Source of the DNA: Scytonema sp. UIC 10036
Lineage (GTDB): Bacteria > Cyanobacteriota > Cyanobacteriia > Cyanobacteriales > Nostocaceae
Direction: 5' to 3'
Assembly: GCF_009725235.1 (NCBI RefSeq)
Contig: NZ_WJFC01000015.1
Span: 1-64,000 of the forward strand
Length of the DNA: 64,000 nt
Shown: positions 1 through 64,000 of the stretch, piece by piece
How the letters are laid out: every line of letters begins with the position of its first letter
Position numbering within the stretch: position 1 is the first letter of the stretch
Translations under genes and position numbers: made by a program
Notes under the pieces: generated by a model
What the model was told of the DNA's origin: nothing
Databases searched by the model: none
Seen by the model: the letters and a program-made list of their open reading frames with translations, nothing else

Positions 1-32
1 CCCCTACTCCCTACTCCCTACTCCCTACTCCC
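1..32. repeat. STRR, unit CCCTACT
   Basis: Tandem heptamers CCCTACT read through in frame by the first gene. The same unit recurs near 61391-61450 just before the kinase gene. Confidence 0.8.
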
Positions 33-1886
33 CGCATTAACGTTGCACCGCCACCAAAGTCAGACGAAGCGATCGACCAATTAGAACAAACGGTACGGTT
101 TAATGTTGACCCCAACTCACAATCGCAAATTAGCCAAGCGGATGCGATCGCACTCCAGCACGAACTTGAAAATCTAATTGGCAGAGTAGAGAGTTCTCGT
201 TTGGCAGTTTCAGTTAATAACGGAAACGCCAACACAACCCAAGGGACCAAGGCGCAACAAACAGAGGTGGCATCCACAACACCAGGTTCACTTGTTTCCA
301 ATCCAGAACAAGTTATAGATAATGCCCGCTCGATCGCTAAAAATTTGCCTCAATTAGTTTCACAAAGAAATTATGCCCTTGCCCGTCAGCAGTGGCAAAT
401 GGCAAGAGCAAATTTATGGAAACAATTTCCTCTCGACCAAAGACTTGCTCAACCAGAAATTCGGTCAGTGTGGCTCGATCGAGGAACAATTGTCCGTGCT
501 AGGAACGAACAAGGGTTAGCTGCCATTTTTGATAAGTTGGCTCAAGCGGGAATTAACACTGTATTTTTTGAAACTGTAAATGCTGGGTACACGATTTACC
601 CCAGCAAAATTGCACCACAGCAAAACCCCCTCGTTCGGGGATGGGACCCCCTTGAAGTTGCGGTTAAGCTTGCTCATGAAAGAGGTATAGAATTACACGC
701 TTGGGTTTGGGCGTTTGCTGCCGGTAACAGAAATCACAATATACTGCTGAACCTTAACCCTGAATATCCAGGACCGGTGCTTGCTGCTCATCCTGATTGG
801 GCTGGCTACGACAATCGCAGTCAGATGATTCCTCCAGGGCAGGGTAAGCCATTCTTCGATCCAGCTAATCCTCAGTTAAGGCAATACCTACTGAATCTCT
901 ATGAGGAAATTGTCACTCGTTACAATGTAGATGGTTTGCAACTAGACTACATTCGCTATCCCTTCCAAGATCCATCTGCCAACCGGACTTATGGTTACGG
1001 CAGAGCTGCCAGAGAGCAGTTTCAACAGCAAACTGGCGTAGATCCAGCCAGTATTTCTCCAAAAGACGGAGAATTATGGCAAAAGTGGACGGAATTTCGG
1101 ACTTCTCAAATTAATACTTTTGTTGCACAACTGTCAAAGCAACTGCGAGAAAAACGACCCAACTTGATTTTGTCAGCTGCTGTATTTCCCCTACAAGAAC
1201 AAGAACGCATTCAAAAACTTCAACAACAATGGGAAGTTTGGGCAAAAAACGGGGATATAGATTTGATTGTTCCTATGACCTATGCTTTAGAGACAGCTCG
1301 TTTCGAGCGTCTGGCACAACCTTGGATCAGATCTTCACAACTGGGATCGGCGCTATTAGTACCGGGAATTCGCTTGCTTTCATTGCCTACAGTGGGAGCA
1401 TTCGATCAAATTCAACTCCTGAGAGACTTGCCAGTAATTGGTTATGCCCTATTTGCTGCTGAAAACTTTAGCAATGACTTACACAAAGTCTTTAGTGCAA
1501 CTCAAGGAAGTGTTCAACCCAAACCACAAGAACTCATTCCTCACCGCCAACCTTTTAAAACTGCAGCAGCCCGTTACTCTGCTTTACAACGGGAATGGAA
1601 ATTTTTGTTTCAAAATAATAAGTTACAACTGTCGAACACAACCTTGGCAACATTTCATTCTCAAGCAGATATTGTACAAAGTGCTTTAGATCGGCTAGCG
1701 CAAGAGCCTAATTCCAGTAATTTGATTGCAGCAAAAGCTGTACTCACTCGCTTTGTGTCTCAATTTAGAACATTAATGCGTGCTCCGTCTCAAGAAAATT
1801 TGTATCAAGTCAAAGTTTGGGAAAATCGTTTGACTACAATAGATAGGTTACTACGTTACGGAGAACGTGCTCAAGTTCGCAAGTAG
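1..1886 (+). CDS. GHL10-type glycosyl hydrolase (5' end outside window)
   Basis: Glycosyl-hydrolase-like family 10 (PF02638-type) protein, probably a TIM-barrel enzyme acting on cell-surface or extracellular glycan; the substrate is unknown. The barrel begins near the segment SVWLDRG (about nt 465). The family hallmark DGLQLDYIRYP is present (about nt 930-962), as is VPMTYAL (about nt 1270). The frame is open from nt 3 to the left edge without a stop, and the residues before the TTG at 201 look like real protein (SDEAIDQLEQTVRF), so the true start is probably upstream of the window. The first ten codons are STRR-derived (PTPYSLLPTP). The C-terminal 150 residues are helical and unassigned. The family call is firm; the start is unknown. 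Confidence 0.8.
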   Translation, partial: PTPYSLLPTPRINVAPPPKSDEAIDQLEQTVRFNVDPNSQSQISQADAIALQHELENLIGRVESSRLAVSVNNGNANTTQGTKAQQTEVASTTPGSLVSNPEQVIDNARSIAKNLPQLVSQRNYALARQQWQMARANLWKQFPLDQRLAQPEIRSVWLDRGTIVRARNEQGLAAIFDKLAQAGINTVFFETVNAGYTIYPSKIAPQQNPLVRGWDPLEVAVKLAHERGIELHAWVWAFAAGNRNHNILLNLNPEYPGPVLAAHPDWAGYDNRSQMIPPGQGKPFFDPANPQLRQYLLNLYEEIVTRYNVDGLQLDYIRYPFQDPSANRTYGYGRAAREQFQQQTGVDPASISPKDGELWQKWTEFRTSQINTFVAQLSKQLREKRPNLILSAAVFPLQEQERIQKLQQQWEVWAKNGDIDLIVPMTYALETARFERLAQPWIRSSQLGSALLVPGIRLLSLPTVGAFDQIQLLRDLPVIGYALFAAENFSNDLHKVFSATQGSVQPKPQELIPHRQPFKTAAARYSALQREWKFLFQNNKLQLSNTTLATFHSQADIVQSALDRLAQEPNSSNLIAAKAVLTRFVSQFRTLMRAPSQENLYQVKVWENRLTTIDRLLRYGERAQVRK

Positions 1887-1897
1887 GAGAAAATTGC

Positions 1898-1971
1898 AAC
1901 CGCCAGTGTACGCAGACGGATGCGGATAATTTATCAGTTTTGTCTGCATGCATCTGCGTACATTGGCGGTT
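1898..1971. repeat. Long imperfect hairpin after the hydrolase gene
   Basis: Left arm 1898-1919 (AACCGCCAGTGTACGCAGA) pairs with right arm 1950-1971 (TCTGCGTACATTGGCGGTT) with one mismatch in the core, 12 bp after the stop codon. It may act as a terminator or be a small palindromic repeat. No T-run follows closely. Confidence 0.6.
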
Positions 1972-2113
1972 AAAAATATTTAGTATAAACCTATATTTTT
2001 TCTTTGTAGTTATACTTAAGAAAATGCTTTTATACAGCGTAAAAACAATATAAGTTATTTAGAGAAAACACTATAATACAACAATTTCGCCATTTAGGCT
2101 ATTGCAACTACCT

Positions 2114-4960
2114 ATGCAAGCTTTAGCTCAACAAATTTTATTACCGTGTTTGGATTTTATCATTTATCCTTCTCCTCCAACGATTACTGGAGAAAGAACT
2201 TTATTAGACGCAGTAGCCGTTATGCGTCAATCTCCGTTACAAACAGGTTTTGTCCTAGTACTAGAAGAAATGCGAGTGGTGGGGTTACTGACTGAGCAAA
2301 ATATAGTGCAGGTAGCTTTGTCAGATATGAATTTTAAAACAATTAAGATTTTTGAAGTGATGGAGACTTCAGTAATTACCCTGAAGCGTTCTCAAATGGA
2401 AACCAATATATTATCATTACTAACATTTTTGCGCCTGCATCATTTACCTACAGTAGTTGTTGTAGATGATGAGGAACAATTAGTGGGAGTGATTACATAC
2501 GAAAGTATTTGCCACGCTATAGAAAGAGAAGGATTGACTATAGGTGAATTAGAGCAAACTCAGGAGCAACTTAGTTTGATAGAGTCGGCTGTTATCCATT
2601 CTGAAGCAAAACAGCAACTTCAAGCTGTTATAGATGCAGTGCCTGGATTTGTATCGTGGGTGAGTGCTGATGGACATTATTTGGGAGTGAACCGTCGTTT
2701 AGCTGAAAGTTTGAATTTAACCACTGATGATTTTGTTGGTCAACTGGTGGGTTTTACACAAACCAATCAAAAAATAGCAAATTTCATACAAGATTTTGTG
2801 GGTAGTTCCGAGCTAGCAAAATCTTGTATCTTTGATATGCAGGTTCATGGCACAACTCGTAATTATTTAATCACAGCGAATAAATACCAGCAAGGGCAAG
2901 CTGCAGTTTTAGTGGGAATTGATATTACTGAAACCAAGCAAGTAGAAAGAGCATTACAACAAGCGCAAGCAGATCTTGTAAGGGCAAATGCAGAACTGGA
3001 GGTGCGAGTTGAAGAGCGTACACAAGCTTTGAGAGATATAAATCGGCAGTTAATGTACGAAATCGCCGATCGCCAGTTAATAGAAGAGCAATTGCGGCAA
3101 TCTCAAGAAATGTGGCAACCGATCGTGGACAACATTCCTCAAAGTGTTTTTTGGAAGGATACAACATCTGTCTATTTAGGTTGCAACCGCAATTTTGCTC
3201 AGATGATAGGGTTGGATAACCCAGACGATATTATTGGCAAGACTGACTTTGATTTGGTTTGCAATCGGGAAGAAGCTAGATATTACCGTGAATGTGATGC
3301 TAGGGTGATGGACGCTGATACACCAGAGTATCATGTAGTGTCACTTCACGTGCGGAAAGATGGTCAAGACGCTTGGTTAGAAACGACTAGAGTGCCACTT
3401 CATGATGGAGAAGGTCAAGTCATGGGTATCTTAGGTACATTTGAGGATATTTCTTCTCGCAAGCAAGCTGAAGAAAGCCTTCGACTTCGCGATCGCGCGA
3501 TCGCAGCTAGCAGCAATGGCATTGTCATTACTGATGTGACTATGCCAGACTCACCAATTATTTATGCCAATAAAGCGTTTGAGCAAATTACGGGTTACTC
3601 TATAGAAGAAGTTCTGGGAAGAAATTGTCGTTTTCTTCAAAATGGAGATACCAATCAGCTTGGTTTAATCGAATTACGCAATGCTATTACCCAAGGAAAG
3701 GGCTGTACTGTAGTTTTACGCAACTACCGTAAAGATGGCTCTTTGTTTTGGAATGAGTTAAGTATTTCTCCAGTTCACGACTCCAATGGAAATTTAACAC
3801 ACTATATTGGTATTCAAAGTGATATTACAGAGCGACAGAAGGCAGCTGTTGCTCTATTAGTTTCGCAAGAGCGGTTGCACTATTTACTCTCCTCTAGCCC
3901 AGGAGTCATTTATAGCTGCAAACCTTCAGGCGATTTTGACACGACATTTATCAGTGAAAATGTTACGTCCGTGCTTGGTTATGAAGTACAAGAGTTTGTG
4001 CAAACGCCTGGTTTTTGGATAAACCATGTTTATTCAGAAGATTTGCCGAGAATCATTGCTGATGCAGCAAAACTGTTTGAGCAAAGACAAGTTAACTATG
4101 AGTATCGTTTTTCTCATAAAAATGGGAGTATCCGATGGATGTATGACCAAGCTAAGCTTGTGCTAGATGATACTGGCAATCCATTAGAAATCGTTGGTTA
4201 CTGGCTCGATATTACAGAACGCAAGCAACTTGAAGAGGAACTAAAAAATGCACTGCAAAAAGAAAAAGAACTCAACGATCTCAAATCTCGCTTTATTGCC
4301 ATGACTTCCCATGAATTTCGCACGCCTTTAAGTACTATTCTCTCCTCAGCAGAATTGCTACAACACTACCGTTACAAATGGCCGCAGGAAAAACAGCTTT
4401 CTCACCTGCAACGCATTCAAAACGCCGTGCATCATATGACAGAAATATTAGACAATGTTTTGTTAATTGGTAGAGCAGAATCGGGAAAACTAAATTTGGC
4501 TCTGGAAGAGTTTGATTTAGTTGAATACTGTCAGTACATGGTGGAGGAATCAGAATTAAATATTAAAAATCAACACACAATCAATTTTAAAAGCCAAAAT
4601 AAATCCGTACAGTGTTGTATGGATAAAAAATTACTAGGGCATATTTTAAGCAACTTACTATCAAATGCTATTAAATATTCTTGGGAGAATAAATTGATTG
4701 AATTTACCCTTCAGTTAGAAGCTGAGCAAGCAATCTTTGAAATTCAAGACCATGGAATTGGTATTCCACCGGATGACCTACCTCATATATTTGAATCATT
4801 TCATCGTGCTACAAACGTCAGTCACATCCAGGGGACGGGATTGGGACTAGCGATTGTAAAAAGATGCGTCGATACCCACAAAGGTGACATTACTGTAACA
4901 AGCCAAGTTGGCGTAGGAACAACCTTCACTGTTAAGTTACCAATAACCAATGACCAGTGA
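2114..4960 (+). CDS. CBS-PAS-LOV sensor histidine kinase
   Basis: Sensor kinase of 948 residues. Domains in order: a CBS pair (about 10-145), a PAS (165-280), a coiled coil, a second PAS (330-450), a third PAS with LOV signature (455-580), a fourth PAS (590-720), then HisKA and HATPase_c. The LOV-type PAS has GRNCRFLQ with the adduct-forming Cys at about 505, then [11 protein letters not shown] and YIGIQSDIT, which are the flavin-contact motifs of blue-light receptors. The phospho-acceptor His lies in [10 protein letters not shown] (about 733). The N box [10 protein letters not shown] and G boxes DHGIGI and [11 protein letters not shown] are intact. There are no membrane segments, so it is cytosolic. 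I chose the ATG at 2114; a TTG 12 nt upstream is also open. A REC-EAL gene follows after 15 bp and is the likely phosphorelay partner. Confidence 0.88.
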
Positions 4961-4975
4961 CAAACCAAGGAAAGT

Positions 4976-6199
4976 ATGATTAAAATTTTAGTCATTGAAG
5001 ACGAAGAATCAGTAAGAGAAAATATTTTAGATCTATTGGAAGCAGAAAACTATGATACGATTTCTGCCGCTAATGGAAAAATGGGATTACATCTGGCATT
5101 CTCTGAAGCTCCCGATCTAATTTTATGCGATCTTATGATGCCAGAAGTTGATGGTTACGGCGTACTTACTGCATTACGCGAACAAATACTGACAGCAACA
5201 ATTCCATTTATCTTTTTAACTGCTAGATCGGCTAGATCTGATTTTCGTCAAGGTATGGACTTAGGAGCGGATGACTATTTAACCAAACCATTTACTCGGG
5301 CTGAACTGTTAAATGCGATCGTTAGTCGCTTATCTAAACAAGCCACCCTCAAACAATATATAAATCCGAAAAATCTCACCCATGAAACTAAGGCTGTCTC
5401 TCCAGAAGCTCAAAAGCTAGAAATGTACCTGCGTCATACTTTAGAACGACGAGATTTTCGCCAATTTCAAATTTATTACCAACCTATTGTTCATATTAAT
5501 TCTGGTAAAATTATAGCAGCCGAAAGTTTACTACGCTGGCAACATCCCGAATTGGGTATGGTTTCTCCGACACAAGTGATACCTATAGCAGAGTCTACAG
5601 GTTTAATTGTCCCTATTGGAGAGTGGATATTGCGTAGTGTTTGCAAGCAAACAAAATTGTGGCATGATGCAGGGTTTTCTTTCTTGCATATTGCTGTCAA
5701 TTTATCAGTGTGTGAATTGATACAGCCTGAATTTAGTCAAAAGATTATTAAATTTTTACTGAACAATAACCTAGTAGCCGATCGCATAGGGCTAGAATTA
5801 ACAGAAAGCATGATTATGCAAAATGTAGACTCTGCTCTTCAGAATATACAGAAAGTCAACTCTTTAGGAGTACAAATTGCTATTGATGATTTTGGAACAG
5901 GTTATTCTTCTTTAGTTTATCTAAAACAATTGCCTGTCAATACATTAAAAATAGATCGTTACTTCATTCAAAATGTTGCCAGCGATCCACAGAAAGCAGC
6001 AATTACCACAGCATTAATTCAAATGGCACACAATATGAATCTCAAGGTCATAGCTGAAGGTGTAGAGACAGAACAAGAATTAGAATTTTTACGAACTTAC
6101 AACTGTGATGCCATGCAAGGGTTCCTATTTAGCCGTCCGTTACCAGCCCCAGAGTTTGAAAAAATGTTAATAGAGGACAAAAGGTTAGTAGGGGCGTAA
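4976..6199 (+). CDS. Response regulator with EAL domain (c-di-GMP phosphodiesterase)
   Basis: REC domain (about 1-125; phospho-acceptor Asp52 in LILCDLMMP, Lys in DYLTKPF) joined to an EAL domain (about 150-400). The EAL motif itself reads ESLLRW instead of EALLRW. The metal/catalytic motifs ELTES, DDFGTGYSSL, KIDR, AEGVET and QGFLFSRPL are kept, so hydrolysis of c-di-GMP to pGpG is plausible. No GGDEF domain is present. It starts 15 bp after the LOV kinase gene with an AAGGAAAG ribosome site, so the pair is probably one operon coupling the kinase signal to c-di-GMP turnover. Activity despite the Ala-to-Ser change is inferred. Confidence 0.88.
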   Translation: MIKILVIEDEESVRENILDLLEAENYDTISAANGKMGLHLAFSEAPDLILCDLMMPEVDGYGVLTALREQILTATIPFIFLTARSARSDFRQGMDLGADDYLTKPFTRAELLNAIVSRLSKQATLKQYINPKNLTHETKAVSPEAQKLEMYLRHTLERRDFRQFQIYYQPIVHINSGKIIAAESLLRWQHPELGMVSPTQVIPIAESTGLIVPIGEWILRSVCKQTKLWHDAGFSFLHIAVNLSVCELIQPEFSQKIIKFLLNNNLVADRIGLELTESMIMQNVDSALQNIQKVNSLGVQIAIDDFGTGYSSLVYLKQLPVNTLKIDRYFIQNVASDPQKAAITTALIQMAHNMNLKVIAEGVETEQELEFLRTYNCDAMQGFLFSRPLPAPEFEKMLIEDKRLVGA

Positions 6200-6217
6200 T
6201 GCCTTACGCCCGTACAT

Positions 6218-6276
6218 GGTTAGTGGTTAGTGGTTAGTGGTTAGTTGTTAGTTGTTAGTTGTTAGTTGTTAGTGGT
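6218..6276. repeat. STRR, units GGTTAGT / TGTTAGT
   Basis: About eight tandem heptamers immediately after the REC-EAL gene. The spacer up to 6383 shows nothing else recognisable. Confidence 0.85.
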
Positions 6277-6382
6277 TTTTGAAGAAGATATTGAATGGTA
6301 AAAAATCATATATAAATTATATTTTCAAGAAAATTAATGAAAAGATAACTTAAGTAACTAGAGGTCAGCAAACAACAAAGAT

Positions 6383-6445
6383 AAATGACAAATGACAAAT
6401 GGCAAATGACAAATGACAAATGACAAATGACAAATGACAAATGAC
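6383..6445. repeat. STRR, unit ACAAATG, running into a start codon
   Basis: About nine heptamers, each containing an ATG. Because the unit is 7 nt, same-frame ATGs recur every 21 nt and normally meet TGA after five codons. Only the last one (6434) escapes into an open frame because the repeat ends there. Confidence 0.85.
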
Positions 6446-7543
6446 AATAGGCACAAAATTCTAGTCATAGAAGATGAGACAAGCGTGCGGCAAAATTTGA
6501 TAGAATTACTCACCTATGAGAATTTCAAGGTTGTTGCTGCAGAAAATGGGCTAATCGGTGTGCAATTAGCTCATGAGGAAGTGCCGGATCTCATTATATG
6601 CGATGTTATGATGCCAGAACTAGACGGGCATGATGTTTTGCAGAAATTACGTCAACAACCGCTAACAGCAACAATTCCATTTATTTTTTTGACTGCTAAG
6701 TGCGAAAAAGCTGATGTGCGCCAAGGAATGGTTTTGGGGGCTGATGATTACTTAACCAAACCTTTTACCAGGGTAGAATTACTAGCAGCTATTTCCTCAA
6801 GATTGGAAAAGCAAGCTGCTATTCGTCAACAATCACAAAAAAAGTTGGATGAATTGCGTAGCAATATTGCTATGTCACTTCCCCATGAAATGCGGACACC
6901 ACTCAATGGAATTTTGGGTTTTTCAGAACTTCTTATTAAAGAAGTTGACAACCTTACCTCTCACGAAATCCGTGAAATGGCTGAAGGCATTCATAAATCG
7001 GGTGAACGGCTATATAGACTAATTCAAAAATTTTTGCTTTATGCAGAATTAGAAATCACAGCGACAGATCCGCAGAGAATAAAGTTACTTCAAAACCACA
7101 AAACTGCATTCCCCACAATGGGATTGCAAAGATTAATCAGTGAAAAAGCTGAAAAATCAGGACGTGGAGCAGATGTAAGCGTCAATTTCCAAAAATCTTG
7201 TAGCTTAAGGATGTGTGAAACTAAACTTTATAAAATAACTGAAGAATTATTAGACAATGCTTTAAAATTCTCATCGCCGGGAACCTCTATCTGTGTAGAA
7301 AGTACTGTTATCAAACGAATATTTGCTCTATCATTTACTGACTTTGGTAGAGGTATGACAAGCACCCAAATTTCCGATTTGGGGGCTTATCGGCAATTTG
7401 AGCGAAAACTTTACGAACAGCAAGGCTCTGGTTTGGGATTAAGCATTGTTAAGCGCATAGCAGAATTACATGGAGGTGAACTCCAAATTTACAGTCAGCC
7501 CGGAGAGAAAACTGTTGTGCAAGTACTGCTTCCATGTGCTTGA
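6434..7543 (+). CDS. REC-histidine kinase hybrid
   Basis: 369 residues: a REC domain (Asp57 in LIICDVMMP) with its output replaced by HisKA (His151 in SLPHEMRTPLNGILGF) and HATPase_c (ELLDNALKFSS, DFGRGM, GSGLGLSIVKR). The REC domain closely resembles that of the preceding REC-EAL protein (TATIPFIFLTA, GADDYLTKPFTR), suggesting duplication. It is the third member of the local phosphorelay set. The start codon is the last ATG of the upstream heptamer array; earlier same-frame ATGs in the array are closed by TGA, so this start is well constrained. No clear Shine-Dalgarno is visible because the leader is pure repeat. Confidence 0.87.
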   Translation: MTNDNRHKILVIEDETSVRQNLIELLTYENFKVVAAENGLIGVQLAHEEVPDLIICDVMMPELDGHDVLQKLRQQPLTATIPFIFLTAKCEKADVRQGMVLGADDYLTKPFTRVELLAAISSRLEKQAAIRQQSQKKLDELRSNIAMSLPHEMRTPLNGILGFSELLIKEVDNLTSHEIREMAEGIHKSGERLYRLIQKFLLYAELEITATDPQRIKLLQNHKTAFPTMGLQRLISEKAEKSGRGADVSVNFQKSCSLRMCETKLYKITEELLDNALKFSSPGTSICVESTVIKRIFALSFTDFGRGMTSTQISDLGAYRQFERKLYEQQGSGLGLSIVKRIAELHGGELQIYSQPGEKTVVQVLLPCA

Positions 7544-7756
7544 TGGCAAAAAAGAAAACTCTTAAGGCATTATCCTCAGTAGGCTGATTTTGTGGTGATG
7601 CCTTAAGTGTTTGAATTTATTATTGGTTAATTGGCTGACTTTGATACTATTATGAACTACTCATGTTTGAGATGATGTGTGATTTGCTATTTCACTTTGC
7701 GTATACATTGTATAAAATTGTGTAAAATATGTACGAAAAATCATTTGTTATAGAAT

Positions 7757-10129
7757 ATGGCAAAGCGATCGCTCCAAGCCTCAGCTGAGGGAATAAGAAA
7801 AGCGAAATATGCTTTTAAACTGAAAGGTTGGACACAAGAATGCCTAGCATCTGAAGTTGGCTTAGACACTCGGCAACCAATTTGGAAGTTTTTTAGTGGG
7901 AAACCTGTTGAACGTTACGTCTTTCACGAGATTTGTAATTTACTAGATTTAAATCCAGAAGAAATTGTCCAAAAGCCCGATATTGAACTGGCAACAATTT
8001 TAGATGAGACACAAAAAAATCCCACAGATATCGATGCTTTAGTACAAAAAGCCCGAGATGCCTACTATGAAAAGATTCAAGACCAGTGCGGTACTCTGTA
8101 CGTTTTAGATATAGCTCAGCCTTTAAACCTAGATGAGCTTTATATTGATGTCAATATTTTAGAAGAAATTACCAGTCAGCGATGGCTGGATATAAGCGAG
8201 CTACAAAACTTTACGGTTAACAGAAATAACCGTTATTCTTCTAATCAAAGCAATACACAGCTTGAATTTGGTCGTTTTGCCTTGAGTCAATTACATCAAG
8301 AAAGAATTGCAGGGGAGCGGGCAGCGTTAAAATATTCTAAGCTGATGGTATTGGGTAAACCGGGATCTGGCAAAACTACCTTTTTACAATCAATTGCAAT
8401 TCGGTGCAACAATGGAGATTTCAAACCAGATTGTTTGCCATTTTTTGTAAGTTTAAAAAGTTTTGCCGAAGACACAAATGCAAGTGCCAATATTAGTTTA
8501 TTGAATTATTTAGGGCAGTCAGCTAAGACTTGCGAAATTTTGGAGCAAGAAATAGAAACAATACTTCATTATGGTAAGGCAATTATCCTACTAGATGGTT
8601 TAGATGAAGTCACAAATAAAGAGAGCGATAAAGTCATTAAAGAAATCCGTTACTTTACCGAACATTTTTATAAAAATCAAATCGTTATAAGTTGTCGTAT
8701 TGCAGCGCAAAAATACAAATTTAAAGGATTTACTCAAGTTGAAATTGCAGATTTTACTAAATCGCAAATTTGGGCATTTGTTGAGAAATGGTTTTTATCT
8801 ACTGCTAAAGCTTATCCGTTAAGAGGAAAAGTCCTAGCTGCTGACTTTATGCAAAAGCTAGAATTACCCGAAAATTATCACATTAAAGAACTAGTTACCA
8901 TACCCATTCTTCTTAACCTTACCTGCTTGGTTTTTCAACAGTTCAAACATTTTCCCCGCCTCCGTTCCGAACTTTATAGACAAGGTTTAGATTTATTGTT
9001 GGTGCGATGGGATGAAGCTAGAGGGATTAAACGAGATGAGTTTTATCATAATCTATCTTTATTACAGAAAATAAAGTTACTCAGTCATATAGCAGCAAGT
9101 ACTTTTGCTCGAAGTAGTTACTTTTTTTCTGAGAGTCAAATCCAGCAACTTATTGGCAATTACCTCAGCCATTTGGGACAAGCACCTACTGATGTAGATG
9201 CTTTGCAATTAGATAGTAAAGCCGTGTTAAAATCTATAGAAGCACAGCACGGACTCTTAGTGGAACAAGCACGAGGCATTTATTCTTTCTCTCATTTAAC
9301 TTTTCATGAATATTTGACGGCAAGAGAAATTGTTGCCACCGCCAATCGGCAAACATTGCAAGAATTTGCAACTTATATAAATGAAAAGTCTTGGCGAGAA
9401 GTTTTTTTGCTAGTTGCGGAAATGCTATACACTGCAGATGATTTGTGGTTGTTAATGAAACAACAAATTAATATTCTGGTAGCTTCAAATGAAAAATTAC
9501 AGCAATTTCTCAGATGGATAAATCAAAAGGCAAGTGGGATAAACCGGGTACGGCGGCGCTGCCATGCGATCGCATCTTATCACCCAGCCAGCGTGCGTTC
9601 CTTTTACTTTACCCTTGCCCTTCCTCCGAACCATTCTCTAGCCGGAAATCAAAGTTTTACTTTGACATTAGATAAAAAGTTTGCAGGTACACTAGTTGTC
9701 GATTTAGCCTTAGATTTAGCTTTGACTTATGCTCTAACAGTCAGTTTAGCCATGACTGCGGATATTTTCTTCCAAAGACTATCTGCAATCGAGCTATCTC
9801 TCGATTTAGAACACTTATTAGGGCAAAATCCTTCATTACAAACATCACTACAAAACCTAAAAAATCAGTTACCTCATTTTTTAGAAGGGAGAGAAGCCGT
9901 CAAAGCGTGGTGGTGGGCAAATGGAGAAACTTGGACTGAAGAATTGCGTTCTTTAGCCATCAGTAAGCGTGATATTGGCTACGACTGGCAGTTTACAGAG
10001 AATGAGTTGGAATCACTACAGCAGTACTGGGATGCCAACAAATTGCTCTTTGATTGCCTAAATAGTAGCGATCGCGTCAATGCTAGACTGCGGCAGTCGA
10101 TTGAGGAAAGTTTGTTCAGTAATCAGTGA
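7757..10129 (+). CDS. NACHT-domain STAND NTPase with HTH-like N-terminus
   Basis: 790 residues. The N-terminal 80 residues have a helix-turn-helix look (GWTQECLASEVGLDT... IWKFFSGKPV). The central NACHT NTPase has Walker A GKPGSGKTTF (about 197-206) and Walker B AIILLDGLDEV (about 277-287), followed by a winged-helix/arm region. The C-terminal helical part (about 600-790, AVKAWWWANGETW) resembles the NACHT C-terminal helical domain common in cyanobacteria. STAND ATPases of this kind oligomerise on sensing a trigger, and some bacterial NACHT proteins give phage resistance; a defence role here is inference. It is a single gene with no obvious operon partner. A 29-bp GC-rich repeat is embedded in frame at 9544-9572 (VRRRCHAI). 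Confidence 0.82.
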   Translation: MAKRSLQASAEGIRKAKYAFKLKGWTQECLASEVGLDTRQPIWKFFSGKPVERYVFHEICNLLDLNPEEIVQKPDIELATILDETQKNPTDIDALVQKARDAYYEKIQDQCGTLYVLDIAQPLNLDELYIDVNILEEITSQRWLDISELQNFTVNRNNRYSSNQSNTQLEFGRFALSQLHQERIAGERAALKYSKLMVLGKPGSGKTTFLQSIAIRCNNGDFKPDCLPFFVSLKSFAEDTNASANISLLNYLGQSAKTCEILEQEIETILHYGKAIILLDGLDEVTNKESDKVIKEIRYFTEHFYKNQIVISCRIAAQKYKFKGFTQVEIADFTKSQIWAFVEKWFLSTAKAYPLRGKVLAADFMQKLELPENYHIKELVTIPILLNLTCLVFQQFKHFPRLRSELYRQGLDLLLVRWDEARGIKRDEFYHNLSLLQKIKLLSHIAASTFARSSYFFSESQIQQLIGNYLSHLGQAPTDVDALQLDSKAVLKSIEAQHGLLVEQARGIYSFSHLTFHEYLTAREIVATANRQTLQEFATYINEKSWREVFLLVAEMLYTADDLWLLMKQQINILVASNEKLQQFLRWINQKASGINRVRRRCHAIASYHPASVRSFYFTLALPPNHSLAGNQSFTLTLDKKFAGTLVVDLALDLALTYALTVSLAMTADIFFQRLSAIELSLDLEHLLGQNPSLQTSLQNLKNQLPHFLEGREAVKAWWWANGETWTEELRSLAISKRDIGYDWQFTENELESLQQYWDANKLLFDCLNSSDRVNARLRQSIEESLFSNQ
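9544..9572. repeat. 29-bp dispersed repeat, copy 1 (inside NACHT gene)
   Basis: A GC-rich 29-mer beginning CCGGGTACGGCGGCG and ending ATGCGATCG. It is identical to 10282-10310 in the next gene but is translated in another frame. Confidence 0.85.
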
Positions 10130-10133
10130 CTAA

Positions 10134-10178
10134 TGGGCATTGGGCAAAGGGCATTGGGCAAAGGGCATTGGGCAAAGG
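10134..10178. repeat. STRR, 14-nt unit CATTGGGCAAAGGG
   Basis: Three tandem copies of a double-heptamer unit directly after the NACHT gene stop codon. Confidence 0.8.
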
Positions 10179-10221
10179 TTAAACTGAAGGTGTTGTACTT
10201 GAAAGTAGTACGGGGACTGCC

Positions 10222-11586
10222 ATGAAATCTCTGCGTTGGTTGCTGCTGTTTCTGTTTCTGGGTATAGCAGCTTGCGATAAGCCGGGTACGGCGGCGCTGC
10301 CATGCGATCGAACTAGTGCTTACCCAGAAAAATCTACACCCCAAGCTTCTGCACCCTCTGCTCAACTAGCACAGAATTCGGCGCAAACACAAAATGTTAT
10401 TCCGACTGAAACATTGTCTCCTACACCTATTAATATTGACCTCAAAGGTTTACCAAAACCGTTTGCAACTGACAGTGCTTCAAAAAGACCCCAAGTCGTA
10501 CCGATTCCTGCAAAACCCACTCTGCGCGTACCTTCTGGCTTTGTCGTTAACGTTTTTGCGGATGGGTTGGATGCACCACGTTGGTTAGCTTTAACTCCTA
10601 GTGGAGATGTTTTAGTGACAGAAACCAGACAAAATCGCATTCGTTTACTTAAAGATACCAACGGTGATGGAGTAGCTGATGTTAAAGAGACATTTGCTAG
10701 TTCTGCAAATGGACTCAATATTCCCTTTGGTATGGCTTTTGCAGGTAATGCCTTCTTTTTGGGTAACACTGATGCTGTCCTGAAATTTCCTTACCAACAA
10801 GGTCAACAGCAACTCAGTGGTACCGGACAAAAAATCGCTGACCTACCAGGTGGTGGATACAATCAGCACTGGACTCGTAACGTGGTGTCATCACCAGATA
10901 GTAAAAAAATATACGTTTCCATTGGTTCCGAAAGTAATGTAGATGAAGAACCACTACCAAGGGCTTCCGTACAAGTTATAAACTTAGATGGGAGTGGACG
11001 ACAAACCTTTGCCTCTGGTTTGCGTAACCCAGTTGGTCTGGACTTTCACCCTGTAACAAAAGAACTTTACACAACTGTCAACGAACGAGACGGTATAGGA
11101 GATGATTTAGTACCAGACTACTTCACTCGCATTCAGCAGGGAGAATTCTACGGATGGCCGTATACGTACTTAACACCCAATAATATCGATCCCCGCCAAG
11201 CAACAGGTAACAAGAGCAAACGACCTGACTTAGCAGCCCGCACTCGTACCCCAGATGTTTTATTTCAAGCACATTCAGCAGCCTTGGGGTTGCAGTTTTA
11301 TGACGGTCAGACCTTTCCGCAAAAATACCGGAACGGTGCTTTTGTTGCCTTTCGCGGTTCTTGGAATCGCGATCGCGGTACTGGTTACAAAATTGTCTTT
11401 GTGCCTTTTGATAGTCAAGGGAGACCCCAAGGCTACTATGAAGACTTCCTTACAGGATTTCTACTTGACCCTTCTATACCCACAACTTGGGGGCGTCCTG
11501 TAGGCTTACTTGTCTTACCCGACGGTAGTCTTTTGGTTACCGAGGAAGCTAACAATCGGATTTATAGGATTCAGTATCAGGGTTAG
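10222..11586 (+). CDS. Lipoprotein PQQ-dependent sugar (sorbosone) dehydrogenase-like protein
   Basis: 454 residues. A signal peptide ends in the lipobox IAAC, so the protein is probably lipid-anchored at Cys19 on the periplasmic side. After a 75-residue Pro/Ser/Thr-rich linker comes a six-bladed beta-propeller of the GSDH/L-sorbosone dehydrogenase family (FVVNVFADGL, DAPRWLALTPSGDVLV, NGLNIPFGMAF, SGLRNPVGLDFHP, GEFYGWPY). These enzymes oxidise aldoses or sorbosone with PQQ, but many cyanobacterial members lack a known substrate. The mature N-terminus just after the lipobox is encoded by the 29-bp repeat at 10282-10310 (PGTAALPCD), which adds an extra Cys. Enzyme class is moderately sure; substrate is unknown. 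Confidence 0.82.
   Translation: MKSLRWLLLFLFLGIAACDKPGTAALPCDRTSAYPEKSTPQASAPSAQLAQNSAQTQNVIPTETLSPTPINIDLKGLPKPFATDSASKRPQVVPIPAKPTLRVPSGFVVNVFADGLDAPRWLALTPSGDVLVTETRQNRIRLLKDTNGDGVADVKETFASSANGLNIPFGMAFAGNAFFLGNTDAVLKFPYQQGQQQLSGTGQKIADLPGGGYNQHWTRNVVSSPDSKKIYVSIGSESNVDEEPLPRASVQVINLDGSGRQTFASGLRNPVGLDFHPVTKELYTTVNERDGIGDDLVPDYFTRIQQGEFYGWPYTYLTPNNIDPRQATGNKSKRPDLAARTRTPDVLFQAHSAALGLQFYDGQTFPQKYRNGAFVAFRGSWNRDRGTGYKIVFVPFDSQGRPQGYYEDFLTGFLLDPSIPTTWGRPVGLLVLPDGSLLVTEEANNRIYRIQYQG
10282..10310. repeat. 29-bp dispersed repeat, copy 2 (inside lipoprotein gene)
   Basis: Identical 29 bp to 9544-9572, here encoding the linker just after the lipobox, in a different frame from copy 1. Confidence 0.85.
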
Positions 11587-11727
11587 TGGTTAGTGGTTAG
11601 TAGTTGGTGGTTGGTGGTTAGTGGTTAGTAGTTGGTGGTTGGTGGTTAGTGGTTAGTGGTTATTAGCCGCAACCAACAACTAACAACTAACAACCAACAA
11701 CTAACAACCAACAACTAACAACCGACA
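11581..11727. repeat. Inverted pair of STRRs between convergent genes
   Basis: A GGTTAGT/GGTTGGT array (11581-11665) is followed by its complement-type array AACTAAC/AACCAAC (11670-11727). The two halves can fold into a very long stem between the convergent dehydrogenase and HEAT-repeat genes and could terminate both transcripts. Confidence 0.85.
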
Positions 11728-11731
11728 CACA

Positions 11732-12493
11732 TCAAAACCATCCCTCAAGTTCGAGGGTTTCTATCATCTGGAGTCCACGGGTATCACCGATACCTAAAAT
11801 AGCGGCTTTGGCATCCTCCCTAACTCCTAAATCTTTGTCTTCAGCAAAAGCTTGAATTAAAGCGTCTATAGCTGTGGCATAGACGACATTAGAAGGGAGT
11901 TCGCGGCACAATTGCCCTAATGCCCAGGCACAATTACTTCGCACAGGGGCAACCGGGTCTTGCACCAATGCTTCAATCAAGGGTGGTATTGCCCCCACAA
12001 CTGCTTCATAACCTACATCTGCCATCTGAACTAGGGCGCTTGCCGCCCACAAACGTACTGCTGAAATATCGGTTCTTAACGCATCTGTGAGGGGCGCTAA
12101 AGAACGGCGATCGCGACAGTTTCCCAATGCCCAAATAATGCCTTTACGTGCGTAACCGTTCCAATCTCGGTTTAATTGGGTAATTAATGGCTCCACGGCA
12201 TCTGGGCTTGGGTTGCGTCCAATAGCATATGCCGCACTCACTCGCACCAAAGGGCAAGTATCAGTTAACAAATGAATCAAATGCGGAATAGCTCGTGCAT
12301 CTTCTATGTCACAAAAAGCACGAGAAGCCAGCATTCTTTGCTGTGGTTCTGGATGTTCCAATAGAGCTAGCATTGCCTCTGGATTGGGCTTAGGTGTTTC
12401 TGCTTCCGCAGTTAGTGGTCCTAAATGGTCTAGGGGGCTTTCCAGTTCTATTTCTATATCATCAAGTAAGCTTAGGTCTTCTTCGTCATACAT
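11732..12493 (-). CDS. HEAT-repeat (PBS lyase-like) protein
   Basis: 253 residues. An acidic N-terminus (DEEDLSLLDDIEIELE) precedes five to six HEAT/PBS-lyase-type repeats of about 30-37 residues, each with the pattern of a helix, D-x-x-V-R and a second helix (ACPLVRVSAAYAIGRN-like units; CAWALGQL). This family includes CpcE/F-type lyases and NblB-like proteins, but conserved catalytic features cannot be assigned, so it is best called a protein-interaction scaffold. It is transcribed alone from a leader with two small hairpins (12501-12546). Confidence 0.8.
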   Translation of the reverse strand: MYDEEDLSLLDDIEIELESPLDHLGPLTAEAETPKPNPEAMLALLEHPEPQQRMLASRAFCDIEDARAIPHLIHLLTDTCPLVRVSAAYAIGRNPSPDAVEPLITQLNRDWNGYARKGIIWALGNCRDRRSLAPLTDALRTDISAVRLWAASALVQMADVGYEAVVGAIPPLIEALVQDPVAPVRSNCAWALGQLCRELPSNVVYATAIDALIQAFAEDKDLGVREDAKAAILGIGDTRGLQMIETLELEGWF

Positions 12494-12500
12494 ATCGTGT

Positions 12501-12546
12501 ATTAATCCCTGATAGGGATTAATATAAAACCCTTCGTGTCACGAAG
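12501..12546. promoter_or_regulatory. Two small hairpins upstream of the HEAT-repeat gene
   Basis: ATTAATCCC / GGGATTAAT arms at 12501-12523 and CTTCGTG / CACGAAG arms at 12532-12546 lie within 55 bp upstream of the minus-strand start codon. They may be an operator or leader structure. Confidence 0.4.
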
Positions 12547-12594
12547 TGAAGACGTATAAGTTTTCTGGCTCAATATTGCACTTACGCATAAATT

Positions 12595-13164
12595 TTATTC
12601 GTTACTGTTAAGAGGTTTCAACATCCACAGTGATTGAGTTTGATAGCCAAGCTGATTGTAAAGATTGTATGCGGGTGCATTCGACTCAAACACTTGTAAT
12701 GCTATCTGGCGATCGCCTCTAGCCTTTGCCCAATTTTCCACATAAAGCATCAAAGCTTTAGCAATGCCCTGTCGCCGATGTTCTGGCACAACGTAAAGTA
12801 AGAAAATATGAGAGTGACGAGTTCCCTGTATCTGATCGATAGCATTTCCCACCCAGATACAGGCGACGGGAGACTGAGGGGAGGAGGAGGTAGACATGGG
12901 AGAAGGGGTAGACATGGTAGAAGATGCTCCCTTGTCTTCCTTGTCTTCCTTGTCTTCCTTGTCTTCCTTGTCCCTCTGTCTTACAAAAACCCACCACACA
13001 GGTGTTTTACTAGAAAAATACTGCTCGACTGTTTGTAATAAATGAGAAAAATCCTGTTGCTCTGGGAAAAGTTCTTGGTAAGTTCGCTGCATGAACTTGA
13101 CCAATAGGGCGCGGTCTAGAGTAGAACCACGGCGAACAATATAATCAGGTAGTAAAGATTCCAA
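12595..13164 (-). CDS. GNAT-family N-acetyltransferase with low-complexity insert
   Basis: 189 residues. The GNAT fold is recognisable from motif A: HIFLLYVVPEHRRQGIAKALM binds acetyl-CoA through its R/Q-x-x-G-x-A segment, followed by VFESNAPAYNLYNQLGY (motif B). The acetylated substrate is unknown. Between strands, about residues 68-102 form an odd low-complexity insert, (KED)n followed by Ser/Thr/Pro-rich sequence. It is encoded by a 9-nt tandem repeat (12925-12972) plus STRR-like DNA, and lies where a surface loop would be tolerated. Confidence 0.8.
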   Translation of the reverse strand: MESLLPDYIVRRGSTLDRALLVKFMQRTYQELFPEQQDFSHLLQTVEQYFSSKTPVWWVFVRQRDKEDKEDKEDKEDKGASSTMSTPSPMSTSSSPQSPVACIWVGNAIDQIQGTRHSHIFLLYVVPEHRRQGIAKALMLYVENWAKARGDRQIALQVFESNAPAYNLYNQLGYQTQSLWMLKPLNSNE

Positions 13165-13214
13165 AACTAAATGGGGAAAAGTTTTATATTTTTTTTAAAG
13201 GTAGTTAGTGGTGA

Positions 13215-13316
13215 GACAGGCGTCTCGCCTGTCCCACGCCACTAACCACTAACTACTAACCACTAACTACTAACCACTAACTACTAACCACTAACTACTA
13301 ACCACTAACTCCTAAC
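13215..13316. repeat. GACAGGCG palindrome plus STRR array
   Basis: GACAGGCG TCT CGCCTGTC hairpin (13215-13233), then about ten heptamers of the ACTAACC/ACTAACT type (13241-13316). The array supplies the last codons of the small gene at 13305. Confidence 0.8.
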
Positions 13317-13457
13317 CAACAACATTCCCAATTCTCCAATAGGTGCAGGTGCTGCCATATCTGAGGGTAGGAAGATGCGAGCGCTAACTGCCACAAGGGC
13401 AACAAAAAATATCAGCACTACAAGTAGCGGCGCAATATACTGTCGGAAAATAGCCAT
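13305..13457 (-). CDS. 50-residue single-pass membrane microprotein
   Basis: ATG at 13457; 50 codons. The protein starts MAIFRQYIAPLL, has one transmembrane helix (about residues 9-29, rich in V/L/I/F), then a short polar tail IFLPSDMAAPAPIGE. This Pro/Ala-rich end and small size resemble accessory subunits of photosynthetic or NDH complexes, but I do not recognise the family. The last six residues (LLVRS) come from the neighbouring STRR, so the ancestral C-terminus was probably near GELG. Its codon pattern and TM profile look real even though it is too short for routine gene calling. Confidence 0.6.
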   Translation of the reverse strand: MAIFRQYIAPLLVVLIFFVALVAVSARIFLPSDMAAPAPIGELGMLLVRS

Positions 13458-13662
13458 AACACAGAATGCTTGGAACAGCAAATCATTATGATAACTAGCT
13501 TAAGAAATATTAAGCTGACTTAATTTATTTTAGCGACTTTGGAGCTCTCATACCATATTAAATAAAGAATGCGAGAGATTGTTGGTTGAAATCAAGTCAA
13601 GGCATGACTTTCTCAATCCAAAATCTAAAATCTAAAATCCAAAATGGTATCAGGAGACAAAG

Positions 13663-14082
13663 TTATCGGCGATCGCGTTCCAAATCGGCAATAGTTTTTT
13701 CCCAATACCAATTTTCCGGCATGCCGGGAAAATCTTGCTTTGCCTGCTCGACGAGTCGTTCAGCAGTGGAAATGTCACCAGATAACAGACTAATCAGCTT
13801 ATTCTTAAGACTGTCATCAGGTATACGCTCATCACTCTGAGGCTGGGGCTTACTTCCACTAGAAGAAGAAGGTCGAGATGACGGTGACTGCTGCCTTCTA
13901 AATTCCCAAAATAAGACATAATACAGCGTACCAAAAATGACAATTAGGCTAAATGTTCCTAGAAAAGTGAACAAGTTAAGTGGTAAAAATCCCAGAACTA
14001 GCTGGGAAAGAACGTAGCCAAGTAGTACGCCAGTGATTAAAAGAATAACTGTTGCGGTACTAATGATGAGCTTCTGCCCCAT
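13663..14082 (-). CDS. Two-TM small membrane protein, unknown function
   Basis: 139 residues. There are two hydrophobic helices (about 5-28 and 34-61), a Ser/Pro/Gln-rich linker (68-87), and a soluble helical C-terminus (LLSGDISTAERLVEQAKQDFPGMPENWYWEKTIADLE). The Trp/Pro pattern in PENWYWEK and the TPR-like helix pair are the only notable motifs. It begins 5 bp after the MFS permease gene and is very likely co-transcribed with it. No function is recognised. Confidence 0.7.
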   Translation of the reverse strand: MGQKLIISTATVILLITGVLLGYVLSQLVLGFLPLNLFTFLGTFSLIVIFGTLYYVLFWEFRRQQSPSSRPSSSSGSKPQPQSDERIPDDSLKNKLISLLSGDISTAERLVEQAKQDFPGMPENWYWEKTIADLERDRR

Positions 14083-14087
14083 AATTC

Positions 14088-15359
14088 TTATTCCTCATAG
14101 TCAAGTCCGGGTCTCTTCATTGGTTCTGGTTGTTGATTCCAAGGAGCAAACCATGGTAGTAAAAGCAAACCGGGTACAGCAGCTGCGATACTAATTAGGA
14201 AAAATGCTGGCCAACCCATATCTTTTGCTACAACTCCCGATGGAGCAACTAAAACATCACGGCTGACAGCCATAAAGCTGGAGAGTAAAGCATACTGAGT
14301 TGCAGAAAAGCGCTGATTGCATTGACTCATTAAAAAGGCAACAAACGCTGCTGTTCCCAATCCACCACAAAAGTTCTCTATGTTAATGGTAAGTACCAAA
14401 AACTGATAGTTTTTACCTAGTTGTGCAAGTCCAAAGTAAGCTAAGTTACTTACGGCTTGCAAAGCGCCAAACACCCATAGGGAGCGATTAATACCAATTT
14501 GACTCAAAATTGCTCCCCCAACGAGAGTTCCAACAATTGTCGCAATCAATCCCATACCAGTTTGAATTGCGCCAATATCAGTGAGGGTAAACCCTGTTTG
14601 AATCAAAAAAGGTGTTGACATACTGCTTAAGAAAGCATCACCTAGTTTATAGAGAACAATAAACACCAAAACTAAGAAGCCCTGCAATACCCCCCGTCTT
14701 TGGAAAAATTCCCCAAACGGTAAAAGTACAGCTTCTCCTAAAGATTCTGGCGGGTTAATATGCTTTGGTTCTGGTGCCAATAGAGTACCAAAAATTCCAA
14801 TTGCCATGCTTAAGGCCATCAACAAATAAACCGATGACCAAGGTATCCTATCAGCAAGTATGAGCGCTAGAGAACCGGTAAGCAACAATGCAGCTCGGTA
14901 ACCTAAAACGAAAATTGCTGCACCAGCGCCCATTTCCGATTGTTTCAGGACATCAGTTCGATAGGCGTCAGCGACAATATCTTGAGTTGCGCTGAAAAAA
15001 GCGATCGCAATAGCGTTAACAGCTAAAAGTTGTAGTGCTTGCTTGGGCTGTTGAAAAGCCATCAGAGCAATAGTCAACAACAACCCAATCTGTAGAACAA
15101 TTAACCAACCGCGACGCCGTCCCAAAAATGGCAGTGCAAAGCGATCGATTAGAGGCGACCAGATAAACTTAAAGGAGTAAGGCAAAGCCACCAAGCTAAA
15201 CAGCCCAATAGATGCCAAATCCACCTTTTCCACTGTCATCCAAGCTTTCAAGGTCGTCCCTGTTAAAAACAACGGCAAACCAGATGCAAAACCCAGCAAT
15301 AACAGCGTTGCCATTTTGCGGCTTATAAAAACCTCTTGTATTGATAATATTGCTTTCAC
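14088..15359 (-). CDS. AmpG-like MFS permease (PAT family)
   Basis: Twelve-TM major facilitator of the peptide/acetyl-CoA transporter family, to which AmpG (anhydro-muropeptide importer) belongs. Diagnostic N-terminus: LLLGFASGLPLFLTGTTLKAWM, then the loop SPLIDRF and FLGRRRGW between TM2 and TM3. The role is probably muropeptide recycling across the inner membrane; the substrate is inferred. I chose the GTG at 15359, which has a GGAGGAG ribosome site 12 nt upstream. The longer frame (to 15524) would run through STRR DNA (LPPTLYPLLPTPYPL) and is unlikely. It is the first gene of a two-gene operon with the 139-residue membrane protein. Confidence 0.83.
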   Translation of the reverse strand: MKAILSIQEVFISRKMATLLLLGFASGLPLFLTGTTLKAWMTVEKVDLASIGLFSLVALPYSFKFIWSPLIDRFALPFLGRRRGWLIVLQIGLLLTIALMAFQQPKQALQLLAVNAIAIAFFSATQDIVADAYRTDVLKQSEMGAGAAIFVLGYRAALLLTGSLALILADRIPWSSVYLLMALSMAIGIFGTLLAPEPKHINPPESLGEAVLLPFGEFFQRRGVLQGFLVLVFIVLYKLGDAFLSSMSTPFLIQTGFTLTDIGAIQTGMGLIATIVGTLVGGAILSQIGINRSLWVFGALQAVSNLAYFGLAQLGKNYQFLVLTINIENFCGGLGTAAFVAFLMSQCNQRFSATQYALLSSFMAVSRDVLVAPSGVVAKDMGWPAFFLISIAAAVPGLLLLPWFAPWNQQPEPMKRPGLDYEE

Positions 15360-15444
15360 AGTTTTAATATTCTCCTCCGGTATCCGGACGATGTGAGTTA
15401 TGTTGCCACATTTATAAAGTAGTGTCAGGCAAAGATGCCAATTT

Positions 15445-15590
15445 AGGGGGTAGGGGGTAGGGAGTAGAGGGTAGAGGGTAGGGGGTAGGAAATAAATTTG
15501 TGAAACGTTGTCAAAATAATTCAATTCTCCTTATCCCTAATCCCTCTTCCCTAGCCCCTAACCCCTACCCCCTACCCCCCTATTCCCTCA
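15445..15590. repeat. Inverted STRR arrays, (GGGGTAG)n and (CCCCTAC)n
   Basis: GTAGGGG-type heptamers (15445-15489) and CCCCTAC-type heptamers (15530-15590) face each other around a 40-bp spacer and can form a long stem downstream of dndE and upstream of the permease gene. Confidence 0.8.
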
Positions 15591-15612
15591 ATTGCCAATT
15601 CAATCAAATCTC

Positions 15613-15969
15613 TCAATTTTCCTTAATATTTGGATCGCCAGCTAAGTAACCGATACCGCGATGTAAGTGAAGGCGAAACTGCGTGGCAAGAGTTTCTTTA
15701 TCTGTCCCAAAGCCATCGTTGTAACAGCGTTGCTTGAGCGCAAGTAACAGAATATCGGACATCTCGCCACCAAATACTGACCATGTCATTTCAACGTTGC
15801 TATCAGCTGGTATGGGTACGGGTGATGGAGGTGTTGGTTCTGCAAGAGAACGACAAAAACCCCAACGACACAACACGTTCCAGTTTTCAATTTTGGTATT
15901 GCGTTTGAGTTTGATAAGTTGTTCTTTTGCTGTTTGTGAGAGTTTTATCCGGTCAATGGGAGGTTCCAT
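15613..15969 (-). CDS. dndE: DNA phosphorothioation protein DndE
   Basis: 118 residues, normal length for DndE. Typical features are IKLSQTAKEQLIKLKRNTKIENWNVLCRWGFCRSL at the N-terminus (positions 8-42) and the C-terminal LHRGIGYLAGD. DndE binds nicked duplex DNA and works with DndC and DndD to put sulfur into the DNA backbone. It is the last gene of the minus-strand dndC-dndD-dndE series. A 295-bp spacer separates it from dndD, which is unusual for genes that commonly abut; that spacer carries palindromic repeats. Confidence 0.92.
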   Translation of the reverse strand: MEPPIDRIKLSQTAKEQLIKLKRNTKIENWNVLCRWGFCRSLAEPTPPSPVPIPADSNVEMTWSVFGGEMSDILLLALKQRCYNDGFGTDKETLATQFRLHLHRGIGYLAGDPNIKEN

Positions 15970-16264
15970 GGGTAGACAGTGGCGTAGGTATGAAGAAAAA
16001 CACGATGTTTGAGCTACATTATGGAGATTATTTCATGTGCAGCGCAAACACTTCAGGATAAAGTACTTCACTGATAGTGTCCAGATCCCCGACTTCTTAA
16101 AGGATACTGTTGGCGAATCAAGAATCTGACCCCCCACCTCGTCTACCTCGTTCCTAGGCGGAGCCTCGCAGCGGTCTCACTTTTCACAAATAATCTAGGA
16201 TTGCTATGGAATGAAGAAAAATGTAGATAAGGTATTCTGAATGCAAAAAGCAAAATGTTATAAA
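15970..16264. other. Spacer between dndD and dndE with repeat relics
   Basis: It contains GATCCCCGACTTCTT (16084-16098), a half of a palindrome family also seen at 43059-43089, and a degraded copy of the CTCGTTCCCAGGCGGAGCC family (about 16147-16167). No gene is visible. Confidence 0.6.
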
Positions 16265-18250
16265 TTACCAAAAATACCCTTCTTTAACCGTTGTTTGACG
16301 GGTTAATGGATTGTATTGCAAGAGATATTTACGAGCGATCGCATCATTTTCTTGCAAGGCTTTAAATTCTTTTTCTGCAATTTCTGTATCGGTAGAAAGT
16401 AGAATTACCTGATGAGAAGCTGAGGGAAAGTAACGCTCAACTAAGTTAGTGCGGTGAGAAGAATCTAGCCTTCCTAAAGGAGTATCAATTGCTACAGGCA
16501 ATTGATGCCCGGAAACACGAGCCAATCCCCAAAGGAATGCGATCGCTAAAAGTTGCTTCTCTCCTGCAGATAAACGATGTTTTGGAACCATCTTACCTTG
16601 TAAATCGTACAAAGAGAGACCAAAAGTATCAGTATCAATGACTATACGATGTACCAAATCAGACTTGTGCAGTAGGTAGCGAAAACACTCAGTCACTTTC
16701 TCTTCCAACGTATTAAGTTTTTTCAGAGTTAAGCGTTCGCGGAAGAGACTGAGTGTCTGTTGGACTTTGGTAGATACAGCAATTATATGTTCATAATTTT
16801 TTGTATCTAGATTTTGTTTAGTATATTCTTGTAAAGCCTTTTTTGTTTCTTTGACTTCACTCTCTAATTTCTCTAAACGATGTTTAATTCTTTCGTGAAA
16901 TATTTTTCTTTCAGCTAATTTACTTTGTGCTGCTTCCAATATATCTACTAACTTTTGATAATCTTCTGGTAATGCTGCTGTCTGTAATTTTCTTTCAAAA
17001 ATTTCAATTTCTTTTTCTTGACTCTTCAGATTTTTCACTTGTTGATTAGTATGACTTTTTAACCTTTTTAAAGAGCCTTGTAATTGATAGAGCTGATTTA
17101 AGCTTTCAACATCAGCAAATAACCAAACATTAGCGCTTTCTTCTTGTTGTAAGCTCTGACTTTCTTGCTCGAAGATTATTTGAATTTTATCCTTATAATC
17201 TTCTGAAATTCCTAACTGACTAATACACTCAATTAAGCGTTTATCTCGCTCAAGAATAATATTTTTTGCTATTTGAACCTGTTGTATGCGAAATTCTTTT
17301 TCTCCTTGCATCTGTACCTGAGTGAGTAAAGATTCTATTAATGCTAGTGGTAGAGCACCACCAGCTGATTGACATAGCTCCTGACGTACTTTGTTTGTCT
17401 CAGAGATTTTTTCCTTTTGTTGTATTTCTAGCTGGTTCCGTTCGCTAGCAATTTTACCACCTTCAGTAAGGAATTTATTAAATGCTTCTTTCTGTTCGTT
17501 TTCTGCTGCTTGTAATTGTTTTTCTACTTTTGTTAACTGATTTTTTGTTGATTCCTTTTCTTCCTCTTGCTTTTTTAGCTTTTTTTCTATTTCCTCTAAA
17601 TCTATCAAATCTTTAGCATTTGCCATTTCTTTACGTTTACGATTGACCAATATTTCTATATCAAATGCTAAACGTTCTACCAACTCTAGACCTAAAAGAG
17701 AGCGAATTGCCTCACCTATAAAAGATGGAGGTGTGTCTTGCTCTGCTAGATCTTTTACCTGTTCACCATCAAAAAGAAATAAATTAGAAATTCCTAATGG
17801 GAGTAGATTTTCAATGTACTCGTCCCAGATATTAACTAATGAAGAAAGAGGCCAAGTTTCATCCTTTGTGTTCAAAATACCTAAGTTGTCTTTAGCATCT
17901 TTAGGATTTTTTGTCCAATATCGTACTATTCGATATTGTACTGGCTCACCATTTTCGATATGTTCAAAAACTAATTCAATCCGAGTATCTTGATTTGGTG
18001 GAGTGTGGCTGTTTACACATTGGGTAAGAAAGTCACCGTAACTCAAATTTCCGCGAGTAGAACATTGAGCACGATGCCCATAAAGTGCAAGGCGAATAGC
18101 ATCCATGAGAGTAGTTTTACCTTCACCATTCATTCCACCTATAAGGATAATTGAGCGAGAATTTTCTTCATCAATTTTTGGATCGAGATTGATGACTTGA
18201 CGCCCAGAGTAAGGACCAAAATTTTGCAGTACAAGTTCAATAAATTTCAT
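16265..18250 (-). CDS. dndD: DNA phosphorothioation protein DndD (SMC/RecN-like ATPase)
   Basis: 661 residues. N-terminal ATPase half with Walker A GGMNGEGKTTLMDAI (about 38-52), a Q-loop region FLFDGEQVKDLAE, a long central coiled coil (about 190-540) rich in K/E/Q with a putative hinge, and a C-terminal half with ABC signature LSAGEKQLLAIAFLWG and Walker B LPVAIDTPLGRLD. This is the SMC/Rad50-like layout of DndD, whose ATPase is thought to alter DNA structure during sulfur insertion. It lies downstream of dndC with a 201-bp gap containing a CATTCCCA/TGGGAATG hairpin, so transcription from dndC through dndD is likely but not certain. Confidence 0.94.
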   Translation of the reverse strand: MKFIELVLQNFGPYSGRQVINLDPKIDEENSRSIILIGGMNGEGKTTLMDAIRLALYGHRAQCSTRGNLSYGDFLTQCVNSHTPPNQDTRIELVFEHIENGEPVQYRIVRYWTKNPKDAKDNLGILNTKDETWPLSSLVNIWDEYIENLLPLGISNLFLFDGEQVKDLAEQDTPPSFIGEAIRSLLGLELVERLAFDIEILVNRKRKEMANAKDLIDLEEIEKKLKKQEEEKESTKNQLTKVEKQLQAAENEQKEAFNKFLTEGGKIASERNQLEIQQKEKISETNKVRQELCQSAGGALPLALIESLLTQVQMQGEKEFRIQQVQIAKNIILERDKRLIECISQLGISEDYKDKIQIIFEQESQSLQQEESANVWLFADVESLNQLYQLQGSLKRLKSHTNQQVKNLKSQEKEIEIFERKLQTAALPEDYQKLVDILEAAQSKLAERKIFHERIKHRLEKLESEVKETKKALQEYTKQNLDTKNYEHIIAVSTKVQQTLSLFRERLTLKKLNTLEEKVTECFRYLLHKSDLVHRIVIDTDTFGLSLYDLQGKMVPKHRLSAGEKQLLAIAFLWGLARVSGHQLPVAIDTPLGRLDSSHRTNLVERYFPSASHQVILLSTDTEIAEKEFKALQENDAIARKYLLQYNPLTRQTTVKEGYFW

Positions 18251-18352
18251 GATTTTTTCTCGTTTTCCCCATGAGTCTGGGAATGCGTTTAGGGAGGATC
18301 TGCCTCTTGTAATTAGTTTTTAAAAGATTTGAGGTAGAAGCCCACAAATAGG

Positions 18353-18377
18353 CATTCCCACGTTCTGTGTGGGAATG
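18353..18377. repeat. CATTCCCA ... TGGGAATG palindrome
   Basis: 8-bp perfect arms with a 9-nt loop in the dndC-dndD spacer. It looks like a member of the widespread cyanobacterial TTCCCACGNTCTGNGTGGGAA family. Confidence 0.6.
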
Positions 18378-18451
18378 AGCTAAAGGTAGCAAGGGTAATG
18401 GTAGTTCATCAGGTTATACCTGGATGATTCCATAAAAGATGAGGAGCAGCT

Positions 18452-20113
18452 TTAGGGCATAGATTTCTTGTTTCGGAATTTTTTGTTTGCCCAAATTTGT
18501 TCTTTGGTACTCTCTGTAGAGGCAGATTCTGTAGCGGATGTGGCGGGTAGCTCATTTATCAGATCTATTTTTCCATCTGTCTCAACATCACCCAAAGTCA
18601 ACTGCTTGATCTTTTCAACGTCACCTTTGTCAATCGCTGTTTTCAACTCAAGTTTTGTGTAAGCGTTATCAATTGCTTGCTCGCGAGTATGAGAACTCGT
18701 CTTAAAACAGTCTTCTAAGGCTTCGTATATTCCTACACGACGCGTTTTCATCAGAAACTGGCGTTCTGTATCCAGTAGTTTTGCCATTAGTTCTAAGTGC
18801 ATATCATCACCGTCACAAACTTCCTTTAGTACTGCCCATTCATCGATACCAAGCAACTTATAGTCATTATCAGGACGCGGATCTGAGAAAGGTTCACCTG
18901 TAGCTTCCTTATAAATGCGCGGTAAACTATCATCAAACTCGTGTTTTTCTTCCAACCAAATACGTCGAATCTCACTCAATTCTGCTGCAGAAATTAAGGT
19001 GATATCACGCATATTTTCTGGAGATGTGCGGCGAACTTGTGTTTGTGCTTCTAAAACCTTTCTCAACCAATATTCCCGCCAATATTTAGTATAGGGACCG
19101 GGTATTGGCTCTACTGCTATTTTGCCATTTACATTGCGCTCAAATAGTTGAACATTTCCCCATATACGTCGGAAATCTCTTCTGTCTCGATCGTCTTTTA
19201 AGTCTAATTCATTTCGTATATCTAACAGAGGCTGCATCCATTCTTTTTCTTCATCATTTTGGATCATTGCCTCCATCGACTTATCCTGATTAACCATAGT
19301 ACAAACCCAGCAGCCAAATCTAGAATCGCCACAACTTGGAGTCGATGTATCAACAACTAAGGGGCATTCATTGTCTGCTGTTGCACCTCGGTACATATTG
19401 AATAAGTCTTTATTGCTTTGTCCCCAAGGATTGTCCCACTGATTTAAGTAGATCCAGACATCATTATTACTCCAGTCTTCAATGGGAGTGTAAATCAGAG
19501 AATTAGGTAGACTCGCATTTGGACTGAGGCGATCGCGAACCCTGCCCATTTGATGCTTTTGCATTGTTGCAGCACGTTTGAAGCTTTCTGCCTTACGAGT
19601 ACCTAGGACAAGAATTGTTTCACCACTTGCTCTAACCATCTCACGAATAAACTGGTTAGCGGGATTAATTTTCAAGCGTTGAGTACACCAACGAAACTGA
19701 ATGCGTGGTGCTGGGTAACCTTTACCAATCAAGTTAACCCAAAATCTATCTTGAACTACTGGTTCAAGCAGATGCGGTTCAATTGGTATCTCCTGTTCTT
19801 TAGCCGCCAACTTGAGATTTTGGATTGATTTGCGAACCCAAGCGGAAACTACAGGGTTTTCTACCAGAGTATCAGTTGTAATCACATGGATTGTTTTAGT
19901 TCGTTTTTCTTGAGGAAGAGTGGCGATCGCATTCCAGATGAGTTGCAATACGGCGCTAGAATCTTTGCCCCAAGAGACTCCTATAATCCAGGGTATTCCA
20001 TCTAAGCAGTATAGTTCTTGGATTTCAGTGGTAAGAGCTTGGATGTCATCCACTAACTCTGCCACAGTACGGGCTGGCTTATTTTTATTTTCAGACTGTG
20101 GTGCTGTAGCCAT
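18452..20113 (-). CDS. dndC: DNA phosphorothioation protein DndC (PAPS-reductase-like)
   Basis: 553 residues. PP-loop ATP pyrophosphatase motif SWGKDSSAVLQL (about 47-58), as in PAPS reductases, and four clustered cysteines that can bind an Fe-S cluster: FRWCTQ, then NECP, PSCGDSRFGC and WVCTM. DndC activates the target DNA site and passes sulfur from a cysteine desulfurase. No dndA/iscS desulfurase gene lies in the window, so that partner must be encoded elsewhere. First gene of the minus-strand dnd operon, reading away from dndB across a 158-bp intergenic region. Confidence 0.94.
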   Translation of the reverse strand: MATAPQSENKNKPARTVAELVDDIQALTTEIQELYCLDGIPWIIGVSWGKDSSAVLQLIWNAIATLPQEKRTKTIHVITTDTLVENPVVSAWVRKSIQNLKLAAKEQEIPIEPHLLEPVVQDRFWVNLIGKGYPAPRIQFRWCTQRLKINPANQFIREMVRASGETILVLGTRKAESFKRAATMQKHQMGRVRDRLSPNASLPNSLIYTPIEDWSNNDVWIYLNQWDNPWGQSNKDLFNMYRGATADNECPLVVDTSTPSCGDSRFGCWVCTMVNQDKSMEAMIQNDEEKEWMQPLLDIRNELDLKDDRDRRDFRRIWGNVQLFERNVNGKIAVEPIPGPYTKYWREYWLRKVLEAQTQVRRTSPENMRDITLISAAELSEIRRIWLEEKHEFDDSLPRIYKEATGEPFSDPRPDNDYKLLGIDEWAVLKEVCDGDDMHLELMAKLLDTERQFLMKTRRVGIYEALEDCFKTSSHTREQAIDNAYTKLELKTAIDKGDVEKIKQLTLGDVETDGKIDLINELPATSATESASTESTKEQIWANKKFRNKKSMP

Positions 20114-20190
20114 TTCTCTCTTTCCTCTGAAAAGACAGACAGTTAGTTGCTTTCTCTAGGGAGGCTCAGAAAGCAGTCCTTGTATTGTAA

Positions 20191-20266
20191 AGCGAATGGT
20201 TTTTAAAAACTTGTGTATTTAAACTGAATTTTTAAATTGTATAGTAGAGCGAATAGTTTTTAAAAA
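20191..20266. promoter_or_regulatory. Direct-repeat operator candidate between dndC and dndB
   Basis: Two 19-bp direct repeats, AGCGAATGGTTTTTAAAAA (20191-20209) and AGCGAATAGTTTTTAAAAA (20248-20266), differ at one base and lie 57 bp apart in the divergent promoter region. A partial copy (GAATTTTTAAA) is between them. The second ends 5 bp before the dndB ATG. DndB homologues are known to repress dnd transcription in Streptomyces, so these are candidate DndB or other repressor sites. Confidence 0.55.
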
Positions 20267-20271
20267 TAGTT

Positions 20272-21870
20272 ATGAAGAAAAGTGCATCCGATGGGGCTAC
20301 TGGAAGCGCTGACGATTCTCTAGAAAGAGAAAGCCAGGATAAGAAAGCAATTTCTTTGCTGCTGGATAAATTTCTGAGTACTAAGGATTGGATTCTCGTC
20401 CAAAAAACGGAGATGGGCGGTATTGAGTCATATATAGGTTCTGTCTCCTTAGAATGGTTTGCCCAGAGGGTTTGCTTTGCCTCTGCTCTACCCCTTTTAC
20501 AGCAAAAGTACAACCACCAAACAGATAACGTGGAAATTGACGCTGAGAGTATTGACGAAATTCAACAGCGTCCCCTTGATTGGTCCCGTCAACTCCCCTT
20601 AACGCAATATTTAGCTACTCGGAAAAATCATAAATTTCCTCCTGTTCTTGTAGCGATCGCTCGCCCTTGGGTAGATGATTGTGCTTCCTTGGAATGGGGC
20701 GACAACGGACGCGCTAGAAAACCCACCACTGAGTTCATGCCATTAGATACCGATGGTAAAGTTGGTTTGCTCAACGTTTCTGAAGAGGATGTAACTATTT
20801 ATGCACTAGATGGTCAACACCGACTGATGGGAGCGCAAGGAGTAATGGAGTTGCTTAAAACTGGTAAACTCCAAAAGTACAAGAAAGATAAATCCCCTGA
20901 CGATACCTTGATGACTGTGGCTGATTTGCTTGAGCATTATCAGGTTCAGCCTGCTTATCTAGAAAGCTTGCCTAAGGAGAAAATTGGGATTGAGTTTATT
21001 TGTGCAGTGGCTGCCGGAGAAACTCGCGATCGAGCAAGGCGACGGGTGAGATCTATCTTCGTTCATGTTAACTTAATGGCTGCGCCTTTGACTAAAGGTC
21101 AGTTAGTGCAGCTCAATGAGGATGATGGTTTTGCGATCGTTGCCAGAAAAATCGCCACCACTCATCCACTTTTTGAACAGCGTCTCGATCGCAAACCACG
21201 GGTTAATTGGGATAGTGCAACAGTTGCAGCGAAATCGACAGTGTTGACAACACTTCAAGCTCTTAAAGAAATGTCTGAACGGTACTTAGGACAAAAGTAC
21301 CCTCACTGGAAACCTATAGACAAAGGTTTAATTCCTCTACGACCAACTGATGAAGAACTCGAAGAAGGAATTAGAACTTTTTATAAACTTTTCGATTATT
21401 TGGCAGTCTTGCCAAGTTACAGAATTCTGGATGATGAAGATACACCTTTATTGAGACGTTTCAGCTTTGAAAAGGATGGAGGTGAAGGAAATTTGCTTTT
21501 CCGTCCTGTTGGTCAAGTTGCCATAGTTCAAGCTCTTGGTATTTTAGTCTTTAAAAAAGAGTTTTCCTTGGAAGATATATTTAAAAAGCTTCGTCAGTTT
21601 GACCGAGAGGGGGGCTTTAGTGGTATGGAGCACCCTCAATCTATTTGGTATGGAGTTTTATACGATCCAAATAAAAAGCGGGTACAGGTTGCAGGCAAGG
21701 ATCTAGCGACCAGAATATTGATATATATTCTAGGCGGTACTCAGGATAATCTTGACCGTGCCGAACTGCGTAAAGATTTAGCTAAAGTTAGAACCATTGA
21801 AAATAAAACAATAGGTTTTGATGGCAACTTCGTTGAACCCAAGCAAGTAGGACTTCCGCCTGTTCTGTAA
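20272..21870 (+). CDS. dndB: DNA phosphorothioation regulator DndB (DGQHR domain)
   Basis: 532 residues. The signature DGQHR is present in YALDGQHRLMGAQG (about 184-197), after LPLTQYLATRKNHKFPPVLVAI. DndB is not needed for sulfur insertion but controls modification level and transcription in studied systems. It is divergent from dndC, the common arrangement. The N-terminal 20 residues are Ser/Asp-rich and poorly conserved-looking. The ATG at 20272 sits immediately after the second direct repeat; there is no strong Shine-Dalgarno, so translation may respond to operator binding. Confidence 0.92.
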   Translation: MKKSASDGATGSADDSLERESQDKKAISLLLDKFLSTKDWILVQKTEMGGIESYIGSVSLEWFAQRVCFASALPLLQQKYNHQTDNVEIDAESIDEIQQRPLDWSRQLPLTQYLATRKNHKFPPVLVAIARPWVDDCASLEWGDNGRARKPTTEFMPLDTDGKVGLLNVSEEDVTIYALDGQHRLMGAQGVMELLKTGKLQKYKKDKSPDDTLMTVADLLEHYQVQPAYLESLPKEKIGIEFICAVAAGETRDRARRRVRSIFVHVNLMAAPLTKGQLVQLNEDDGFAIVARKIATTHPLFEQRLDRKPRVNWDSATVAAKSTVLTTLQALKEMSERYLGQKYPHWKPIDKGLIPLRPTDEELEEGIRTFYKLFDYLAVLPSYRILDDEDTPLLRRFSFEKDGGEGNLLFRPVGQVAIVQALGILVFKKEFSLEDIFKKLRQFDREGGFSGMEHPQSIWYGVLYDPNKKRVQVAGKDLATRILIYILGGTQDNLDRAELRKDLAKVRTIENKTIGFDGNFVEPKQVGLPPVL

Positions 21871-21956
21871 TACTGCTTAGAATTACATCACTATGTATAG
21901 CCGTTTATATACTTTTGTGCTACGGTAGGACGAAGTGTATAAAAGGAGTTTGATTT

Positions 21957-22627
21957 GTGGTATGGCCTGTCAGTGATGATGCTGTACAACAGCTAGGTGA
22001 GAATATTTGGTTGTACGATTTAGCACAGATACGCGGAACCAATGCTATTTTAAATCGCATTCCCAGTTTGACTGGCGTCTATGCTTGGTATCGTCGCTTC
22101 CAGCTAGAACAATCTGTTGCAGAGAATCCTGAACTTTTCATGATATAGCCTTTCTCAGTCTCATGAGGTACACCCCCCTTTCATCCCCCCTTTGTAAGGG
22201 GGGACAGAGGGGGGTAATTTTTGTACCTCACCAGGTTGAAATTTACTGTAAAATTAAGGTTGCAAAAGCTGTAGAAGATAGAATATTTTCCTTACTGTGC
22301 TTGTGGTACTTCGGTTCTCGTAAAGTCGAAATTGATGGATATAACAGGCTAGAAACCCTGTCAAAGAGAAAACTGCTTCGTTTCTTTAGCGCAGATACAA
22401 ATAAAGCTCAATGGCCAGGTTGTAATGATGCTTATAGAACATTATATAGAGGTTTTGATACAAACGCTTTTTATGGGAAAGACCATGAAAAAATGAATTC
22501 TCAGCAAAAAGAAAATATGGTTCGGGATAGGTTTTCTTCCGTACTAGCAGCAGGCTTGCCTGAAGCATACAATCAATCTTCAGAAAAACAAATATCTGAA
22601 GATGAGAACGAACATGATGAAGAATAA
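21957..22627 (+). pseudogene. Interrupted gene beside dndB (possible GIY-YIG-like start)
   Basis: The first fragment (21957-22148, GTG start, 63 codons) reads WPVSDDAVQQLGENIW and ends soon after TGVYAWYRRFQ, a segment resembling the first strand of GIY-YIG nucleases. The second fragment, open in another frame (22163-22627), carries soluble sequence such as QWPGCNDAYRTLYRGFDTN and RDRFSSVLAAGLPEAYNQSSE, ending in an acidic tail. Between them lies a 67-bp MITE-like element with TGAGGTACA termini. The simplest reading is one dnd-linked gene that lost its middle and was disrupted by the element. A separate small second gene is possible. The GIY-YIG assignment is weak. Confidence 0.55.
22164..22230. 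mobile_element. 67-bp MITE-like element
   Basis: Perfect 9-bp terminal inverted repeats, TGAGGTACA and TGTACCTCA, flank C-runs and G-runs (CCCCCCTTT ... AAGGGGGG) that pair internally. It sits exactly at the break between the two gene fragments. No target-site duplication is obvious. Confidence 0.6.
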
Positions 22628-22680
22628 TTTCATAAAAAACATTTTACTTTACCTTTGTTAAATAAAGTAAAGTAGTCGAT

Positions 22681-23154
22681 TTATACGAGGAATTTAGTTA
22701 AATTAAATTCCTTGTCTTCCCCTTCTTGCTCAAATCGTTCAGAACTCAGAAGCAGCAAAATGCGCTCCAAATAATCTACCGTACCCCGAACTTCAGCTTG
22801 TAAAATCTCCAAACCCCCGTTAGCATATTCCTCAAAAATACGAAGACGTTCATTTTCAAACTTTGCCTCTTGAGAAGAGAGAATATTAATATCTTGAGTT
22901 GCAGTTACTCCCAATAACTTAATGACTAAATCATATCCTCTAGATACAAAAATTTCTTGTCCTATAGGAGCAGGTTCCCGTTTAGATATCTCCCCCAACG
23001 CCACACGCCGTTTATGCTTCGCACCCAAAGCCGCAGCAAAAGCGATCGCATCAGCGTAAGTTTGGAAAGGACCCGTTGTACTATCAGACGAAGTTAAAGC
23101 TTTTACTAACTCAGCCTTATCCTTAGCAACTCTAACTTTCCCAGTTTCCGCCAT
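22681..23154 (-). CDS. DNA phosphorothioation-associated protein 4
   Basis: 157 residues. I recognise the dnd-system-associated protein 4 family from VRVAKDKAELVKALTS, PFQTYADAIAFAAALGAKHKRR, and the C-terminal stretch of hydrophobic helices (DYLERILLLLSSERF). The family occurs almost only next to dnd genes; its biochemical role is unknown. It is on the strand opposite to dndB and follows the nuclease-like ORF at 23267-23788 after a 112-bp spacer holding a palindromic repeat. No membrane segment or catalytic motif is visible. Confidence 0.8.
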   Translation of the reverse strand: MAETGKVRVAKDKAELVKALTSSDSTTGPFQTYADAIAFAAALGAKHKRRVALGEISKREPAPIGQEIFVSRGYDLVIKLLGVTATQDINILSSQEAKFENERLRIFEEYANGGLEILQAEVRGTVDYLERILLLLSSERFEQEGEDKEFNLTKFLV

Positions 23155-23224
23155 ATTACTTATATATAAATTGTGATAATCTTAACCTACATCTAAGCAC
23201 AATGTCGAATCATCCTCTCATCCT

Positions 23225-23253
23225 CTCGTTCCCAGGCGGAGCCTGGGAACGAG
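23225..23253. repeat. 29-bp palindrome, CTCGTTCCCAGG...GAACGAG family
   Basis: Perfect inverted repeat with arms CTCGTTCCCAGGC and GCCTGGGAACGAG around GGA. Related copies are at 33734-33758, 33965-33985 and, degraded, about 16147. Confidence 0.8.
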
Positions 23254-23266
23254 GTGAGTTTCTGGA

Positions 23267-23788
23267 TTAACTTAACTTCACTTGACCAATCTTCTTCAGA
23301 ATTTGCAAAACACTATAAAGCTCTCTAGCGGAGGTAAACAAAGTAAAAACCCGCGATAAATCGTACTGAGGAGTACCCTCTTGACTCAACTTAACAAATA
23401 AAATATCGTCCCCATTCGTCACCATGCCACACACGGGCTTACTAGGGTACGGGTTAGCCATAAGATAAGCCAGCGCTTGTGGTAAAGCTGACACAACCGA
23501 CAGCGCAGTTTTTTTAGACTCTACCACCATAACCCAAAACTGATTTTGCAGCACCAAAACATCAATCCGTCCGCGCAGCACCTCTTCGCCATCATTGAGT
23601 ACCAAATCTACAGATGGTTCAGCCTTAATCATAAAAGGAGGATCGTAAAACCCCGCCACTGCCAACAAGGGTGACACCACCAACAGTAACACCGTCCCCT
23701 CTAACAAATCCCCCGCAGTACGATGATACAAATATCTACGCCGCAGTTCATCCAAAGAAGCTTTTTCTGCTTCCGTGATTTCAGGCAA
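23267..23788 (-). CDS. PD-(D/E)xK restriction-like protein, 5' truncated
   Basis: 173 residues from a TTG codon. It resembles the N-terminal nuclease domain of type I restriction R subunits, as found in short stand-alone cyanobacterial proteins. The nuclease core shows the order E...GRIDVLVL (Asp) then VVESKK (E-x-K). Family members usually carry about 35 more N-terminal residues before the conserved LPEIT segment. Here the frame runs into a TAG within CAAAATC/TCTAAAA repeats right before LPEIT, so the 5' end looks deleted. It may be a non-functional relic or be translated from the TTG. It lies downstream of the alpha/beta hydrolase gene on the same strand, 12 bp away. Confidence 0.62.
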   Translation of the reverse strand: MPEITEAEKASLDELRRRYLYHRTAGDLLEGTVLLLVVSPLLAVAGFYDPPFMIKAEPSVDLVLNDGEEVLRGRIDVLVLQNQFWVMVVESKKTALSVVSALPQALAYLMANPYPSKPVCGMVTNGDDILFVKLSQEGTPQYDLSRVFTLFTSARELYSVLQILKKIGQVKLS

Positions 23789-23800
23789 TCCCTCATAAAT

Positions 23801-24736
23801 CTAAAATCCAAAATCCAAAATCGTATGGCTTTCCAACTGCAAAAACTCACGCACTCGTGACAAGTAATTAGGCGCATCTTCCAACATGGGAAAATGCGCC
23901 GTATCTCGAATAACTGTAAATTCAATATTCTCATTCAATGCTGCTGCTTGACGCCCCATCTCAGCAGGAATAATTTTGTCATACTCCCCAGCAATTAAGA
24001 GTGTAGGCACTGTTATGCCCGCAAACGCCTGTGGCATTGACTCGGCTGCTGCTTTACTGACTGCTGTAAATATAGTCCCTAAAGCAGCATCATAATCAGC
24101 TAGGAGAAAATCTTCCAAAAAAGCTTTGCGTTCTGCAGGCGAGATAGGACGACGCAAAAACCGCGCCATAAACATTCGGTCAATAAACGGTATATTCGCC
24201 AACCACTTAGGGCGGAATTTCACAACATAGCCACCAAATTTATGAAAGGCTGCAAAGGCTTTTTCGTCGTACTCAAAAACTCCAGCGCAAGTCAAAATTG
24301 CTCTTTCCACTCTTTGCGGGTAAAGATTCAGAAACAAAGTCACAATTGACGTTCCCGTAGAATGAGCAGTGATATACACTCGTTGAAGTTGCAAGGCATC
24401 TAACAAAGCTGCCAAATCTTCAGCATATTCCTCAAGCTCATAAGTTAACTCCTGAATAGCTTGAGATTCAGCTTCGGGCGATCGCGATTCAAAAGATTCC
24501 GCAACAAATTCACTTGCTTGAGCTATAGTTGGCTTCCCATAAGAACGTCCAAAGCCACGCATATCATAGAGCAAGCAATCAAATTGTTCTGACAAAATCC
24601 GTGCCGTACTCTCCCAGTAACGACCAGAACCAGCCCAACCGTGGACAAAAACCATCACGGGTTTCTCTCGCACCTCTGATGGCTTTTTTATCCACTCGTA
24701 ATAATGCTCAACGCCACGAACATGAACGTATGACAT
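23801..24736 (-). CDS. Alpha/beta hydrolase
   Basis: 311 residues with the canonical fold: oxyanion region VFVHGWAGSGRYW (about 29-41), nucleophile elbow TAHSTGTS with Ser in A-H-S-T-G (about 120), catalytic Asp in AGEYDKIIP and His in RDTAHFPMLEDAP near the C-terminus. A cap region lies between 165 and 225. Substrate unknown; similar enzymes are esterases, haloperoxidase-like or lipid hydrolases. The last eight residues (ILDFGF) are encoded by the adjacent repeat, so the C-terminus has been extended by it. Confidence 0.83.
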   Translation of the reverse strand: MSYVHVRGVEHYYEWIKKPSEVREKPVMVFVHGWAGSGRYWESTARILSEQFDCLLYDMRGFGRSYGKPTIAQASEFVAESFESRSPEAESQAIQELTYELEEYAEDLAALLDALQLQRVYITAHSTGTSIVTLFLNLYPQRVERAILTCAGVFEYDEKAFAAFHKFGGYVVKFRPKWLANIPFIDRMFMARFLRRPISPAERKAFLEDFLLADYDAALGTIFTAVSKAAAESMPQAFAGITVPTLLIAGEYDKIIPAEMGRQAAALNENIEFTVIRDTAHFPMLEDAPNYLSRVREFLQLESHTILDFGF

Positions 24737-24738
24737 TT

Positions 24739-24938
24739 TTGAATGATGAATGATGAATTATGAATTATGAAAGGGATTTCAAGTTTTGAATTATAGGTTA
24801 ATGAATTTTGAAATGATAAAAATTTATGAATCTTGAAACTAAACTTTACTATTTAGTACTCACTATTCCTAATTTATCATTCATAATTCATCACTCACAA
24901 TCTACCATTCATAATTCATAATTCATAATTCATAATTC
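24739..24938. repeat. Inverted STRR arrays (GAATTAT / ATAATTC)
   Basis: TGAATTA-type units (24739-24771) and TTCATAA-type units (24872-24938) flank a 100-bp AT-rich spacer upstream of the hydrolase gene and downstream of clpX. They can pair into a long stem. Confidence 0.8.
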
Positions 24939-24939
24939 T

Positions 24940-26280
24940 TTAAGCCGACTCTGGTTTTGGTAGTGAAGATGGATGTACCAACAATTCAGCTGTCGATCGC
25001 TTCTCGACCATTTCTCTGGTTACCGTGCAACGAGTCACGTCTTTACGGGAGGGTAACTCGTACATCACATCCAACATCAGTTCTTCAACAATACCTCGCA
25101 GTGCCCTTGCTCCCGTTTTCCGACGGTATGCTTCCTGTGCAATTGCTCGCAGAGCGTCTTGTTTGAAATCTAGCTGAACGTTGTCCATCTTCAGCAGTTT
25201 TTGGTATTGCTTCACCAAAGCGCTGCGGGGTTGTGTCAGAATCGCCATGAGTGCTTCCTCATCTAGCGGTTCTACCACTGCTACCATTGGAATCCGCCCG
25301 ATGAATTCTGGAATCATGCCAAATTTCACTAGGTCGTCTGGTTCTAGGTGACGCAGAGTGTCAGCCGTGCGCCTGTCTTTCGTCTGACCTTCGCCCGGTT
25401 GTACAAAACCTATTGACTTTTTACCAATTCTCTGATCTACAACTTTCTCCAAACCGACGAAAGCACCGCCACAGATGAATAAGATATTGCTGGTATCGAT
25501 TTGGATGCAGTCTTGATAGGGGTGCTTGCGCCCTCCTTGGGGTGGAACATTAGCAATCGTCCCCTCTAACATTTTCAGCAAGGCTTGCTGTACACCTTCG
25601 CCAGAAACATCGCGAGTGATTGATGGGTTTTCGCTTTTACGAGCAATCTTATCGATTTCATCAATATAAATAATTCCTCGTTGTGCTTCCTCAACATCTA
25701 AATCTGCCACTTGTAACAGTCGCAGCAAGATATTTTCCACATCTTCTCCCACATACCCTGCTTCTGTTAAGGTCGTAGCATCAGCCACAGCAAAGGGGAC
25801 ATCAAGAATCTTGGCTAGAGTTTGTGCCAATAGAGTCTTTCCACACCCAGTAGGACCAATGAGCAGAATATTAGACTTTTGTAGTTCTACAGAATCATCC
25901 AATACTTTGCCACTGCCTTTCGCCTGAACTATGGACAGCCGCTTATAGTGATTGTATACGGCGACTGAGAGCACTTTTTTGGCTTCCTCTTGACCAATCA
26001 CGTGTTCGTCGAGGTACTTCTTAATCTCTCGCGGCTTCGGTATTTGATTGAACGACACATTAGAAGAGCGACGAGCACGTTTTTGAGGTGGTTCTGACCT
26101 GGGTGCTGGTTGAGACGACGCTGCCCCATTCGTGTCTAGTAACTCTTCATCCAGGATTTCATTACACAGGTCAACGCATTCATCGCAAATGTAGACTCCC
26201 GGTCCTGCGATTAGCTTGCGAACCTGCTCCTGAGACTTACCACAAAATGAACACTTTAAATGGGAGTCGTACTTAGACAT
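24940..26280 (-). CDS. clpX: ATP-dependent Clp protease ATP-binding subunit ClpX
   Basis: 446 residues. N-terminal C4 zinc-binding domain (Cys10, 13, 32, 35), then an AAA+ core with Walker A GPTGCGKT, pore loop GYVG, Walker [10 protein letters not shown], sensor and arginine-finger region, and the IGF tripeptide (KSIGFVQPG) that docks on ClpP. It unfolds tagged substrates and feeds them to ClpP. It follows clpP by 9 bp in a tig-clpP-clpX operon on the minus strand. Confidence 0.97.
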
Positions 26281-26289
26281 ACCAGCCTC

Positions 26290-26988
26290 TTATTTCAGAA
26301 CGGTGACGTTTTCCCCTGCAACGGGAAGATTTTGTCGTAGAATGACTTGATCGATCAAGCCATAGTTTTTTGCCTCTTCTGCCGACATAAAAAAGTCGCG
26401 TTCAGTATCGGCTTCTACTCTTTCCAATGGTTGACCAGTATGCTGAGCCAGTAACTGATTCAACTTAGATTTATGATAAAGAATTTCTCTGGCTTGTATT
26501 TCGATGTCCACTGCTTGCCCCTGAGCACCGCCCAATGGTTGGTGAATCATAATTCGGGAGTCAGGAAGAGACATCCGCTTGCCACGAGTTCCTGCGGTTA
26601 ACAAAAATGCCCCCATGCTAGCAGCCAATCCAAAACAGATTGTTACCACATCAGGACGAATTTGCTGGATTGTATCATAAATTGCCATGCCTGCCGTAAC
26701 GGAACCACCAGGAGAATTGATGTACAGTTGAATGTCTTTTTCAGAATCTTCAGCGTCTAAAAACAACAACTGGGCAACAATCGAGTTAGAAACGACATCA
26801 TCAATGGGCGTTCCTAGAAAAATGATTCGATCGCGCAGCAGACGAGAGTATATATCAAAAGCTCGCTCTCCTACTCCGGATTGTTCTACCACCATTGGGA
26901 CAATGTTGCTAGGACTACTTAGGGAGGAGTAAAGCTTGAAGTCACTCGAACTATGAAATTGGTAGTTTCCCGACTGAGATACAAGCAT
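26290..26988 (-). CDS. clpP: ATP-dependent Clp protease proteolytic subunit ClpP
   Basis: 232 residues. Catalytic triad visible: Ser in [11 protein letters not shown], His in [10 protein letters not shown] and Asp in EADTERDFF. The N-terminus is about 30 residues longer than in E. coli ClpP, which may be a propeptide; an internal Met before [12 protein letters not shown] could be the alternative start. Cyanobacteria encode several ClpP paralogues; the one next to clpX is the expected ClpX partner. Middle gene of tig-clpP-clpX. Confidence 0.96.
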
Positions 26989-27157
26989 ATAAGAACTTTT
27001 GATGACAAGTGTAATAGTGATTTTTGCAGCCAGGGCTGCTACGAATCAAGAATTGATTTCGCGATATAACTATGTGTTAACCATTATGCCTCATATAAAT
27101 TGCTCCGTGTGAAACAGTATCAAATCTCAGTAACCATTTACCAAAATCTTGATAAAT

Positions 27158-27193
27158 GGTCACTGGTCACTGGTCACTGGTCACTGGTCACTG
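27158..27193. repeat. STRR, unit GGTCACT
   Basis: Five heptamers that provide the last codons and stop of the trigger factor gene (the SVTSDQ end). Confidence 0.85.
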
Positions 27194-28643
27194 ATTCCGC
27201 TTGCACATCCACCGTTTGTTCTGATGCTGTTGGTGTGAATTCTGCTTGAGTGACTGGAATGGTTTCGGCAAGTTCCACTTCAGAATCAGATTCTGTTGCT
27301 GTTGCCGCACTCAAAGACCCTTCTGGCACTAGTTCAACAGTTGCCCGTTCTAAGAGCCAATCCATAATTTTTTCAGACAAGAGTTCATTTTCCACGACTT
27401 CCCGAGCTCTCTCAGGATCGACCTCGCGATCGCCATACTGCTCTATTAACTCTTCGACTCTAGCGTTTACCTCTTCTGGAGACACTTCGATAGATTCGCG
27501 CTTGCCGATTTCCTGTAAAGATAGCGATCGCTTGATACGTTCTACAGCTTCATCACGAGAACGTTCCCGTAACTGAGGAATCACGTCTTGGGTAAACAAC
27601 TTCTTGATATCAATGCCTTGTTGAGAAAGACGGACTGCTGTTTGTGTCAACATTGTATCCACTTCCTGTTGAATCATGGTTTCTGGCAAATCCACTTTTA
27701 CGTGCTTCACCAGTTCAGCCAACAGGGCTTCCTGCTTGTTGGATTTGGTTTTCTGCTCTGCTTCCTTTTGGAAACGTTCTTCTAAAGAACTGCGTAATTC
27801 TTCAAAAGTTTCAAAATCACTGACTTCTTGAGCAAAATCATCGTTCAATTCTGGCAGTTCTTTTTCCTTCAGTTCCTTGAGCGTAACCGTGAAAATAGCG
27901 GGCTTTCCTGCCAACTCCTGATTTGTGTATGGATCTGGAAACTGAGCCGTAATTTCTTTGGTTTCTCCAGGATTCATGCCTACCATACCCGTCACGAAAC
28001 CAGGAATAAATTTATCTTCCTGCAACTCCACCTGATAATCAGTTACGTCGGCACCCGGTATTGGTTCCGGTTCTGTAGATGCGTCTTCTCCTTCGCCTTT
28101 AGCGATAACGCCCTTGAAGTCCACAACAGCAACATCACCGAGTTGGGCTGCTCTTCCTTCTACTGGAATTAGCGTTGCCCTTTGTTGCCGTTCGCTATCC
28201 AAGACTTGCTCAACCCGTTGTGGGTCGTACTTGACTTCTTCTGCTTTCAGTTGTAGTCCCGTGTAATCACCGAGTTCTGCCTCTGGCTGAACATCTACAG
28301 CCGCAGAGAATGTCAAAGATTTACCAGGTTCGTAGTGACCTATTAACTCCTCAAAAGAAGAGCGCAACTTTGGCTGACCGATCGCTTTGACGGATGATTG
28401 TTTAACTGCTTTTTCGATCCCATCTTGAATCAGTTCTTCCAGCGCTGCTGCCTTAATGCGAGTTGCGCCCATGCGCTGTATTAATATTTGCCGAGGCACT
28501 TTGCCTTTACGAAACCCAGGAATATTTGCAGTACTCACTAAGTTTTTAATGACCTTTTCGTAAGTTTCCTTGGTCTTTTCCGGTGCAATTTCTATTTCCA
28601 GACCAACTTGACTGGCGGGAAGTTTTTCCTGGGTTACTTTCAT
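27174..28643 (-). CDS. tig: Trigger factor (ribosome-associated chaperone)
   Basis: 489 residues. N-terminal ribosome-binding domain with the GFRKGKVPRQ signature (about 43-52), central FKBP-type PPIase domain (VVDFKGVI, FIPGFVTGMVGM), and a helical C-terminal chaperone arm. The last 40 residues are low complexity (T/E/S/V-rich) and end inside a GGTCACT heptamer array, so this tail is likely variable between strains. It is the first gene of the tig-clpP-clpX operon, coupling folding of new chains with proteolysis. Confidence 0.96.
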   Translation of the reverse strand: MKVTQEKLPASQVGLEIEIAPEKTKETYEKVIKNLVSTANIPGFRKGKVPRQILIQRMGATRIKAAALEELIQDGIEKAVKQSSVKAIGQPKLRSSFEELIGHYEPGKSLTFSAAVDVQPEAELGDYTGLQLKAEEVKYDPQRVEQVLDSERQQRATLIPVEGRAAQLGDVAVVDFKGVIAKGEGEDASTEPEPIPGADVTDYQVELQEDKFIPGFVTGMVGMNPGETKEITAQFPDPYTNQELAGKPAIFTVTLKELKEKELPELNDDFAQEVSDFETFEELRSSLEERFQKEAEQKTKSNKQEALLAELVKHVKVDLPETMIQQEVDTMLTQTAVRLSQQGIDIKKLFTQDVIPQLRERSRDEAVERIKRSLSLQEIGKRESIEVSPEEVNARVEELIEQYGDREVDPERAREVVENELLSEKIMDWLLERATVELVPEGSLSAATATESDSEVELAETIPVTQAEFTPTASEQTVDVQAESVTSDQ

Positions 28644-28912
28644 CTTCGTCTCTACGTATGTCGATATTTTGGTTTTTTTACTAAGTAAGTCTTAGGGAAC
28701 CGCAAAAAATAGATTATCTCATTTTTGTGGAATGGGCATTCCTGCCGATCTTGTGCTCAGAGATTTCAAATCAATTTTCCCGGAATGTGGGGTAGGCGTC
28801 CTCGCCCGCCCTGGATCGGTAGCAGGTCTTGCCTGCACCACAAGAAATGTGAAACATTTTTTCTTTAGAAGTTCCTTCGTTGCTGACACTCAATCTCAAA
28901 TTAGTTTATCTA

Positions 28913-28918
28913 TATAAT
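28913..28918 (+). promoter_or_regulatory. TATAAT -10 box upstream of structured RNA candidate
   Basis: A perfect sigma-70-type -10 hexamer. No convincing -35 hexamer is found at 17 nt, so an alternative or extended promoter is possible. It would start a transcript near 28925. Confidence 0.4.
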
Positions 28919-28924
28919 CCTCCA

Positions 28925-29130
28925 AATAGTTTTTCCAAAGAGGTGACACGTGATATGCTGGTTCTCAATCAGCAGTTTGCACGACCTGCGTTATAACGTA
29001 GGCTACAACTGTCTAATGGGGCTAAGCGCAGTTCTTGTGAGCTTCGACGCCTTGGGGGATAGACCAGTTGATTGACTTGCTGCTTGAAGTCCATCTGAAT
29101 CATAGTACATCAATCATTCTGATAACGCAC
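28925..29130 (+). ncRNA. Structured non-coding RNA candidate (6S-like layout)
   Basis: No ORF fits. Paired segments: CAATCAGCAGTTT (about 28967) with CTTGCTGCTTGA (about 29076), a small hairpin CCTGCG/CGTAGG (28986-29003), and an inner stem CAACTGTCT/AGACCAGTTG (29006-29014 with 29061-29070). The layout of one long interrupted duplex with a side hairpin in the middle, about 190 nt long and preceded by TATAAT, resembles 6S RNA. This is inference from hand pairing only; a long asd leader is the alternative. Confidence 0.33.
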
Positions 29131-29448
29131 CTTGATAGGGAGAATACCTGTCATCATACTAAAGTGCAGATATATGCATTTTGGCAACAATGAGGAACAG
29201 GCAGTATAATGGTGTTTGATTTGGTTGAAAATTTAATGATTATTAATTGTTGTAAAATGCAGCAATCACAAGCATAACTAAGAAAATAAATGTATTAAAT
29301 TAAGAAATACGATCGACTGCTAAAAATAAACAAAATAACTATTCAAAGCTTGACAAAGCAATTGGTATATGCCAATGCGCTCTAGATTCTGAACTTTTAC
29401 AAGAACTTGCACATAAAACTATTTAGACATTTAGAGGAGGAAGTCAGT

Positions 29449-30492
29449 TTGTCCAAATCCTATCGCATTGCTATTTTGGGAGCGACTGGTGCCGTTGGCC
29501 AAGAAATACTGGAGTTACTGTCCAAGCGGAATTTCCCTGTTTCCGATCTCAAGCTTTTGGCATCGGAGCGGAGTGCAGGCAAGAGGATGTCATTTAAAGG
29601 GGAAAGTTTATTAGTAGAGCCAGTCAGTGAAAAAGTCTTTGAGAACATAGATTTAGTACTAGCAAGTGCAGGAGGTTCTACGTCAAAAGCTTTGGCACCA
29701 AAAGCTGTGGCATCTGGTGCTGTAGTCATAGATAATTCCAGTGCCTTTCGCATGAATCCGGAAGTACCCCTAGTTGTTCCAGAGGTCAATCCAGAGAGTG
29801 CGGCAACCCATAAAGGTATAATAGCTAATCCTAATTGCACCACAATTTTGATGGCAGTGGTTGTTTGGCCATTGCATAAAGTGATACCCGTGCGCCGTAT
29901 AGTAGCTGCAACTTATCAATCGGCAAGTGGTGCAGGTGCTAGAGCAATGGAGGAAGTAAAAACCCAAACAAAGGAAATCCTAGCAGGCAAGCAACCTGTT
30001 GCTGAAGTGTTCCCCTATCCCTTAGCCTTTAATTTATTTCCCCACAACTCCCCATTAAATGAATCTGGGTACTGTGAGGAAGAAATGAAAATGGTGAATG
30101 AGACCCGTAAAATCTTTGGCGAGCAAAGTATAAGAATTACGGCAACTTGCGTGCGGGTTCCCGTACTCCGCGCTCATTCAGAAGCGATTAACCTAGAATT
30201 CGGAGAACAATTTAGCCCAGATAAAGCAAGGGAAATTCTGCAGCAAGCACCTGGAGTAAAATTGGTGGAAAATTGGCAGGCAAACTATTTTCCAATGCCA
30301 ATTGAAGCAACAGGTCAAGATGAAGTTTTAGTAGGAAGAATTCGCCAGGATATCTCACACCCGTGCGGTTTAGACCTATGGCTCTGCGGAGACCAAATCC
30401 GTAAGGGCGCAGCATTGAACGCAGTACAAATTGCTGAATTGTTGGTTGAAAAAAGTTGGTTGCAGCCACAAGAGTTAGTAGTTAGTGGATAG
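29449..30492 (+). CDS. asd: Aspartate-semialdehyde dehydrogenase
   Basis: 347 residues from the TTG at 29449, chosen because a perfect AGGAGG lies 8 nt upstream (29435-29440). NADP-binding GATGAVG (about 11-17), active-site Cys130 in NPNCTTI, and the catalytic His in RVPVLRAHSEA. It converts aspartyl phosphate to aspartate semialdehyde for lysine, DAP, threonine and methionine synthesis. The next gene, dapA, uses its product. The last residues (ELVVSG) come from the STRR that fills the asd-dapA gap. Confidence 0.96.
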   Translation: MSKSYRIAILGATGAVGQEILELLSKRNFPVSDLKLLASERSAGKRMSFKGESLLVEPVSEKVFENIDLVLASAGGSTSKALAPKAVASGAVVIDNSSAFRMNPEVPLVVPEVNPESAATHKGIIANPNCTTILMAVVVWPLHKVIPVRRIVAATYQSASGAGARAMEEVKTQTKEILAGKQPVAEVFPYPLAFNLFPHNSPLNESGYCEEEMKMVNETRKIFGEQSIRITATCVRVPVLRAHSEAINLEFGEQFSPDKAREILQQAPGVKLVENWQANYFPMPIEATGQDEVLVGRIRQDISHPCGLDLWLCGDQIRKGAALNAVQIAELLVEKSWLQPQELVVSG

Positions 30493-30603
30493 TGAATAGT
30501 GGATAGTAGTTAGTGGATAGTGGGTAGTAGTTAGTAGCGTATTAACAACTAACAACTAACAACTAACGACTAACAACCAACAACTAACAACCAACAATTA
30601 ACA
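30476..30603. repeat. Inverted STRR arrays between asd and dapA
   Basis: GTTAGTG/GATAGTG-type units (30476-30536) are followed by AACAACT/AACAACC-type units (30542-30603), which can pair as a stem inside the presumed operon. Confidence 0.85.
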
Positions 30604-30626
30604 AAAAAAGTAGGAGAAAACTGAGG

Positions 30627-31526
30627 GTGGTAGATTTTGGTAGAGTTCTAACCGCTATGATTACACCGTTTCGTGAAGACGGTAGTGTCAATTACGATGT
30701 AGCAGCAGAATTAGCGGTGCATCTAGCTAGTCACGGAACCGATACAATAGTCTTGTGTGGCACAACCGGAGAATCCCCAACCCTAACTTGGGACGAGGAA
30801 TACCAGTTATTCTCTGTGGTGTTGCAAGCAGTGCAAGGAAAAGCTCATGTCATAGCAGGCTGTGGCTCGAATTCTACGAAAGAAGCAATTGCTGCTAACC
30901 AAAAGGCAGCTACAATAGGAGTACATGGTACTCTGCAAGTGGTTCCTTATTATAATAAACCGCCGCAAGCAGGACTGTATCAGCATTTTCAGGCGATCGC
31001 CCAAGCAACGCCGGAATTGCCAATGTTGCTGTACAATATTCCCGGACGCACAGGTCAAAATCTTTTACCAGAGACAGTGGCGCGTTTAGCGGAAATTGAT
31101 AATATTGTAGGAATAAAAGAATCAAGTGGAAATTTAGACCAGGCGAGTGAACTTCGTCGGTTGACACCAAAAGATTTCCCGATTTATTCTGGCGACGATC
31201 ATTTAACGCTACCTTTGTTAGCAGTGGGGGCAAAGGGAGTAGTCAGCGTAGCTTCTCATGTTGTAGGAAACCAACTACAGCAAATGATTCAAGCTTTTGA
31301 ATCGGGTCAGGTTCAGTCAGCTAGGGAAATACATCTCCAACTGTTTCCTCTGTTTAAAGCTTTATTTGCAACTACCAATCCAATTCCAATTAAGAAAGCA
31401 TTGAATCTTCTGGGTTGGAAAGTGGGTTCAACTCGTCTACCACTAACTGAGGCAGATTCAGAAGTCAGTCGAAAGTTAGAAATGGTTCTTCAGGAACTTA
31501 ATCTCCTGAAAGCAGCAACTAGTTAA
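30627..31526 (+). CDS. dapA: 4-hydroxy-tetrahydrodipicolinate synthase
   Basis: 299 residues, GTG start with a TAGGAGAAAA ribosome site. Motifs: GTTGESPTL (pyruvate/ASA binding), YNIPGRTG (catalytic Tyr), and the Schiff-base Lys in GIKESSGN. It condenses pyruvate with aspartate semialdehyde, the first committed step to diaminopimelate and lysine. It follows asd and precedes the RNase J gene, a conserved order in filamentous cyanobacteria. Confidence 0.96.
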
Positions 31527-31907
31527 ACACGTGTAAGTTGTTTGCTGTTGAAGCTATTTATAAGAAAATGTGCGTAATTTTACCATATTGCAGATGCGAA
31601 ATCTGTGTTAAGACTGAAGTGAATATAATTATGAATTCAAAGCCTTTTAAGCCCATTTAAATCAACTAATTCAGTAAGTCGTCACAAGTAAAGTTAATTA
31701 GCGAGGTTTGTCATTTGTCATTTGTCATTGTTGATTCGTAAAGGTTATAACAATTTTTCTATGTCATTACACAATGGTTTTGATTTGCGTCCACCTACGT
31801 AGACTGCATGCCTTTCTATTACAAGAAAACTTCTAGATCCTCCATTCTGACAGAGAAACAACACTCTAAAATCTCACATTTTTAACGAAGAACAACCAAG
31901 GGAGAAA
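31527..31907. other. dapA-rnj spacer / RNase J leader
   Basis: 381 bp. It has three TTTGTCA heptamers (31708-31730) and otherwise AT-rich DNA. No gene or strong terminator is seen. The length suggests that rnj has its own promoter and a long leader. Confidence 0.5.
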
Positions 31908-33686
31908 ATGGTAAAAAACGAAACTTCTGCTGCCCTGAAAATTATTCCATTGGGTGGCTTGCATGAAATTGGTAAAAATACCTGTGTCTTCGAGTATGAG
32001 GATGAAATTATCCTTTTAGACGCAGGATTAGCTTTCCCTACAGAAGCCATGCACGGGGTGAATATTGTCCTACCAGACATGACTTACATAAGGGAAAATC
32101 GTCACAAAATAAAAGGGATGATTGTTACCCACGGTCATGAAGACCATATAGGCGGTATAGCTTTTCACCTAAAACAATTTGAAATTCCTGTCATTTACGG
32201 CCCCAAATTGGCATTGGCTATGCTAGAGGGTAAGTTGGAAGAAGCAGGAGTGCGCGATCGCACCGAGTTAAAAACCGTTCTACCCCGCGATGTCGTCAGA
32301 ATTGGCAAGCATTTCTTTGTTGAGTTCATCCGTAATACTCACTCCATAGCCGATAGCTTTACCGTAGCCATTCATACACCTCTAGGTGTAGTTGTTCATA
32401 CGGGAGATTTCAAATTTGACCACACCCCAGTAGATGGCGAACGTTTTGATATTCAAAGGCTAGCCGAACACGGAGAAAAAGGCGTCCTTTGTTTGATGAG
32501 TGATTCCACGAACTCAGAAGTTCCAGGGTTCACCCCCTCAGAAGCTTCCGTGTATCCAAATTTAGAAAGAGTTTTCACTCAAGCCACCGGACGACTTTTT
32601 GTGACAACCTTTGCCTCCAGCGTGCATCGCATCAACATGATTTTGCAGCTGGCACAAAAGTACAAACGCACGGTGACAGTGGTTGGGCGTTCTATGCTCA
32701 ATTTAATTGCTCACGCCCGTAATTTAGGATACATCAAGTGCGAGGACAATTTACTGCAACCGTTGCACATAGTTCGAAGTCTTCCCGATGAAAACGTACT
32801 GATATTGACAACAGGTTCTCAAGGTGAGCCAATGTCAGCCATGACAAGAATCGCCAAGCAAGAACATCCCCACATTAGAATACGGCAGGGAGATACAGTT
32901 GTATTTTCAGCCAATCCCATTCCCGGTAATACCATTGCAGTGGTAACCGTAATCGATCAATTAATGATGCAAGGGGCAAATGTAGTTTATGGTCGCGAGA
33001 AAGGCGTTCACGTCTCGGGGCATGGATGTCAGGAAGACCAAAAGCTGATGATTGCCCTAACCAAACCCAAATTTTTCCTACCAGTTCACGGGGAACACCG
33101 GATGCTGGTAAAACACAGCCAAACAGCCCAAAGTATGGGTATTCCTGCAGAAAACATGGTCATTATACAAAATGGCAATGTAGTGGAATTGACAGAAGAA
33201 TCCATCCGTGTAGCAGGTAAAGTACCATCCGGACTGGAACTGGTAGACACTTCTGGTATTGGCATGGTCAGCGACAAAGTGTTGCAAGAACGGCAACGCA
33301 TGGCAGAAGAAGGCATTGTTACAATTGCAACAGCGATAGACTGGACAGGGAAACTTCTGGCGAAGCCAGAAGTTCACCTGAGAGGCGTCGTCACAAGTTT
33401 TGAGCGATCGCTACTGCAAAAATGGGTACAACAGCGAATAGAAGAAATCCTTAGCGTGCGTTGGTCTGGATTTACCACCTCTTCCTCTTTTGGAAGCGAC
33501 CAACCAGAGGTAGATTGGGTTGGATTGCAAGAGCACCTGGAAAAAGAATTGGCACGCTCCTTGAAAAGAGAACTGCATTGTCAACCAACAGTGACATTAC
33601 TGATGCAAATTCCTGATGAGCCTCCTGTAAAAGTTGCCGATGGTAGAAGACGGCGCACCCGCACGGCTGCTCAAGTCGCATCATAG
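31908..33686 (+). CDS. rnj: Ribonuclease J
   Basis: 592 residues. Metallo-beta-lactamase/beta-CASP RNase with the zinc motif THGHEDHIGG (about 75-84), further ligands in HTGDFKFD and the beta-CASP motifs including PVHGEHRML near residue 390. RNase J has 5'-3' exonuclease and endonuclease activity and acts with RNase E in cyanobacterial mRNA turnover. The C-terminal 130 residues form the usual C-terminal domain, ending in a basic RRRRTRTAA tail. Start ATG follows AAGGGAGAAA. Confidence 0.96.
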   Translation: MVKNETSAALKIIPLGGLHEIGKNTCVFEYEDEIILLDAGLAFPTEAMHGVNIVLPDMTYIRENRHKIKGMIVTHGHEDHIGGIAFHLKQFEIPVIYGPKLALAMLEGKLEEAGVRDRTELKTVLPRDVVRIGKHFFVEFIRNTHSIADSFTVAIHTPLGVVVHTGDFKFDHTPVDGERFDIQRLAEHGEKGVLCLMSDSTNSEVPGFTPSEASVYPNLERVFTQATGRLFVTTFASSVHRINMILQLAQKYKRTVTVVGRSMLNLIAHARNLGYIKCEDNLLQPLHIVRSLPDENVLILTTGSQGEPMSAMTRIAKQEHPHIRIRQGDTVVFSANPIPGNTIAVVTVIDQLMMQGANVVYGREKGVHVSGHGCQEDQKLMIALTKPKFFLPVHGEHRMLVKHSQTAQSMGIPAENMVIIQNGNVVELTEESIRVAGKVPSGLELVDTSGIGMVSDKVLQERQRMAEEGIVTIATAIDWTGKLLAKPEVHLRGVVTSFERSLLQKWVQQRIEEILSVRWSGFTTSSSFGSDQPEVDWVGLQEHLEKELARSLKRELHCQPTVTLLMQIPDEPPVKVADGRRRRTRTAAQVAS

Positions 33687-33733
33687 TTTAACCCTCACCC
33701 CCTGGCAATAGGAGAGGAAGCTGTGCCCCCACT

Positions 33734-33985
33734 CTCGTTCCCAGGCGGAGCCTGGGAAGGCCTATGTTGGAGGCTCCGCCTCCTGTATGGTGCGGCAGCA
33801 AGCAACCTACCAGTCTGCATTCCCAGCAAGCGACACTGAATCGAGAGACGAAGTAGGTAGGGCTATGCCGCACAACATAGAGAGGTGGGCTTTAGCCCTA
33901 CCTACTTTTTTATAATTGGCGATAAATTTTTAGGTTGAGGCAGAGCCTCAAGTGATGCATTCTCAGGCTCCGCCTGGGAACGAGA
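33734..33985. repeat. Region of palindromic repeats downstream of rnj
   Basis: A copy of the CTCGTTCCCAGGCGGAGCC family (33734-33758) and its inverse (33965-33985) face each other about 206 bp apart. GGAGGC/GCCTCC (33770-33784) is a further hairpin. The 305-bp spacer contains no gene. Confidence 0.75.
33853..33911 (+). terminator. Possible rho-independent terminator of rnj
   Basis: Perfect 12-bp arms GTAGGTAGGGCT (33853-33864) and AGCCCTACCTAC (33894-33905) followed directly by TTTTTT (33906-33911). The 29-nt loop is long, and the stem may equally be a dispersed palindrome used as a terminator. Confidence 0.5.
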
Positions 33986-33991
33986 GCTAAG

Positions 33992-35182
33992 CTAACCAAT
34001 CAATAAAAAAGTCAGAAGTAAAGTTAAGACAGTCAAAGGCAACCCAAAGCGCAAATGCTCCAAAAAACTGAGCTTGTAACCTAACTCAGCAGCAGCTTCC
34101 ACAACAATTAAATTAGCGACCGATCCAAACAAAGTGAGATTTCCTGCCAACGTCGATCCAGCCGCTAGTAATAGCCAAGACTGGGAATTGTCTTTAGGAA
34201 TTAAAGGTTGGAGAAGCAGTACAGCTGGAACATTAGAAATCAGGTTAGATAATACAGCCGTGACGCTTAAAAGACCAGCAGGAGAACGAGCGGCATGAGT
34301 GAACGGCTCAAGCAAATTCAACTTTTGCGTTACCTGAGAAAGAATAAACAACCCAGAAAACATAACTAGCAGATTCCAATCTACCTGTTTGAGAATGCGC
34401 TGTGGTTTAATTCGGCGAGTGATGAGCAACAAACTCGCAGCAACAAGGGCAGACTCCGCAAGAGGCAACCCTATGGCAAAAGCAATCAACAAGCCGGTAG
34501 TGATAATTAAAGTTTTTTGATACAAAGGTTTATAAATACGTGCTTTCCCATTAGACAATTGGTTGCAGGGTTGAGTCGATCTCACATCTGGGTAGAGTAG
34601 CCACAACAACCCGACTTGAATGACCAAACCGATTGAAGCAATGGGAGTCAATGCCCGTGCAAAATCTAAATAACCGATACCTGAGAAAGAACCAATGAGA
34701 ATGTTTTGAGGATTTCCACTCAAGGTAGCGACAGAACCGATATTAGTTGCCCCAGCAACCGCAAGCAAATAGGGGATCGGATTTAAATTTAAGCTCTTAG
34801 TTAGGCCCAAAGTGAGTGGTGTGAAAACTAGGGCTAGAGTGTCATTGAGAAAAAAAGCAGACAGGATACCACTCCCAAAAGTCAAGACAGTGATTAAGCC
34901 TAATGGGCTGCGAGTAAAACTAAGCAATATTGACAGGGATCGCGGAAAAAAGCCAGCGAAAGATAGATTGGCATTAACAACCATCATGCTGAGCAGAAAC
35001 ACGATAGTTTTGGCATCAATAGCATCCCAAGCTTCCTGCAACTTTAAAGCACCCAGAGCAATCAGAAATGCCGAACCTACCAAGGCGATTGTGGCGCGGT
35101 TCATACGTAAACCGGGGAAACAACCAAATGCCAACCCCAAGTAAGTCAGTCCTAAGACAGCGTAAATCGCAAGTTGGCGCAT
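33992..35182 (-). CDS. Ion transporter, ArsB/NhaD/SLC13-like superfamily
   Basis: 396 residues with about 11-12 hydrophobic segments. Hallmarks are the two similar halves with FFLNDTLALVFTPLTLGL in the first, GATNIGSVATLSGNPQNI after it, and SNVPAVLLLQPL with GSTLAGNLTLFGSVANLIVVE in the second. These hairpin motifs are typical of the IT superfamily (arsenite, Na+/H+, dicarboxylate or sulfate carriers). The transported ion cannot be read from sequence. I chose the ATG at 35182; the longer frame adds an STRR-encoded leader (SSLSPMSPLSLTPNP). Confidence 0.82.
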   Translation of the reverse strand: MRQLAIYAVLGLTYLGLAFGCFPGLRMNRATIALVGSAFLIALGALKLQEAWDAIDAKTIVFLLSMMVVNANLSFAGFFPRSLSILLSFTRSPLGLITVLTFGSGILSAFFLNDTLALVFTPLTLGLTKSLNLNPIPYLLAVAGATNIGSVATLSGNPQNILIGSFSGIGYLDFARALTPIASIGLVIQVGLLWLLYPDVRSTQPCNQLSNGKARIYKPLYQKTLIITTGLLIAFAIGLPLAESALVAASLLLITRRIKPQRILKQVDWNLLVMFSGLFILSQVTQKLNLLEPFTHAARSPAGLLSVTAVLSNLISNVPAVLLLQPLIPKDNSQSWLLLAAGSTLAGNLTLFGSVANLIVVEAAAELGYKLSFLEHLRFGLPLTVLTLLLTFLLIG

Positions 35183-35681
35183 AGGGTTAGGGGTTAGGGA
35201 CAAGGGGGACATGGGAGACAAGGAGGACAAGGCGGAGTGAGGGAGCAGAGGTAGTAACTAATACTCAATGGCTAATGGCTAATGGCTAATGACAAATGAC
35301 TAATCTCATACTTCCTCTTGTACGCAGTTTGCGATCGCTATTTACTTTCTTATTAAAACTTTACTTTTCTTTACAGAAGAATATTTTTTCTTTAAATGAG
35401 GCTGTAGGATTTGCGAGCTAAAAACAATGTAAAATTTACGTAGTTTGGCTAGAAGCTAATAATCAACTTCCAAGCGCTATTTACCAGTATTTCTACTTAA
35501 GAAAAAGTTGGTAAAGGAATGAAACAAAAAGTTTTGTAAAACTTTGATTTAGCTCTACCCAAAGGCAGATGACTTCACTAAAATTTAATCGTTGTGTCAA
35601 GTTATAAACAAGATGCTAGTACCACACTTCCGATCAAAAGGAAATTGATGTTAACTTGACTTAATATAGAACAGGCAAGTC
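35183..35681. other. Intergenic region with STRRs
   Basis: GGGGTTAG, GGGACAAGG and GGCTAAT-type repeats occupy 35186-35300. The remainder is AT-rich, including a stretch of several TTTTACTTTT-like runs. No gene is seen; promoters for the genes on both sides are presumably here. Confidence 0.5.
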
Positions 35682-35843
35682 ATGCCAGTAGCTACTCAAT
35701 CATCAGGTTGTACAAATCGTCAGATTGCATCTCAGTCAGGACAAGATTTTTCCGGGATGAGTCATCGCAATGTTGTAGATTTTCAGCAGGCAGTTAAAGA
35801 CCCTCAATCAGACAGAGGAGTGAAAAATGAAGGTATACCATAA
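35682..35843 (+). CDS. Small ORF upstream of nitrogenase-domain gene
   Basis: 53 codons from ATG at 35682, beginning MPVATQSSGCTNRQIASQSG and ending in KNEGIP. It is polar, with no membrane segment and no recognised family. Its stop overlaps the next start by 17 nt (35827-35843), an arrangement seen in translational coupling. It could be a leader peptide of the nitrogenase-domain gene or an unused frame. Confidence 0.35.
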   Translation: MPVATQSSGCTNRQIASQSGQDFSGMSHRNVVDFQQAVKDPQSDRGVKNEGIP

Positions 35844-36204
35844 TACCCCAAAAAGGATTTTTGTTGCAAGCTGGGTATCGCTAAATCCAGCACCAGGGAA
35901 CGAAGCTAAAGCGGTCGGGCTACACAGTTCATCTCCCAAGCCTCACTTTGATATTCTTAAACCGTTACGGCACTGGTTAGACAATTTTCAAGTAAAAAAT
36001 CGCGAACTGGCGCATCGCTTGTGCAAATCTATCCCATCTCAATGCCCGTTTGAGCGAGACATCAAGCTATTTGGGAAAACCCTATTTCGCATTCCGCCAT
36101 TGTGCAAGCTCAACCCTTTGTATGATGAAGTGGTAGGCTTGCGTTTTCGTGCATTGTGTTATTTAGCCGACGAATGCGGCGAAGATGTAACACAATATTG
36201 CTAA
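35827..36204 (+). CDS. Mo-dependent nitrogenase family C-terminal domain protein
   Basis: 125 residues. The C-terminal 85 residues match the PF06967-type domain: LKPLRHWLDNFQVKNRELAHRLC, IPSQCPFERDIKLFG, IPPLCKLNPLYDEVVGLRFRALCYLADECGED. The family is named for proximity to nitrogenase genes and is frequent in heterocystous cyanobacteria, but no catalytic role is known. The Cys residues are conserved-looking but not a clear metal site. The N-terminal 40 residues look unrelated. Confidence 0.8.
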   Translation: MKVYHNTPKRIFVASWVSLNPAPGNEAKAVGLHSSSPKPHFDILKPLRHWLDNFQVKNRELAHRLCKSIPSQCPFERDIKLFGKTLFRIPPLCKLNPLYDEVVGLRFRALCYLADECGEDVTQYC

Positions 36205-36273
36205 TGGCTAATGGCTAATGGCTAATGGCTCTAGAAGACTGACAACTAACCACTAACCACTAACCACTAAGAA
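36203..36273. repeat. STRR, units GGCTAAT and AACCACT
   Basis: Two arrays between convergent genes: TGGCTAA x4 (36203-36229) then ACTAACC x4 (36243-36273). Confidence 0.8.
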
Positions 36274-36279
36274 TTACCA

Positions 36280-38133
36280 TTAATCACTTTTTGACCACTT
36301 TTGAATGGCTTCCTGAGCCTGTTTATAGGCAGCTGTCCCGTCTGGTACTAGCACAGCAGTGTCAATAGCTGATTTAAATTCCCCTCGGTTAGCACGCCGT
36401 TGAGCAAGATCGAAAATTTTTTCGCTCCAAGTGTCAATAGATTTCTTAGCAACATCAAAGCCCGGTTGACCTTGTGGCACTTTCTTAGCAACCTCGATAG
36501 CACGATTGTATGTAGAAGCCTGTCCGGGCCGAACTAAGCCGCTTGCAGCATCCACGAGAGTTGTGTTACTCACATACTGCTTTGCCATTAGCCGCCACTG
36601 CCTCATCTGAAATTGTGCTTTAGAGTAGATTGATTCCTCTTTTGTAATTAATTGCGCTGCAGCGATCGCATCCGCATAACGCTTTTCTTTAGCACGATTT
36701 TCCGCTATCTCCAGAATTATCCGGCTCCAAACCTCAATATTGGCTTGAGCCTGTTTATAAAGAGGATCGCTGGGTGGAATTTCACGAGCTTTTATAATCG
36801 CCAAGCGTAAATTGCTGGCTTGATTTGGAGTCAGCGACATCTTCTCCAAGTCCGCCAGGGCTTGTTTTCGCTTTTGAAACTCATCCGAACTAGAAGTTGA
36901 TTGGACAGTTGGTTGAGGACTCAATTGAATATTTGATGGCGTCGATGCTGTAACTGGAACAGTAGGGGCTTTTGGTGAAACCCCAACAGCATCGCGATCG
37001 TCCCTTGGGCGGCTCCCTTGAGGAGCATCGCCATCAGTACCCGTTTTGGAAGACACGGGCAAAAGCTTCTCCAATCTCAATCCCACCCGTTCGTGGAGAA
37101 CAACAACTGCGACGATACATAAAAGTAGCATCGTAAACACACTACCAAAGAGAAGTTTTGGCAAAAAAGAGCTTGTTGCTTTTTTGGAAGAAGTGGGAAG
37201 GGGGCTTGAGGGAGTGGAAGACACGTAGACAAGGAGAGGGGGGGAAGGGAGACGGGGAGAAAGGTAGCAATTTCCCCCTTGTCCCCTTGTCCCCCTCGTC
37301 CTTACGCTTATTCCACTTCCTCCCAAGAGGGGAGCGACTAATACAAGTGGTGTAAATTCAGGTCGAGCAACAGCAGACGCGCTTTTTTTGTCTCTTTTAT
37401 CATCAAATTGGGGCAAGATAATTTGCCCTTCTAGGGTAGAGACAACAATTGGATTTTGTGTAGGACGCCAGTGATGCTGACACAATTCTGGTGTACGAAC
37501 ACTGAGGTAGTTTTCCAAATTCGTTAAACTGCTGCCATGACCGAAACGCAAAGCTTCCAAAAGCGTTGCTGTAAAGAATCCATGACCTAATTCGCTGCTT
37601 TCATAAGAAAATTCTTCTAATTGGCAAGAAAGAATTGTAGGAATTTGTAATTCTTTGGCTAATTCCACTGATTCTTGACCAATAAAAGCATCTGCTTGAG
37701 ATCCAGTAGCACGGTTAATATCAAGCAGGATAAACGCATTCAGCGCAGCAACTTGTAAGCTTTGCATAATGGAGCGCAAGTCTATGCCCGTTTCCTCAAT
37801 GTGATAGGGATTTCCGTCCATTGGCATCAAGTAATCCTGCCCTTTAGCGTTAGTGCCATAACCGCTAAAGAAAAACCACACTCGGTCTTGAGATTGAAAG
37901 TCAGTTGCCACCAAATCTTCAAGCAACAACAGAATATTTTCCTTAGTAGGAACTGTTGACTTATCTCTAAAAGGTGGCGAGGTATCCGTCATTAATAGAC
38001 AATGTTGCGGTACAAAACCGCCATATGTCACTAAAAAATCTTTGACAGCCTCGGCATCTGCTTGAGCATAACCCAAGGGTTGGTAAAAATGATATTGATT
38101 GATGCCAATGGCGATCGCCCAATTGTTTGCCAT
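36280..38133 (-). CDS. Caspase-fold protein lacking catalytic residues, membrane anchored
   Basis: 617 residues. N-terminal caspase p20-like domain (about 4-240; WAIAIGINQY, then DRVWFFFSGYGT). The catalytic His of the family's SGHG is Tyr92 here, and the D-x-C-x-S/T-G motif reads LLDINRATG with Asn140 in place of Cys, so protease activity is not expected. It is followed by a Ser/Pro-rich linker, one transmembrane helix (about 325-350, SVFTMLLLCIVAVVVLH) and a helical C-terminal region of three similar units, each containing I-x-x-W-S/R. Inactive caspase homologues occur in cyanobacterial orthocaspases. A 44-bp repeat-derived insert is at 36991-37034. Confidence 0.82.
   Translation of the reverse strand: MANNWAIAIGINQYHFYQPLGYAQADAEAVKDFLVTYGGFVPQHCLLMTDTSPPFRDKSTVPTKENILLLLEDLVATDFQSQDRVWFFFSGYGTNAKGQDYLMPMDGNPYHIEETGIDLRSIMQSLQVAALNAFILLDINRATGSQADAFIGQESVELAKELQIPTILSCQLEEFSYESSELGHGFFTATLLEALRFGHGSSLTNLENYLSVRTPELCQHHWRPTQNPIVVSTLEGQIILPQFDDKRDKKSASAVARPEFTPLVLVAPLLGGSGISVRTRGTRGQGGNCYLSPRLPSPPLLVYVSSTPSSPLPTSSKKATSSFLPKLLFGSVFTMLLLCIVAVVVLHERVGLRLEKLLPVSSKTGTDGDAPQGSRPRDDRDAVGVSPKAPTVPVTASTPSNIQLSPQPTVQSTSSSDEFQKRKQALADLEKMSLTPNQASNLRLAIIKAREIPPSDPLYKQAQANIEVWSRIILEIAENRAKEKRYADAIAAAQLITKEESIYSKAQFQMRQWRLMAKQYVSNTTLVDAASGLVRPGQASTYNRAIEVAKKVPQGQPGFDVAKKSIDTWSEKIFDLAQRRANRGEFKSAIDTAVLVPDGTAAYKQAQEAIQKWSKSD
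36991..37034. repeat. In-frame palindromic repeat insertion in the caspase-like gene
   Basis: A 44-bp GC-rich segment with GCGATGC at both ends (read on the minus strand) and inner CAAGGGA/GGGAGCC blocks. It encodes GDAPQGSRPRDDRDA within a linker, a typical site for dispersed repeat insertion in cyanobacterial genes. Confidence 0.55.
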
Positions 38134-38296
38134 CGTGCTCTTAGTTTAGTTATTGTTTGCTATTTCTAACAGTGACCGATAATTACTGATAATTGTACTG
38201 AAGCCAAAAACCTCAAGCATGAAGTATAAATTTTTCATTATTGATACTTATTTTTGTCAATTTAGATTAAGGTGATCGCCTGAGGAGCCACAGAGT

Positions 38297-38878
38297 ATGA
38301 GGAGCAGTCATGTTTTTGAATCATCAAGGATTATTCTTTTTCAAACCAGTCCATTAAGAACACTCATTCAATCTATGCCAGTCATTGGCAAGAAAATCCG
38401 GATAGCTTCTGCTCTACTTGTGTTAAGTAGTGGGGTTCCTTTGTGGATAGCAAGCGAAGCACTTACTCCCCAAATTGTACAAGCTTACACCGCCAGAGTT
38501 GACCTTTCCATTGACCGCTTCCCTGAAGAAAATTACGAAACTCTCTTAACTAGAGCAGAAACGGCTGCTAGAGCCGCAGCTCAACGCAGTTTTGACCAAG
38601 ATATTTTAGTAACAGATGTTTCGATAATAGTTTCCGTACAAAACTATGGTGCGATCGCGCCAGTTCTAGAATTGAAAGTCAGCCGTCCGCAATGGCGTAC
38701 ACGTCCAGACCCAAAACGTTGGGCAACTTACTTTAAAACAGCGCGATCGCTACTATTTTTTGGAGGTAAGTTTTCCACCACTCCAGATGTTAACCCAGAA
38801 CCGCCAAATCCCCCTGCACCAACACCTCAAAGCGCCGATCCTAAGGTGGGTGGAGAAAATGCTGCACCGCCAAAATAA
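38297..38878 (+). CDS. Secreted or membrane-anchored protein, unknown
   Basis: 193 residues. Start ATG has GAGGAG 9 nt upstream. There is a hydrophobic segment at about 36-60 (IASALLVLSSGVPLWIASEAL), which with the alternative Met27 would be a normal signal peptide. It is followed by a mixed alpha/beta domain (ARVDLSIDRFPEENYETLLTRAE, VTDVSIIVSVQNYGAIAPVLELKVSR) and a Pro-rich tail (PEPPNPPAPTP). No family is recognised. It is divergent from the caspase-like gene. Confidence 0.7.
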   Translation: MRSSHVFESSRIILFQTSPLRTLIQSMPVIGKKIRIASALLVLSSGVPLWIASEALTPQIVQAYTARVDLSIDRFPEENYETLLTRAETAARAAAQRSFDQDILVTDVSIIVSVQNYGAIAPVLELKVSRPQWRTRPDPKRWATYFKTARSLLFFGGKFSTTPDVNPEPPNPPAPTPQSADPKVGGENAAPPK

Positions 38879-38879
38879 G

Positions 38880-38995
38880 TATGAAGGATATAGGATAGTT
38901 TACACCTTAATAACGCGGGAAGCAGGTAGCCCCGAAGTATGAGTATCAAGAAATTAATGAATTGAGGCTCATATGTTATTTATATCGGGGTGGAA
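38880..38995 (+). mobile_element. Possible IS200/IS605-type tnpB 3' relic
   Basis: A short frame ends ...TREAGSPEV-stop at 38942, which resembles the C-terminus of cyanobacterial TnpB transposases (EAGSP...). The rest of the gene is missing. It stands directly before the structured region at 39100-39392. The call rests on a few residues only. Confidence 0.25.
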
Positions 38996-39099
38996 ACGCG
39001 ACGCGGCGGAAACTTTTGCCGTGACATGGTATACTTTTGTTAGTAGCAATGAGATACATAGTCCTAATAAAGGCTAGAAAGCAAATGCTTACGCTACGT

Positions 39100-39392
39100 T
39101 GTATTTGTCCGACTTCCACGGCTGAAAGTGCTGGGATATTACTGTTTGGACAAGAAATCAGGAGAGTTTTCATGTGTTGTGGGGTGGAGCCGCTCCCGTG
39201 GTCGGCATGAAGGCGTTGACCTAAACTGCGAGATGAGTAAGCTAGTCTGAAAGCCCGTGTCCCTGGTAGAGCGGCAGAGCGGTTTGACCCATAGCTGAGA
39301 AAGTGTAGCCAGATAGTCATCCTATGCAAATAGGTTCGGGCGAAAAGCTATGTCCGACTCTTAGCCTGAATCCGCTAAATTTTATTTAGCGG
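39100..39392 (+). ncRNA. Structured RNA relic, possible HEARO/omega-RNA-like
   Basis: About 290 nt, G+C-richer than its surroundings, with no protein-like frame. Hand-found helices: TTGTCC/GGACAA (39105-39110 with 39148-39153), GCCG/CGGC around CTCCCGTGGT (39189-39206), and a closing hairpin CCGCTAAA/TTTAGCGG (39372-39392). The segment CCCTGGTAGAGCGGCAGAGC and the overall look recall the guide-scaffold RNAs of IscB/TnpB elements (HEARO type), which also occur as stand-alone copies in cyanobacteria. No iscB or complete tnpB is adjacent. A different transposon-end RNA is possible. Confidence 0.33.
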
Positions 39393-39461
39393 TGTTGGCT
39401 CAATTCAGCCTTTTGTTAGCATACAATAGTGAGGTTGTCAAAAATTGCAGTATCCGCAAAC

Positions 39462-39635
39462 ATGGCTGTTCCAAAGAAGAAAACATCAAAATCGAAACGA
39501 GATAAACGTCGCGCTACCTGGAGACACAAAGCTACAGTTCAAGCTCAGAAAGCCCTCTCTCTAGGCAAATCAATCCTCACTGGACGTTCTACCTTTGTCT
39601 ATCCAACTGGTGAAGAAGAGGAAGAAGAGGAATAG
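39462..39635 (+). CDS. rpmF: 50S ribosomal protein L32
   Basis: 57 residues, [20 protein letters not shown] being the diagnostic L32 start. The ATG at 39462 is chosen over an upstream in-frame codon at 39429 because it yields the standard N-terminus. A TACAAT box at 39422-39427 is a possible -10. The acidic tail (EEEEEEE) is unusual but seen in cyanobacterial L32. Confidence 0.95.
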
Positions 39636-39639
39636 TAGA

Positions 39640-39758
39640 ATAGCTGATGGCTAATAGTTAATAGCTAATGGCTAATGGCTAATGGCTAATGGTATGTAAG
39701 TTTCTCAATTAGCAGTTAGCAATTAGCAGTTAGCAATTAGCAGTTAGCAATTAGCAAA
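39640..39758. repeat. Inverted STRR arrays after rpmF
   Basis: GGCTAAT/AGTTAAT units (39646-39693) and AGCAGTT/AGCAATT units (39710-39758). Confidence 0.8.
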
Positions 39759-39778
39759 AAATCTATATTTCTACTAGT

Positions 39779-40375
39779 ATGCTAGGAAAGTTTTTTCAGA
39801 AGCCAACACAACAAGAAGGCGATCGCGTTCCACCTGGGCAATACCTAACAAAGGGATTTCCCGTACTGACCTATGGTGCAACACCTAAAATTAATATAGA
39901 GGAATGGGAATTTAAAGTTTGGGGTTTAGCAAAACCTAAAAGCTTTAAATGGTCAGATTTCATGGAGTTACCCCATCACGAATTTACAGCAGATTTTCAC
40001 TGTGTAACCCGTTGGTCAAAACTGGATGTCAAATGGACTGGCATTAAGGTAACAGATTTCATGAAATCCATCGAAGTAGATTCCAAAGCAGCCCATGTCA
40101 TGGAACACTGCTACGGGGGCTACACCACCAATATATCAATGGAAGACTTTGTAAGAGAAGAAAACTTCTTTGCTTTTCAAGTCTTTGGTGAACCCTTGAG
40201 CGCCGAACACGGAGGTCCGTTGCGATTGGTTGTACCTCACCTCTACGCTTGGAAAAGTGCCAAGTGGATTAATGGCTTGGAGTTCCTGGAAAAAGAGGAT
40301 CTGGGTTTTTGGGAACGCAATGGCTACCATCGCCGTGGAGAACCTTGGGCGGAAGAGCGCTATAGCAATTTCTGA
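39779..40375 (+). CDS. Sulfite-oxidase-like molybdopterin oxidoreductase
   Basis: 198 residues. Short cytosolic member of the sulfite oxidase/YedY (MsrP) fold. The molybdenum-ligating Cys is in DFHCVTRWSKLDVKW (about 79). Also typical are HVMEHCYGGYTTN, PLSAEHGGPLRLVVPHLYAWKSAKWI and a C-terminal GYHRRGEPW. No Tat signal is visible, unlike MsrP. The reaction is unknown for this subfamily. It is monocistronic between STRRs. Confidence 0.88.
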   Translation: MLGKFFQKPTQQEGDRVPPGQYLTKGFPVLTYGATPKINIEEWEFKVWGLAKPKSFKWSDFMELPHHEFTADFHCVTRWSKLDVKWTGIKVTDFMKSIEVDSKAAHVMEHCYGGYTTNISMEDFVREENFFAFQVFGEPLSAEHGGPLRLVVPHLYAWKSAKWINGLEFLEKEDLGFWERNGYHRRGEPWAEERYSNF

Positions 40376-40437
40376 ATGATGAATTATGAATGATGAATTA
40401 TGAAGTTTTATAATTTACCATTCATAATTCATAATTA
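40372..40437. repeat. STRR, unit GAATTAT / ATAATTC inverted pair
   Basis: TGAATGA/TGAATTA units then their complement, forming a short hairpin between the convergent oxidoreductase and aldehyde dehydrogenase genes; likely a bidirectional stop. Confidence 0.75.
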
Positions 40438-41811
40438 AGTGAAAAATCGCTTCAAAAGAGACAATTTATCTTTGTAAGGAGGGTAGAGCAATTTAGAGTT
40501 GAACAAGAAAGACCTATGTAACACACTTTTGTAATGGGAAAAGGTATCAAAGCTCGCTTTGCCATGATAATTACCTATACCACTGTCACCAACACCACCG
40601 AATGGTAGAGATGAGACAGCGTAGTGTAACACTGTATCGTTGATACAAACCCCGCCAGATGAGGTAGTTTGAAGGACTTTCTGTTGTAAGTTTTTATTGT
40701 TGGTAAACAAATACAGAGCTAGGGGTTTTGGTCGAGAATTAATTAAATCAATTGCTTCTTGTACATCTGTGTATTCAATCACAGGAAGAATGGGACCAAA
40801 AATTTCTTCCTGCATAACTGGATCTGTTAGAGACACATTATCAAGGACTGTGGGAGCAATATAACGCTCTTCTCGATTCGTTTCTCCTCCAATGCGAATG
40901 TCGCTATCTTTTATCAGATTAACTAACCTGTCAAAGTGCCTTTGGTTGACAATTCTGCCATAATCGGGACTGGTGGCTGGATTATCTCCATAAAACTCTT
41001 TGAGCCGCTTTTGTATTTCTACTAACAAATTTTCTTTAATTTTTCTATCAACTAAAAGATAATCAGGCGCAATACAAGTTTGTCCGGAATTTAAAAACTT
41101 ACCCCAAGCAATCCGTGTAGCTGTATGTTCGAGGTTGGTTTCAGAATCGACAATACAAGGACTTTTGCCACCTAATTCTAGAGTGACTGGTGTTAAGTTT
41201 TTTGCAGCTGCTTCCATAACGATTTTGCCTACAGCTGTTCCACCAGTAAAAAATATATGGTCGAACTTTTCTGCAAGTAGTTTCTGACTGGTTTCCACGC
41301 CTCCTTCCACTACGCTTATATATGCTGGATCGAAGTGTTTATGAATAATTTTACTAACAATAAAAGAGGTTTGTGGTGCAAGTTCTGAAGGCTTAATAAT
41401 TGCACAATTACCTGCTGCGATCGCACCAATTAAGGGAGAGATAAGCAAATGAAATGGATAGTTCCAAGGTCCAACGATCAAAACAACCCCCAATGGTTCG
41501 GGGTAAATCTGTGCTGAAGCTGGAAAGAATTGCAGTGAAACTGGTGCTTTTTGAGGTTTAGCCCAATTTTTAAGATGTTTGATAGCGCGATCGATTTCTT
41601 TAACAGTTGAAATTTCCGTACCATACGCCTCAAACTCTGGTTTCCCCAAATCTGCTTTCAGTGCTTGAAGAATAGCTTCTTGATTTTCACTCACAGCTTG
41701 TTTGAGAACTTTTAATTGTTTGACTCGAAAATCAACATCTTTTGTTGTACCAGTTTTAAAAAATTCTCGTTGACGAGTAATGAGATCGGCAATTGATACT
41801 TGATTTTTCAT
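40435..41811 (-). CDS. Aldehyde dehydrogenase (class 3-like)
   Basis: 458 residues, the length of class 3 ALDHs. NAD(P)-binding GNCAIIKPSELAP, FFTGGTAVGK, catalytic Glu in TLELGGKSPCIV and nucleophile Cys in NSGQTCIAPDY. The C-terminus SLLKRFF lacks a clear membrane anchor. In cyanobacteria such enzymes oxidise fatty aldehydes or apocarotenals. It is 17 bp downstream of a REC-kinase gene on the same strand, so the two are probably co-transcribed. Confidence 0.92.
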   Translation of the reverse strand: MKNQVSIADLITRQREFFKTGTTKDVDFRVKQLKVLKQAVSENQEAILQALKADLGKPEFEAYGTEISTVKEIDRAIKHLKNWAKPQKAPVSLQFFPASAQIYPEPLGVVLIVGPWNYPFHLLISPLIGAIAAGNCAIIKPSELAPQTSFIVSKIIHKHFDPAYISVVEGGVETSQKLLAEKFDHIFFTGGTAVGKIVMEAAAKNLTPVTLELGGKSPCIVDSETNLEHTATRIAWGKFLNSGQTCIAPDYLLVDRKIKENLLVEIQKRLKEFYGDNPATSPDYGRIVNQRHFDRLVNLIKDSDIRIGGETNREERYIAPTVLDNVSLTDPVMQEEIFGPILPVIEYTDVQEAIDLINSRPKPLALYLFTNNKNLQQKVLQTTSSGGVCINDTVLHYAVSSLPFGGVGDSGIGNYHGKASFDTFSHYKSVLHRSFLFNSKLLYPPYKDKLSLLKRFFT

Positions 41812-41828
41812 CTTTTTGATAACCCCAA

Positions 41829-42929
41829 CTACTGCTGTATAGGTAGTTTTACAGTAAAAATACTGCCTTTACCTACCTCCGAATGAACGATAATAGTGCC
41901 TTGATGTGCTTCAACAATTCGTCGAGAAAGATACAATCCCAATCCACTCCCAGAACTCTTGTGGCTTCCCTGGCGAAATCGCTCAAACAAAGTGGTCTGT
42001 TCTTCAAGAGAAATCCCCGAACCCGTATCTGCCACCTCAACAGTTATGAATTCATCAGATCCGCTTGCTGGTGTCATGTGGATAGTGACTGACCCGTTAT
42101 CTGTAAACTTAATCGCATTACCCACAAGATTGGTAAAGAGACGGTGTAGTTCCAGGCGATCTGCCATTACCTTATCTGTACCAGAGTTTTCACTTAACTC
42201 TAGATGAAGTGCAAGCCCTTTATCCACAGCCAGTGGGTTTAATTCTCCCACAACTTCATTAAGTAGATTGGGAATATCGACTGGCTGAAATGCCATAGTT
42301 TTACGACCTGCTTCAAAGCGGTAAACTTCTAGCAACGTATTGACCATAGTTAATAGATTGCTATTACTGCGAGCCATAATATCAATGACTTCTTGCATTT
42401 GATCTGAGAGATTACCTAATGCGCCCTGCTGAAACAGCATGAGCATTTTATCAGCAGCGACTAAGGGTGTGCGTAAGTCATGAGTCAAGCGAGAGACAAA
42501 ATCTTGCCGTTGGAGATCGATTTCATCCCGTTCATCTATAGTATGTTTCAGGCGGAGAAGCGATCGCACCCGTGCGAGTAACTCATCTACCGTCACAGGT
42601 TTGCGAATAAAATCATCAGCCCCCAAATCCAAACCATGAGCAACATTAGGTGAATCATGGGCGGTAATCAGCAAAATGGGAATAAAAGGTAATGACTTAT
42701 TTCCCCGAATCTGCTTGGTTACTTCATAACCATCCATTCCCGGCATCATCAAATCAAGCAGTACTAAGTCACAGGTTGAAGTTTCCAGTTCTGCGAGCGC
42801 TGAAACACCATTTTCTGCTGTACTAACGATATAGCCTTCTTCTTCGAGAATGGTTTTAACGAGAAATACATTATCAGGAGAATCATCCACAACAAGAATT
42901 TTGTCGGGCTTTGAAGATGAAGAGTTCAT
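41829..42929 (-). CDS. REC-histidine kinase hybrid
   Basis: 366 residues: REC domain (Asp59 in LVLLDLMMPGMDG, Lys in IRKPV), coiled linker, HisKA (His150 in SRLTHDLRTPL), HATPase_c (NLVGNAIKFTDNG, DTGSGI, GSGLGLYLSRR). Architecture matches the kinase at 6434-7543 but the sequences differ clearly. With no input domain other than REC it presumably receives phosphate from another kinase. Linked to the aldehyde dehydrogenase gene by 17 bp. Confidence 0.9.
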   Translation of the reverse strand: MNSSSSKPDKILVVDDSPDNVFLVKTILEEEGYIVSTAENGVSALAELETSTCDLVLLDLMMPGMDGYEVTKQIRGNKSLPFIPILLITAHDSPNVAHGLDLGADDFIRKPVTVDELLARVRSLLRLKHTIDERDEIDLQRQDFVSRLTHDLRTPLVAADKMLMLFQQGALGNLSDQMQEVIDIMARSNSNLLTMVNTLLEVYRFEAGRKTMAFQPVDIPNLLNEVVGELNPLAVDKGLALHLELSENSGTDKVMADRLELHRLFTNLVGNAIKFTDNGSVTIHMTPASGSDEFITVEVADTGSGISLEEQTTLFERFRQGSHKSSGSGLGLYLSRRIVEAHQGTIIVHSEVGKGSIFTVKLPIQQ

Positions 42930-43569
42930 ATAAGAAAGAAAGAGGAGAGGTGGAGTAATACTAGGTTAGTATAAGATATTAGTTATTGGTATCATTTTTT
43001 CCATTATTCTCTTAAGAAATTTCTCATCTAATAAGGATTTTTTACCCTTAAGTCTTCCGATACCCGACTTCTCAAAGAAGTCGAGTATCTGACAGATGAT
43101 TTATAAAGTAAGCATTAAGAAGAGTGTAGGTTGGGTTGAGGAACGAAACCCAACATTTACAGACATTGTCTGGGTTTCTAAATTCGGATTGGCAGTTGTT
43201 TAGCCGATTGCAAAGTAGGTATACCATAGATAGTCACAAGACAGAGTAGAAGTCCTTGATGCTAATTCAAAAAAAGATGACTCCTTTCCTGCTCTAAAAG
43301 TATATATTCTAATAAACCGCGAAGACGCAAAGTACGGGAAGAAAGAAGAGAAGAAGAGCGGTAATCTTAAAGCAGTTGATGGTTTATTGCTACTCTCAGT
43401 CCTGTTTTACCAGTAGCAGTAATTACCCAAGATGGAGAAATTTATCCTGTAGAGTGGGTTCAAGGCGATCGCAACAACTAACGATAAGAGCAAGCAACAA
43501 CAAGTCCGCCGAATGGTTGAACTCGGAAACATTGCAAGACAACGACATTTTGTTGTTCTTGGTAAGCCT
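42930..43569. other. Intergenic region with repeats and coding relics
   Basis: It holds a GATACCCGACTTCT palindrome (43059-43089), the GTAGGTTGGGTTGAGG repeat (43125-43156), a GACGCAAAG motif (about 43321), and two short frames that look like protein tails: PVAVITQDGEIYPVEWVQGD ending at 43481 and VRRMVELGNIARQRHFVVLG around 43510-43562. They are probably gene remnants; no intact gene is seen. Confidence 0.5.
43125..43156. repeat. GTAGGTTGGGTTGAGGAACG repeat, copy 1
   Basis: A 32-bp sequence whose inverse is found at 55124-55155 with one mismatch. It is partly self-complementary (TTGGGTT ... AACCCAA). Confidence 0.75.
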
Positions 43570-43932
43570 CTAATTAAGAAGGTGTTGGAATTCTTCTAAA
43601 GAACCAATGGTAATAGCGCTTGTAAAAAGGTTTTCCAGTAGAGACGGCTCATTGATTACATTAACGCCGTCCACAATTGCTTCAGGAACTACTTCAAATC
43701 GAGTTGGGAGAATTTTAATTATATGCTCTCTTGTTTTTTCTTTTTTTGCCAAACGTTCAACACTTGTGACATACCGCATTCTTCGAGCCTCCTCGTAACT
43801 TCTCACTTCTTGTTTAAAACTACGTACCAACTCTTCTGGTAACACCATTATCCAATCAATAAACCGAAATAAACCTAGAACACCTTCCCGACTATATCCC
43901 TGTTCAAATAATATTGTCAGTAGCTCAAACAA
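43570..43932 (-). pseudogene. 3' partial copy of the adjacent Rpn-type nuclease gene
   Basis: 120 codons matching the last third of the intact neighbour (44038-44994). The N-terminal nuclease domain is absent. Two blocks are nearly identical at DNA level (43579-43644, 66 bp; about 43744-43908, one mismatch), while the 99 bp between them is strongly diverged and 12 bp shorter. That patchwork fits an old tandem duplication with later gene conversion. It may be expressed as a small protein but is most likely non-functional. Confidence 0.75.
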
Positions 43933-43952
43933 ATTAGATAAAATAGCCTTCT

Positions 43953-43996
43953 ATGTTCGTATTTGCGCTTTAGCGCTAAAGCGCAAATACGAACAT
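43953..43996. repeat. Perfect 44-bp palindrome without spacer
   Basis: 22-bp arms, ATGTTCGTATTTGCGCTTTA-GC and its exact complement, meet at 43974/43975 with no loop. It lies between the intact and partial nuclease genes, followed by TTTTACGTTTTTT. It can extrude as a cruciform and might terminate transcription. Confidence 0.9.
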
Positions 43997-44037
43997 TTTA
44001 CGTTTTTTCAGGTTGAAGTACTTACTATGTTCAATTT

Positions 44038-44994
44038 CTAACTAGCTCCAGAGGTTCTTTCGTTAATAAGGTGTTGGAATTCTTCTAAAGAACCAATGGT
44101 AATAGCGCTTGTAAAAAGGTTTTCCAGTAGAGATAGCTCCTCAATTCCATTAACAAGTTTCACAATTTCTTCAGGTACTACTCCAAATCGTGTTTGAAGA
44201 GTTTTAATCACATACTCTCTTGCCGTTTGAACCATACCTTCTTCTTTTGCCAAACGTTCAACACTTGTGACATACCGCATTCTTCGAGCCTCCTCGTAAC
44301 TTCTCACTTCTTGTTTAAAACTACGTACCAACTCTTCTGGTAACACCATTATCCAATCAATAAACCGAAATAAACCTAGAACATCTTCCCGACTATATCC
44401 CTGTTCAAACAATCCTTTTACTATGCTCAATTTCCACTGTAGCCGATTTTCTGGGTTGCTGTGTGTTGCTTTTGTTTTTAAATGTGCCATGACAACTACA
44501 CTAAAGGGATTAGTGCTTTGTTCTAAAGTTTGCCATTGCGTCTCATAGTCCAAAAGTTTTACGACAGGAAACTCCAAACTAACGCGACATCCAGCTAAGG
44601 CGTACCCGTAACTTGAAGGTCGCCAAGAAGTTTCTTCGTCAGCTAAAACCGCTAAACTGATGACTTTCTGTTTGTGGCGGTCAAACAAACGGTAATTATA
44701 GATGTACATCCGTTGGGCAAAGTGACGGTCGTACTGTCCTTGAACTTCGATATGAATCAATATCCAAGCCTTTTCCCCATCAACTAACCAAACCTTGGCA
44801 ACTTTATCTACAAGTCGCTTACCAATTTCTGCATCTGGTTCTAGCTGTTGCAGTTCTGTATCCAAAAATTCACAAGGTCGAGTCCAATCAATAACAGCAT
44901 AAGCTTCAGGGAAAAAGAATTCTAAAAAGCGAGGGAAAAATCTTTCAATAATGTCTTTCCAAGGACTATCGTAATCAGTGCGTTGTTCGGTCAT
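44038..44994 (-). CDS. Rpn-family PD-(D/E)xK nuclease / transposase-like protein
   Basis: 318 residues from ATG 44994 (MTEQRTDYDSPWKDIIERFF), the standard start for this cyanobacterial family; the frame is open 35 codons further up. The nuclease core is visible as DWTRPCEFLDTELQQL, then VDKVAKVWLVDGEKAWILIHIEVQGQYD (positions about 65-92, with E-V-Q in place of E-x-K). The C-terminal part is helical (FRFIDWIMVLPEELVRSF, YVTSVERLAKEEG). Rpn proteins promote recombination and are often multi-copy. The partial copy lies just downstream. Confidence 0.82.
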   Translation of the reverse strand: MTEQRTDYDSPWKDIIERFFPRFLEFFFPEAYAVIDWTRPCEFLDTELQQLEPDAEIGKRLVDKVAKVWLVDGEKAWILIHIEVQGQYDRHFAQRMYIYNYRLFDRHKQKVISLAVLADEETSWRPSSYGYALAGCRVSLEFPVVKLLDYETQWQTLEQSTNPFSVVVMAHLKTKATHSNPENRLQWKLSIVKGLFEQGYSREDVLGLFRFIDWIMVLPEELVRSFKQEVRSYEEARRMRYVTSVERLAKEEGMVQTAREYVIKTLQTRFGVVPEEIVKLVNGIEELSLLENLFTSAITIGSLEEFQHLINERTSGAS

Positions 44995-45338
44995 GAAATT
45001 GTCAATCGTCGAATCTAAATGAGAAGTTGTAACTTTGAAGAGCGACCCATATATTGAGCAATACGGTGAGTTATTGCCGATAGATAGTATATTTTGCAAC
45101 GCCTAGCTTAGCAAGTACGAATACATACTAACCGCAGTATAATCATGCTATTATGATTATGAGTGTCAAAAAAACAAATTCACAAGTATCGTATTTTGTC
45201 AAGTGAATTATTGTTGGGAGTAAAGCTTAGACCAGGTTAATGAGTTGCTAAACAAATAAAGACACAAAATGAGGTAAATTTACGGTTCACAGTTAGTACC
45301 AGCCAAATTTTTTATGAAATCTTGTGTAGAGGTTTATA
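44995..45338. other. Divergent promoter region
   Basis: AT-rich DNA between the Rpn gene and the Trypco1 operon. CATGCTATTATGATTATGAG (45146) has a local near-palindrome. No gene or strong repeat is seen. Confidence 0.5.
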
Positions 45339-45677
45339 GTGAAGCGCATAATTGATTTTCCATTAGAAAACGGTGACTCAATTCTTGTAGAGGTTGATCA
45401 GCCAGCAGCAATAGACAATCGCATTGGTTTACGAGATGAAATTGTGGAAAAGGCGAATCAGACTTTCGAGTCTGCCTTGGACAAAATCAAGCCTGTAGCA
45501 AATGTGATTCTCACTAAAGTACGTAGTTTACATCAGCCTGCAGATGAAGTAGAAGTCAAGTTTGGTGTCAAAATTGTTGCAGGGCTAGGGGCAGTAATTG
45601 CTTCCGGCAGTGGTGAGGTCAACTATGAAATTATCCTGAAGTGGAAACGGGAGTCAAAAGATGACCGTACCATTTGA
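45339..45677 (+). CDS. Trypsin-co-occurring domain 1 (Trypco1) protein
   Basis: 112 residues, GTG start. It matches the small beta-rich Trypco1 family (CU044_2847-type): IDFPLENGDSILVEVDQP at the N-terminus and VEVKFGVKIVAGLGAVIASGSGEVNYEIILKW at positions about 72-103. These proteins are encoded beside trypsin-like proteases in predicted NTP-dependent conflict systems and are thought to be substrates or regulators of the protease. Here the next gene overlaps it by 17 bp and does encode a trypsin-like protease, a strong contextual confirmation. Confidence 0.83.
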   Translation: MKRIIDFPLENGDSILVEVDQPAAIDNRIGLRDEIVEKANQTFESALDKIKPVANVILTKVRSLHQPADEVEVKFGVKIVAGLGAVIASGSGEVNYEIILKWKRESKDDRTI

Positions 45678-47295
45678 GTTATCAGTAGTTAGAATTTACT
45701 CAAACAATGGTCAAGTTGCGGGTGCTGGCTTCTTGGTTTCCCAAAAGCACATCCTGACTTGTGCTCATGTAGTAGCGAATGCTTTATCTCTTGCAGGAAC
45801 AATTGTTGAAAAACCAGAACAATCAATCAGCCTGGACTTTCCAATAGTAGCAGCAAAGAAGTTGTTCAAAGCTAAAGTCGTGTTCTGGCGACCAGTCAAT
45901 CCTAATGAATTTGCAGAAGACATTGCAGGATTAGAGCTAGAAACTGCACCACCTGACACAGCACAACCCGCGCAATTGGTATTTGCTGAAAACGTCTGGC
46001 GTCATCCTTTTCGAGTTTTGGGCTTTCCACGTAATCAATATGACGGGGCATGGGCTTCTGGAGAATTACGCGCTGGTATCAGTAACGGTTGGGTACAACT
46101 TGAGGATATAAAACAACAAGGTTATGCATTGGAGCAAGGCTTTAGTGGTGCTCCAATTTGGAATGAACACTTACAAGGCATAGCAGGAATGGCAGTGGCA
46201 GCAGAAATGAACCGATTAGAGACTAAAGCCGCTTTTATGATTCCAACGAAGGTGTTATGTGAAGCATGGTCTGAATTATCAAGTATTGTTCACTCAGAAA
46301 CCTGCACAGAACGCGAATTTCCTATTTTTGATCAAAATTTGTATTCTTCCTGCTACAAAGAAATTAAGAAATCAGGGGCATTACTGCGCGTAAAAGCTCC
46401 ATTGCACTGGGGGAAAACCTACTTAATAAAAGAGATTCTAGATTATGCGACTCAGCAAGGTTATCAAGCCGTAAGAGTGGACTTGAAGCAGGCGGAAAAA
46501 AAGGACTTTGATAGTCTAACGGGATTTTTAGAGTGGTTTTGTTTCTACATTTCTTGGAAACTGAATGTAGAAGAGAGAATTAATAAGTATTGGCAGAGTA
46601 GCTTGCCTCCAAAAATAAAATGTACAAACTACTTTCAAAAGTATTTATTGCAAGAAAATCAAACTCCTTTAGTTTTGGCATTAGATGATGTGGATTTGCT
46701 GTTCCCGTATAAAAGCATCGCGCATGAGTTCTTCTCAATGTTACGTAGTTGGCATGAAGACGCTAAGAGTTACCCTATTTGGCAAAAATTACGTTTGCTG
46801 CTTGCCTATTCTAAAGAAGATTTCGTTCCCCTGCACAATCATCAATCGCCATTTAATGTTGGTATAGCTATACAGTTGTCAGAACTCACTCTTATTCAAG
46901 TGCAAAACTTGGCACAGCGCTACCAACTTGATTGGAGTGAAAGGCAAGTTAACAGATTCATGGCTATGGTGGATGGGCATCCTTATCTAGTACGTTTGGG
47001 GCTAGATAGAATTGGACGAAAGGAACTGACACTAGAACAATTCTTGAAAATTGCACCTACTGAAGAAGGTTTATACTGTAACCATTTGTTAAGCCATTTA
47101 TCTAGATTAAAGGAAAATTCAGAACTAGAGGCAGCCATAAGGCAAGTAGTGTCAGATCATTCTCCAGTAAACCTTGACTCAACAGAAGCATCTAAATTAG
47201 TGAACATGGGACTAGTGAAGAGGAAAGCCAATGGAGTGGTGCCTTTTTGCGAATTGTATCGGCTGTATTTCAGTGCTCGCTTGAGGGTTAACTAA
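45661..47295 (+). CDS. Trypsin-like protease fused to AAA_35-type ATPase
   Basis: 544 residues. The N-terminal trypsin fold has a complete triad: His36 in LTCAHVV, Asp87 in FAEDIAGLEL, Ser162 in GFSGAPIW. After a linker (about 205-225) comes an AAA-like/STAND ATPase with a reduced P-loop PLHWGKTYL (Lys252) and Walker B LVLALDDVDLLF, then a winged-helix-like end. There is no signal peptide, so protease and ATPase act in the cytosol. The ATPase probably gates the protease after a trigger. It overlaps trypco1 by 17 bp and its stop abuts the next start (TAAATG), so the three genes are one translationally coupled operon. Confidence 0.87.
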   Translation: MTVPFELSVVRIYSNNGQVAGAGFLVSQKHILTCAHVVANALSLAGTIVEKPEQSISLDFPIVAAKKLFKAKVVFWRPVNPNEFAEDIAGLELETAPPDTAQPAQLVFAENVWRHPFRVLGFPRNQYDGAWASGELRAGISNGWVQLEDIKQQGYALEQGFSGAPIWNEHLQGIAGMAVAAEMNRLETKAAFMIPTKVLCEAWSELSSIVHSETCTEREFPIFDQNLYSSCYKEIKKSGALLRVKAPLHWGKTYLIKEILDYATQQGYQAVRVDLKQAEKKDFDSLTGFLEWFCFYISWKLNVEERINKYWQSSLPPKIKCTNYFQKYLLQENQTPLVLALDDVDLLFPYKSIAHEFFSMLRSWHEDAKSYPIWQKLRLLLAYSKEDFVPLHNHQSPFNVGIAIQLSELTLIQVQNLAQRYQLDWSERQVNRFMAMVDGHPYLVRLGLDRIGRKELTLEQFLKIAPTEEGLYCNHLLSHLSRLKENSELEAAIRQVVSDHSPVNLDSTEASKLVNMGLVKRKANGVVPFCELYRLYFSARLRVN

Positions 47296-49983
47296 ATGAG
47301 TGACATACCAGACTCAAACTATGAATATCAAGTTGGGGGAAGTTTACCGTTTAATGCTCCCACCTATGTGACACGGCAGGCAGATGATGAATTATTCAAC
47401 AAGTTGAAAGCAGGAGAATTCTGCTATGTTCTAAACTCGCGACAAATGGGTAAATCGAGCTTGCGGGTAAGAACTATGCAAAGGTTGCAGGCAGAGGAGA
47501 TTGCTTGTGCTGGAATTGATATTACCGCAATCGGTACTCAGGGTGTTACCCCTGACCAATGGTATGCAGGTGTAATTGAACTTTTGGCTACGAGTCTAAA
47601 ACTTGATAAATTTAACATGGATATCTGGTGGAAAAATCAAAAATTGCTACCTCCAGTACAGCGATTGAGTAAATTTATTGAAGAGGAACTGCTAAGTTCT
47701 ATTTATAAAAAGATCGTCATTTTTGTAGATGAAATTGATAGTGTTCTCAGTCTAACTTTTTCGACTGAGGATTTTTTTGCCTTGATTCGATTCTGTTATA
47801 ACCAACGTGCTGAGAAGCCAGAATATAAACGCCTCACATTTTGTCTTTTAGGAGTAGCAACTCCCTCTGATTTGATTCAAGACAAACAGCGCACACCATT
47901 TAATATTGGTCAAGCTATTGAACTCAAAGGGTTCAGTGAAAATGAAGCCAAGTCTTTGGCTCAGGGATTAGATGGTAAAGTTAGCGAGCCGCAAAAGAAG
48001 CTGAAGGAGGTTTTGGAATGGACTGGTGGTCAACCCTTTCTAAGTCAAAAGCTTTGCAAACTCATCCTAGATGATAAACAGAGATTGTCTGTAGAGAAAT
48101 TAGTGCGATCGGGTGTTATTGAAAATTGGCAATCTCAGGACGATCCGGAGCATTTGAGGACAATCAGTAATCGAATTTTAATCAATAAGCATGCAGAACG
48201 GTTGTTAAGGCTATATCAGCAAATTTTACAAAAGAAAGAAATTGGAGAAGATAACAGTCCGGAGCAAATGGAGTTGCGACTGTCAGGTTTGGTAGTTAAG
48301 CAAAATGGCAAGTTAAGAGTTTATAACCGCATTTATGAGTCTGTTTTTGACCATAACTGGATTAATCAGACGTTAGCTAATTTACGACCTTACACTAAGG
48401 AACTTGCAGCCTGGTTAAATTCCAATAGTCAGGATAAATCACATCTATTGCGTGGACAGAAATTACGAGAAGCTCAAAAATGGCAAAAAGGTAAAGAATT
48501 ACTTGTTCAAGATTATCAATTTTTAAATGCTAGCCAAGAATTGGCAACACGAAAGCAGCAACGTTTGCTCTCAGTGCTTACTCCAATACTACTACTACTA
48601 ATTCCAGTACTAGGGTGGCTCTATTGGTCTTCATTTGTTACCAATCAATCACCTCCTCAACCACCAAGACAGGAACCATTAGAACCGCAACAGTCAATAT
48701 CAGCATTTTTTAGCCAAGGTGAGCATACTCTCTTTAGTGGAAATGAAAACGTAAATCGTGAACGCGGTTCTGAAGCTTTCAGAAAAAAAGATTATAAACA
48801 AGCTGTTAAGTATTTTCAAAGCGCTATAGAAGCCTTTCCTTACGATCCAGAGTTACAAATTTTTTACAACAATGCCAAAGCACATGAAAAAGGAAATCCA
48901 GTCACTCTGGCAATTGTCTTACCTATAGCTACTAGAAGAGAAATTTCTCAAGAACTCTTGCGAGGAGTTGCACAGGCACAAGATGGTTTCAACAGTTCGG
49001 ATGCAGAAAACACTCGATTGTTAAATATTGTAATTGCCGATGATAAGAATGAGCCAACTCAATCTCAAAAAATTGCTCAAAAACTCGCTAAAGACCAAAA
49101 GGTTCTAGGAGTTATTGGACACTACACTAGCACAAATAGTCAAGCTGCACTACCTGAGTATGAAAAAGCTGGTCTAGCTATGATTGCTCAAAGCACAAGT
49201 ACTTCACTAAGTGGGCTAAAGAATAAAGTCTTTTTTAGAGCAGTACCTTCTGATAAAGAAATGGCTACAAAATTAGCTGATTATGCTAACCAAAAGGGCT
49301 ATCAAAAAGTGATTATTTTCTATAATCAAGGTGATATTTATAGTCAGAGCTTAAAGAAAGAGTTTGAACAATCATTTAAAGGCAGAGGTGGAAAAGTTGT
49401 AGAAAATATAGATTTGGCTCTTCCTACACTCAATACTTCTAACAAAGACTTTTTCAGTACTTATCTGAATAAAGCAGATGGAGTTGTTTTGTTTCCGAAA
49501 ACACAATCCATTTCCGTGGCGCTTGAAATTGCTCGCGCTCAATTAAAAAACCTAGGAAGCAAGAAGTTGCCTCTATTAGGTGGAGATGCTTTGTACGATC
49601 CAGAGATTTTGAAGTCAGGCAGAGAAGCTGTTGAAGATTTAGTTCTCGCTATACCCTGGTTTGCAGAAGCAGAAAACTCAAAAAAATTTGCAGGTCAAGC
49701 TAGGGACAAATGGGGAGGACAAATTAGCTGGCGCACCGCAGCTACTTATGATGCAACTCAAGCTTTTATTCAAGCTTTATCTATGTCCAAATCCAGCAAT
49801 CTATCTCGCCAGACTGTCTTGAAAAATCTTAAATCTCTTAAAATTTCACAGCAGGACACTGCAGGATATCCACTCCAGTTCGATCAAGAAGGTGAGCGCA
49901 AACAAGAACCTGCTCTTGTCAAAGTAGTGAGAGGTAGTGGTGGTCCCCAGGAAAGTGGATTTAAATTTGAACACGTTAAGTAG
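47296..49983 (+). CDS. AAA_35 ATPase fused to membrane-anchored periplasmic-binding receptor
   Basis: 895 residues. The N-terminal AAA-like ATPase has P-loop SRQMGKSSL (about 48-56) and Walker B IVIFVDEIDSV (about 140-150), followed by a winged-helix region. A single transmembrane helix at about 424-445 (LLSVLTPILLLLIPVLGWLYW) is followed by a Pro-rich spacer, a TPR-like helix pair (about 490-535, FRKKDYKQAVKYFQSAIEAF), and a type-1 periplasmic-binding (Peripla_BP_6, branched-chain amino-acid receptor-like) domain from NPVTLAIVLPI to the C-terminus. The layout implies outside ligand sensing and inside ATPase switching. It begins at the base after the protease stop codon. Confidence 0.87.
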   Translation: MSDIPDSNYEYQVGGSLPFNAPTYVTRQADDELFNKLKAGEFCYVLNSRQMGKSSLRVRTMQRLQAEEIACAGIDITAIGTQGVTPDQWYAGVIELLATSLKLDKFNMDIWWKNQKLLPPVQRLSKFIEEELLSSIYKKIVIFVDEIDSVLSLTFSTEDFFALIRFCYNQRAEKPEYKRLTFCLLGVATPSDLIQDKQRTPFNIGQAIELKGFSENEAKSLAQGLDGKVSEPQKKLKEVLEWTGGQPFLSQKLCKLILDDKQRLSVEKLVRSGVIENWQSQDDPEHLRTISNRILINKHAERLLRLYQQILQKKEIGEDNSPEQMELRLSGLVVKQNGKLRVYNRIYESVFDHNWINQTLANLRPYTKELAAWLNSNSQDKSHLLRGQKLREAQKWQKGKELLVQDYQFLNASQELATRKQQRLLSVLTPILLLLIPVLGWLYWSSFVTNQSPPQPPRQEPLEPQQSISAFFSQGEHTLFSGNENVNRERGSEAFRKKDYKQAVKYFQSAIEAFPYDPELQIFYNNAKAHEKGNPVTLAIVLPIATRREISQELLRGVAQAQDGFNSSDAENTRLLNIVIADDKNEPTQSQKIAQKLAKDQKVLGVIGHYTSTNSQAALPEYEKAGLAMIAQSTSTSLSGLKNKVFFRAVPSDKEMATKLADYANQKGYQKVIIFYNQGDIYSQSLKKEFEQSFKGRGGKVVENIDLALPTLNTSNKDFFSTYLNKADGVVLFPKTQSISVALEIARAQLKNLGSKKLPLLGGDALYDPEILKSGREAVEDLVLAIPWFAEAENSKKFAGQARDKWGGQISWRTAATYDATQAFIQALSMSKSSNLSRQTVLKNLKSLKISQQDTAGYPLQFDQEGERKQEPALVKVVRGSGGPQESGFKFEHVK

Positions 49984-50249
49984 TGAGGATATCTGTAAAG
50001 ATATATTGTCGTTGAGGGCAGTGCCAAGAATAAAATTGTTTCTGGAAAATACTCGCATTTTTACTATATTTTGTTCCGATTCAATAATCGGCGTAAGCAT
50101 TAAGAAAGAAGAATTCTACAAAACGAGAAAAAAATTTTTCAATAATTTCCGTTCTTAGAGATAGCACTCGCACTGCTATAGCCCATATGTTGAAAAATCT
50201 GCTTTGATACTGTTTTTTTAACTACAAAATAAGAAAAAATTAAAATTTA

Positions 50250-51965
50250 TTAAAACAAAAAGTATCTTTGCGCCATTGGCAAAACCGTTGCTGGTTCGCA
50301 TATCAATAATTCGCCATCCGCCCTGACTTCATAGGTTTCTGGATCGACCTCAATACTCGGTAACGCATCATTTAATTTCATATCTCGCTTACTCAACTGG
50401 CGCGTCCCGGAAACAGCAACGACTTGCTTTTTCAAACCCAACTGACTCTTAATCTCCCTGTCTAGCGCGACTTGAGAAACAAACGTGAAAGACGTAGCGT
50501 GACGCGCACCAGCGAAACTGCCAAACATGGGACGCATATGCACTGGTTGAGGAGTGGGAATACTAGCATTCGCATCGCCCATTTGCGCCCATGCGATCGC
50601 ACCTCCTTTCACAACTATCTCTGGCTTCACCCCAAAAAACGCCGGACGCCACAAACACAGATCGGCTAGCTTTCCCTCTTCCACCGACCCCACATATTGA
50701 GCAATACCGTGAGTTATTGCCGGATTAATAGTATACTTAGCAACATATCTTTTCGCTCGGAAATTATCGGCTCTTTGTCCTTCAGCACTTTGATTGAGTT
50801 CTCCTCGTTGTACCTTCATCTTATGGGCGGTTTGCCATGTACGAATAATCACCTCTCCTACCCGTCCCATGGCTTGGGAATCAGAGGAAATCATGCTAAA
50901 TGCGCCCAAGTCGTGCAGAATATCCTCAGCAGCAATAGTTTCTCGACGAATGCGGGATTCAGCAAACGCCACATCCTCAGCAATTGCGGGATCGAGGTGA
51001 TGGCAAACCATCAGCATATCAAGGTGTTCGTCCAAAGTATTGACAGTGTAAGGACGTGTGGGATTGGTAGAAGATGGTAGGACATTGGCTTCCCCACACA
51101 CTTTGATGATGTCTGGCGCGTGTCCCCCTCCAGCGCCTTCAGTATGATAAGTGTGGATAACACGATTCTTAAAAGCAGCGATAGTATCTTCCACAAATCC
51201 TGCTTCGTTTAGGGTATCGGTATGAATCGCAACCTGTACGTCATACTCATCAGCTACACTAAGACAAGTATCAATTGCTGCGGGAGTCGTTCCCCAATCT
51301 TCATGCAATTTTAAAGCGATCGCACCCGCTTCCACTTGTTCTACCAATCCTTGAGGTTGGCTGGCATTCCCTTTACCCAAAAACCCCAAATTCACTGGAA
51401 AAGCATCAGCAGCTTGCAGCATTCGATACATATTCCAAGGTCCTGGGGTGCAAGTCGTTGCGTTTGTACCCGTAGCGGGACCAGTTCCACCACCTATCAT
51501 TGTAGTGATACCGGATGCGATCGCAACTTCAATCTGTTGGGGACAAATAAAATGAATATGGGTGTCAATCCCCCCCGCCGTGAGAATCATACCTTCCCCA
51601 GCCAGTGCTTCCGTTCCAGGACCAATAATAATATCTACATTATCTTGAATATAAGGATTTCCAGCTTTACCAATTTTAAATATCTTGCCATCTTTAATAC
51701 CGATATCCGCCTTGACAATTCCCCACCAATCAAGAATCAAAGCATTTGTAATCACTAAATCCACTGCACCATCAGCATTAGAAATAGGTGATTGTCCCAT
51801 CCCATCACGAATAACTTTACCGCCACCAAACTTGACTTCATCGCCATAAGTTGTTAAGTCTTGTTCGACTTCGATCAGTAATTCCGTATCAGCCAGTCGG
51901 ATGCGATCGCCCACTGTCGGACCAAAAGTTTCTGCATAGGCGCGACGATCCATTCTGTAACTCAT
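50250..51965 (-). CDS. ureC: Urease alpha subunit
   Basis: 571 residues from ATG 51965; the frame upstream (to 52004) is not needed. Nickel and active-site residues are all in place: [10 protein letters not shown], the carbamylated Lys in [34 protein letters not shown], the flap MVCHHLDP and Asp in SSDSQAMGR. It hydrolyses urea to ammonia and carbamate. Last gene of ureD-ureA-ureB-ureC on the minus strand. The accessory genes ureE, ureF and ureG are not in the window. Confidence 0.97.
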
Positions 51966-52029
51966 TGTTAAGTCCTCAAAATATGAAACCGCAGATGAAC
52001 GCACCCTCGACGCTCATGGAAGAGAGTTT

Positions 52030-52341
52030 TTACGTATTAAGCGCTCCGTTAACTTTGGCGTTAAACCCATAGACTTGACGGCTACCCACTAAAGGAACTA
52101 GCGAAACCTCTTTATCATCACCCGGTTCAAAACGAACAGCTGTTCCTGCAGGAATATCAAGACGCATTCCCCGTGCTTGTTCCCTATCAAAACTCAACGC
52201 AGCATTCACTTCATAAAAATGGAAATGAGAACCAACTTGTATCGGTCTATCACCTATATTAGACACCCGCAATAGTACAGTAGGACGACCCACATTCAAC
52301 TCAATTTCCCCTTCTCCTACAATAACTTCCCCTGGAATCAT
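52030..52341 (-). CDS. ureB: Urease beta subunit
   Basis: 103 residues. Typical Ure[17 protein letters not shown] at the start, then [17 protein letters not shown] and [10 protein letters not shown]. Separate small beta and gamma subunits are the usual bacterial plan. It is 64 bp upstream of ureC and separated from ureA by a gap filled with a 26-bp repeat. Confidence 0.97.
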
Positions 52342-52346
52342 ACCTT

Positions 52347-52372
52347 CTTAGCGCCTTTGCGTCTTTGCGTGA
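52347..52372. repeat. 26-bp repeat CACGCAAAGACGCAAAGGCG family, copy 1
   Basis: It fills the 34-bp ureA-ureB gap. An exact inverted copy lies at 54335-54360, on the other side of ureD and the methyltransferase gene. Confidence 0.85.
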
Positions 52373-52375
52373 TAC

Positions 52376-52678
52376 TTATCTTATCGGACTATGCACAGTC
52401 ACCAACTTTGTCCCATCAGGAAAAGTTGCTTCCACCTGTACATCATGAATCATTTCTGGTACACCTTCCATCACATCATCCTGTGATAACAGAGTTGTAC
52501 CATAACTCATTAATTCTGCCACTGTTTGCCCATCCCTTGCACCCTCCAAAATAGCAGCAGAAATATAGGCGACGGCTTCCGGATAATTCAACTTCAACCC
52601 CCTAGCCTTACGCCTTTCCGCTAACAGCGCCGCCGTAAAAATTAATAACTTATCCTTTTCCTGCGGTGTCAGTTGCAT
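52376..52678 (-). CDS. ureA: Urease gamma subunit
   Basis: 100 residues, starting [23 protein letters not shown] and containing [24 protein letters not shown] and [33 protein letters not shown] UreA sequence. It assembles with UreB and UreC into the apo-urease trimer. It lies 12 bp downstream of ureD. Confidence 0.97.
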
Positions 52679-52690
52679 CCCCTACCTCTC

Positions 52691-53587
52691 TTATACAAAC
52701 CAAACTCTTGGTACACAACCACCACGAGCCAACACAGATCGACGCAGCAATTGCCACACAGCCGTAAACCAGTTTCTCACCTCCGTTGTTCCAGAACCAC
52801 GGTATCGACACAATAATCCACATGGGAGACGAGTTACACCAGCTGAGGGAGTAGGGGATAAGAAAAGAGTACGTGCTTTTTGTACCAATTCTTGTGAAAC
52901 TTCTTGCCCAATGTACACCAAACTACCAGTCACTGGTTGCCCTGCCAATCCATGGGGACTGTGAAAAACTTCTTCACTCCCCGGTAACCATTGTCTGTCA
53001 ATCCATAAAGGAACTCCCTGCTGCCAAACTTCTGTATGCGATCGCCACTCTCCAATGCAAAACTTTTCCCCCCTAGCACTCCTTCCAAACCGCGTAATTT
53101 CCCAGCCTATCCAGTTCGCTGCCGTAGATAATTCTACCCGCAAATCTTGTCGATATATTGCACCGTTAAAAACGATTGTTTCTTGAGGGAGCCACTCCAA
53201 ACAAGCACCTGCATCCACTTGAATATCAATATTTTGTCTTGCTTGTGCGCCGTTACTTCGATAAATTTTACTGGCTGCTGCTGTTGTGATGAGTGCTTGG
53301 GCGCTTGGTTGGAGATGGACTTTGCAAAAGAGGCGATCGCCACCCACAACACCCCCAGCTGTATGTAAAATTACACTATGACAAATTTCTTGTCCTTCTG
53401 GATAAAAGGGGCGCTGCACCTTAAGTGGTGCTATATTTTGATTGTGAATGAGTGTTGTTCTACCTTGGCGTTGAGCATACACCAAGTCTAGTTCGCCATG
53501 CCATCCATTTACAGATCGTGTCGTGGTTGAATAATTAGGTTGATTCACGAATGGTTTATACTTTTTTTGCCAAGATAATATAATCAT
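52691..53587 (-). CDS. ureD: Urease accessory protein UreD (UreH)
   Basis: 298 residues. Family features are NGWHGELDLVYAQRQGRTTL, VILHTAGGVVGGDRL, the AASKIYRS segment and ECLEWLPQETIVF-type sequence. UreD is the scaffold for nickel insertion into urease with UreF and UreG. The ORF start at 53587 overlaps the upstream methyltransferase-like gene by 32 bp; a GTG at 53548 would remove the overlap and still keep the conserved domain. Confidence 0.93.
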   Translation of the reverse strand: MIILSWQKKYKPFVNQPNYSTTTRSVNGWHGELDLVYAQRQGRTTLIHNQNIAPLKVQRPFYPEGQEICHSVILHTAGGVVGGDRLFCKVHLQPSAQALITTAAASKIYRSNGAQARQNIDIQVDAGACLEWLPQETIVFNGAIYRQDLRVELSTAANWIGWEITRFGRSARGEKFCIGEWRSHTEVWQQGVPLWIDRQWLPGSEEVFHSPHGLAGQPVTGSLVYIGQEVSQELVQKARTLFLSPTPSAGVTRLPCGLLCRYRGSGTTEVRNWFTAVWQLLRRSVLARGGCVPRVWFV

Positions 53588-54296
53588 CTAATACATAATT
53601 TGACTCATACTTCTGACCCAAATACTGCTGAAGTAGTGAAGTCATGTGCATTTGTTTGGGTAATTTTTCTTTAGCGTGTTTTATAAACTCCACACCTCCC
53701 AAAGGAGTTCTCAACTCGGTTGATGTTAAATACTTATACCACACTAACTCTAAACCCAGCTCCTCTATAAATTTTTTGACCACGCTTTTTTCTTGTTCGT
53801 GGTCTTCACTTCGTTTTGTTTGGTAAGCTTTAAATAACTTTTTATCTTGAATAATTAAAATTGCATAACCTTCGGGCTTTAAACTATGAGAAATTATTTT
53901 ATTATAGATAATTTTCGCTTGAGTATTTTTTTCAATATCGCTAAAAAAACAATGAGAAATGACTGTAAAATCAAAAAAATCTTGCGGTATATTGCTCGAT
54001 GAAGCATTCCAAGTTAAGAGGTCATCTGTTACAAAACGGAAGTAGGCATTCACTGGAGTTTTTCGAGATTCTATATATCGTCTCCAAAACTGTAGCCCTC
54101 GAAATTGGAAGGTATCTTGTTTCTCTAAAGAGTAATAAGATATATGCATTTTTGGAATTTGAAAGAACCCGCTTGTACTTTGGAGAAACAAGGCTAGACC
54201 ATAAGCGACAGTTGCGGGACCTGCTGCAACATCTAGGATTTTCATGTTAGTTGGTAGTAAACTAGCCTGGTATACAAAATACCTTGGTTTCGGCAT
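53556..54296 (-). CDS. SAM-dependent methyltransferase-like protein
   Basis: 246 residues. Motif I is KILDVAAGPATVAYGLALFL, beginning only 19 residues from the start, so the N-terminus is short or truncated. Later segments FFDFTVISHCFF (motif IV-like) and LKPEGYAILIIQDKK (motif VI-like) fit a Rossmann methyltransferase. Substrate unknown. It overlaps ureD at its 3' end and may be co-transcribed with the urease genes, although such a gene is not a usual urease partner. Confidence 0.65.
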   Translation of the reverse strand: MPKPRYFVYQASLLPTNMKILDVAAGPATVAYGLALFLQSTSGFFQIPKMHISYYSLEKQDTFQFRGLQFWRRYIESRKTPVNAYFRFVTDDLLTWNASSSNIPQDFFDFTVISHCFFSDIEKNTQAKIIYNKIISHSLKPEGYAILIIQDKKLFKAYQTKRSEDHEQEKSVVKKFIEELGLELVWYKYLTSTELRTPLGGVEFIKHAKEKLPKQMHMTSLLQQYLGQKYESNYVLDDYIILAKKV

Positions 54297-54334
54297 TTGT
54301 AGACCTGCTATGATGTATTAATTTAATGATAAGC

Positions 54335-54360
54335 TCACGCAAAGACGCAAAGGCGCTAAG
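54335..54360. repeat. 26-bp repeat CACGCAAAGACGCAAAGGCG family, copy 2
   Basis: Exact inverse of 52347-52372. It directly precedes the aminotransferase relic. Confidence 0.85.
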
Positions 54361-54390
54361 ATTGAGTATGTTCTGCTTGTTCTTCAGTCA

Positions 54391-54531
54391 CCTTTTTCTC
54401 TCGAGCATTTTTATGCTTCATCTACGGTTAAAGCAGGCTTGATTTTTGGATATGGTGCTATTGAGGTTGACGAAATTAATGTAGGGTTGGATGTGTTGAG
54501 AAAAATTTTTCCAAAAAATGAAAAAATATAA
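54391..54531 (+). pseudogene. C-terminal relic of a PLP-dependent aminotransferase (MocR/GntR type)
   Basis: 46 codons plus stop, reading PFSLEHFYASSTVKAGLIFG then GAIEVDEINVGLDVLRKIF. This is the typical C-terminal end of MocR-type or class I/II aminotransferase-like regulators (KAGLIFGYGAIE). The rest of the gene is gone, cut off by the 26-bp repeat just upstream. The remaining bases between 54297 and 54650 show no gene. Confidence 0.55.
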
Positions 54532-54650
54532 TGAACCGTACCAGGCGCAAAGGATGCTGAGGGAGAAGGGAGAAGAGTGCGATCGCAATTAATTGTTCAA
54601 TAATAAGAATTTATTATCTAGCACAACTTCTATAGATACTGCACTCTCCT

Positions 54651-55037
54651 CTACACTGAACTACTTATTTGTTCATTTGTTATTACCTGCAAAGCCAAAG
54701 ATGCAGCCTCCACAACATTTGCCCATTTAGAAGAATTGATATACTCTTCGTCTGACATTTCTGTTCCATGCACCTCAAAAACTTGCTCTATAGCAGTGCA
54801 AACTGCTGCAATCAAACGAGCTTCTTTTTCGTTTTCAAGTATTACTCCAATTGCTGCATTTGTGTTTTCTGCCAAAATCGTATCATCAAAGAGAAAATGT
54901 ACTGCTTCATCAAAGCTATCATAAAGAACTCCTGCTGGATAATTATGGTTAATCCAGGCTTTCTGTTGGTATTCCCTACTTGCTAAATTGCGAAGAGTTT
55001 CTAATAATTTTTCTCTCATCTTAGGATATTGCACCAT
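54651..55037 (-). CDS. Small soluble protein, possibly SCO4402-like
   Basis: 128 residues, MVQYPKMREKLLETLRNLASREYQQKAW at the N-terminus (positions 1-28), followed by an acidic, mostly helical domain (FDEAVHFLFDDTILAE, EARLIAAVCTAIEQVFE, WANVVEAASLALQVI). It resembles a family annotated as SCO4402-like, sometimes found as an orphan or immunity-type protein, but I am not sure. No operon partner. It is read divergently from the large receptor/kinase operon. Confidence 0.55.
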   Translation of the reverse strand: MVQYPKMREKLLETLRNLASREYQQKAWINHNYPAGVLYDSFDEAVHFLFDDTILAENTNAAIGVILENEKEARLIAAVCTAIEQVFEVHGTEMSDEEYINSSKWANVVEAASLALQVITNEQISSSV

Positions 55038-55501
55038 AAAAAATCTCCTATTCTACGGTTCATACCAGGTTTTCCATTGTAGCCATTCATCAAGGGGAAT
55101 ATGCGCTTCTGTAGGATTAGTATTGTTGGGTTTTGTTCCTCAACCCAACCTACACAATACTTAAATTATTCTTAGGAATTCCATATATATCTAAATATAT
55201 CTTAATCTAAATTTTGTATAATTCTCAATGAGTGGATTTAAACTGTTTTCAGTAAATCTACATAAAATTTTTAATACTTGAAAAATCTAATTGCGGTATA
55301 CTGTTTGTGAAGCATTGAAAAACATACTTTGCAGCTACAATTCACTAAATTGGCTCGTCAGGGCTAAAGGTTGAAGTGTTTGCACAGTAAGGCTTTTTTT
55401 GTCTGGTCTTAGATTTTCAGTCAAAGGTCAGGGAAGAAGTTTGTGTGACTTTTATTCCTACATTTAGATAATAACAAGAGCTTATACGGAGACGGGAAAA
55501 A
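55038..55501. other. Promoter region of the receptor/tubulin/kinase operon, with a repeat
   Basis: It contains the second GTAGGTTGGGTTGAGG copy in inverse orientation (55124-55155), then AT-rich DNA (ATATATCTAAATATATC) and a leader ending in GGAGACGGGAAAAA just before the GTG at 55502. No gene is seen. Confidence 0.5.
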
Positions 55502-57130
55502 GTGGCTTCCCAAAATAGCTGGTTGTGCGATGGGGTACCAAAAGATGGAAAAGATTATCCATATTGTTCTGGTCCTCACGCATCCCATATGAATTACAGC
55601 CCTAATTGTGAGATTTGCGGCTTACCTCAAGAGGCACACAAACTAACAGTCAAACCATTGAGTTTTGGCAAGAAATCTGCACCGCTAGTAGCAATGTTAG
55701 TTGGTGCTATGACATTGGTAGTGGTAGCAGCAGGATTTGGACTATACAAACTTTATCAAATACGTCAGGATGGTGATGAGTCTTCTGTGGCGAGTAGTCC
55801 TACTAGCGCACCATCGTCTGCTACAACAACACCTACCGATCCACTGGCAATTGCTAGCGTAACAGCTGCTAATGCACCATTGCTCAGTCAAGGTGAAAAA
55901 ATATTGTTACCAAATCCGAATAATCAATTCAAAAATTCTGGGGCTACTGCTTTTGCGGCAAAGAATTGGGATGAAGCTATAGCACAGTACGAACAGGCTG
56001 CAATTGCTGATGCAAACGATCCTGAAGCTAAAATTTACCTCAACAACGCTAAAGCTAAAAAAGCCGGGAATCCCTTGACTATGGCAGTAGGCGTTCCTAT
56101 CACTATGAATGCGAATGCTGCTAAAGAAGTGCTGCGTGGTGTTGCTTTGGCTCAAGAGCAGTTCAATCAGGCTCCCAAGCAACCAGAACGTTTGTTAGAA
56201 GTCGTTATTGTCAACGAAGAACCGGCTCAAGCAGCTTCTTTGGCTCAAGATTTAATCAAATATCCCAATGTCTTGGGTGTTTTAGGGCAAGGTATCAACA
56301 ACGATAGTCGGCAGGCGATCGCTCTCTACGAACAGGCAGAATTGGCAGTTCTTTCGCCTATCAGCACTAGCTTCATTTCTGGTAGCAACGGACAATCTAC
56401 TCTCAAAACGATTCCTATTGCCCAAAAAGCTAAAGAACTGCTCACAACATATTTACAATCCTCAGCGCAAACAATTGCCAAGTATGCTAGTAAGAAACAA
56501 CCCCCAACAGTAGCAGTTTTTTACAACTCAGATAGTCCTTACAGCCAACAATTAAAAGACCAATTTGCTACAAGTTTAACGCAAGTTCAAGGCAAAGTTG
56601 TGCAAGAAATAGATATCAACAATCCTAACTTTAATCCGGTAACCGAGCTTGGTAATGCTAATAAAGCAGGCGCAAAGATAGTTTTCTTAGCGCTGAGTAA
56701 AACTAAAGTTGAGCAAGCAGTGGCGATCGCCAAAGCGAATACATCTCGCCAACCGTTAACTCTACTTGCTAGTGACGATCTTTATACTCCCACTCTACTG
56801 ATTGACGGTGGTGATGCAATTGAAGGTATCGTGTTGGGTGTTCCTTGGAGTTTCCAATCAAACGATCCTTTTGCCAAGGAAGCTGCTGAAATTTGGAAAG
56901 GACGAGTCAGTTGGCGTACCGCTACTGCTTATGATGCTACTGTTGCTCTAGGAAATGCTTTTACCCAAAACCCGACTCGCTTGGGTGTGACTCAGTTATT
57001 TAAAAGCGGCATCAACGTACCATCGGGAACAGCAACTAATTTTAATATATTTCAGGAAGTGCCTTTAGTACAAGCAGTAAAAGGTAAAAATGGTCCTTCA
57101 GGTTCTCAATATCAGTTCGAGCGTATTTAG
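55502..57130 (+). CDS. Zn-ribbon, membrane-anchored periplasmic-binding-type receptor
   Basis: 542 residues. The N-terminal cytoplasmic mini-domain has four cysteines (9, 22, 36, 39) and is probably a zinc ribbon. One transmembrane helix follows (about 61-83), then a Ser/Thr/Pro-rich linker, a TPR-like pair (FAAKNWDEAIAQYEQAAIA) and a type-1 periplasmic-binding domain (from NPLTMAVGVPI). The outer half is homologous to that of the AAA receptor at 47296-49983: compare YNNAKAHEKGNPVT with LNNAKAKKAGNPLT. It is a likely ligand sensor with no catalytic domain of its own. First gene of the four-gene operon; GTG start. Confidence 0.82.
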   Translation: MASQNSWLCDGVPKDGKDYPYCSGPHASHMNYSPNCEICGLPQEAHKLTVKPLSFGKKSAPLVAMLVGAMTLVVVAAGFGLYKLYQIRQDGDESSVASSPTSAPSSATTTPTDPLAIASVTAANAPLLSQGEKILLPNPNNQFKNSGATAFAAKNWDEAIAQYEQAAIADANDPEAKIYLNNAKAKKAGNPLTMAVGVPITMNANAAKEVLRGVALAQEQFNQAPKQPERLLEVVIVNEEPAQAASLAQDLIKYPNVLGVLGQGINNDSRQAIALYEQAELAVLSPISTSFISGSNGQSTLKTIPIAQKAKELLTTYLQSSAQTIAKYASKKQPPTVAVFYNSDSPYSQQLKDQFATSLTQVQGKVVQEIDINNPNFNPVTELGNANKAGAKIVFLALSKTKVEQAVAIAKANTSRQPLTLLASDDLYTPTLLIDGGDAIEGIVLGVPWSFQSNDPFAKEAAEIWKGRVSWRTATAYDATVALGNAFTQNPTRLGVTQLFKSGINVPSGTATNFNIFQEVPLVQAVKGKNGPSGSQYQFERI

Positions 57131-57150
57131 AAGTTATTTTGAGGTGTCCT

Positions 57151-58047
57151 GTGGTTCGTTCTCGTCGCCCACTTTGGCGGTATCCACTGTTTCAAATTCC
57201 GTTAATGTTGCTGTGTGCGTGTTTACTCATAGCAGCACTATTTGGAATTTTAGGACTGGGTAAACCAAAAGTAGCTGTAGCGATCGCACTTGATTTGAGC
57301 AACAGCACCTATAACGGTATATTCAATGCTGCTGGAACTGTTATGGCGCAAGAAGTTGCTGCTGTTAAATCATATTTACAGCACAATGACCAATTTCTCC
57401 AAGAACCAAACCAAATTCAAATCTTTGGCTTTGGTGGAGTCGTACAACCACTTACAAATAGTTTTCAAACTGACAGTAAGCGCGTTGAAACAGAGTTAGA
57501 GCAGGCATTAAAAATCCCAGATTTACCGATACGAATTGTTTCCAATACAACAGATATTAATTTGGCAATTCAGCAAACAACAACTGCTTTAAATAATATT
57601 CAAGAACGCTGCCGTGAATTACTACTAGTGACTGACGGGGAAGCATCAGTTTCTCCAAGCGTTATTGCTGAAGCAAGACAACGGCGAGTGAAAATAAATG
57701 CTGTCGTTATAGGAGCAGAAGCACCTGAAATTAGATTGGCAGCATTTAGCACTCGTGGCATTTATCTTTCTAGTGAAGCCAGTCATTTAGAATCGCTGTT
57801 TACTAATAGGTTTTTTCTCCAATTCAATAGTAACTGGAAATGGATTTTTTTCTGGTTAGGCAGTGCATGGATTGCTTTGATGTGGACATTAATTTTGCCA
57901 TTAGAACGCTGGATTTTTAAGGGTTTGATGAAATTTGAAATGAGTCTTGCTGGTAAGTTGGCAATTGGCAATGCCTTATTTTGGACAGTAGCAACACTAG
58001 GAATCATTTGGCGTTTGTCCGGCTTACCGTTCTTGTCCTATTGTTAA
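57151..58047 (+). CDS. vWA-domain membrane protein
   Basis: 298 residues from GTG 57151, chosen because GAGGTG lies 5-10 nt upstream and overlaps the alternative TTG at 57139. TM helix near the N-terminus (about 16-36), then a von Willebrand A domain with MIDAS residues DLSNS (about 48-52), a Thr in NTTDIN and VTDGEAS, and two C-terminal TM helices (about 230-290). The vWA part faces the periplasm or cytosol depending on topology; a metal-dependent protein-binding role is expected. Stop of the receptor gene is 20 bp upstream; the tubulin-like gene starts 15 bp downstream. Confidence 0.82.
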   Translation: MVRSRRPLWRYPLFQIPLMLLCACLLIAALFGILGLGKPKVAVAIALDLSNSTYNGIFNAAGTVMAQEVAAVKSYLQHNDQFLQEPNQIQIFGFGGVVQPLTNSFQTDSKRVETELEQALKIPDLPIRIVSNTTDINLAIQQTTTALNNIQERCRELLLVTDGEASVSPSVIAEARQRRVKINAVVIGAEAPEIRLAAFSTRGIYLSSEASHLESLFTNRFFLQFNSNWKWIFFWLGSAWIALMWTLILPLERWIFKGLMKFEMSLAGKLAIGNALFWTVATLGIIWRLSGLPFLSYC

Positions 58048-58062
58048 AAAAAGGAAAATTAC

Positions 58063-61000
58063 ATGGTTGCACAGTTCGCACAAATAGAAGAAAAAAGCAT
58101 GGTGCCCACTATCTTGGTAGGAGTTGGTGGTACAGGAGCAGAAGTGCTATCTCGAGTCCGCCGCCTAGTAGAAGAAACTTACGGCAGTTTAAAGAATTTT
58201 CCTATTCTTAGTTTTCTGATTGTTGATACAGATAAAGACTACAAAGTTACCAATCCTTTAGCTGCTGGTTCGCCCTTTAAAGATAACGAAAAATACTGGG
58301 CGAGTGTCAGCGGTGCTCAAGTGCGGGATATGGTAGCAAATATGAGCAATTACCCATGGATTGACTCTTGGTTTCCTAGAGAATTAGATCGCAATATTAC
58401 TGCTTTGGAACAAGGTGCAGGACAAATTCGTGCTTGCGGTAGATTTGCCTTTTTTTGTAACTATCATGGTATCCAAAAGAAGTTTAGAGAAGCCTGTAGT
58501 CGCATCAAAGGCAGAGAAAATTTCATGCTAGATAAGCATGGTGTCAAGGTAAACACCAACGGTATCAACGTGTTTGTCACTGGTTCGCTTTCCGGGGGAA
58601 CTGGTAGCGGTATGTTGGTGGACATCGGTTATGCTATTCGCCAGTGGTTAAGGGGTGAAGCTAGCCCGCAAATCACTGCAATTGTACCTATGCCCAATGC
58701 CTTTGCTGGAATTAATGTAGGCGATCGCATCTTAGCAAACGGCTACGCAGCGCTCATGGAATTGAGCTATTTTTCCGACTACAGAACGGAATATGTCGCT
58801 AACTACAGTGCTGGAACAACCGACGAAATTCGCAGCACTTTACCACCTTTTGATTTTACCTACTTAGTAGGAACTAAAAATGGTGAAAGCGATTTTAAAC
58901 TAGATCAAGTCCGGGAAATGATTGCCCAAAATATCTTTCTAGATTTGACAAGTGATTTTGCACCACATAAACGCTCGATTAGAGATAATATTAAAGGCGC
59001 TTGGGCAGCTCAAGATCCAGGTGGTAGAGGTTATCCTAAAAACTTCATGAGTTTTGGCTTATCCACCATAGAAATTCCCATCTCTCAGATTCGGACTTCC
59101 CTGGCAAATCGATTGGCAACTCACTTAGTCAGTTGGTGGTTAAATGAAGCTGTGATGTTACCGCCACAAATGCGAGATTTTGTGACTGGCATTCTTAAAG
59201 GAATGCGCTTGACAGAAGTAGAATTAATAATTGACTTGTCGGCGGCGAATGACCGTTCCCATATTGCAGTTATTTCTGAATGGGTGAATAGTATTCGTAA
59301 TGAAATTAGTACAGAAAACAAATTACAATGTACCCAGCAGGGATTGAATATAGTTGGCTCCGAGCGCGGGAAAATTTTACAATTTGTAGATAATTATCTT
59401 AAGCCTAAAGTTGATGAGTATCGAGCCAATCACCTACGAGAAATGGGGACTGATGAGCGAGTTCATGGCGACTTTTTTCAAAGAATGTATGACAACCGCA
59501 ATCGCATTATTTTATCTGGGAGGAAAGCGTTAGAAAATGAATTATACCGGATTTTGACAGACCGCACTCAGGGACCAAAATTCGCTGATGCCTTTATTGT
59601 GATATCGCGTCAGATTTTTGACGATACAACAGAAAAATTCCGCAATCAAGTGGAAAAAATTTGGCAGCACAATGAAACCATCCGTCAAACACAGTATGAA
59701 AAAGCTTTGCAGGATATTACTCACTTCAAAGACCAATTTGGGATTTCTAAACAAGCTCAAATGGAGGAGTATTGCGAATCAGCTTTGACTGGTTTGGAGG
59801 GGAGTTTAGTCGCTACAATTCAACGAAAAGCAAGAACTTTGGGGTTAGAAGTTATAGCCCGTTTGCAAGAACATTTAAGCGAATTAGAGCGGCGGTTAGC
59901 TAGTTTGAATCAAAGACTCATTCAAACCCGCGATTATTTCAAAGATAAAGCTGATGCTCAAGCCAACAGTGCTGATGCTTTGGAAATTAATGGCATTAAA
60001 TTATACGATCGCCAAGAGCTAAATGACTTGTATAAAGATTTAATTGAACAGCAAGCTGGTGCTAGCGAAGGTAGCAAAACTCGTTATGAAATTGGCATGG
60101 ATGGAATTTGTAGCACCATGTCGGCAGATATTTTGCAACAAGCTAGTCCTTTGTGGAAAGAAGTTCGTGCTGCTGATGAAATAATGCTGTTATTTGATTT
60201 GCCCAACTTGCCCGATGTGTTGGAGGAAGATTTTAGAGGTATCATTGTAGAAATTACGCAGAAAGTTGTAGAAAAAGCTCCTGAGAGTAGTAAATTAAAA
60301 CGCGAGTTGGCGGCGTGCGATCGACTTTTCAAAATTTTCAACGATGAAGGCGAAATTATCAACAACATTCGGATCGCATATCAAAAGTCTAAGCCACTCA
60401 TTGTGCTATCTAATGCTGTTCTTAGAAGCAATACGGCTAACTTTACTCCCGCACTTAACACCAAAGTTGCTCTCTTAGGAGGACGCAACACTAGCAACCC
60501 CGCTGCTAGAAAATTCCTACCCTATTTACAAGAATTTGTAGGGAGTGATGATTCAATTACACCGTTAGGAGAACCAGAACGTCATCGCATAGTATTTGTT
60601 CAAGAAACAGGAGGGTTTTCTCTCCGGTGTATTGAGGGAATGTCAGAATTGCGGAAATCTTATCAAGACTGGAAAGGGGAAATAATTATTGCAAAACGAG
60701 CGCAATTGCGGGGAGAAAGCCGCGATTTACCGATACCCGTACACACTGAAAAAGAAACGTCATTTTGGGATGTGTTTCCCGAAGATCCTAATGTGTTTAA
60801 GTTGATTGTACAGGCTAGGGCGCTAGATGTTTTGCGTCTAGAAGAAAATCGCGCCATCAGAGAAAAAGCAATTCGTTACACCCGTCGTACTGCTATCGGT
60901 TTAGAAAACGTTGATATTGCTTCGAGTTGGGAAGAAGCTTCTCAAGTACTAGAAGTTTTAGCCTGTCGCGGCGATCGCGAAGAAATCCAGCGCCAAGTGA

Positions 61001-61362
61001 CAGAAAAAATCAGTGCTGCTGAAACAGAAAAAGGTAAGGAGTTGTTATTTAACAAACTGACAACCTATCTGGAACACCGCGCTATTGAATTAGAAAAACA
61101 AGGAGGTAAAGATAGCCTCAATTACAAGCGTGAAGCAGCGATCGTTCTGGACATTATTAACACTTATAAACTCAAAACAGAGATTGAAGAAACTCCTCAA
61201 CCAATAGTAGCCGCTCCCTCTGTTCCGTTAGTACCTCCACCTGTGAAAACAGTTAATACTTCGCCGCAAAATCACGTTTTCTGCATTAACTGCGGTACCA
61301 AAAATCCCACTCACTCCAAGTTTTGTTTTAACTGCGGCACACAACTTGTGCAACTTGGCTAA
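58063..61362 (+). CDS. Large tubulin/FtsZ-like GTPase with C-terminal zinc ribbon
   Basis: 1099 residues. N-terminal ILVGVGGTGAEVL (17-29) and the tubulin signature loop GSLSGGTGSGM (174-184) place it in the Tubulin_2/FtsZ-like 1 family (PF13809-type), which is predicted to bind GTP and has been linked to membrane remodelling with vWA partners. The middle 400-900 is a long mostly helical region with coiled-coil stretches (RLQEHLSELERRLASLNQRL). The C-terminus is a C4 zinc ribbon (Cys1074, 1077, 1088, 1091) after a Pro-rich linker. ATG preceded by AAAAAAAGGAAAA. Third gene of the operon. Confidence 0.85.
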   Translation: MVAQFAQIEEKSMVPTILVGVGGTGAEVLSRVRRLVEETYGSLKNFPILSFLIVDTDKDYKVTNPLAAGSPFKDNEKYWASVSGAQVRDMVANMSNYPWIDSWFPRELDRNITALEQGAGQIRACGRFAFFCNYHGIQKKFREACSRIKGRENFMLDKHGVKVNTNGINVFVTGSLSGGTGSGMLVDIGYAIRQWLRGEASPQITAIVPMPNAFAGINVGDRILANGYAALMELSYFSDYRTEYVANYSAGTTDEIRSTLPPFDFTYLVGTKNGESDFKLDQVREMIAQNIFLDLTSDFAPHKRSIRDNIKGAWAAQDPGGRGYPKNFMSFGLSTIEIPISQIRTSLANRLATHLVSWWLNEAVMLPPQMRDFVTGILKGMRLTEVELIIDLSAANDRSHIAVISEWVNSIRNEISTENKLQCTQQGLNIVGSERGKILQFVDNYLKPKVDEYRANHLREMGTDERVHGDFFQRMYDNRNRIILSGRKALENELYRILTDRTQGPKFADAFIVISRQIFDDTTEKFRNQVEKIWQHNETIRQTQYEKALQDITHFKDQFGISKQAQMEEYCESALTGLEGSLVATIQRKARTLGLEVIARLQEHLSELERRLASLNQRLIQTRDYFKDKADAQANSADALEINGIKLYDRQELNDLYKDLIEQQAGASEGSKTRYEIGMDGICSTMSADILQQASPLWKEVRAADEIMLLFDLPNLPDVLEEDFRGIIVEITQKVVEKAPESSKLKRELAACDRLFKIFNDEGEIINNIRIAYQKSKPLIVLSNAVLRSNTANFTPALNTKVALLGGRNTSNPAARKFLPYLQEFVGSDDSITPLGEPERHRIVFVQETGGFSLRCIEGMSELRKSYQDWKGEIIIAKRAQLRGESRDLPIPVHTEKETSFWDVFPEDPNVFKLIVQARALDVLRLEENRAIREKAIRYTRRTAIGLENVDIASSWEEASQVLEVLACRGDREEIQRQVTEKISAAETEKGKELLFNKLTTYLEHRAIELEKQGGKDSLNYKREAAIVLDIINTYKLKTEIEETPQPIVAAPSVPLVPPPVKTVNTSPQNHVFCINCGTKNPTHSKFCFNCGTQLVQLG

Positions 61363-61390
61363 ATTTGTCACATATGATAAAATACTCAAA

Positions 61391-61450
61391 AAATTCCCTC
61401 ATTCCCTCCCTACTCCCCACTCCCTACTCCCTACTCCCTACTCCCTTCTT
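61391..61450. repeat. STRR, unit CTCCCTA
   Basis: About eight heptamers (CCCTACT family) between the tubulin-like and kinase genes. Read in frame they would extend the kinase N-terminus with a TPHSLLPTPYSLL peptide. Confidence 0.85.
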
Positions 61451-61468
61451 CAAAATAGGTTGCCGATT

Positions 61469-63406
61469 GTGATATTAGAAGAGATACCCCTTGGAACTTT
61501 GGTGAATGGCTGCTACCGCATTCAAAAAGTTCTTGGCAATGGCGGATTTGGACGTACTTATCAGGCAGCTAACGTACATCAGCATAACAAACTTTGCGTA
61601 CTCAAAGAGTTTCTACCCAATGGCAGCAACCAAGGGGTTTTGGTAAAGTGCAAGGAATTATTCCAGCGTGAGGCAGAAACTTTATACAAATTGAACCATC
61701 CTCAAATTCCTAAATTCCTAGCTACGTTTGAGGAAGATGGACGCCAGTTTATTGTACAGGAATATGTGGATGGAAAAAACTACTGGACTTTGCTTCAAGA
61801 ACGGCAAAGGTTTACAGAAACAGAAGTGACTCAATTTCTGTACGCGATATTACCAGTTATTGACTACATACACCAGCAGCAGATATTTCACCGCGATATT
61901 TCGCCAGATAACATCATATTGCTCAAAGACAAAGATTTACCAGTACTCATCGACTTTGGTGTCGCCAAGCAAACAATCACTCTGATTCATTCCACTAGTG
62001 TTTATGGTTTGAGTTCCTCCGGAGGTGCTACTCTTGTTGGGAAAGTAGGGTATGCGCCACAAGAACAAATCCGAGGCGGTCAGTGTTCCCCCAGCAGTGA
62101 CCTCTATGCATTGGGTGTCACTGCTATTGTTCTTTTGACAGGCAAAGACCCTAACTCTTTGTATGATAACGATAATCTAGAGTGGCAGTGGCAATCTTAT
62201 GTGAATGTGAGTGAGCAATTGGCTTGGGTCATTAACAAAATGCTGGCTCACAAACCCAGAGAACGCTATCAATCAGCAAGTGCAGTCTTAGCAGATCTGC
62301 AATCTTCGTCTACTACAACTCTCTTAACAGCATCTCAGCTAGAAGGGACTCCAGCAACAACAGAAATTTCATCAAGCAATAATGTTGTCACAGAAATTTC
62401 AATAGGCGTGTTAAAGAACTCTCAACCAGTTAATCCCCCACCTATCAAACGTTTACCAATATATTCTCTGGTTGGAATCGCAATCTTGCTCCTAGGAGGT
62501 GTAGGTGTTGCAGTTCAGTCACCCCAAATCGCAGGTGTTTGTGGAGTGCTAAATAACTGTGCCAAAGATAAGGAATATGAGACTGTTTATAATACAGCAG
62601 TTCAACAAGCAGCAACGGCGCAAAATTTTTCCGTAATTGCTAAAAGTGTTTCGGAGTTAGAGGATAGCCGCGTTCGTCTGCAAAACGCAATAAATCAACT
62701 CCAGACAATTCCACAAAATGCGAAAATTTACCCGAAAATACAGCAAGCCTTGACAAACAATAAATTACAACTAGCTGGAATTGACAAACGCTTGCAGGAG
62801 GAAACCAAAGCGCAGCAATTGTTGGATGAGGGAGAGAAAATTGCTACTGATGCAACAACGAAAACGAAAGAAGCTGGTTATAGTGTGGCTTTATTAGAGG
62901 AAGCTAAAGCTTTATGGGAGAACGCGCAAAAGAAAATGGATGCGGTACCAGGAAATTCTGTTGTTGCACAAAAAGCAGCGACGCGATCGCAAGAATATAA
63001 AGGAAAAGCAAACAATATTAGCGCTCGCATTGATGAAATAGCTGCGGCTCAACAACGGGAAGCACAACGTCAAGCAAAACAACGCCGCCAGGAGCAAGTC
63101 TTACAAGTCACTGAAAATTATCCCACCAGTAACAATTCTCAACCGAGTTACGTACCAAAGCGGCGGCGCATACAGCAGCCAGTGTCTCAAGTGACTGAAA
63201 ATACTAGCAATAATTCTCAACAAATATATAAACTAAGGCGGCGCATTAGACCCCAGCCAGCTTCACAGGTGACTGACAGAGCCACGAGGAACAATTCTCA
63301 AAGAACGTATAAACCAGAGCGGCGACGCGGTAGTGATTCCTCTGCGCCACTCTGGGGAAAACCTAATTCTGGAAGCGACGGTGGTTCGTCAGACCCTTTG
63401 TTTTAA
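61469..63406 (+). CDS. Membrane-bound Ser/Thr protein kinase
   Basis: 645 residues from GTG 61469, chosen because it follows TAGG by 9 nt and avoids the STRR-encoded extension. Hanks-type kinase domain with Gly loop LGNGGFGRTY, Lys46 in CVLKEF, HRD loop FHRDISPDN (Asp143), DFG (Asp162) and GYAPQEQ (activation segment). A TM helix is at about 328-350, then a coiled coil (about 370-560) and a basic tail of three imperfect repeats, each about V-T-E-N...NNSQ...Y-K/V...R-R-R. The extracytoplasmic part has no known ligand domain. Last gene of the four-gene operon; it probably transmits the receptor or tubulin state by phosphorylation. Confidence 0.85.
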   Translation: MILEEIPLGTLVNGCYRIQKVLGNGGFGRTYQAANVHQHNKLCVLKEFLPNGSNQGVLVKCKELFQREAETLYKLNHPQIPKFLATFEEDGRQFIVQEYVDGKNYWTLLQERQRFTETEVTQFLYAILPVIDYIHQQQIFHRDISPDNIILLKDKDLPVLIDFGVAKQTITLIHSTSVYGLSSSGGATLVGKVGYAPQEQIRGGQCSPSSDLYALGVTAIVLLTGKDPNSLYDNDNLEWQWQSYVNVSEQLAWVINKMLAHKPRERYQSASAVLADLQSSSTTTLLTASQLEGTPATTEISSSNNVVTEISIGVLKNSQPVNPPPIKRLPIYSLVGIAILLLGGVGVAVQSPQIAGVCGVLNNCAKDKEYETVYNTAVQQAATAQNFSVIAKSVSELEDSRVRLQNAINQLQTIPQNAKIYPKIQQALTNNKLQLAGIDKRLQEETKAQQLLDEGEKIATDATTKTKEAGYSVALLEEAKALWENAQKKMDAVPGNSVVAQKAATRSQEYKGKANNISARIDEIAAAQQREAQRQAKQRRQEQVLQVTENYPTSNNSQPSYVPKRRRIQQPVSQVTENTSNNSQQIYKLRRRIRPQPASQVTDRATRNNSQRTYKPERRRGSDSSAPLWGKPNSGSDGGSSDPLF

Positions 63407-63423
63407 AATATGCAACAAAAATT

Positions 63424-64000
63424 TTAAAATGGGATACGGAAGGCGCGACCGCCTGTTGTGGCTTCCCGAATAACGAGAATAAGATTTTGTGGACCGGGGT
63501 CTTTCCAACGCTGTCCTATGACTAATAATTGTCCTTTCAGTGTACCTTGAGGTGAAATGACACCTTTTTCTGCTGATTTCAACACCAGGCGTGCTTTTAC
63601 AGGCTTTCCGTTGCTATCTTCCACTTTGACAGAGACTGGTACGAACCCAAAACTGCGATCGCTATTGTTTTGAATCATCAAATTTGCTGTATAGGAACCG
63701 CTGTTTTGGACAGTAGCTCCGTCAATCTGAATCACCACATTATTTAAAGTCTGTGTAGCAGCTAAAGCGACATTACCAACTGTGCGTCGATTATTGGTAG
63801 TGGGTTTTTGAACTGGCGCTCCAGAATCTCGTTGACTGCTTGAAGTTCCTGAGGCTGGTTGACTGGGTGCTGATGCAATTGGCTGTTGAGGTTGCTCAGC
63901 CACAGGTTGAGTTTGCCTCAAATTGGTGCAACTAGGATTAAAGCTATAAGCGTCTTTCCACCGTTTGACTGTCTTTTCTCCAATCGGAAATATGAAACTC
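63424..64000 (-). CDS. Secreted-type beta-sandwich protein (5' end outside window)
   Basis: The frame is open to the right edge and continues past the ORF start at 63921 (residues TVKRWKDAYSFNPSCTN precede). Visible part: a Pro/Gln/Ser-rich linker (QPVAEQPQQPIASAPSQPASG), then a beta-rich domain (NNVVIQIDGATVQNSGSYTANLMIQNN, VPVSVKVEDSNGKPV, GTLKGQLLVIGQRW) resembling Ig-like or FxLYD-type folds. Function unknown. It converges on the kinase gene with a 17-bp gap and may be unrelated to that operon. Confidence 0.6.
   Translation of the reverse strand, partial: SFIFPIGEKTVKRWKDAYSFNPSCTNLRQTQPVAEQPQQPIASAPSQPASGTSSSQRDSGAPVQKPTTNNRRTVGNVALAATQTLNNVVIQIDGATVQNSGSYTANLMIQNNSDRSFGFVPVSVKVEDSNGKPVKARLVLKSAEKGVISPQGTLKGQLLVIGQRWKDPGPQNLILVIREATTGGRAFRIPF

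Follow-up and report, generated by a model that had tools for sequence, protein, structure and literature searches.

A candidate transmembrane signalling cassette built around an FtsZl1 tubulin-like GTPase in Scytonema sp. UIC 10036

We analyzed a 64,000-nt stretch of Scytonema sp. UIC 10036 DNA (contig NZ_WJFC01000015.1, positions 1 to 64,000; hereafter the window) and found a locus that may be a transmembrane signalling cassette with an FtsZl1 tubulin-like GTPase as its cytoplasmic output, most likely acting on a surface machine, a reading to which we give an even chance. Its receptor, vWA protein and tubulin probably pass a signal from outside the cell on to a tubulin-like switch, with surface pili as a possible target. 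The initial annotation had described four genes on one strand, and this layout was confirmed: the forward strand carries a receptor gene (55502..57130, GTG start at 55502, stop at 57130), a vWA gene 20 bp further on (57151..58047, GTG start at 57151), a tubulin gene after another 15 bp (58063..61362, ATG start, 1099 aa) and a kinase gene after 106 bp (61469..63406, GTG start). The mechanical ORFs of the vWA and kinase genes begin at TTG 57139 and TTG 61346, respectively. Pfam searches matched all the domains named in that annotation (Peripla_BP_6, VWA, PF13809 and Pkinase), and its proposal of a signal-gated device is supported as the best reading of the cassette.

The receptor starts with a Cys-His-Cys-Cys ribbon (residues 7-45; 55520..55636, forward strand), followed by a single TM helix (residues 62-80), a short TPR-like part and Peripla_BP_6 (residues 204-494, E=1.1e-16). 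C9, H26, C36 and C39 were invariant in 24 aligned sequences (the window protein and 23 listed homologues), in agreement with the zinc ribbon annotated there, and topology prediction placed the ribbon inside the cell. No Pfam model covered the N-terminal ribbon among matches up to E=1; this invariant cytoplasmic ribbon on a receptor N-terminus is new here. Because homologues bear the same ribbon, the start at 55502 is supported. One database protein (P0121, 513 aa) matched the receptor minus 29 residues, and this shorter length fits an alternative start at Met30. The ectodomain is a class I periplasmic binding domain whose nearest solved folds were LivK/LivJ-type binding proteins and mGluR ectodomains. 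Unlike LivJ/LivK-type proteins, the window receptor is membrane-anchored and has a cytoplasmic ribbon, and inspection of 50250-64000 (Pfam on eight proteins, the rest by eye) found no ABC permease or ATPase genes. A role in ABC transport was rejected since no transporter genes were seen at the locus. Locus comparison indicated that relatives retained the ribbon and membrane anchor while the ectodomain was exchanged. Pfam did not match Peripla_BP_6 in two receptors (L202 and L214) despite their likeness to that of the window, and one locus (L209) had a Microcystis-like receptor with no adjacent vWA gene.

The vWA protein (VWA_2, E=2.5e-7) was predicted to have an N-terminal TM segment, a periplasmic vWA domain and at least one C-terminal TM segment, and positive residues favoured the N-in orientation in 41 of 43 orthologues. 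The MIDAS site had been annotated as intact; we found DLSNS in the window (57292..57306, forward strand) and DxSxS in all 43 orthologues of at least 250 aa. By sequence, the tubulin-like protein is a member of an established family, Tubulin_2/FtsZl1 (Makarova and Koonin 2010, PMC2875224), with PF13809 matching residues 17-356 of 1099 at E=1.7e-113. Structure comparison found a tubulin fold in the predicted structure for 58063-61362, as the annotation had assumed. The GTP-binding loop GGTGSG was present as described (residues 178-183; 58594..58611, forward strand) and occurred in 139 of 142 tubulin loci. Pfam and the structure model divide the protein into the GTPase domain, a helical/coiled-coil part at ~400-790 (helices 504-556 and 563-643, plus further helices), a second domain at ~797-886 that may itself be tubulin-like, and a C-terminal tail. 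Inspection of the alignment by eye found no conserved acidic residue after the putative H7 (T7 loop), where the catalytic acid for polymer-coupled GTP hydrolysis would lie, so such hydrolysis is at most putative. No solved structure matched the family by sequence, the best matches being at chance level. The C-terminal zinc ribbon (Zn_Ribbon_1, E=3.6e-6; 61279..61347, forward strand) was found where annotated, while in many loci it was replaced by SHOCT-like or GYF-like tails, types identified with Pfam. Scored by rough patterns, it was present in 25/38 loci with receptor and vWA, 23/27 solo loci and 0/7 Che-linked loci. With this exchange of tails, and a frequency of 25/38 with both partners against 23/34 without them, the earlier suggestion that the receptor and tubulin ribbons dock to one common partner is not supported.

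The kinase (Pkinase, E=2.4e-39) has a predicted cytoplasmic kinase domain, a TM segment and an outside coiled region. This outside region recurred in six ORFs immediately 3' of relatives' tubulins and in a ribbon protein of L176, and a weaker match was seen in three divergent kinases encoded upstream; related kinases that share it occur in two different places. A kinase-type ORF lay directly 3' in only 10 of the 74 loci with room for one in the window's tubulin clade (clade A), the window included, and we rejected a fixed four-gene operon on that count. With every BLAST match to the window kinase counted, whichever part it covered, one lay within six genes in 18/39 loci with receptor and vWA versus 1/35 with neither. 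Because any-part matches suffice, L178 was counted although it has the outside region only; the sole kinase locus with neither partner was L180, where the contig stops after 512 bp of upstream sequence. The kinase is therefore an optional member of the cassette. The annotated operon held in part: receptor, vWA and tubulin were kept together in many genomes, and the fixed four-gene arrangement was not.

We searched 388 related genomes for the three remaining genes. Clade-A tubulins occurred in 73, receptor orthologues in 59 and vWA orthologues in 53; all 59 and all 53 fell within the 73 tubulin genomes, and 44 genomes had all three. The cut-offs, picked after inspection of the match lists, were at least 54% identity for the tubulin (fragments included), at least 360 bits for the ribbon-bearing receptor and at least 220 bits for vWA. 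They excluded tubulin rows below 54% and second fragments or copies per genome, receptor rows in 93 of 152 genomes (mostly starting after the ribbon, among the matches listed) and vWA rows in 8 of 61 genomes. Co-occurrence exceeded chance, with Fisher values that ignore shared ancestry. In 40 of the 44, receptor and vWA were same-strand neighbours (median gap 66 bp); in the other four they were on different contigs. The orthologues were not scattered: vWA and tubulin were adjacent on one strand in 39/53 genomes. In the other 14, 13 retained the receptor and 11 had it adjacent to vWA; ten of the displaced tubulins were found on a separate contig, and a break in the assembly may account for some of these; in G382 the tubulin lay 501 kb from the intact pair. 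The same three-gene order was seen in a clade at 38-42% tubulin identity, in at least seven genomes (G335, G389, G479, G502, G517, G557 and G609). The conserved unit is thus receptor-vWA-tubulin. Neither partner was upstream of the tubulin in 35/83 loci, counted without duplicates (L058, L115, L201) or loci below 53% identity; six of the 35 have little upstream sequence, and in L205 a broken tubulin puts the partners out of range. Among 243 genomes searched for ribbon proteins, 6 of 50 positives had no clade-A tubulin; five of these had another FtsZl1 match at 1e-20, and G436 had none among the matches listed.

Building on the order and co-inheritance of the genes, their domains, and the fold and topology predicted for the products, we infer ligand sensing, a vWA-receptor contact, a ribbon-tubulin contact and GTP switching. 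The ectodomain would bind a small solute or a molecule of the envelope; together with the periplasmic vWA domain (metal-dependent protein binding) it would sense conditions outside the cell. These would be relayed through the single TM helix to the invariant ribbon, which would engage the FtsZl1 machinery and alter its assembly or GTP state. The dedicated transmembrane Ser/Thr kinase, present in the window and some relatives, would tune the device. The output would be control of a surface machine, with type IV pili and motility as the first candidate.

Several contexts bear on this output. In one clade-A branch, a CheA-length ORF preceded the tubulin in 6/7 loci and a pilin-length ORF followed it in 7/7; the domains (REC, CheW, MCP, CheA and pilin) were confirmed in L038, the other loci being assigned by length and order. 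The ribbon receptor was divergent from pilM in G159 and, from positions alone, in G457; no such adjacency was found in G436 (17 kb apart) or six other genomes checked. Pfam and inspection found no CheA, CheW, MCP or pil genes at 50250-64000 of the window. According to PMC9880817, the Synechocystis Tubulin_2 protein Sll0445 associates with Slr2015/Slr2018 and also with photosystem proteins, and interruption impairs phototaxis. The sll0443-sll0449 genes are presented as a unit with a putative CRP site in PMC2633013. Like the window they encode a cyanobacterial Tubulin_2 protein, and unlike it the partners are described as FtsA- and DivIC-like, not as receptor and vWA. Because of these neighbours, Sll0445 may belong to a stator-type clade (clade C). 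The Che-pilin operons, pilM and the Sll0445 phototaxis defect favour pilus or motility control, a pilus output being suggested by analogy with relatives' neighbours and with a family member possibly of clade C. Our literature search found no experiment on any clade-A gene.

Two further tubulin clades were compared, in a tree built without L004, tubulins below 850 aa, the three duplicates and loci below 53% identity. In clade B, a CxxC...CxxC ribbon on a TM and binding protein lay directly 3' of the tubulin in 16/27 tree rows; by sequence this is the same receptor-tubulin design, with a ribbon of another build and the gene order reversed. In many loci the receptors of clades A and B have similar binding domains, and their pairing with tubulin may therefore go back to a single ancient event plus rearrangement, not to two events. 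Clade C operons encode a ZorA-like protein (three TMs predicted in each of the 8 listed, out of 21) and a ZorB/MotB-like protein with a TM-entry Asp in 21/21, and the partners carry the MotB/OmpA-like motif GHTD. We put forward tentatively, and rate below even, a wider receptor-tubulin pathway in which a single-pass ribbon coupler of two types would relay the state of swappable outside sensors to a tubulin-like GTPase controlling type IV pili or some other machine at the surface, with a third clade using a MotAB/ZorAB-type ion-driven stator.

The founding paper (PMC2875224), whose alignment legend lists cyanobacterial members, describes the same tubulin family, a vWA partner with intact MIDAS and nearby Ser/Thr kinases. 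Its authors argued from membrane-associated neighbours for membrane remodelling, and its reviewer 1 proposed signalling or transport, noting isolated binding-protein and PilA neighbours that the authors set aside as limited to a single organism or a few close relatives. Applied to our locus, tubulin filaments on the inner membrane with vWA and receptor as anchors would form remodelling or vesicle machinery; membership in FtsZl1 and the apparent second tubulin-like domain, which makes assembly possible, fit this. We nevertheless consider it unlikely, since no membrane-bending domain appeared among the few clade-A neighbours scanned, the steadiest partners were a sensor-type receptor and vWA, and reviewer 1 raised a topology problem, namely that vWA partners look periplasmic and the tubulin cytoplasmic. 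The link to membrane remodelling named in the annotation gained no support beyond the 2010 proposal, and the case from pilus and motility contexts is no weaker. Unlike in the 2010 scheme, receptor and vWA are about equally constant and the receptor has a conserved ribbon coupler; with vWA predicted outside and tubulin inside, this receptor would supply the missing transmembrane link. In the open-access literature, searched for tubulin together with receptors, vWA, ribbons, pili or Zorya, no paper was found that pairs a ribbon receptor with FtsZl1. If the receptor-tubulin reading is true, this would be, to our knowledge, the first bacterial tubulin under the direct control of an extracytoplasmic receptor. 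FtsZl1 is a widespread branch of the tubulin superfamily with a function disputed inside its founding paper, and the ribbon receptor opens that dispute to direct tests in genetically tractable cyanobacteria, its four invariant Cys/His residues being a putative contact to mutate.

The stator-like partners of clade C resemble Zorya ZorAB and MotAB-type stators, a pair that the window's clade lacks. In Zorya, effectors accompany ZorAB; unlike Zorya, clade C has tubulin and vWA at the effector position. A conflict system in which an envelope sensor sets off the tubulin as anti-phage effector or scaffold would fit these partners, the annotated BrxL two genes from a Meiothermus plasmid relative and the caspase-family genes adjoining an Azospirillum relative; the window also carries NACHT, caspase and AAA_35 genes. 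We regard it as quite unlikely, however. In PADLOC, receptor and vWA had no matches and the tubulin had a chance-level ZorA match (E=0.023); the 36 kinase matches, of which the 25 listed were PD-T4-6, mad6 and MkoA, are expected of a Ser/Thr kinase. Zor models matched neither the receptor nor vWA nor the gene that follows, and none appeared among those 25. Tubulin contexts were clustered on the tree (23 label changes versus a shuffled mean of 74.6), which is unlike a mobile defence island, and a viral element was rejected, as viral contigs gave no pattern match.

It is improbable that the receptor acts like LpoA on wall synthesis as a peptidoglycan regulator positioned by the tubulin. Its TPR-like segment ahead of a class I binding fold presumably resembles LpoA, and the clade C GHTD motif fits the envelope, but the nearest solved folds are of the LivK/LivJ and mGluR types, and other modules replace the ectodomain in several loci, which argues for variable sensing. 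Least probable is mere adjacency, a promoter shared by descent with no common function: solo tubulins are many and the kinase is mostly absent, but receptor and vWA are co-retained after separation from the tubulin, and clade B pairs a ribbon receptor with another ribbon in the opposite order, though possibly from one origin. Among 72,556 plasmid records nine matched, one of them covering most of the tubulin at 61% identity.

Four ORFs were present on a single strand (+) of the window, as the initial annotation had described: a receptor (55502..57130), a vWA protein (57151..58047), a tubulin-like GTPase (58063..61362) and a kinase (61469..63406). Its intergenic gaps of 20, 15 and 106 bp were reproduced when GTG starts were taken, and Pfam upheld the domain calls (Peripla_BP_6, VWA_2, Tubulin_2 with a C-terminal zinc ribbon, and Pkinase). 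The outline was read correctly, and the system is real and conserved. The FtsZl1 (Tubulin_2) family with vWA and kinase partners is known, and the cassette is a variant of that system; PMC2875224 is the source of the family, these partners and the membrane-remodelling idea. A short tandem repeat of CTCCCTA type (CCCTACT-like units; 61397-61449) lies in the tubulin-kinase gap. A database protein matching the receptor (P0121) is without 29 of its residues (55502-55588), compatible with a Met30 start, in which case part of the ribbon would go.

At class level, 83 of 291 genomes had a Tubulin_2 match, which exceeded the cut-off in 77. In the main survey (388 genomes, the order of a close relative), the window tubulin had a match at 1e-20 in 191 genomes and a close orthologue (at least 54% identity, fragments counted) in 73. 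The receptor search at 1e-60 gave 152 genomes; matches of at least 360 bits occurred in 59, all inside the 73 tubulin genomes, and all 59 started at residues 2-6 and so covered the ribbon (those of G472 and G600 were incomplete at the opposite end). The vWA search gave 61 genomes, 53 with at least 220 bits and every one of these within the 73; the remaining eight were seven with a tubulin of 38-42% identity and G619, whose tubulin match was weak. All three genes occurred together in 44 of the 388 genomes, with receptor and vWA as same-strand neighbours in 40 of the 44, while vWA and tubulin were such neighbours in 39 of the 53. The co-occurrence had Fisher p values of <1e-48, statistics that ignore ancestry and follow identity and bit-score cut-offs chosen post hoc from lists already seen. 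Co-retention after gene separation is more telling than the Fisher values: the receptor is kept apart from the tubulin in several separate tree lineages (the G382 group, a Microcystis-like group, G570, G001 and G308), and in G382 the tubulin lies 501 kb from the receptor-vWA pair. In the Microcystis-like group the tubulin is flanked by rnz-like and argF-like genes (by eye), and the vWA search of the 388 genomes found no vWA gene there. By coordinates, the three-gene order is kept in seven genomes of the clade with the 38-42% identical tubulin, and G335 has two complete receptor-vWA-tubulin cassettes. At locus L204 (G386) one vWA gene precedes two tandem tubulins, and stop codons interrupt the tubulin frames of L205 (G550) and L170 (G409), both of clade A, the window tubulin's own.

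In PMC2875224, reviewer 1 pointed to two neighbours, a branched-chain binding protein in Arthrospira and a PilA-like one in Thermosynechococcus, and put forward transport or signalling; the authors set these neighbours aside, saying that they were restricted to a single organism or a few relatives. The genome counts obtained here show that the receptor neighbour is more widespread. The same reviewer asked how a cytoplasmic tubulin could act with periplasmic vWA proteins. By simple hydropathy, positive residues pointed to an N-in first helix for 41 of the 43 vWA orthologues, so that the vWA domain would lie outside; the receptor ribbon and the kinase domain were predicted inside. The receptor offers a possible answer to this topology question, and a signalling reading of the cassette is favoured, still unproven.

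The receptor ribbon (residues 7-45) matched no Pfam model. In 24 aligned sequences W7, C9, G11, P13, K14, H26, N31, C36, C39, G40, L41, P42, E44 and A45 were invariant. A profile of the ribbon gave matches close to the N-terminal end of proteins adjoining these tubulins. Its commonest outside partner was a Peripla_BP_6-like domain; others were PBP_like_2 (L173, with L172 and L206 alike by eye), Phosphonate-bd plus SNase (L008), Ppx-GppA (L065) and, outside the tubulin loci examined, PsbP_2 (L215). At 0.001 the ribbon was matched in 50 of 243 genomes, 44 of them with clade-A tubulin; another FtsZl1 match was found in five of the other six (G159, G322, G424, G444 and G457) and none in G436. At 45661-49983, ending ~5.5 kb 5' of the operon, the window has a Trypsin_2-AAA_35 protein followed by an 895-aa AAA_35-Peripla_BP_6 fusion, which carries the receptor's kind of binding domain on a different cytoplasmic switch. 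Open frames of 787-1003 aa among the receptor matches may be similar fusions.

Of the 74 clade-A loci with space for one (window counted), 10 had a kinase-type ORF immediately 3' of the tubulin. Such an ORF lay within six genes in 18 of the 39 loci that carry receptor and vWA and in 1 of the 35 that carry neither of them (Fisher 1.1e-5). Kinases of 50-55% kinase-domain identity were directly 3' in L175, L179, L180, L182 and L186 and, in L183-L185, upstream on the opposite strand; kinases at other loci were less similar. The kinase's outside coiled region recurs at 33-40% identity in the directly downstream kinases and in L178, whose ORF is that region alone, and at 27-30% in the L183-L185 kinases. 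In L176 this kinase-type region is joined to the ribbon in place of the kinase, and by eye two ribbon proteins in L213 are built in a similar way. Since the same outside region occurs on both, ribbon protein and kinase look like alternative carriers of a single sensor. A convergent ORF (63424-64000, - strand) is cut off by the edge of the window. In L176 its relative forms the C-terminal part of a protein of 789 aa that adjoins the ribbon protein and has, by eye, a metalloprotease-like segment with HExxH.

A pilus output of the cassette is a good lead, as yet unproven. In one branch (L038-L044) a pilin-length ORF lay 3' of the clade-A tubulin at 7/7 loci and a CheA-length ORF 5' of it at six, L044 being broken there. 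Pfam gave the L038 order as REC/DUF4388, a 125-aa ORF, CheW, MCP, CheA, tubulin and pilin; the calls in L039-L044 are based on length and order. The ribbon receptor was divergent from pilM in G159 and G457 and 17 kb from it in G436; pilM was not found near it in six further genomes checked. Excerpts on Synechocystis report that Sll0445 (Tubulin_2) associates with Slr2015/Slr2018 and photosystem proteins and that interrupting sll0445, sll0446 or sll0447 impaired phototaxis (PMC9880817). They also give a putative CRP site for the sll0445 unit (PMC2633013), a ratio of 4.6 for sll0445 in a lexA RNA-seq table (PMC4759255) and its naming among genes deregulated in a comFB mutant (PMC12313861). The likeness of Sll0445 to the window tubulin is drawn at the Tubulin_2 family level, not the clade level. 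Among the genes beyond the kinase in L175 (951-5862), Pfam identified one for a COP23-family protein and one for a trypsin-TPR-Pilin_GH protein; Pilin_GH is found again in the pilin that follows the Che-linked tubulin of L038.

In tubulin clade B (27 tree rows, ~30-33% identity to the window tubulin), the next downstream gene encoded a CxxC...CxxC ribbon, a TM segment and a >350-aa protein in 16 rows, separated from the tubulin by 0-210 bp; two of the 11 remaining rows lacked a downstream ORF in the locus. The binding domain was Peripla_BP_6 or PBP_like_2 in the two loci scanned. Both gene order and ribbon are unlike those of clade A, and this arrangement may reflect either a separate origin or an ancient reshuffling. 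Clade C, a single branch of 20 tree rows, had the exact order vWA-tubulin-ZorA-like-ZorB-like at 15 of 22 loci. The ZorB-like protein matched MotB/PomB/ZorB structures (best 4.4e-8) and had a TM-entry Asp and a GHTD motif in 21/21, the Asp being called by a strict pattern in 13 and by a looser [ST]DLM (by eye) in eight. Clade C operons (e.g. at L047, L051, L055 and L068) put Tubulin_2 and vWA beside a ZorA/ZorB (MotAB)-type ion-driven stator pair, and some of the 'OmpA-like' partners described in PMC2875224 may be such stator subunits. Among FtsZl1 relatives on plasmids, L211 (Meiothermus) has an annotated BrxL two genes off and L212 (Azospirillum) adjoins two caspase-family genes. The window itself encodes a NACHT-NCH2 protein (7757-10129) and a caspase-domain protein (36280-38133).
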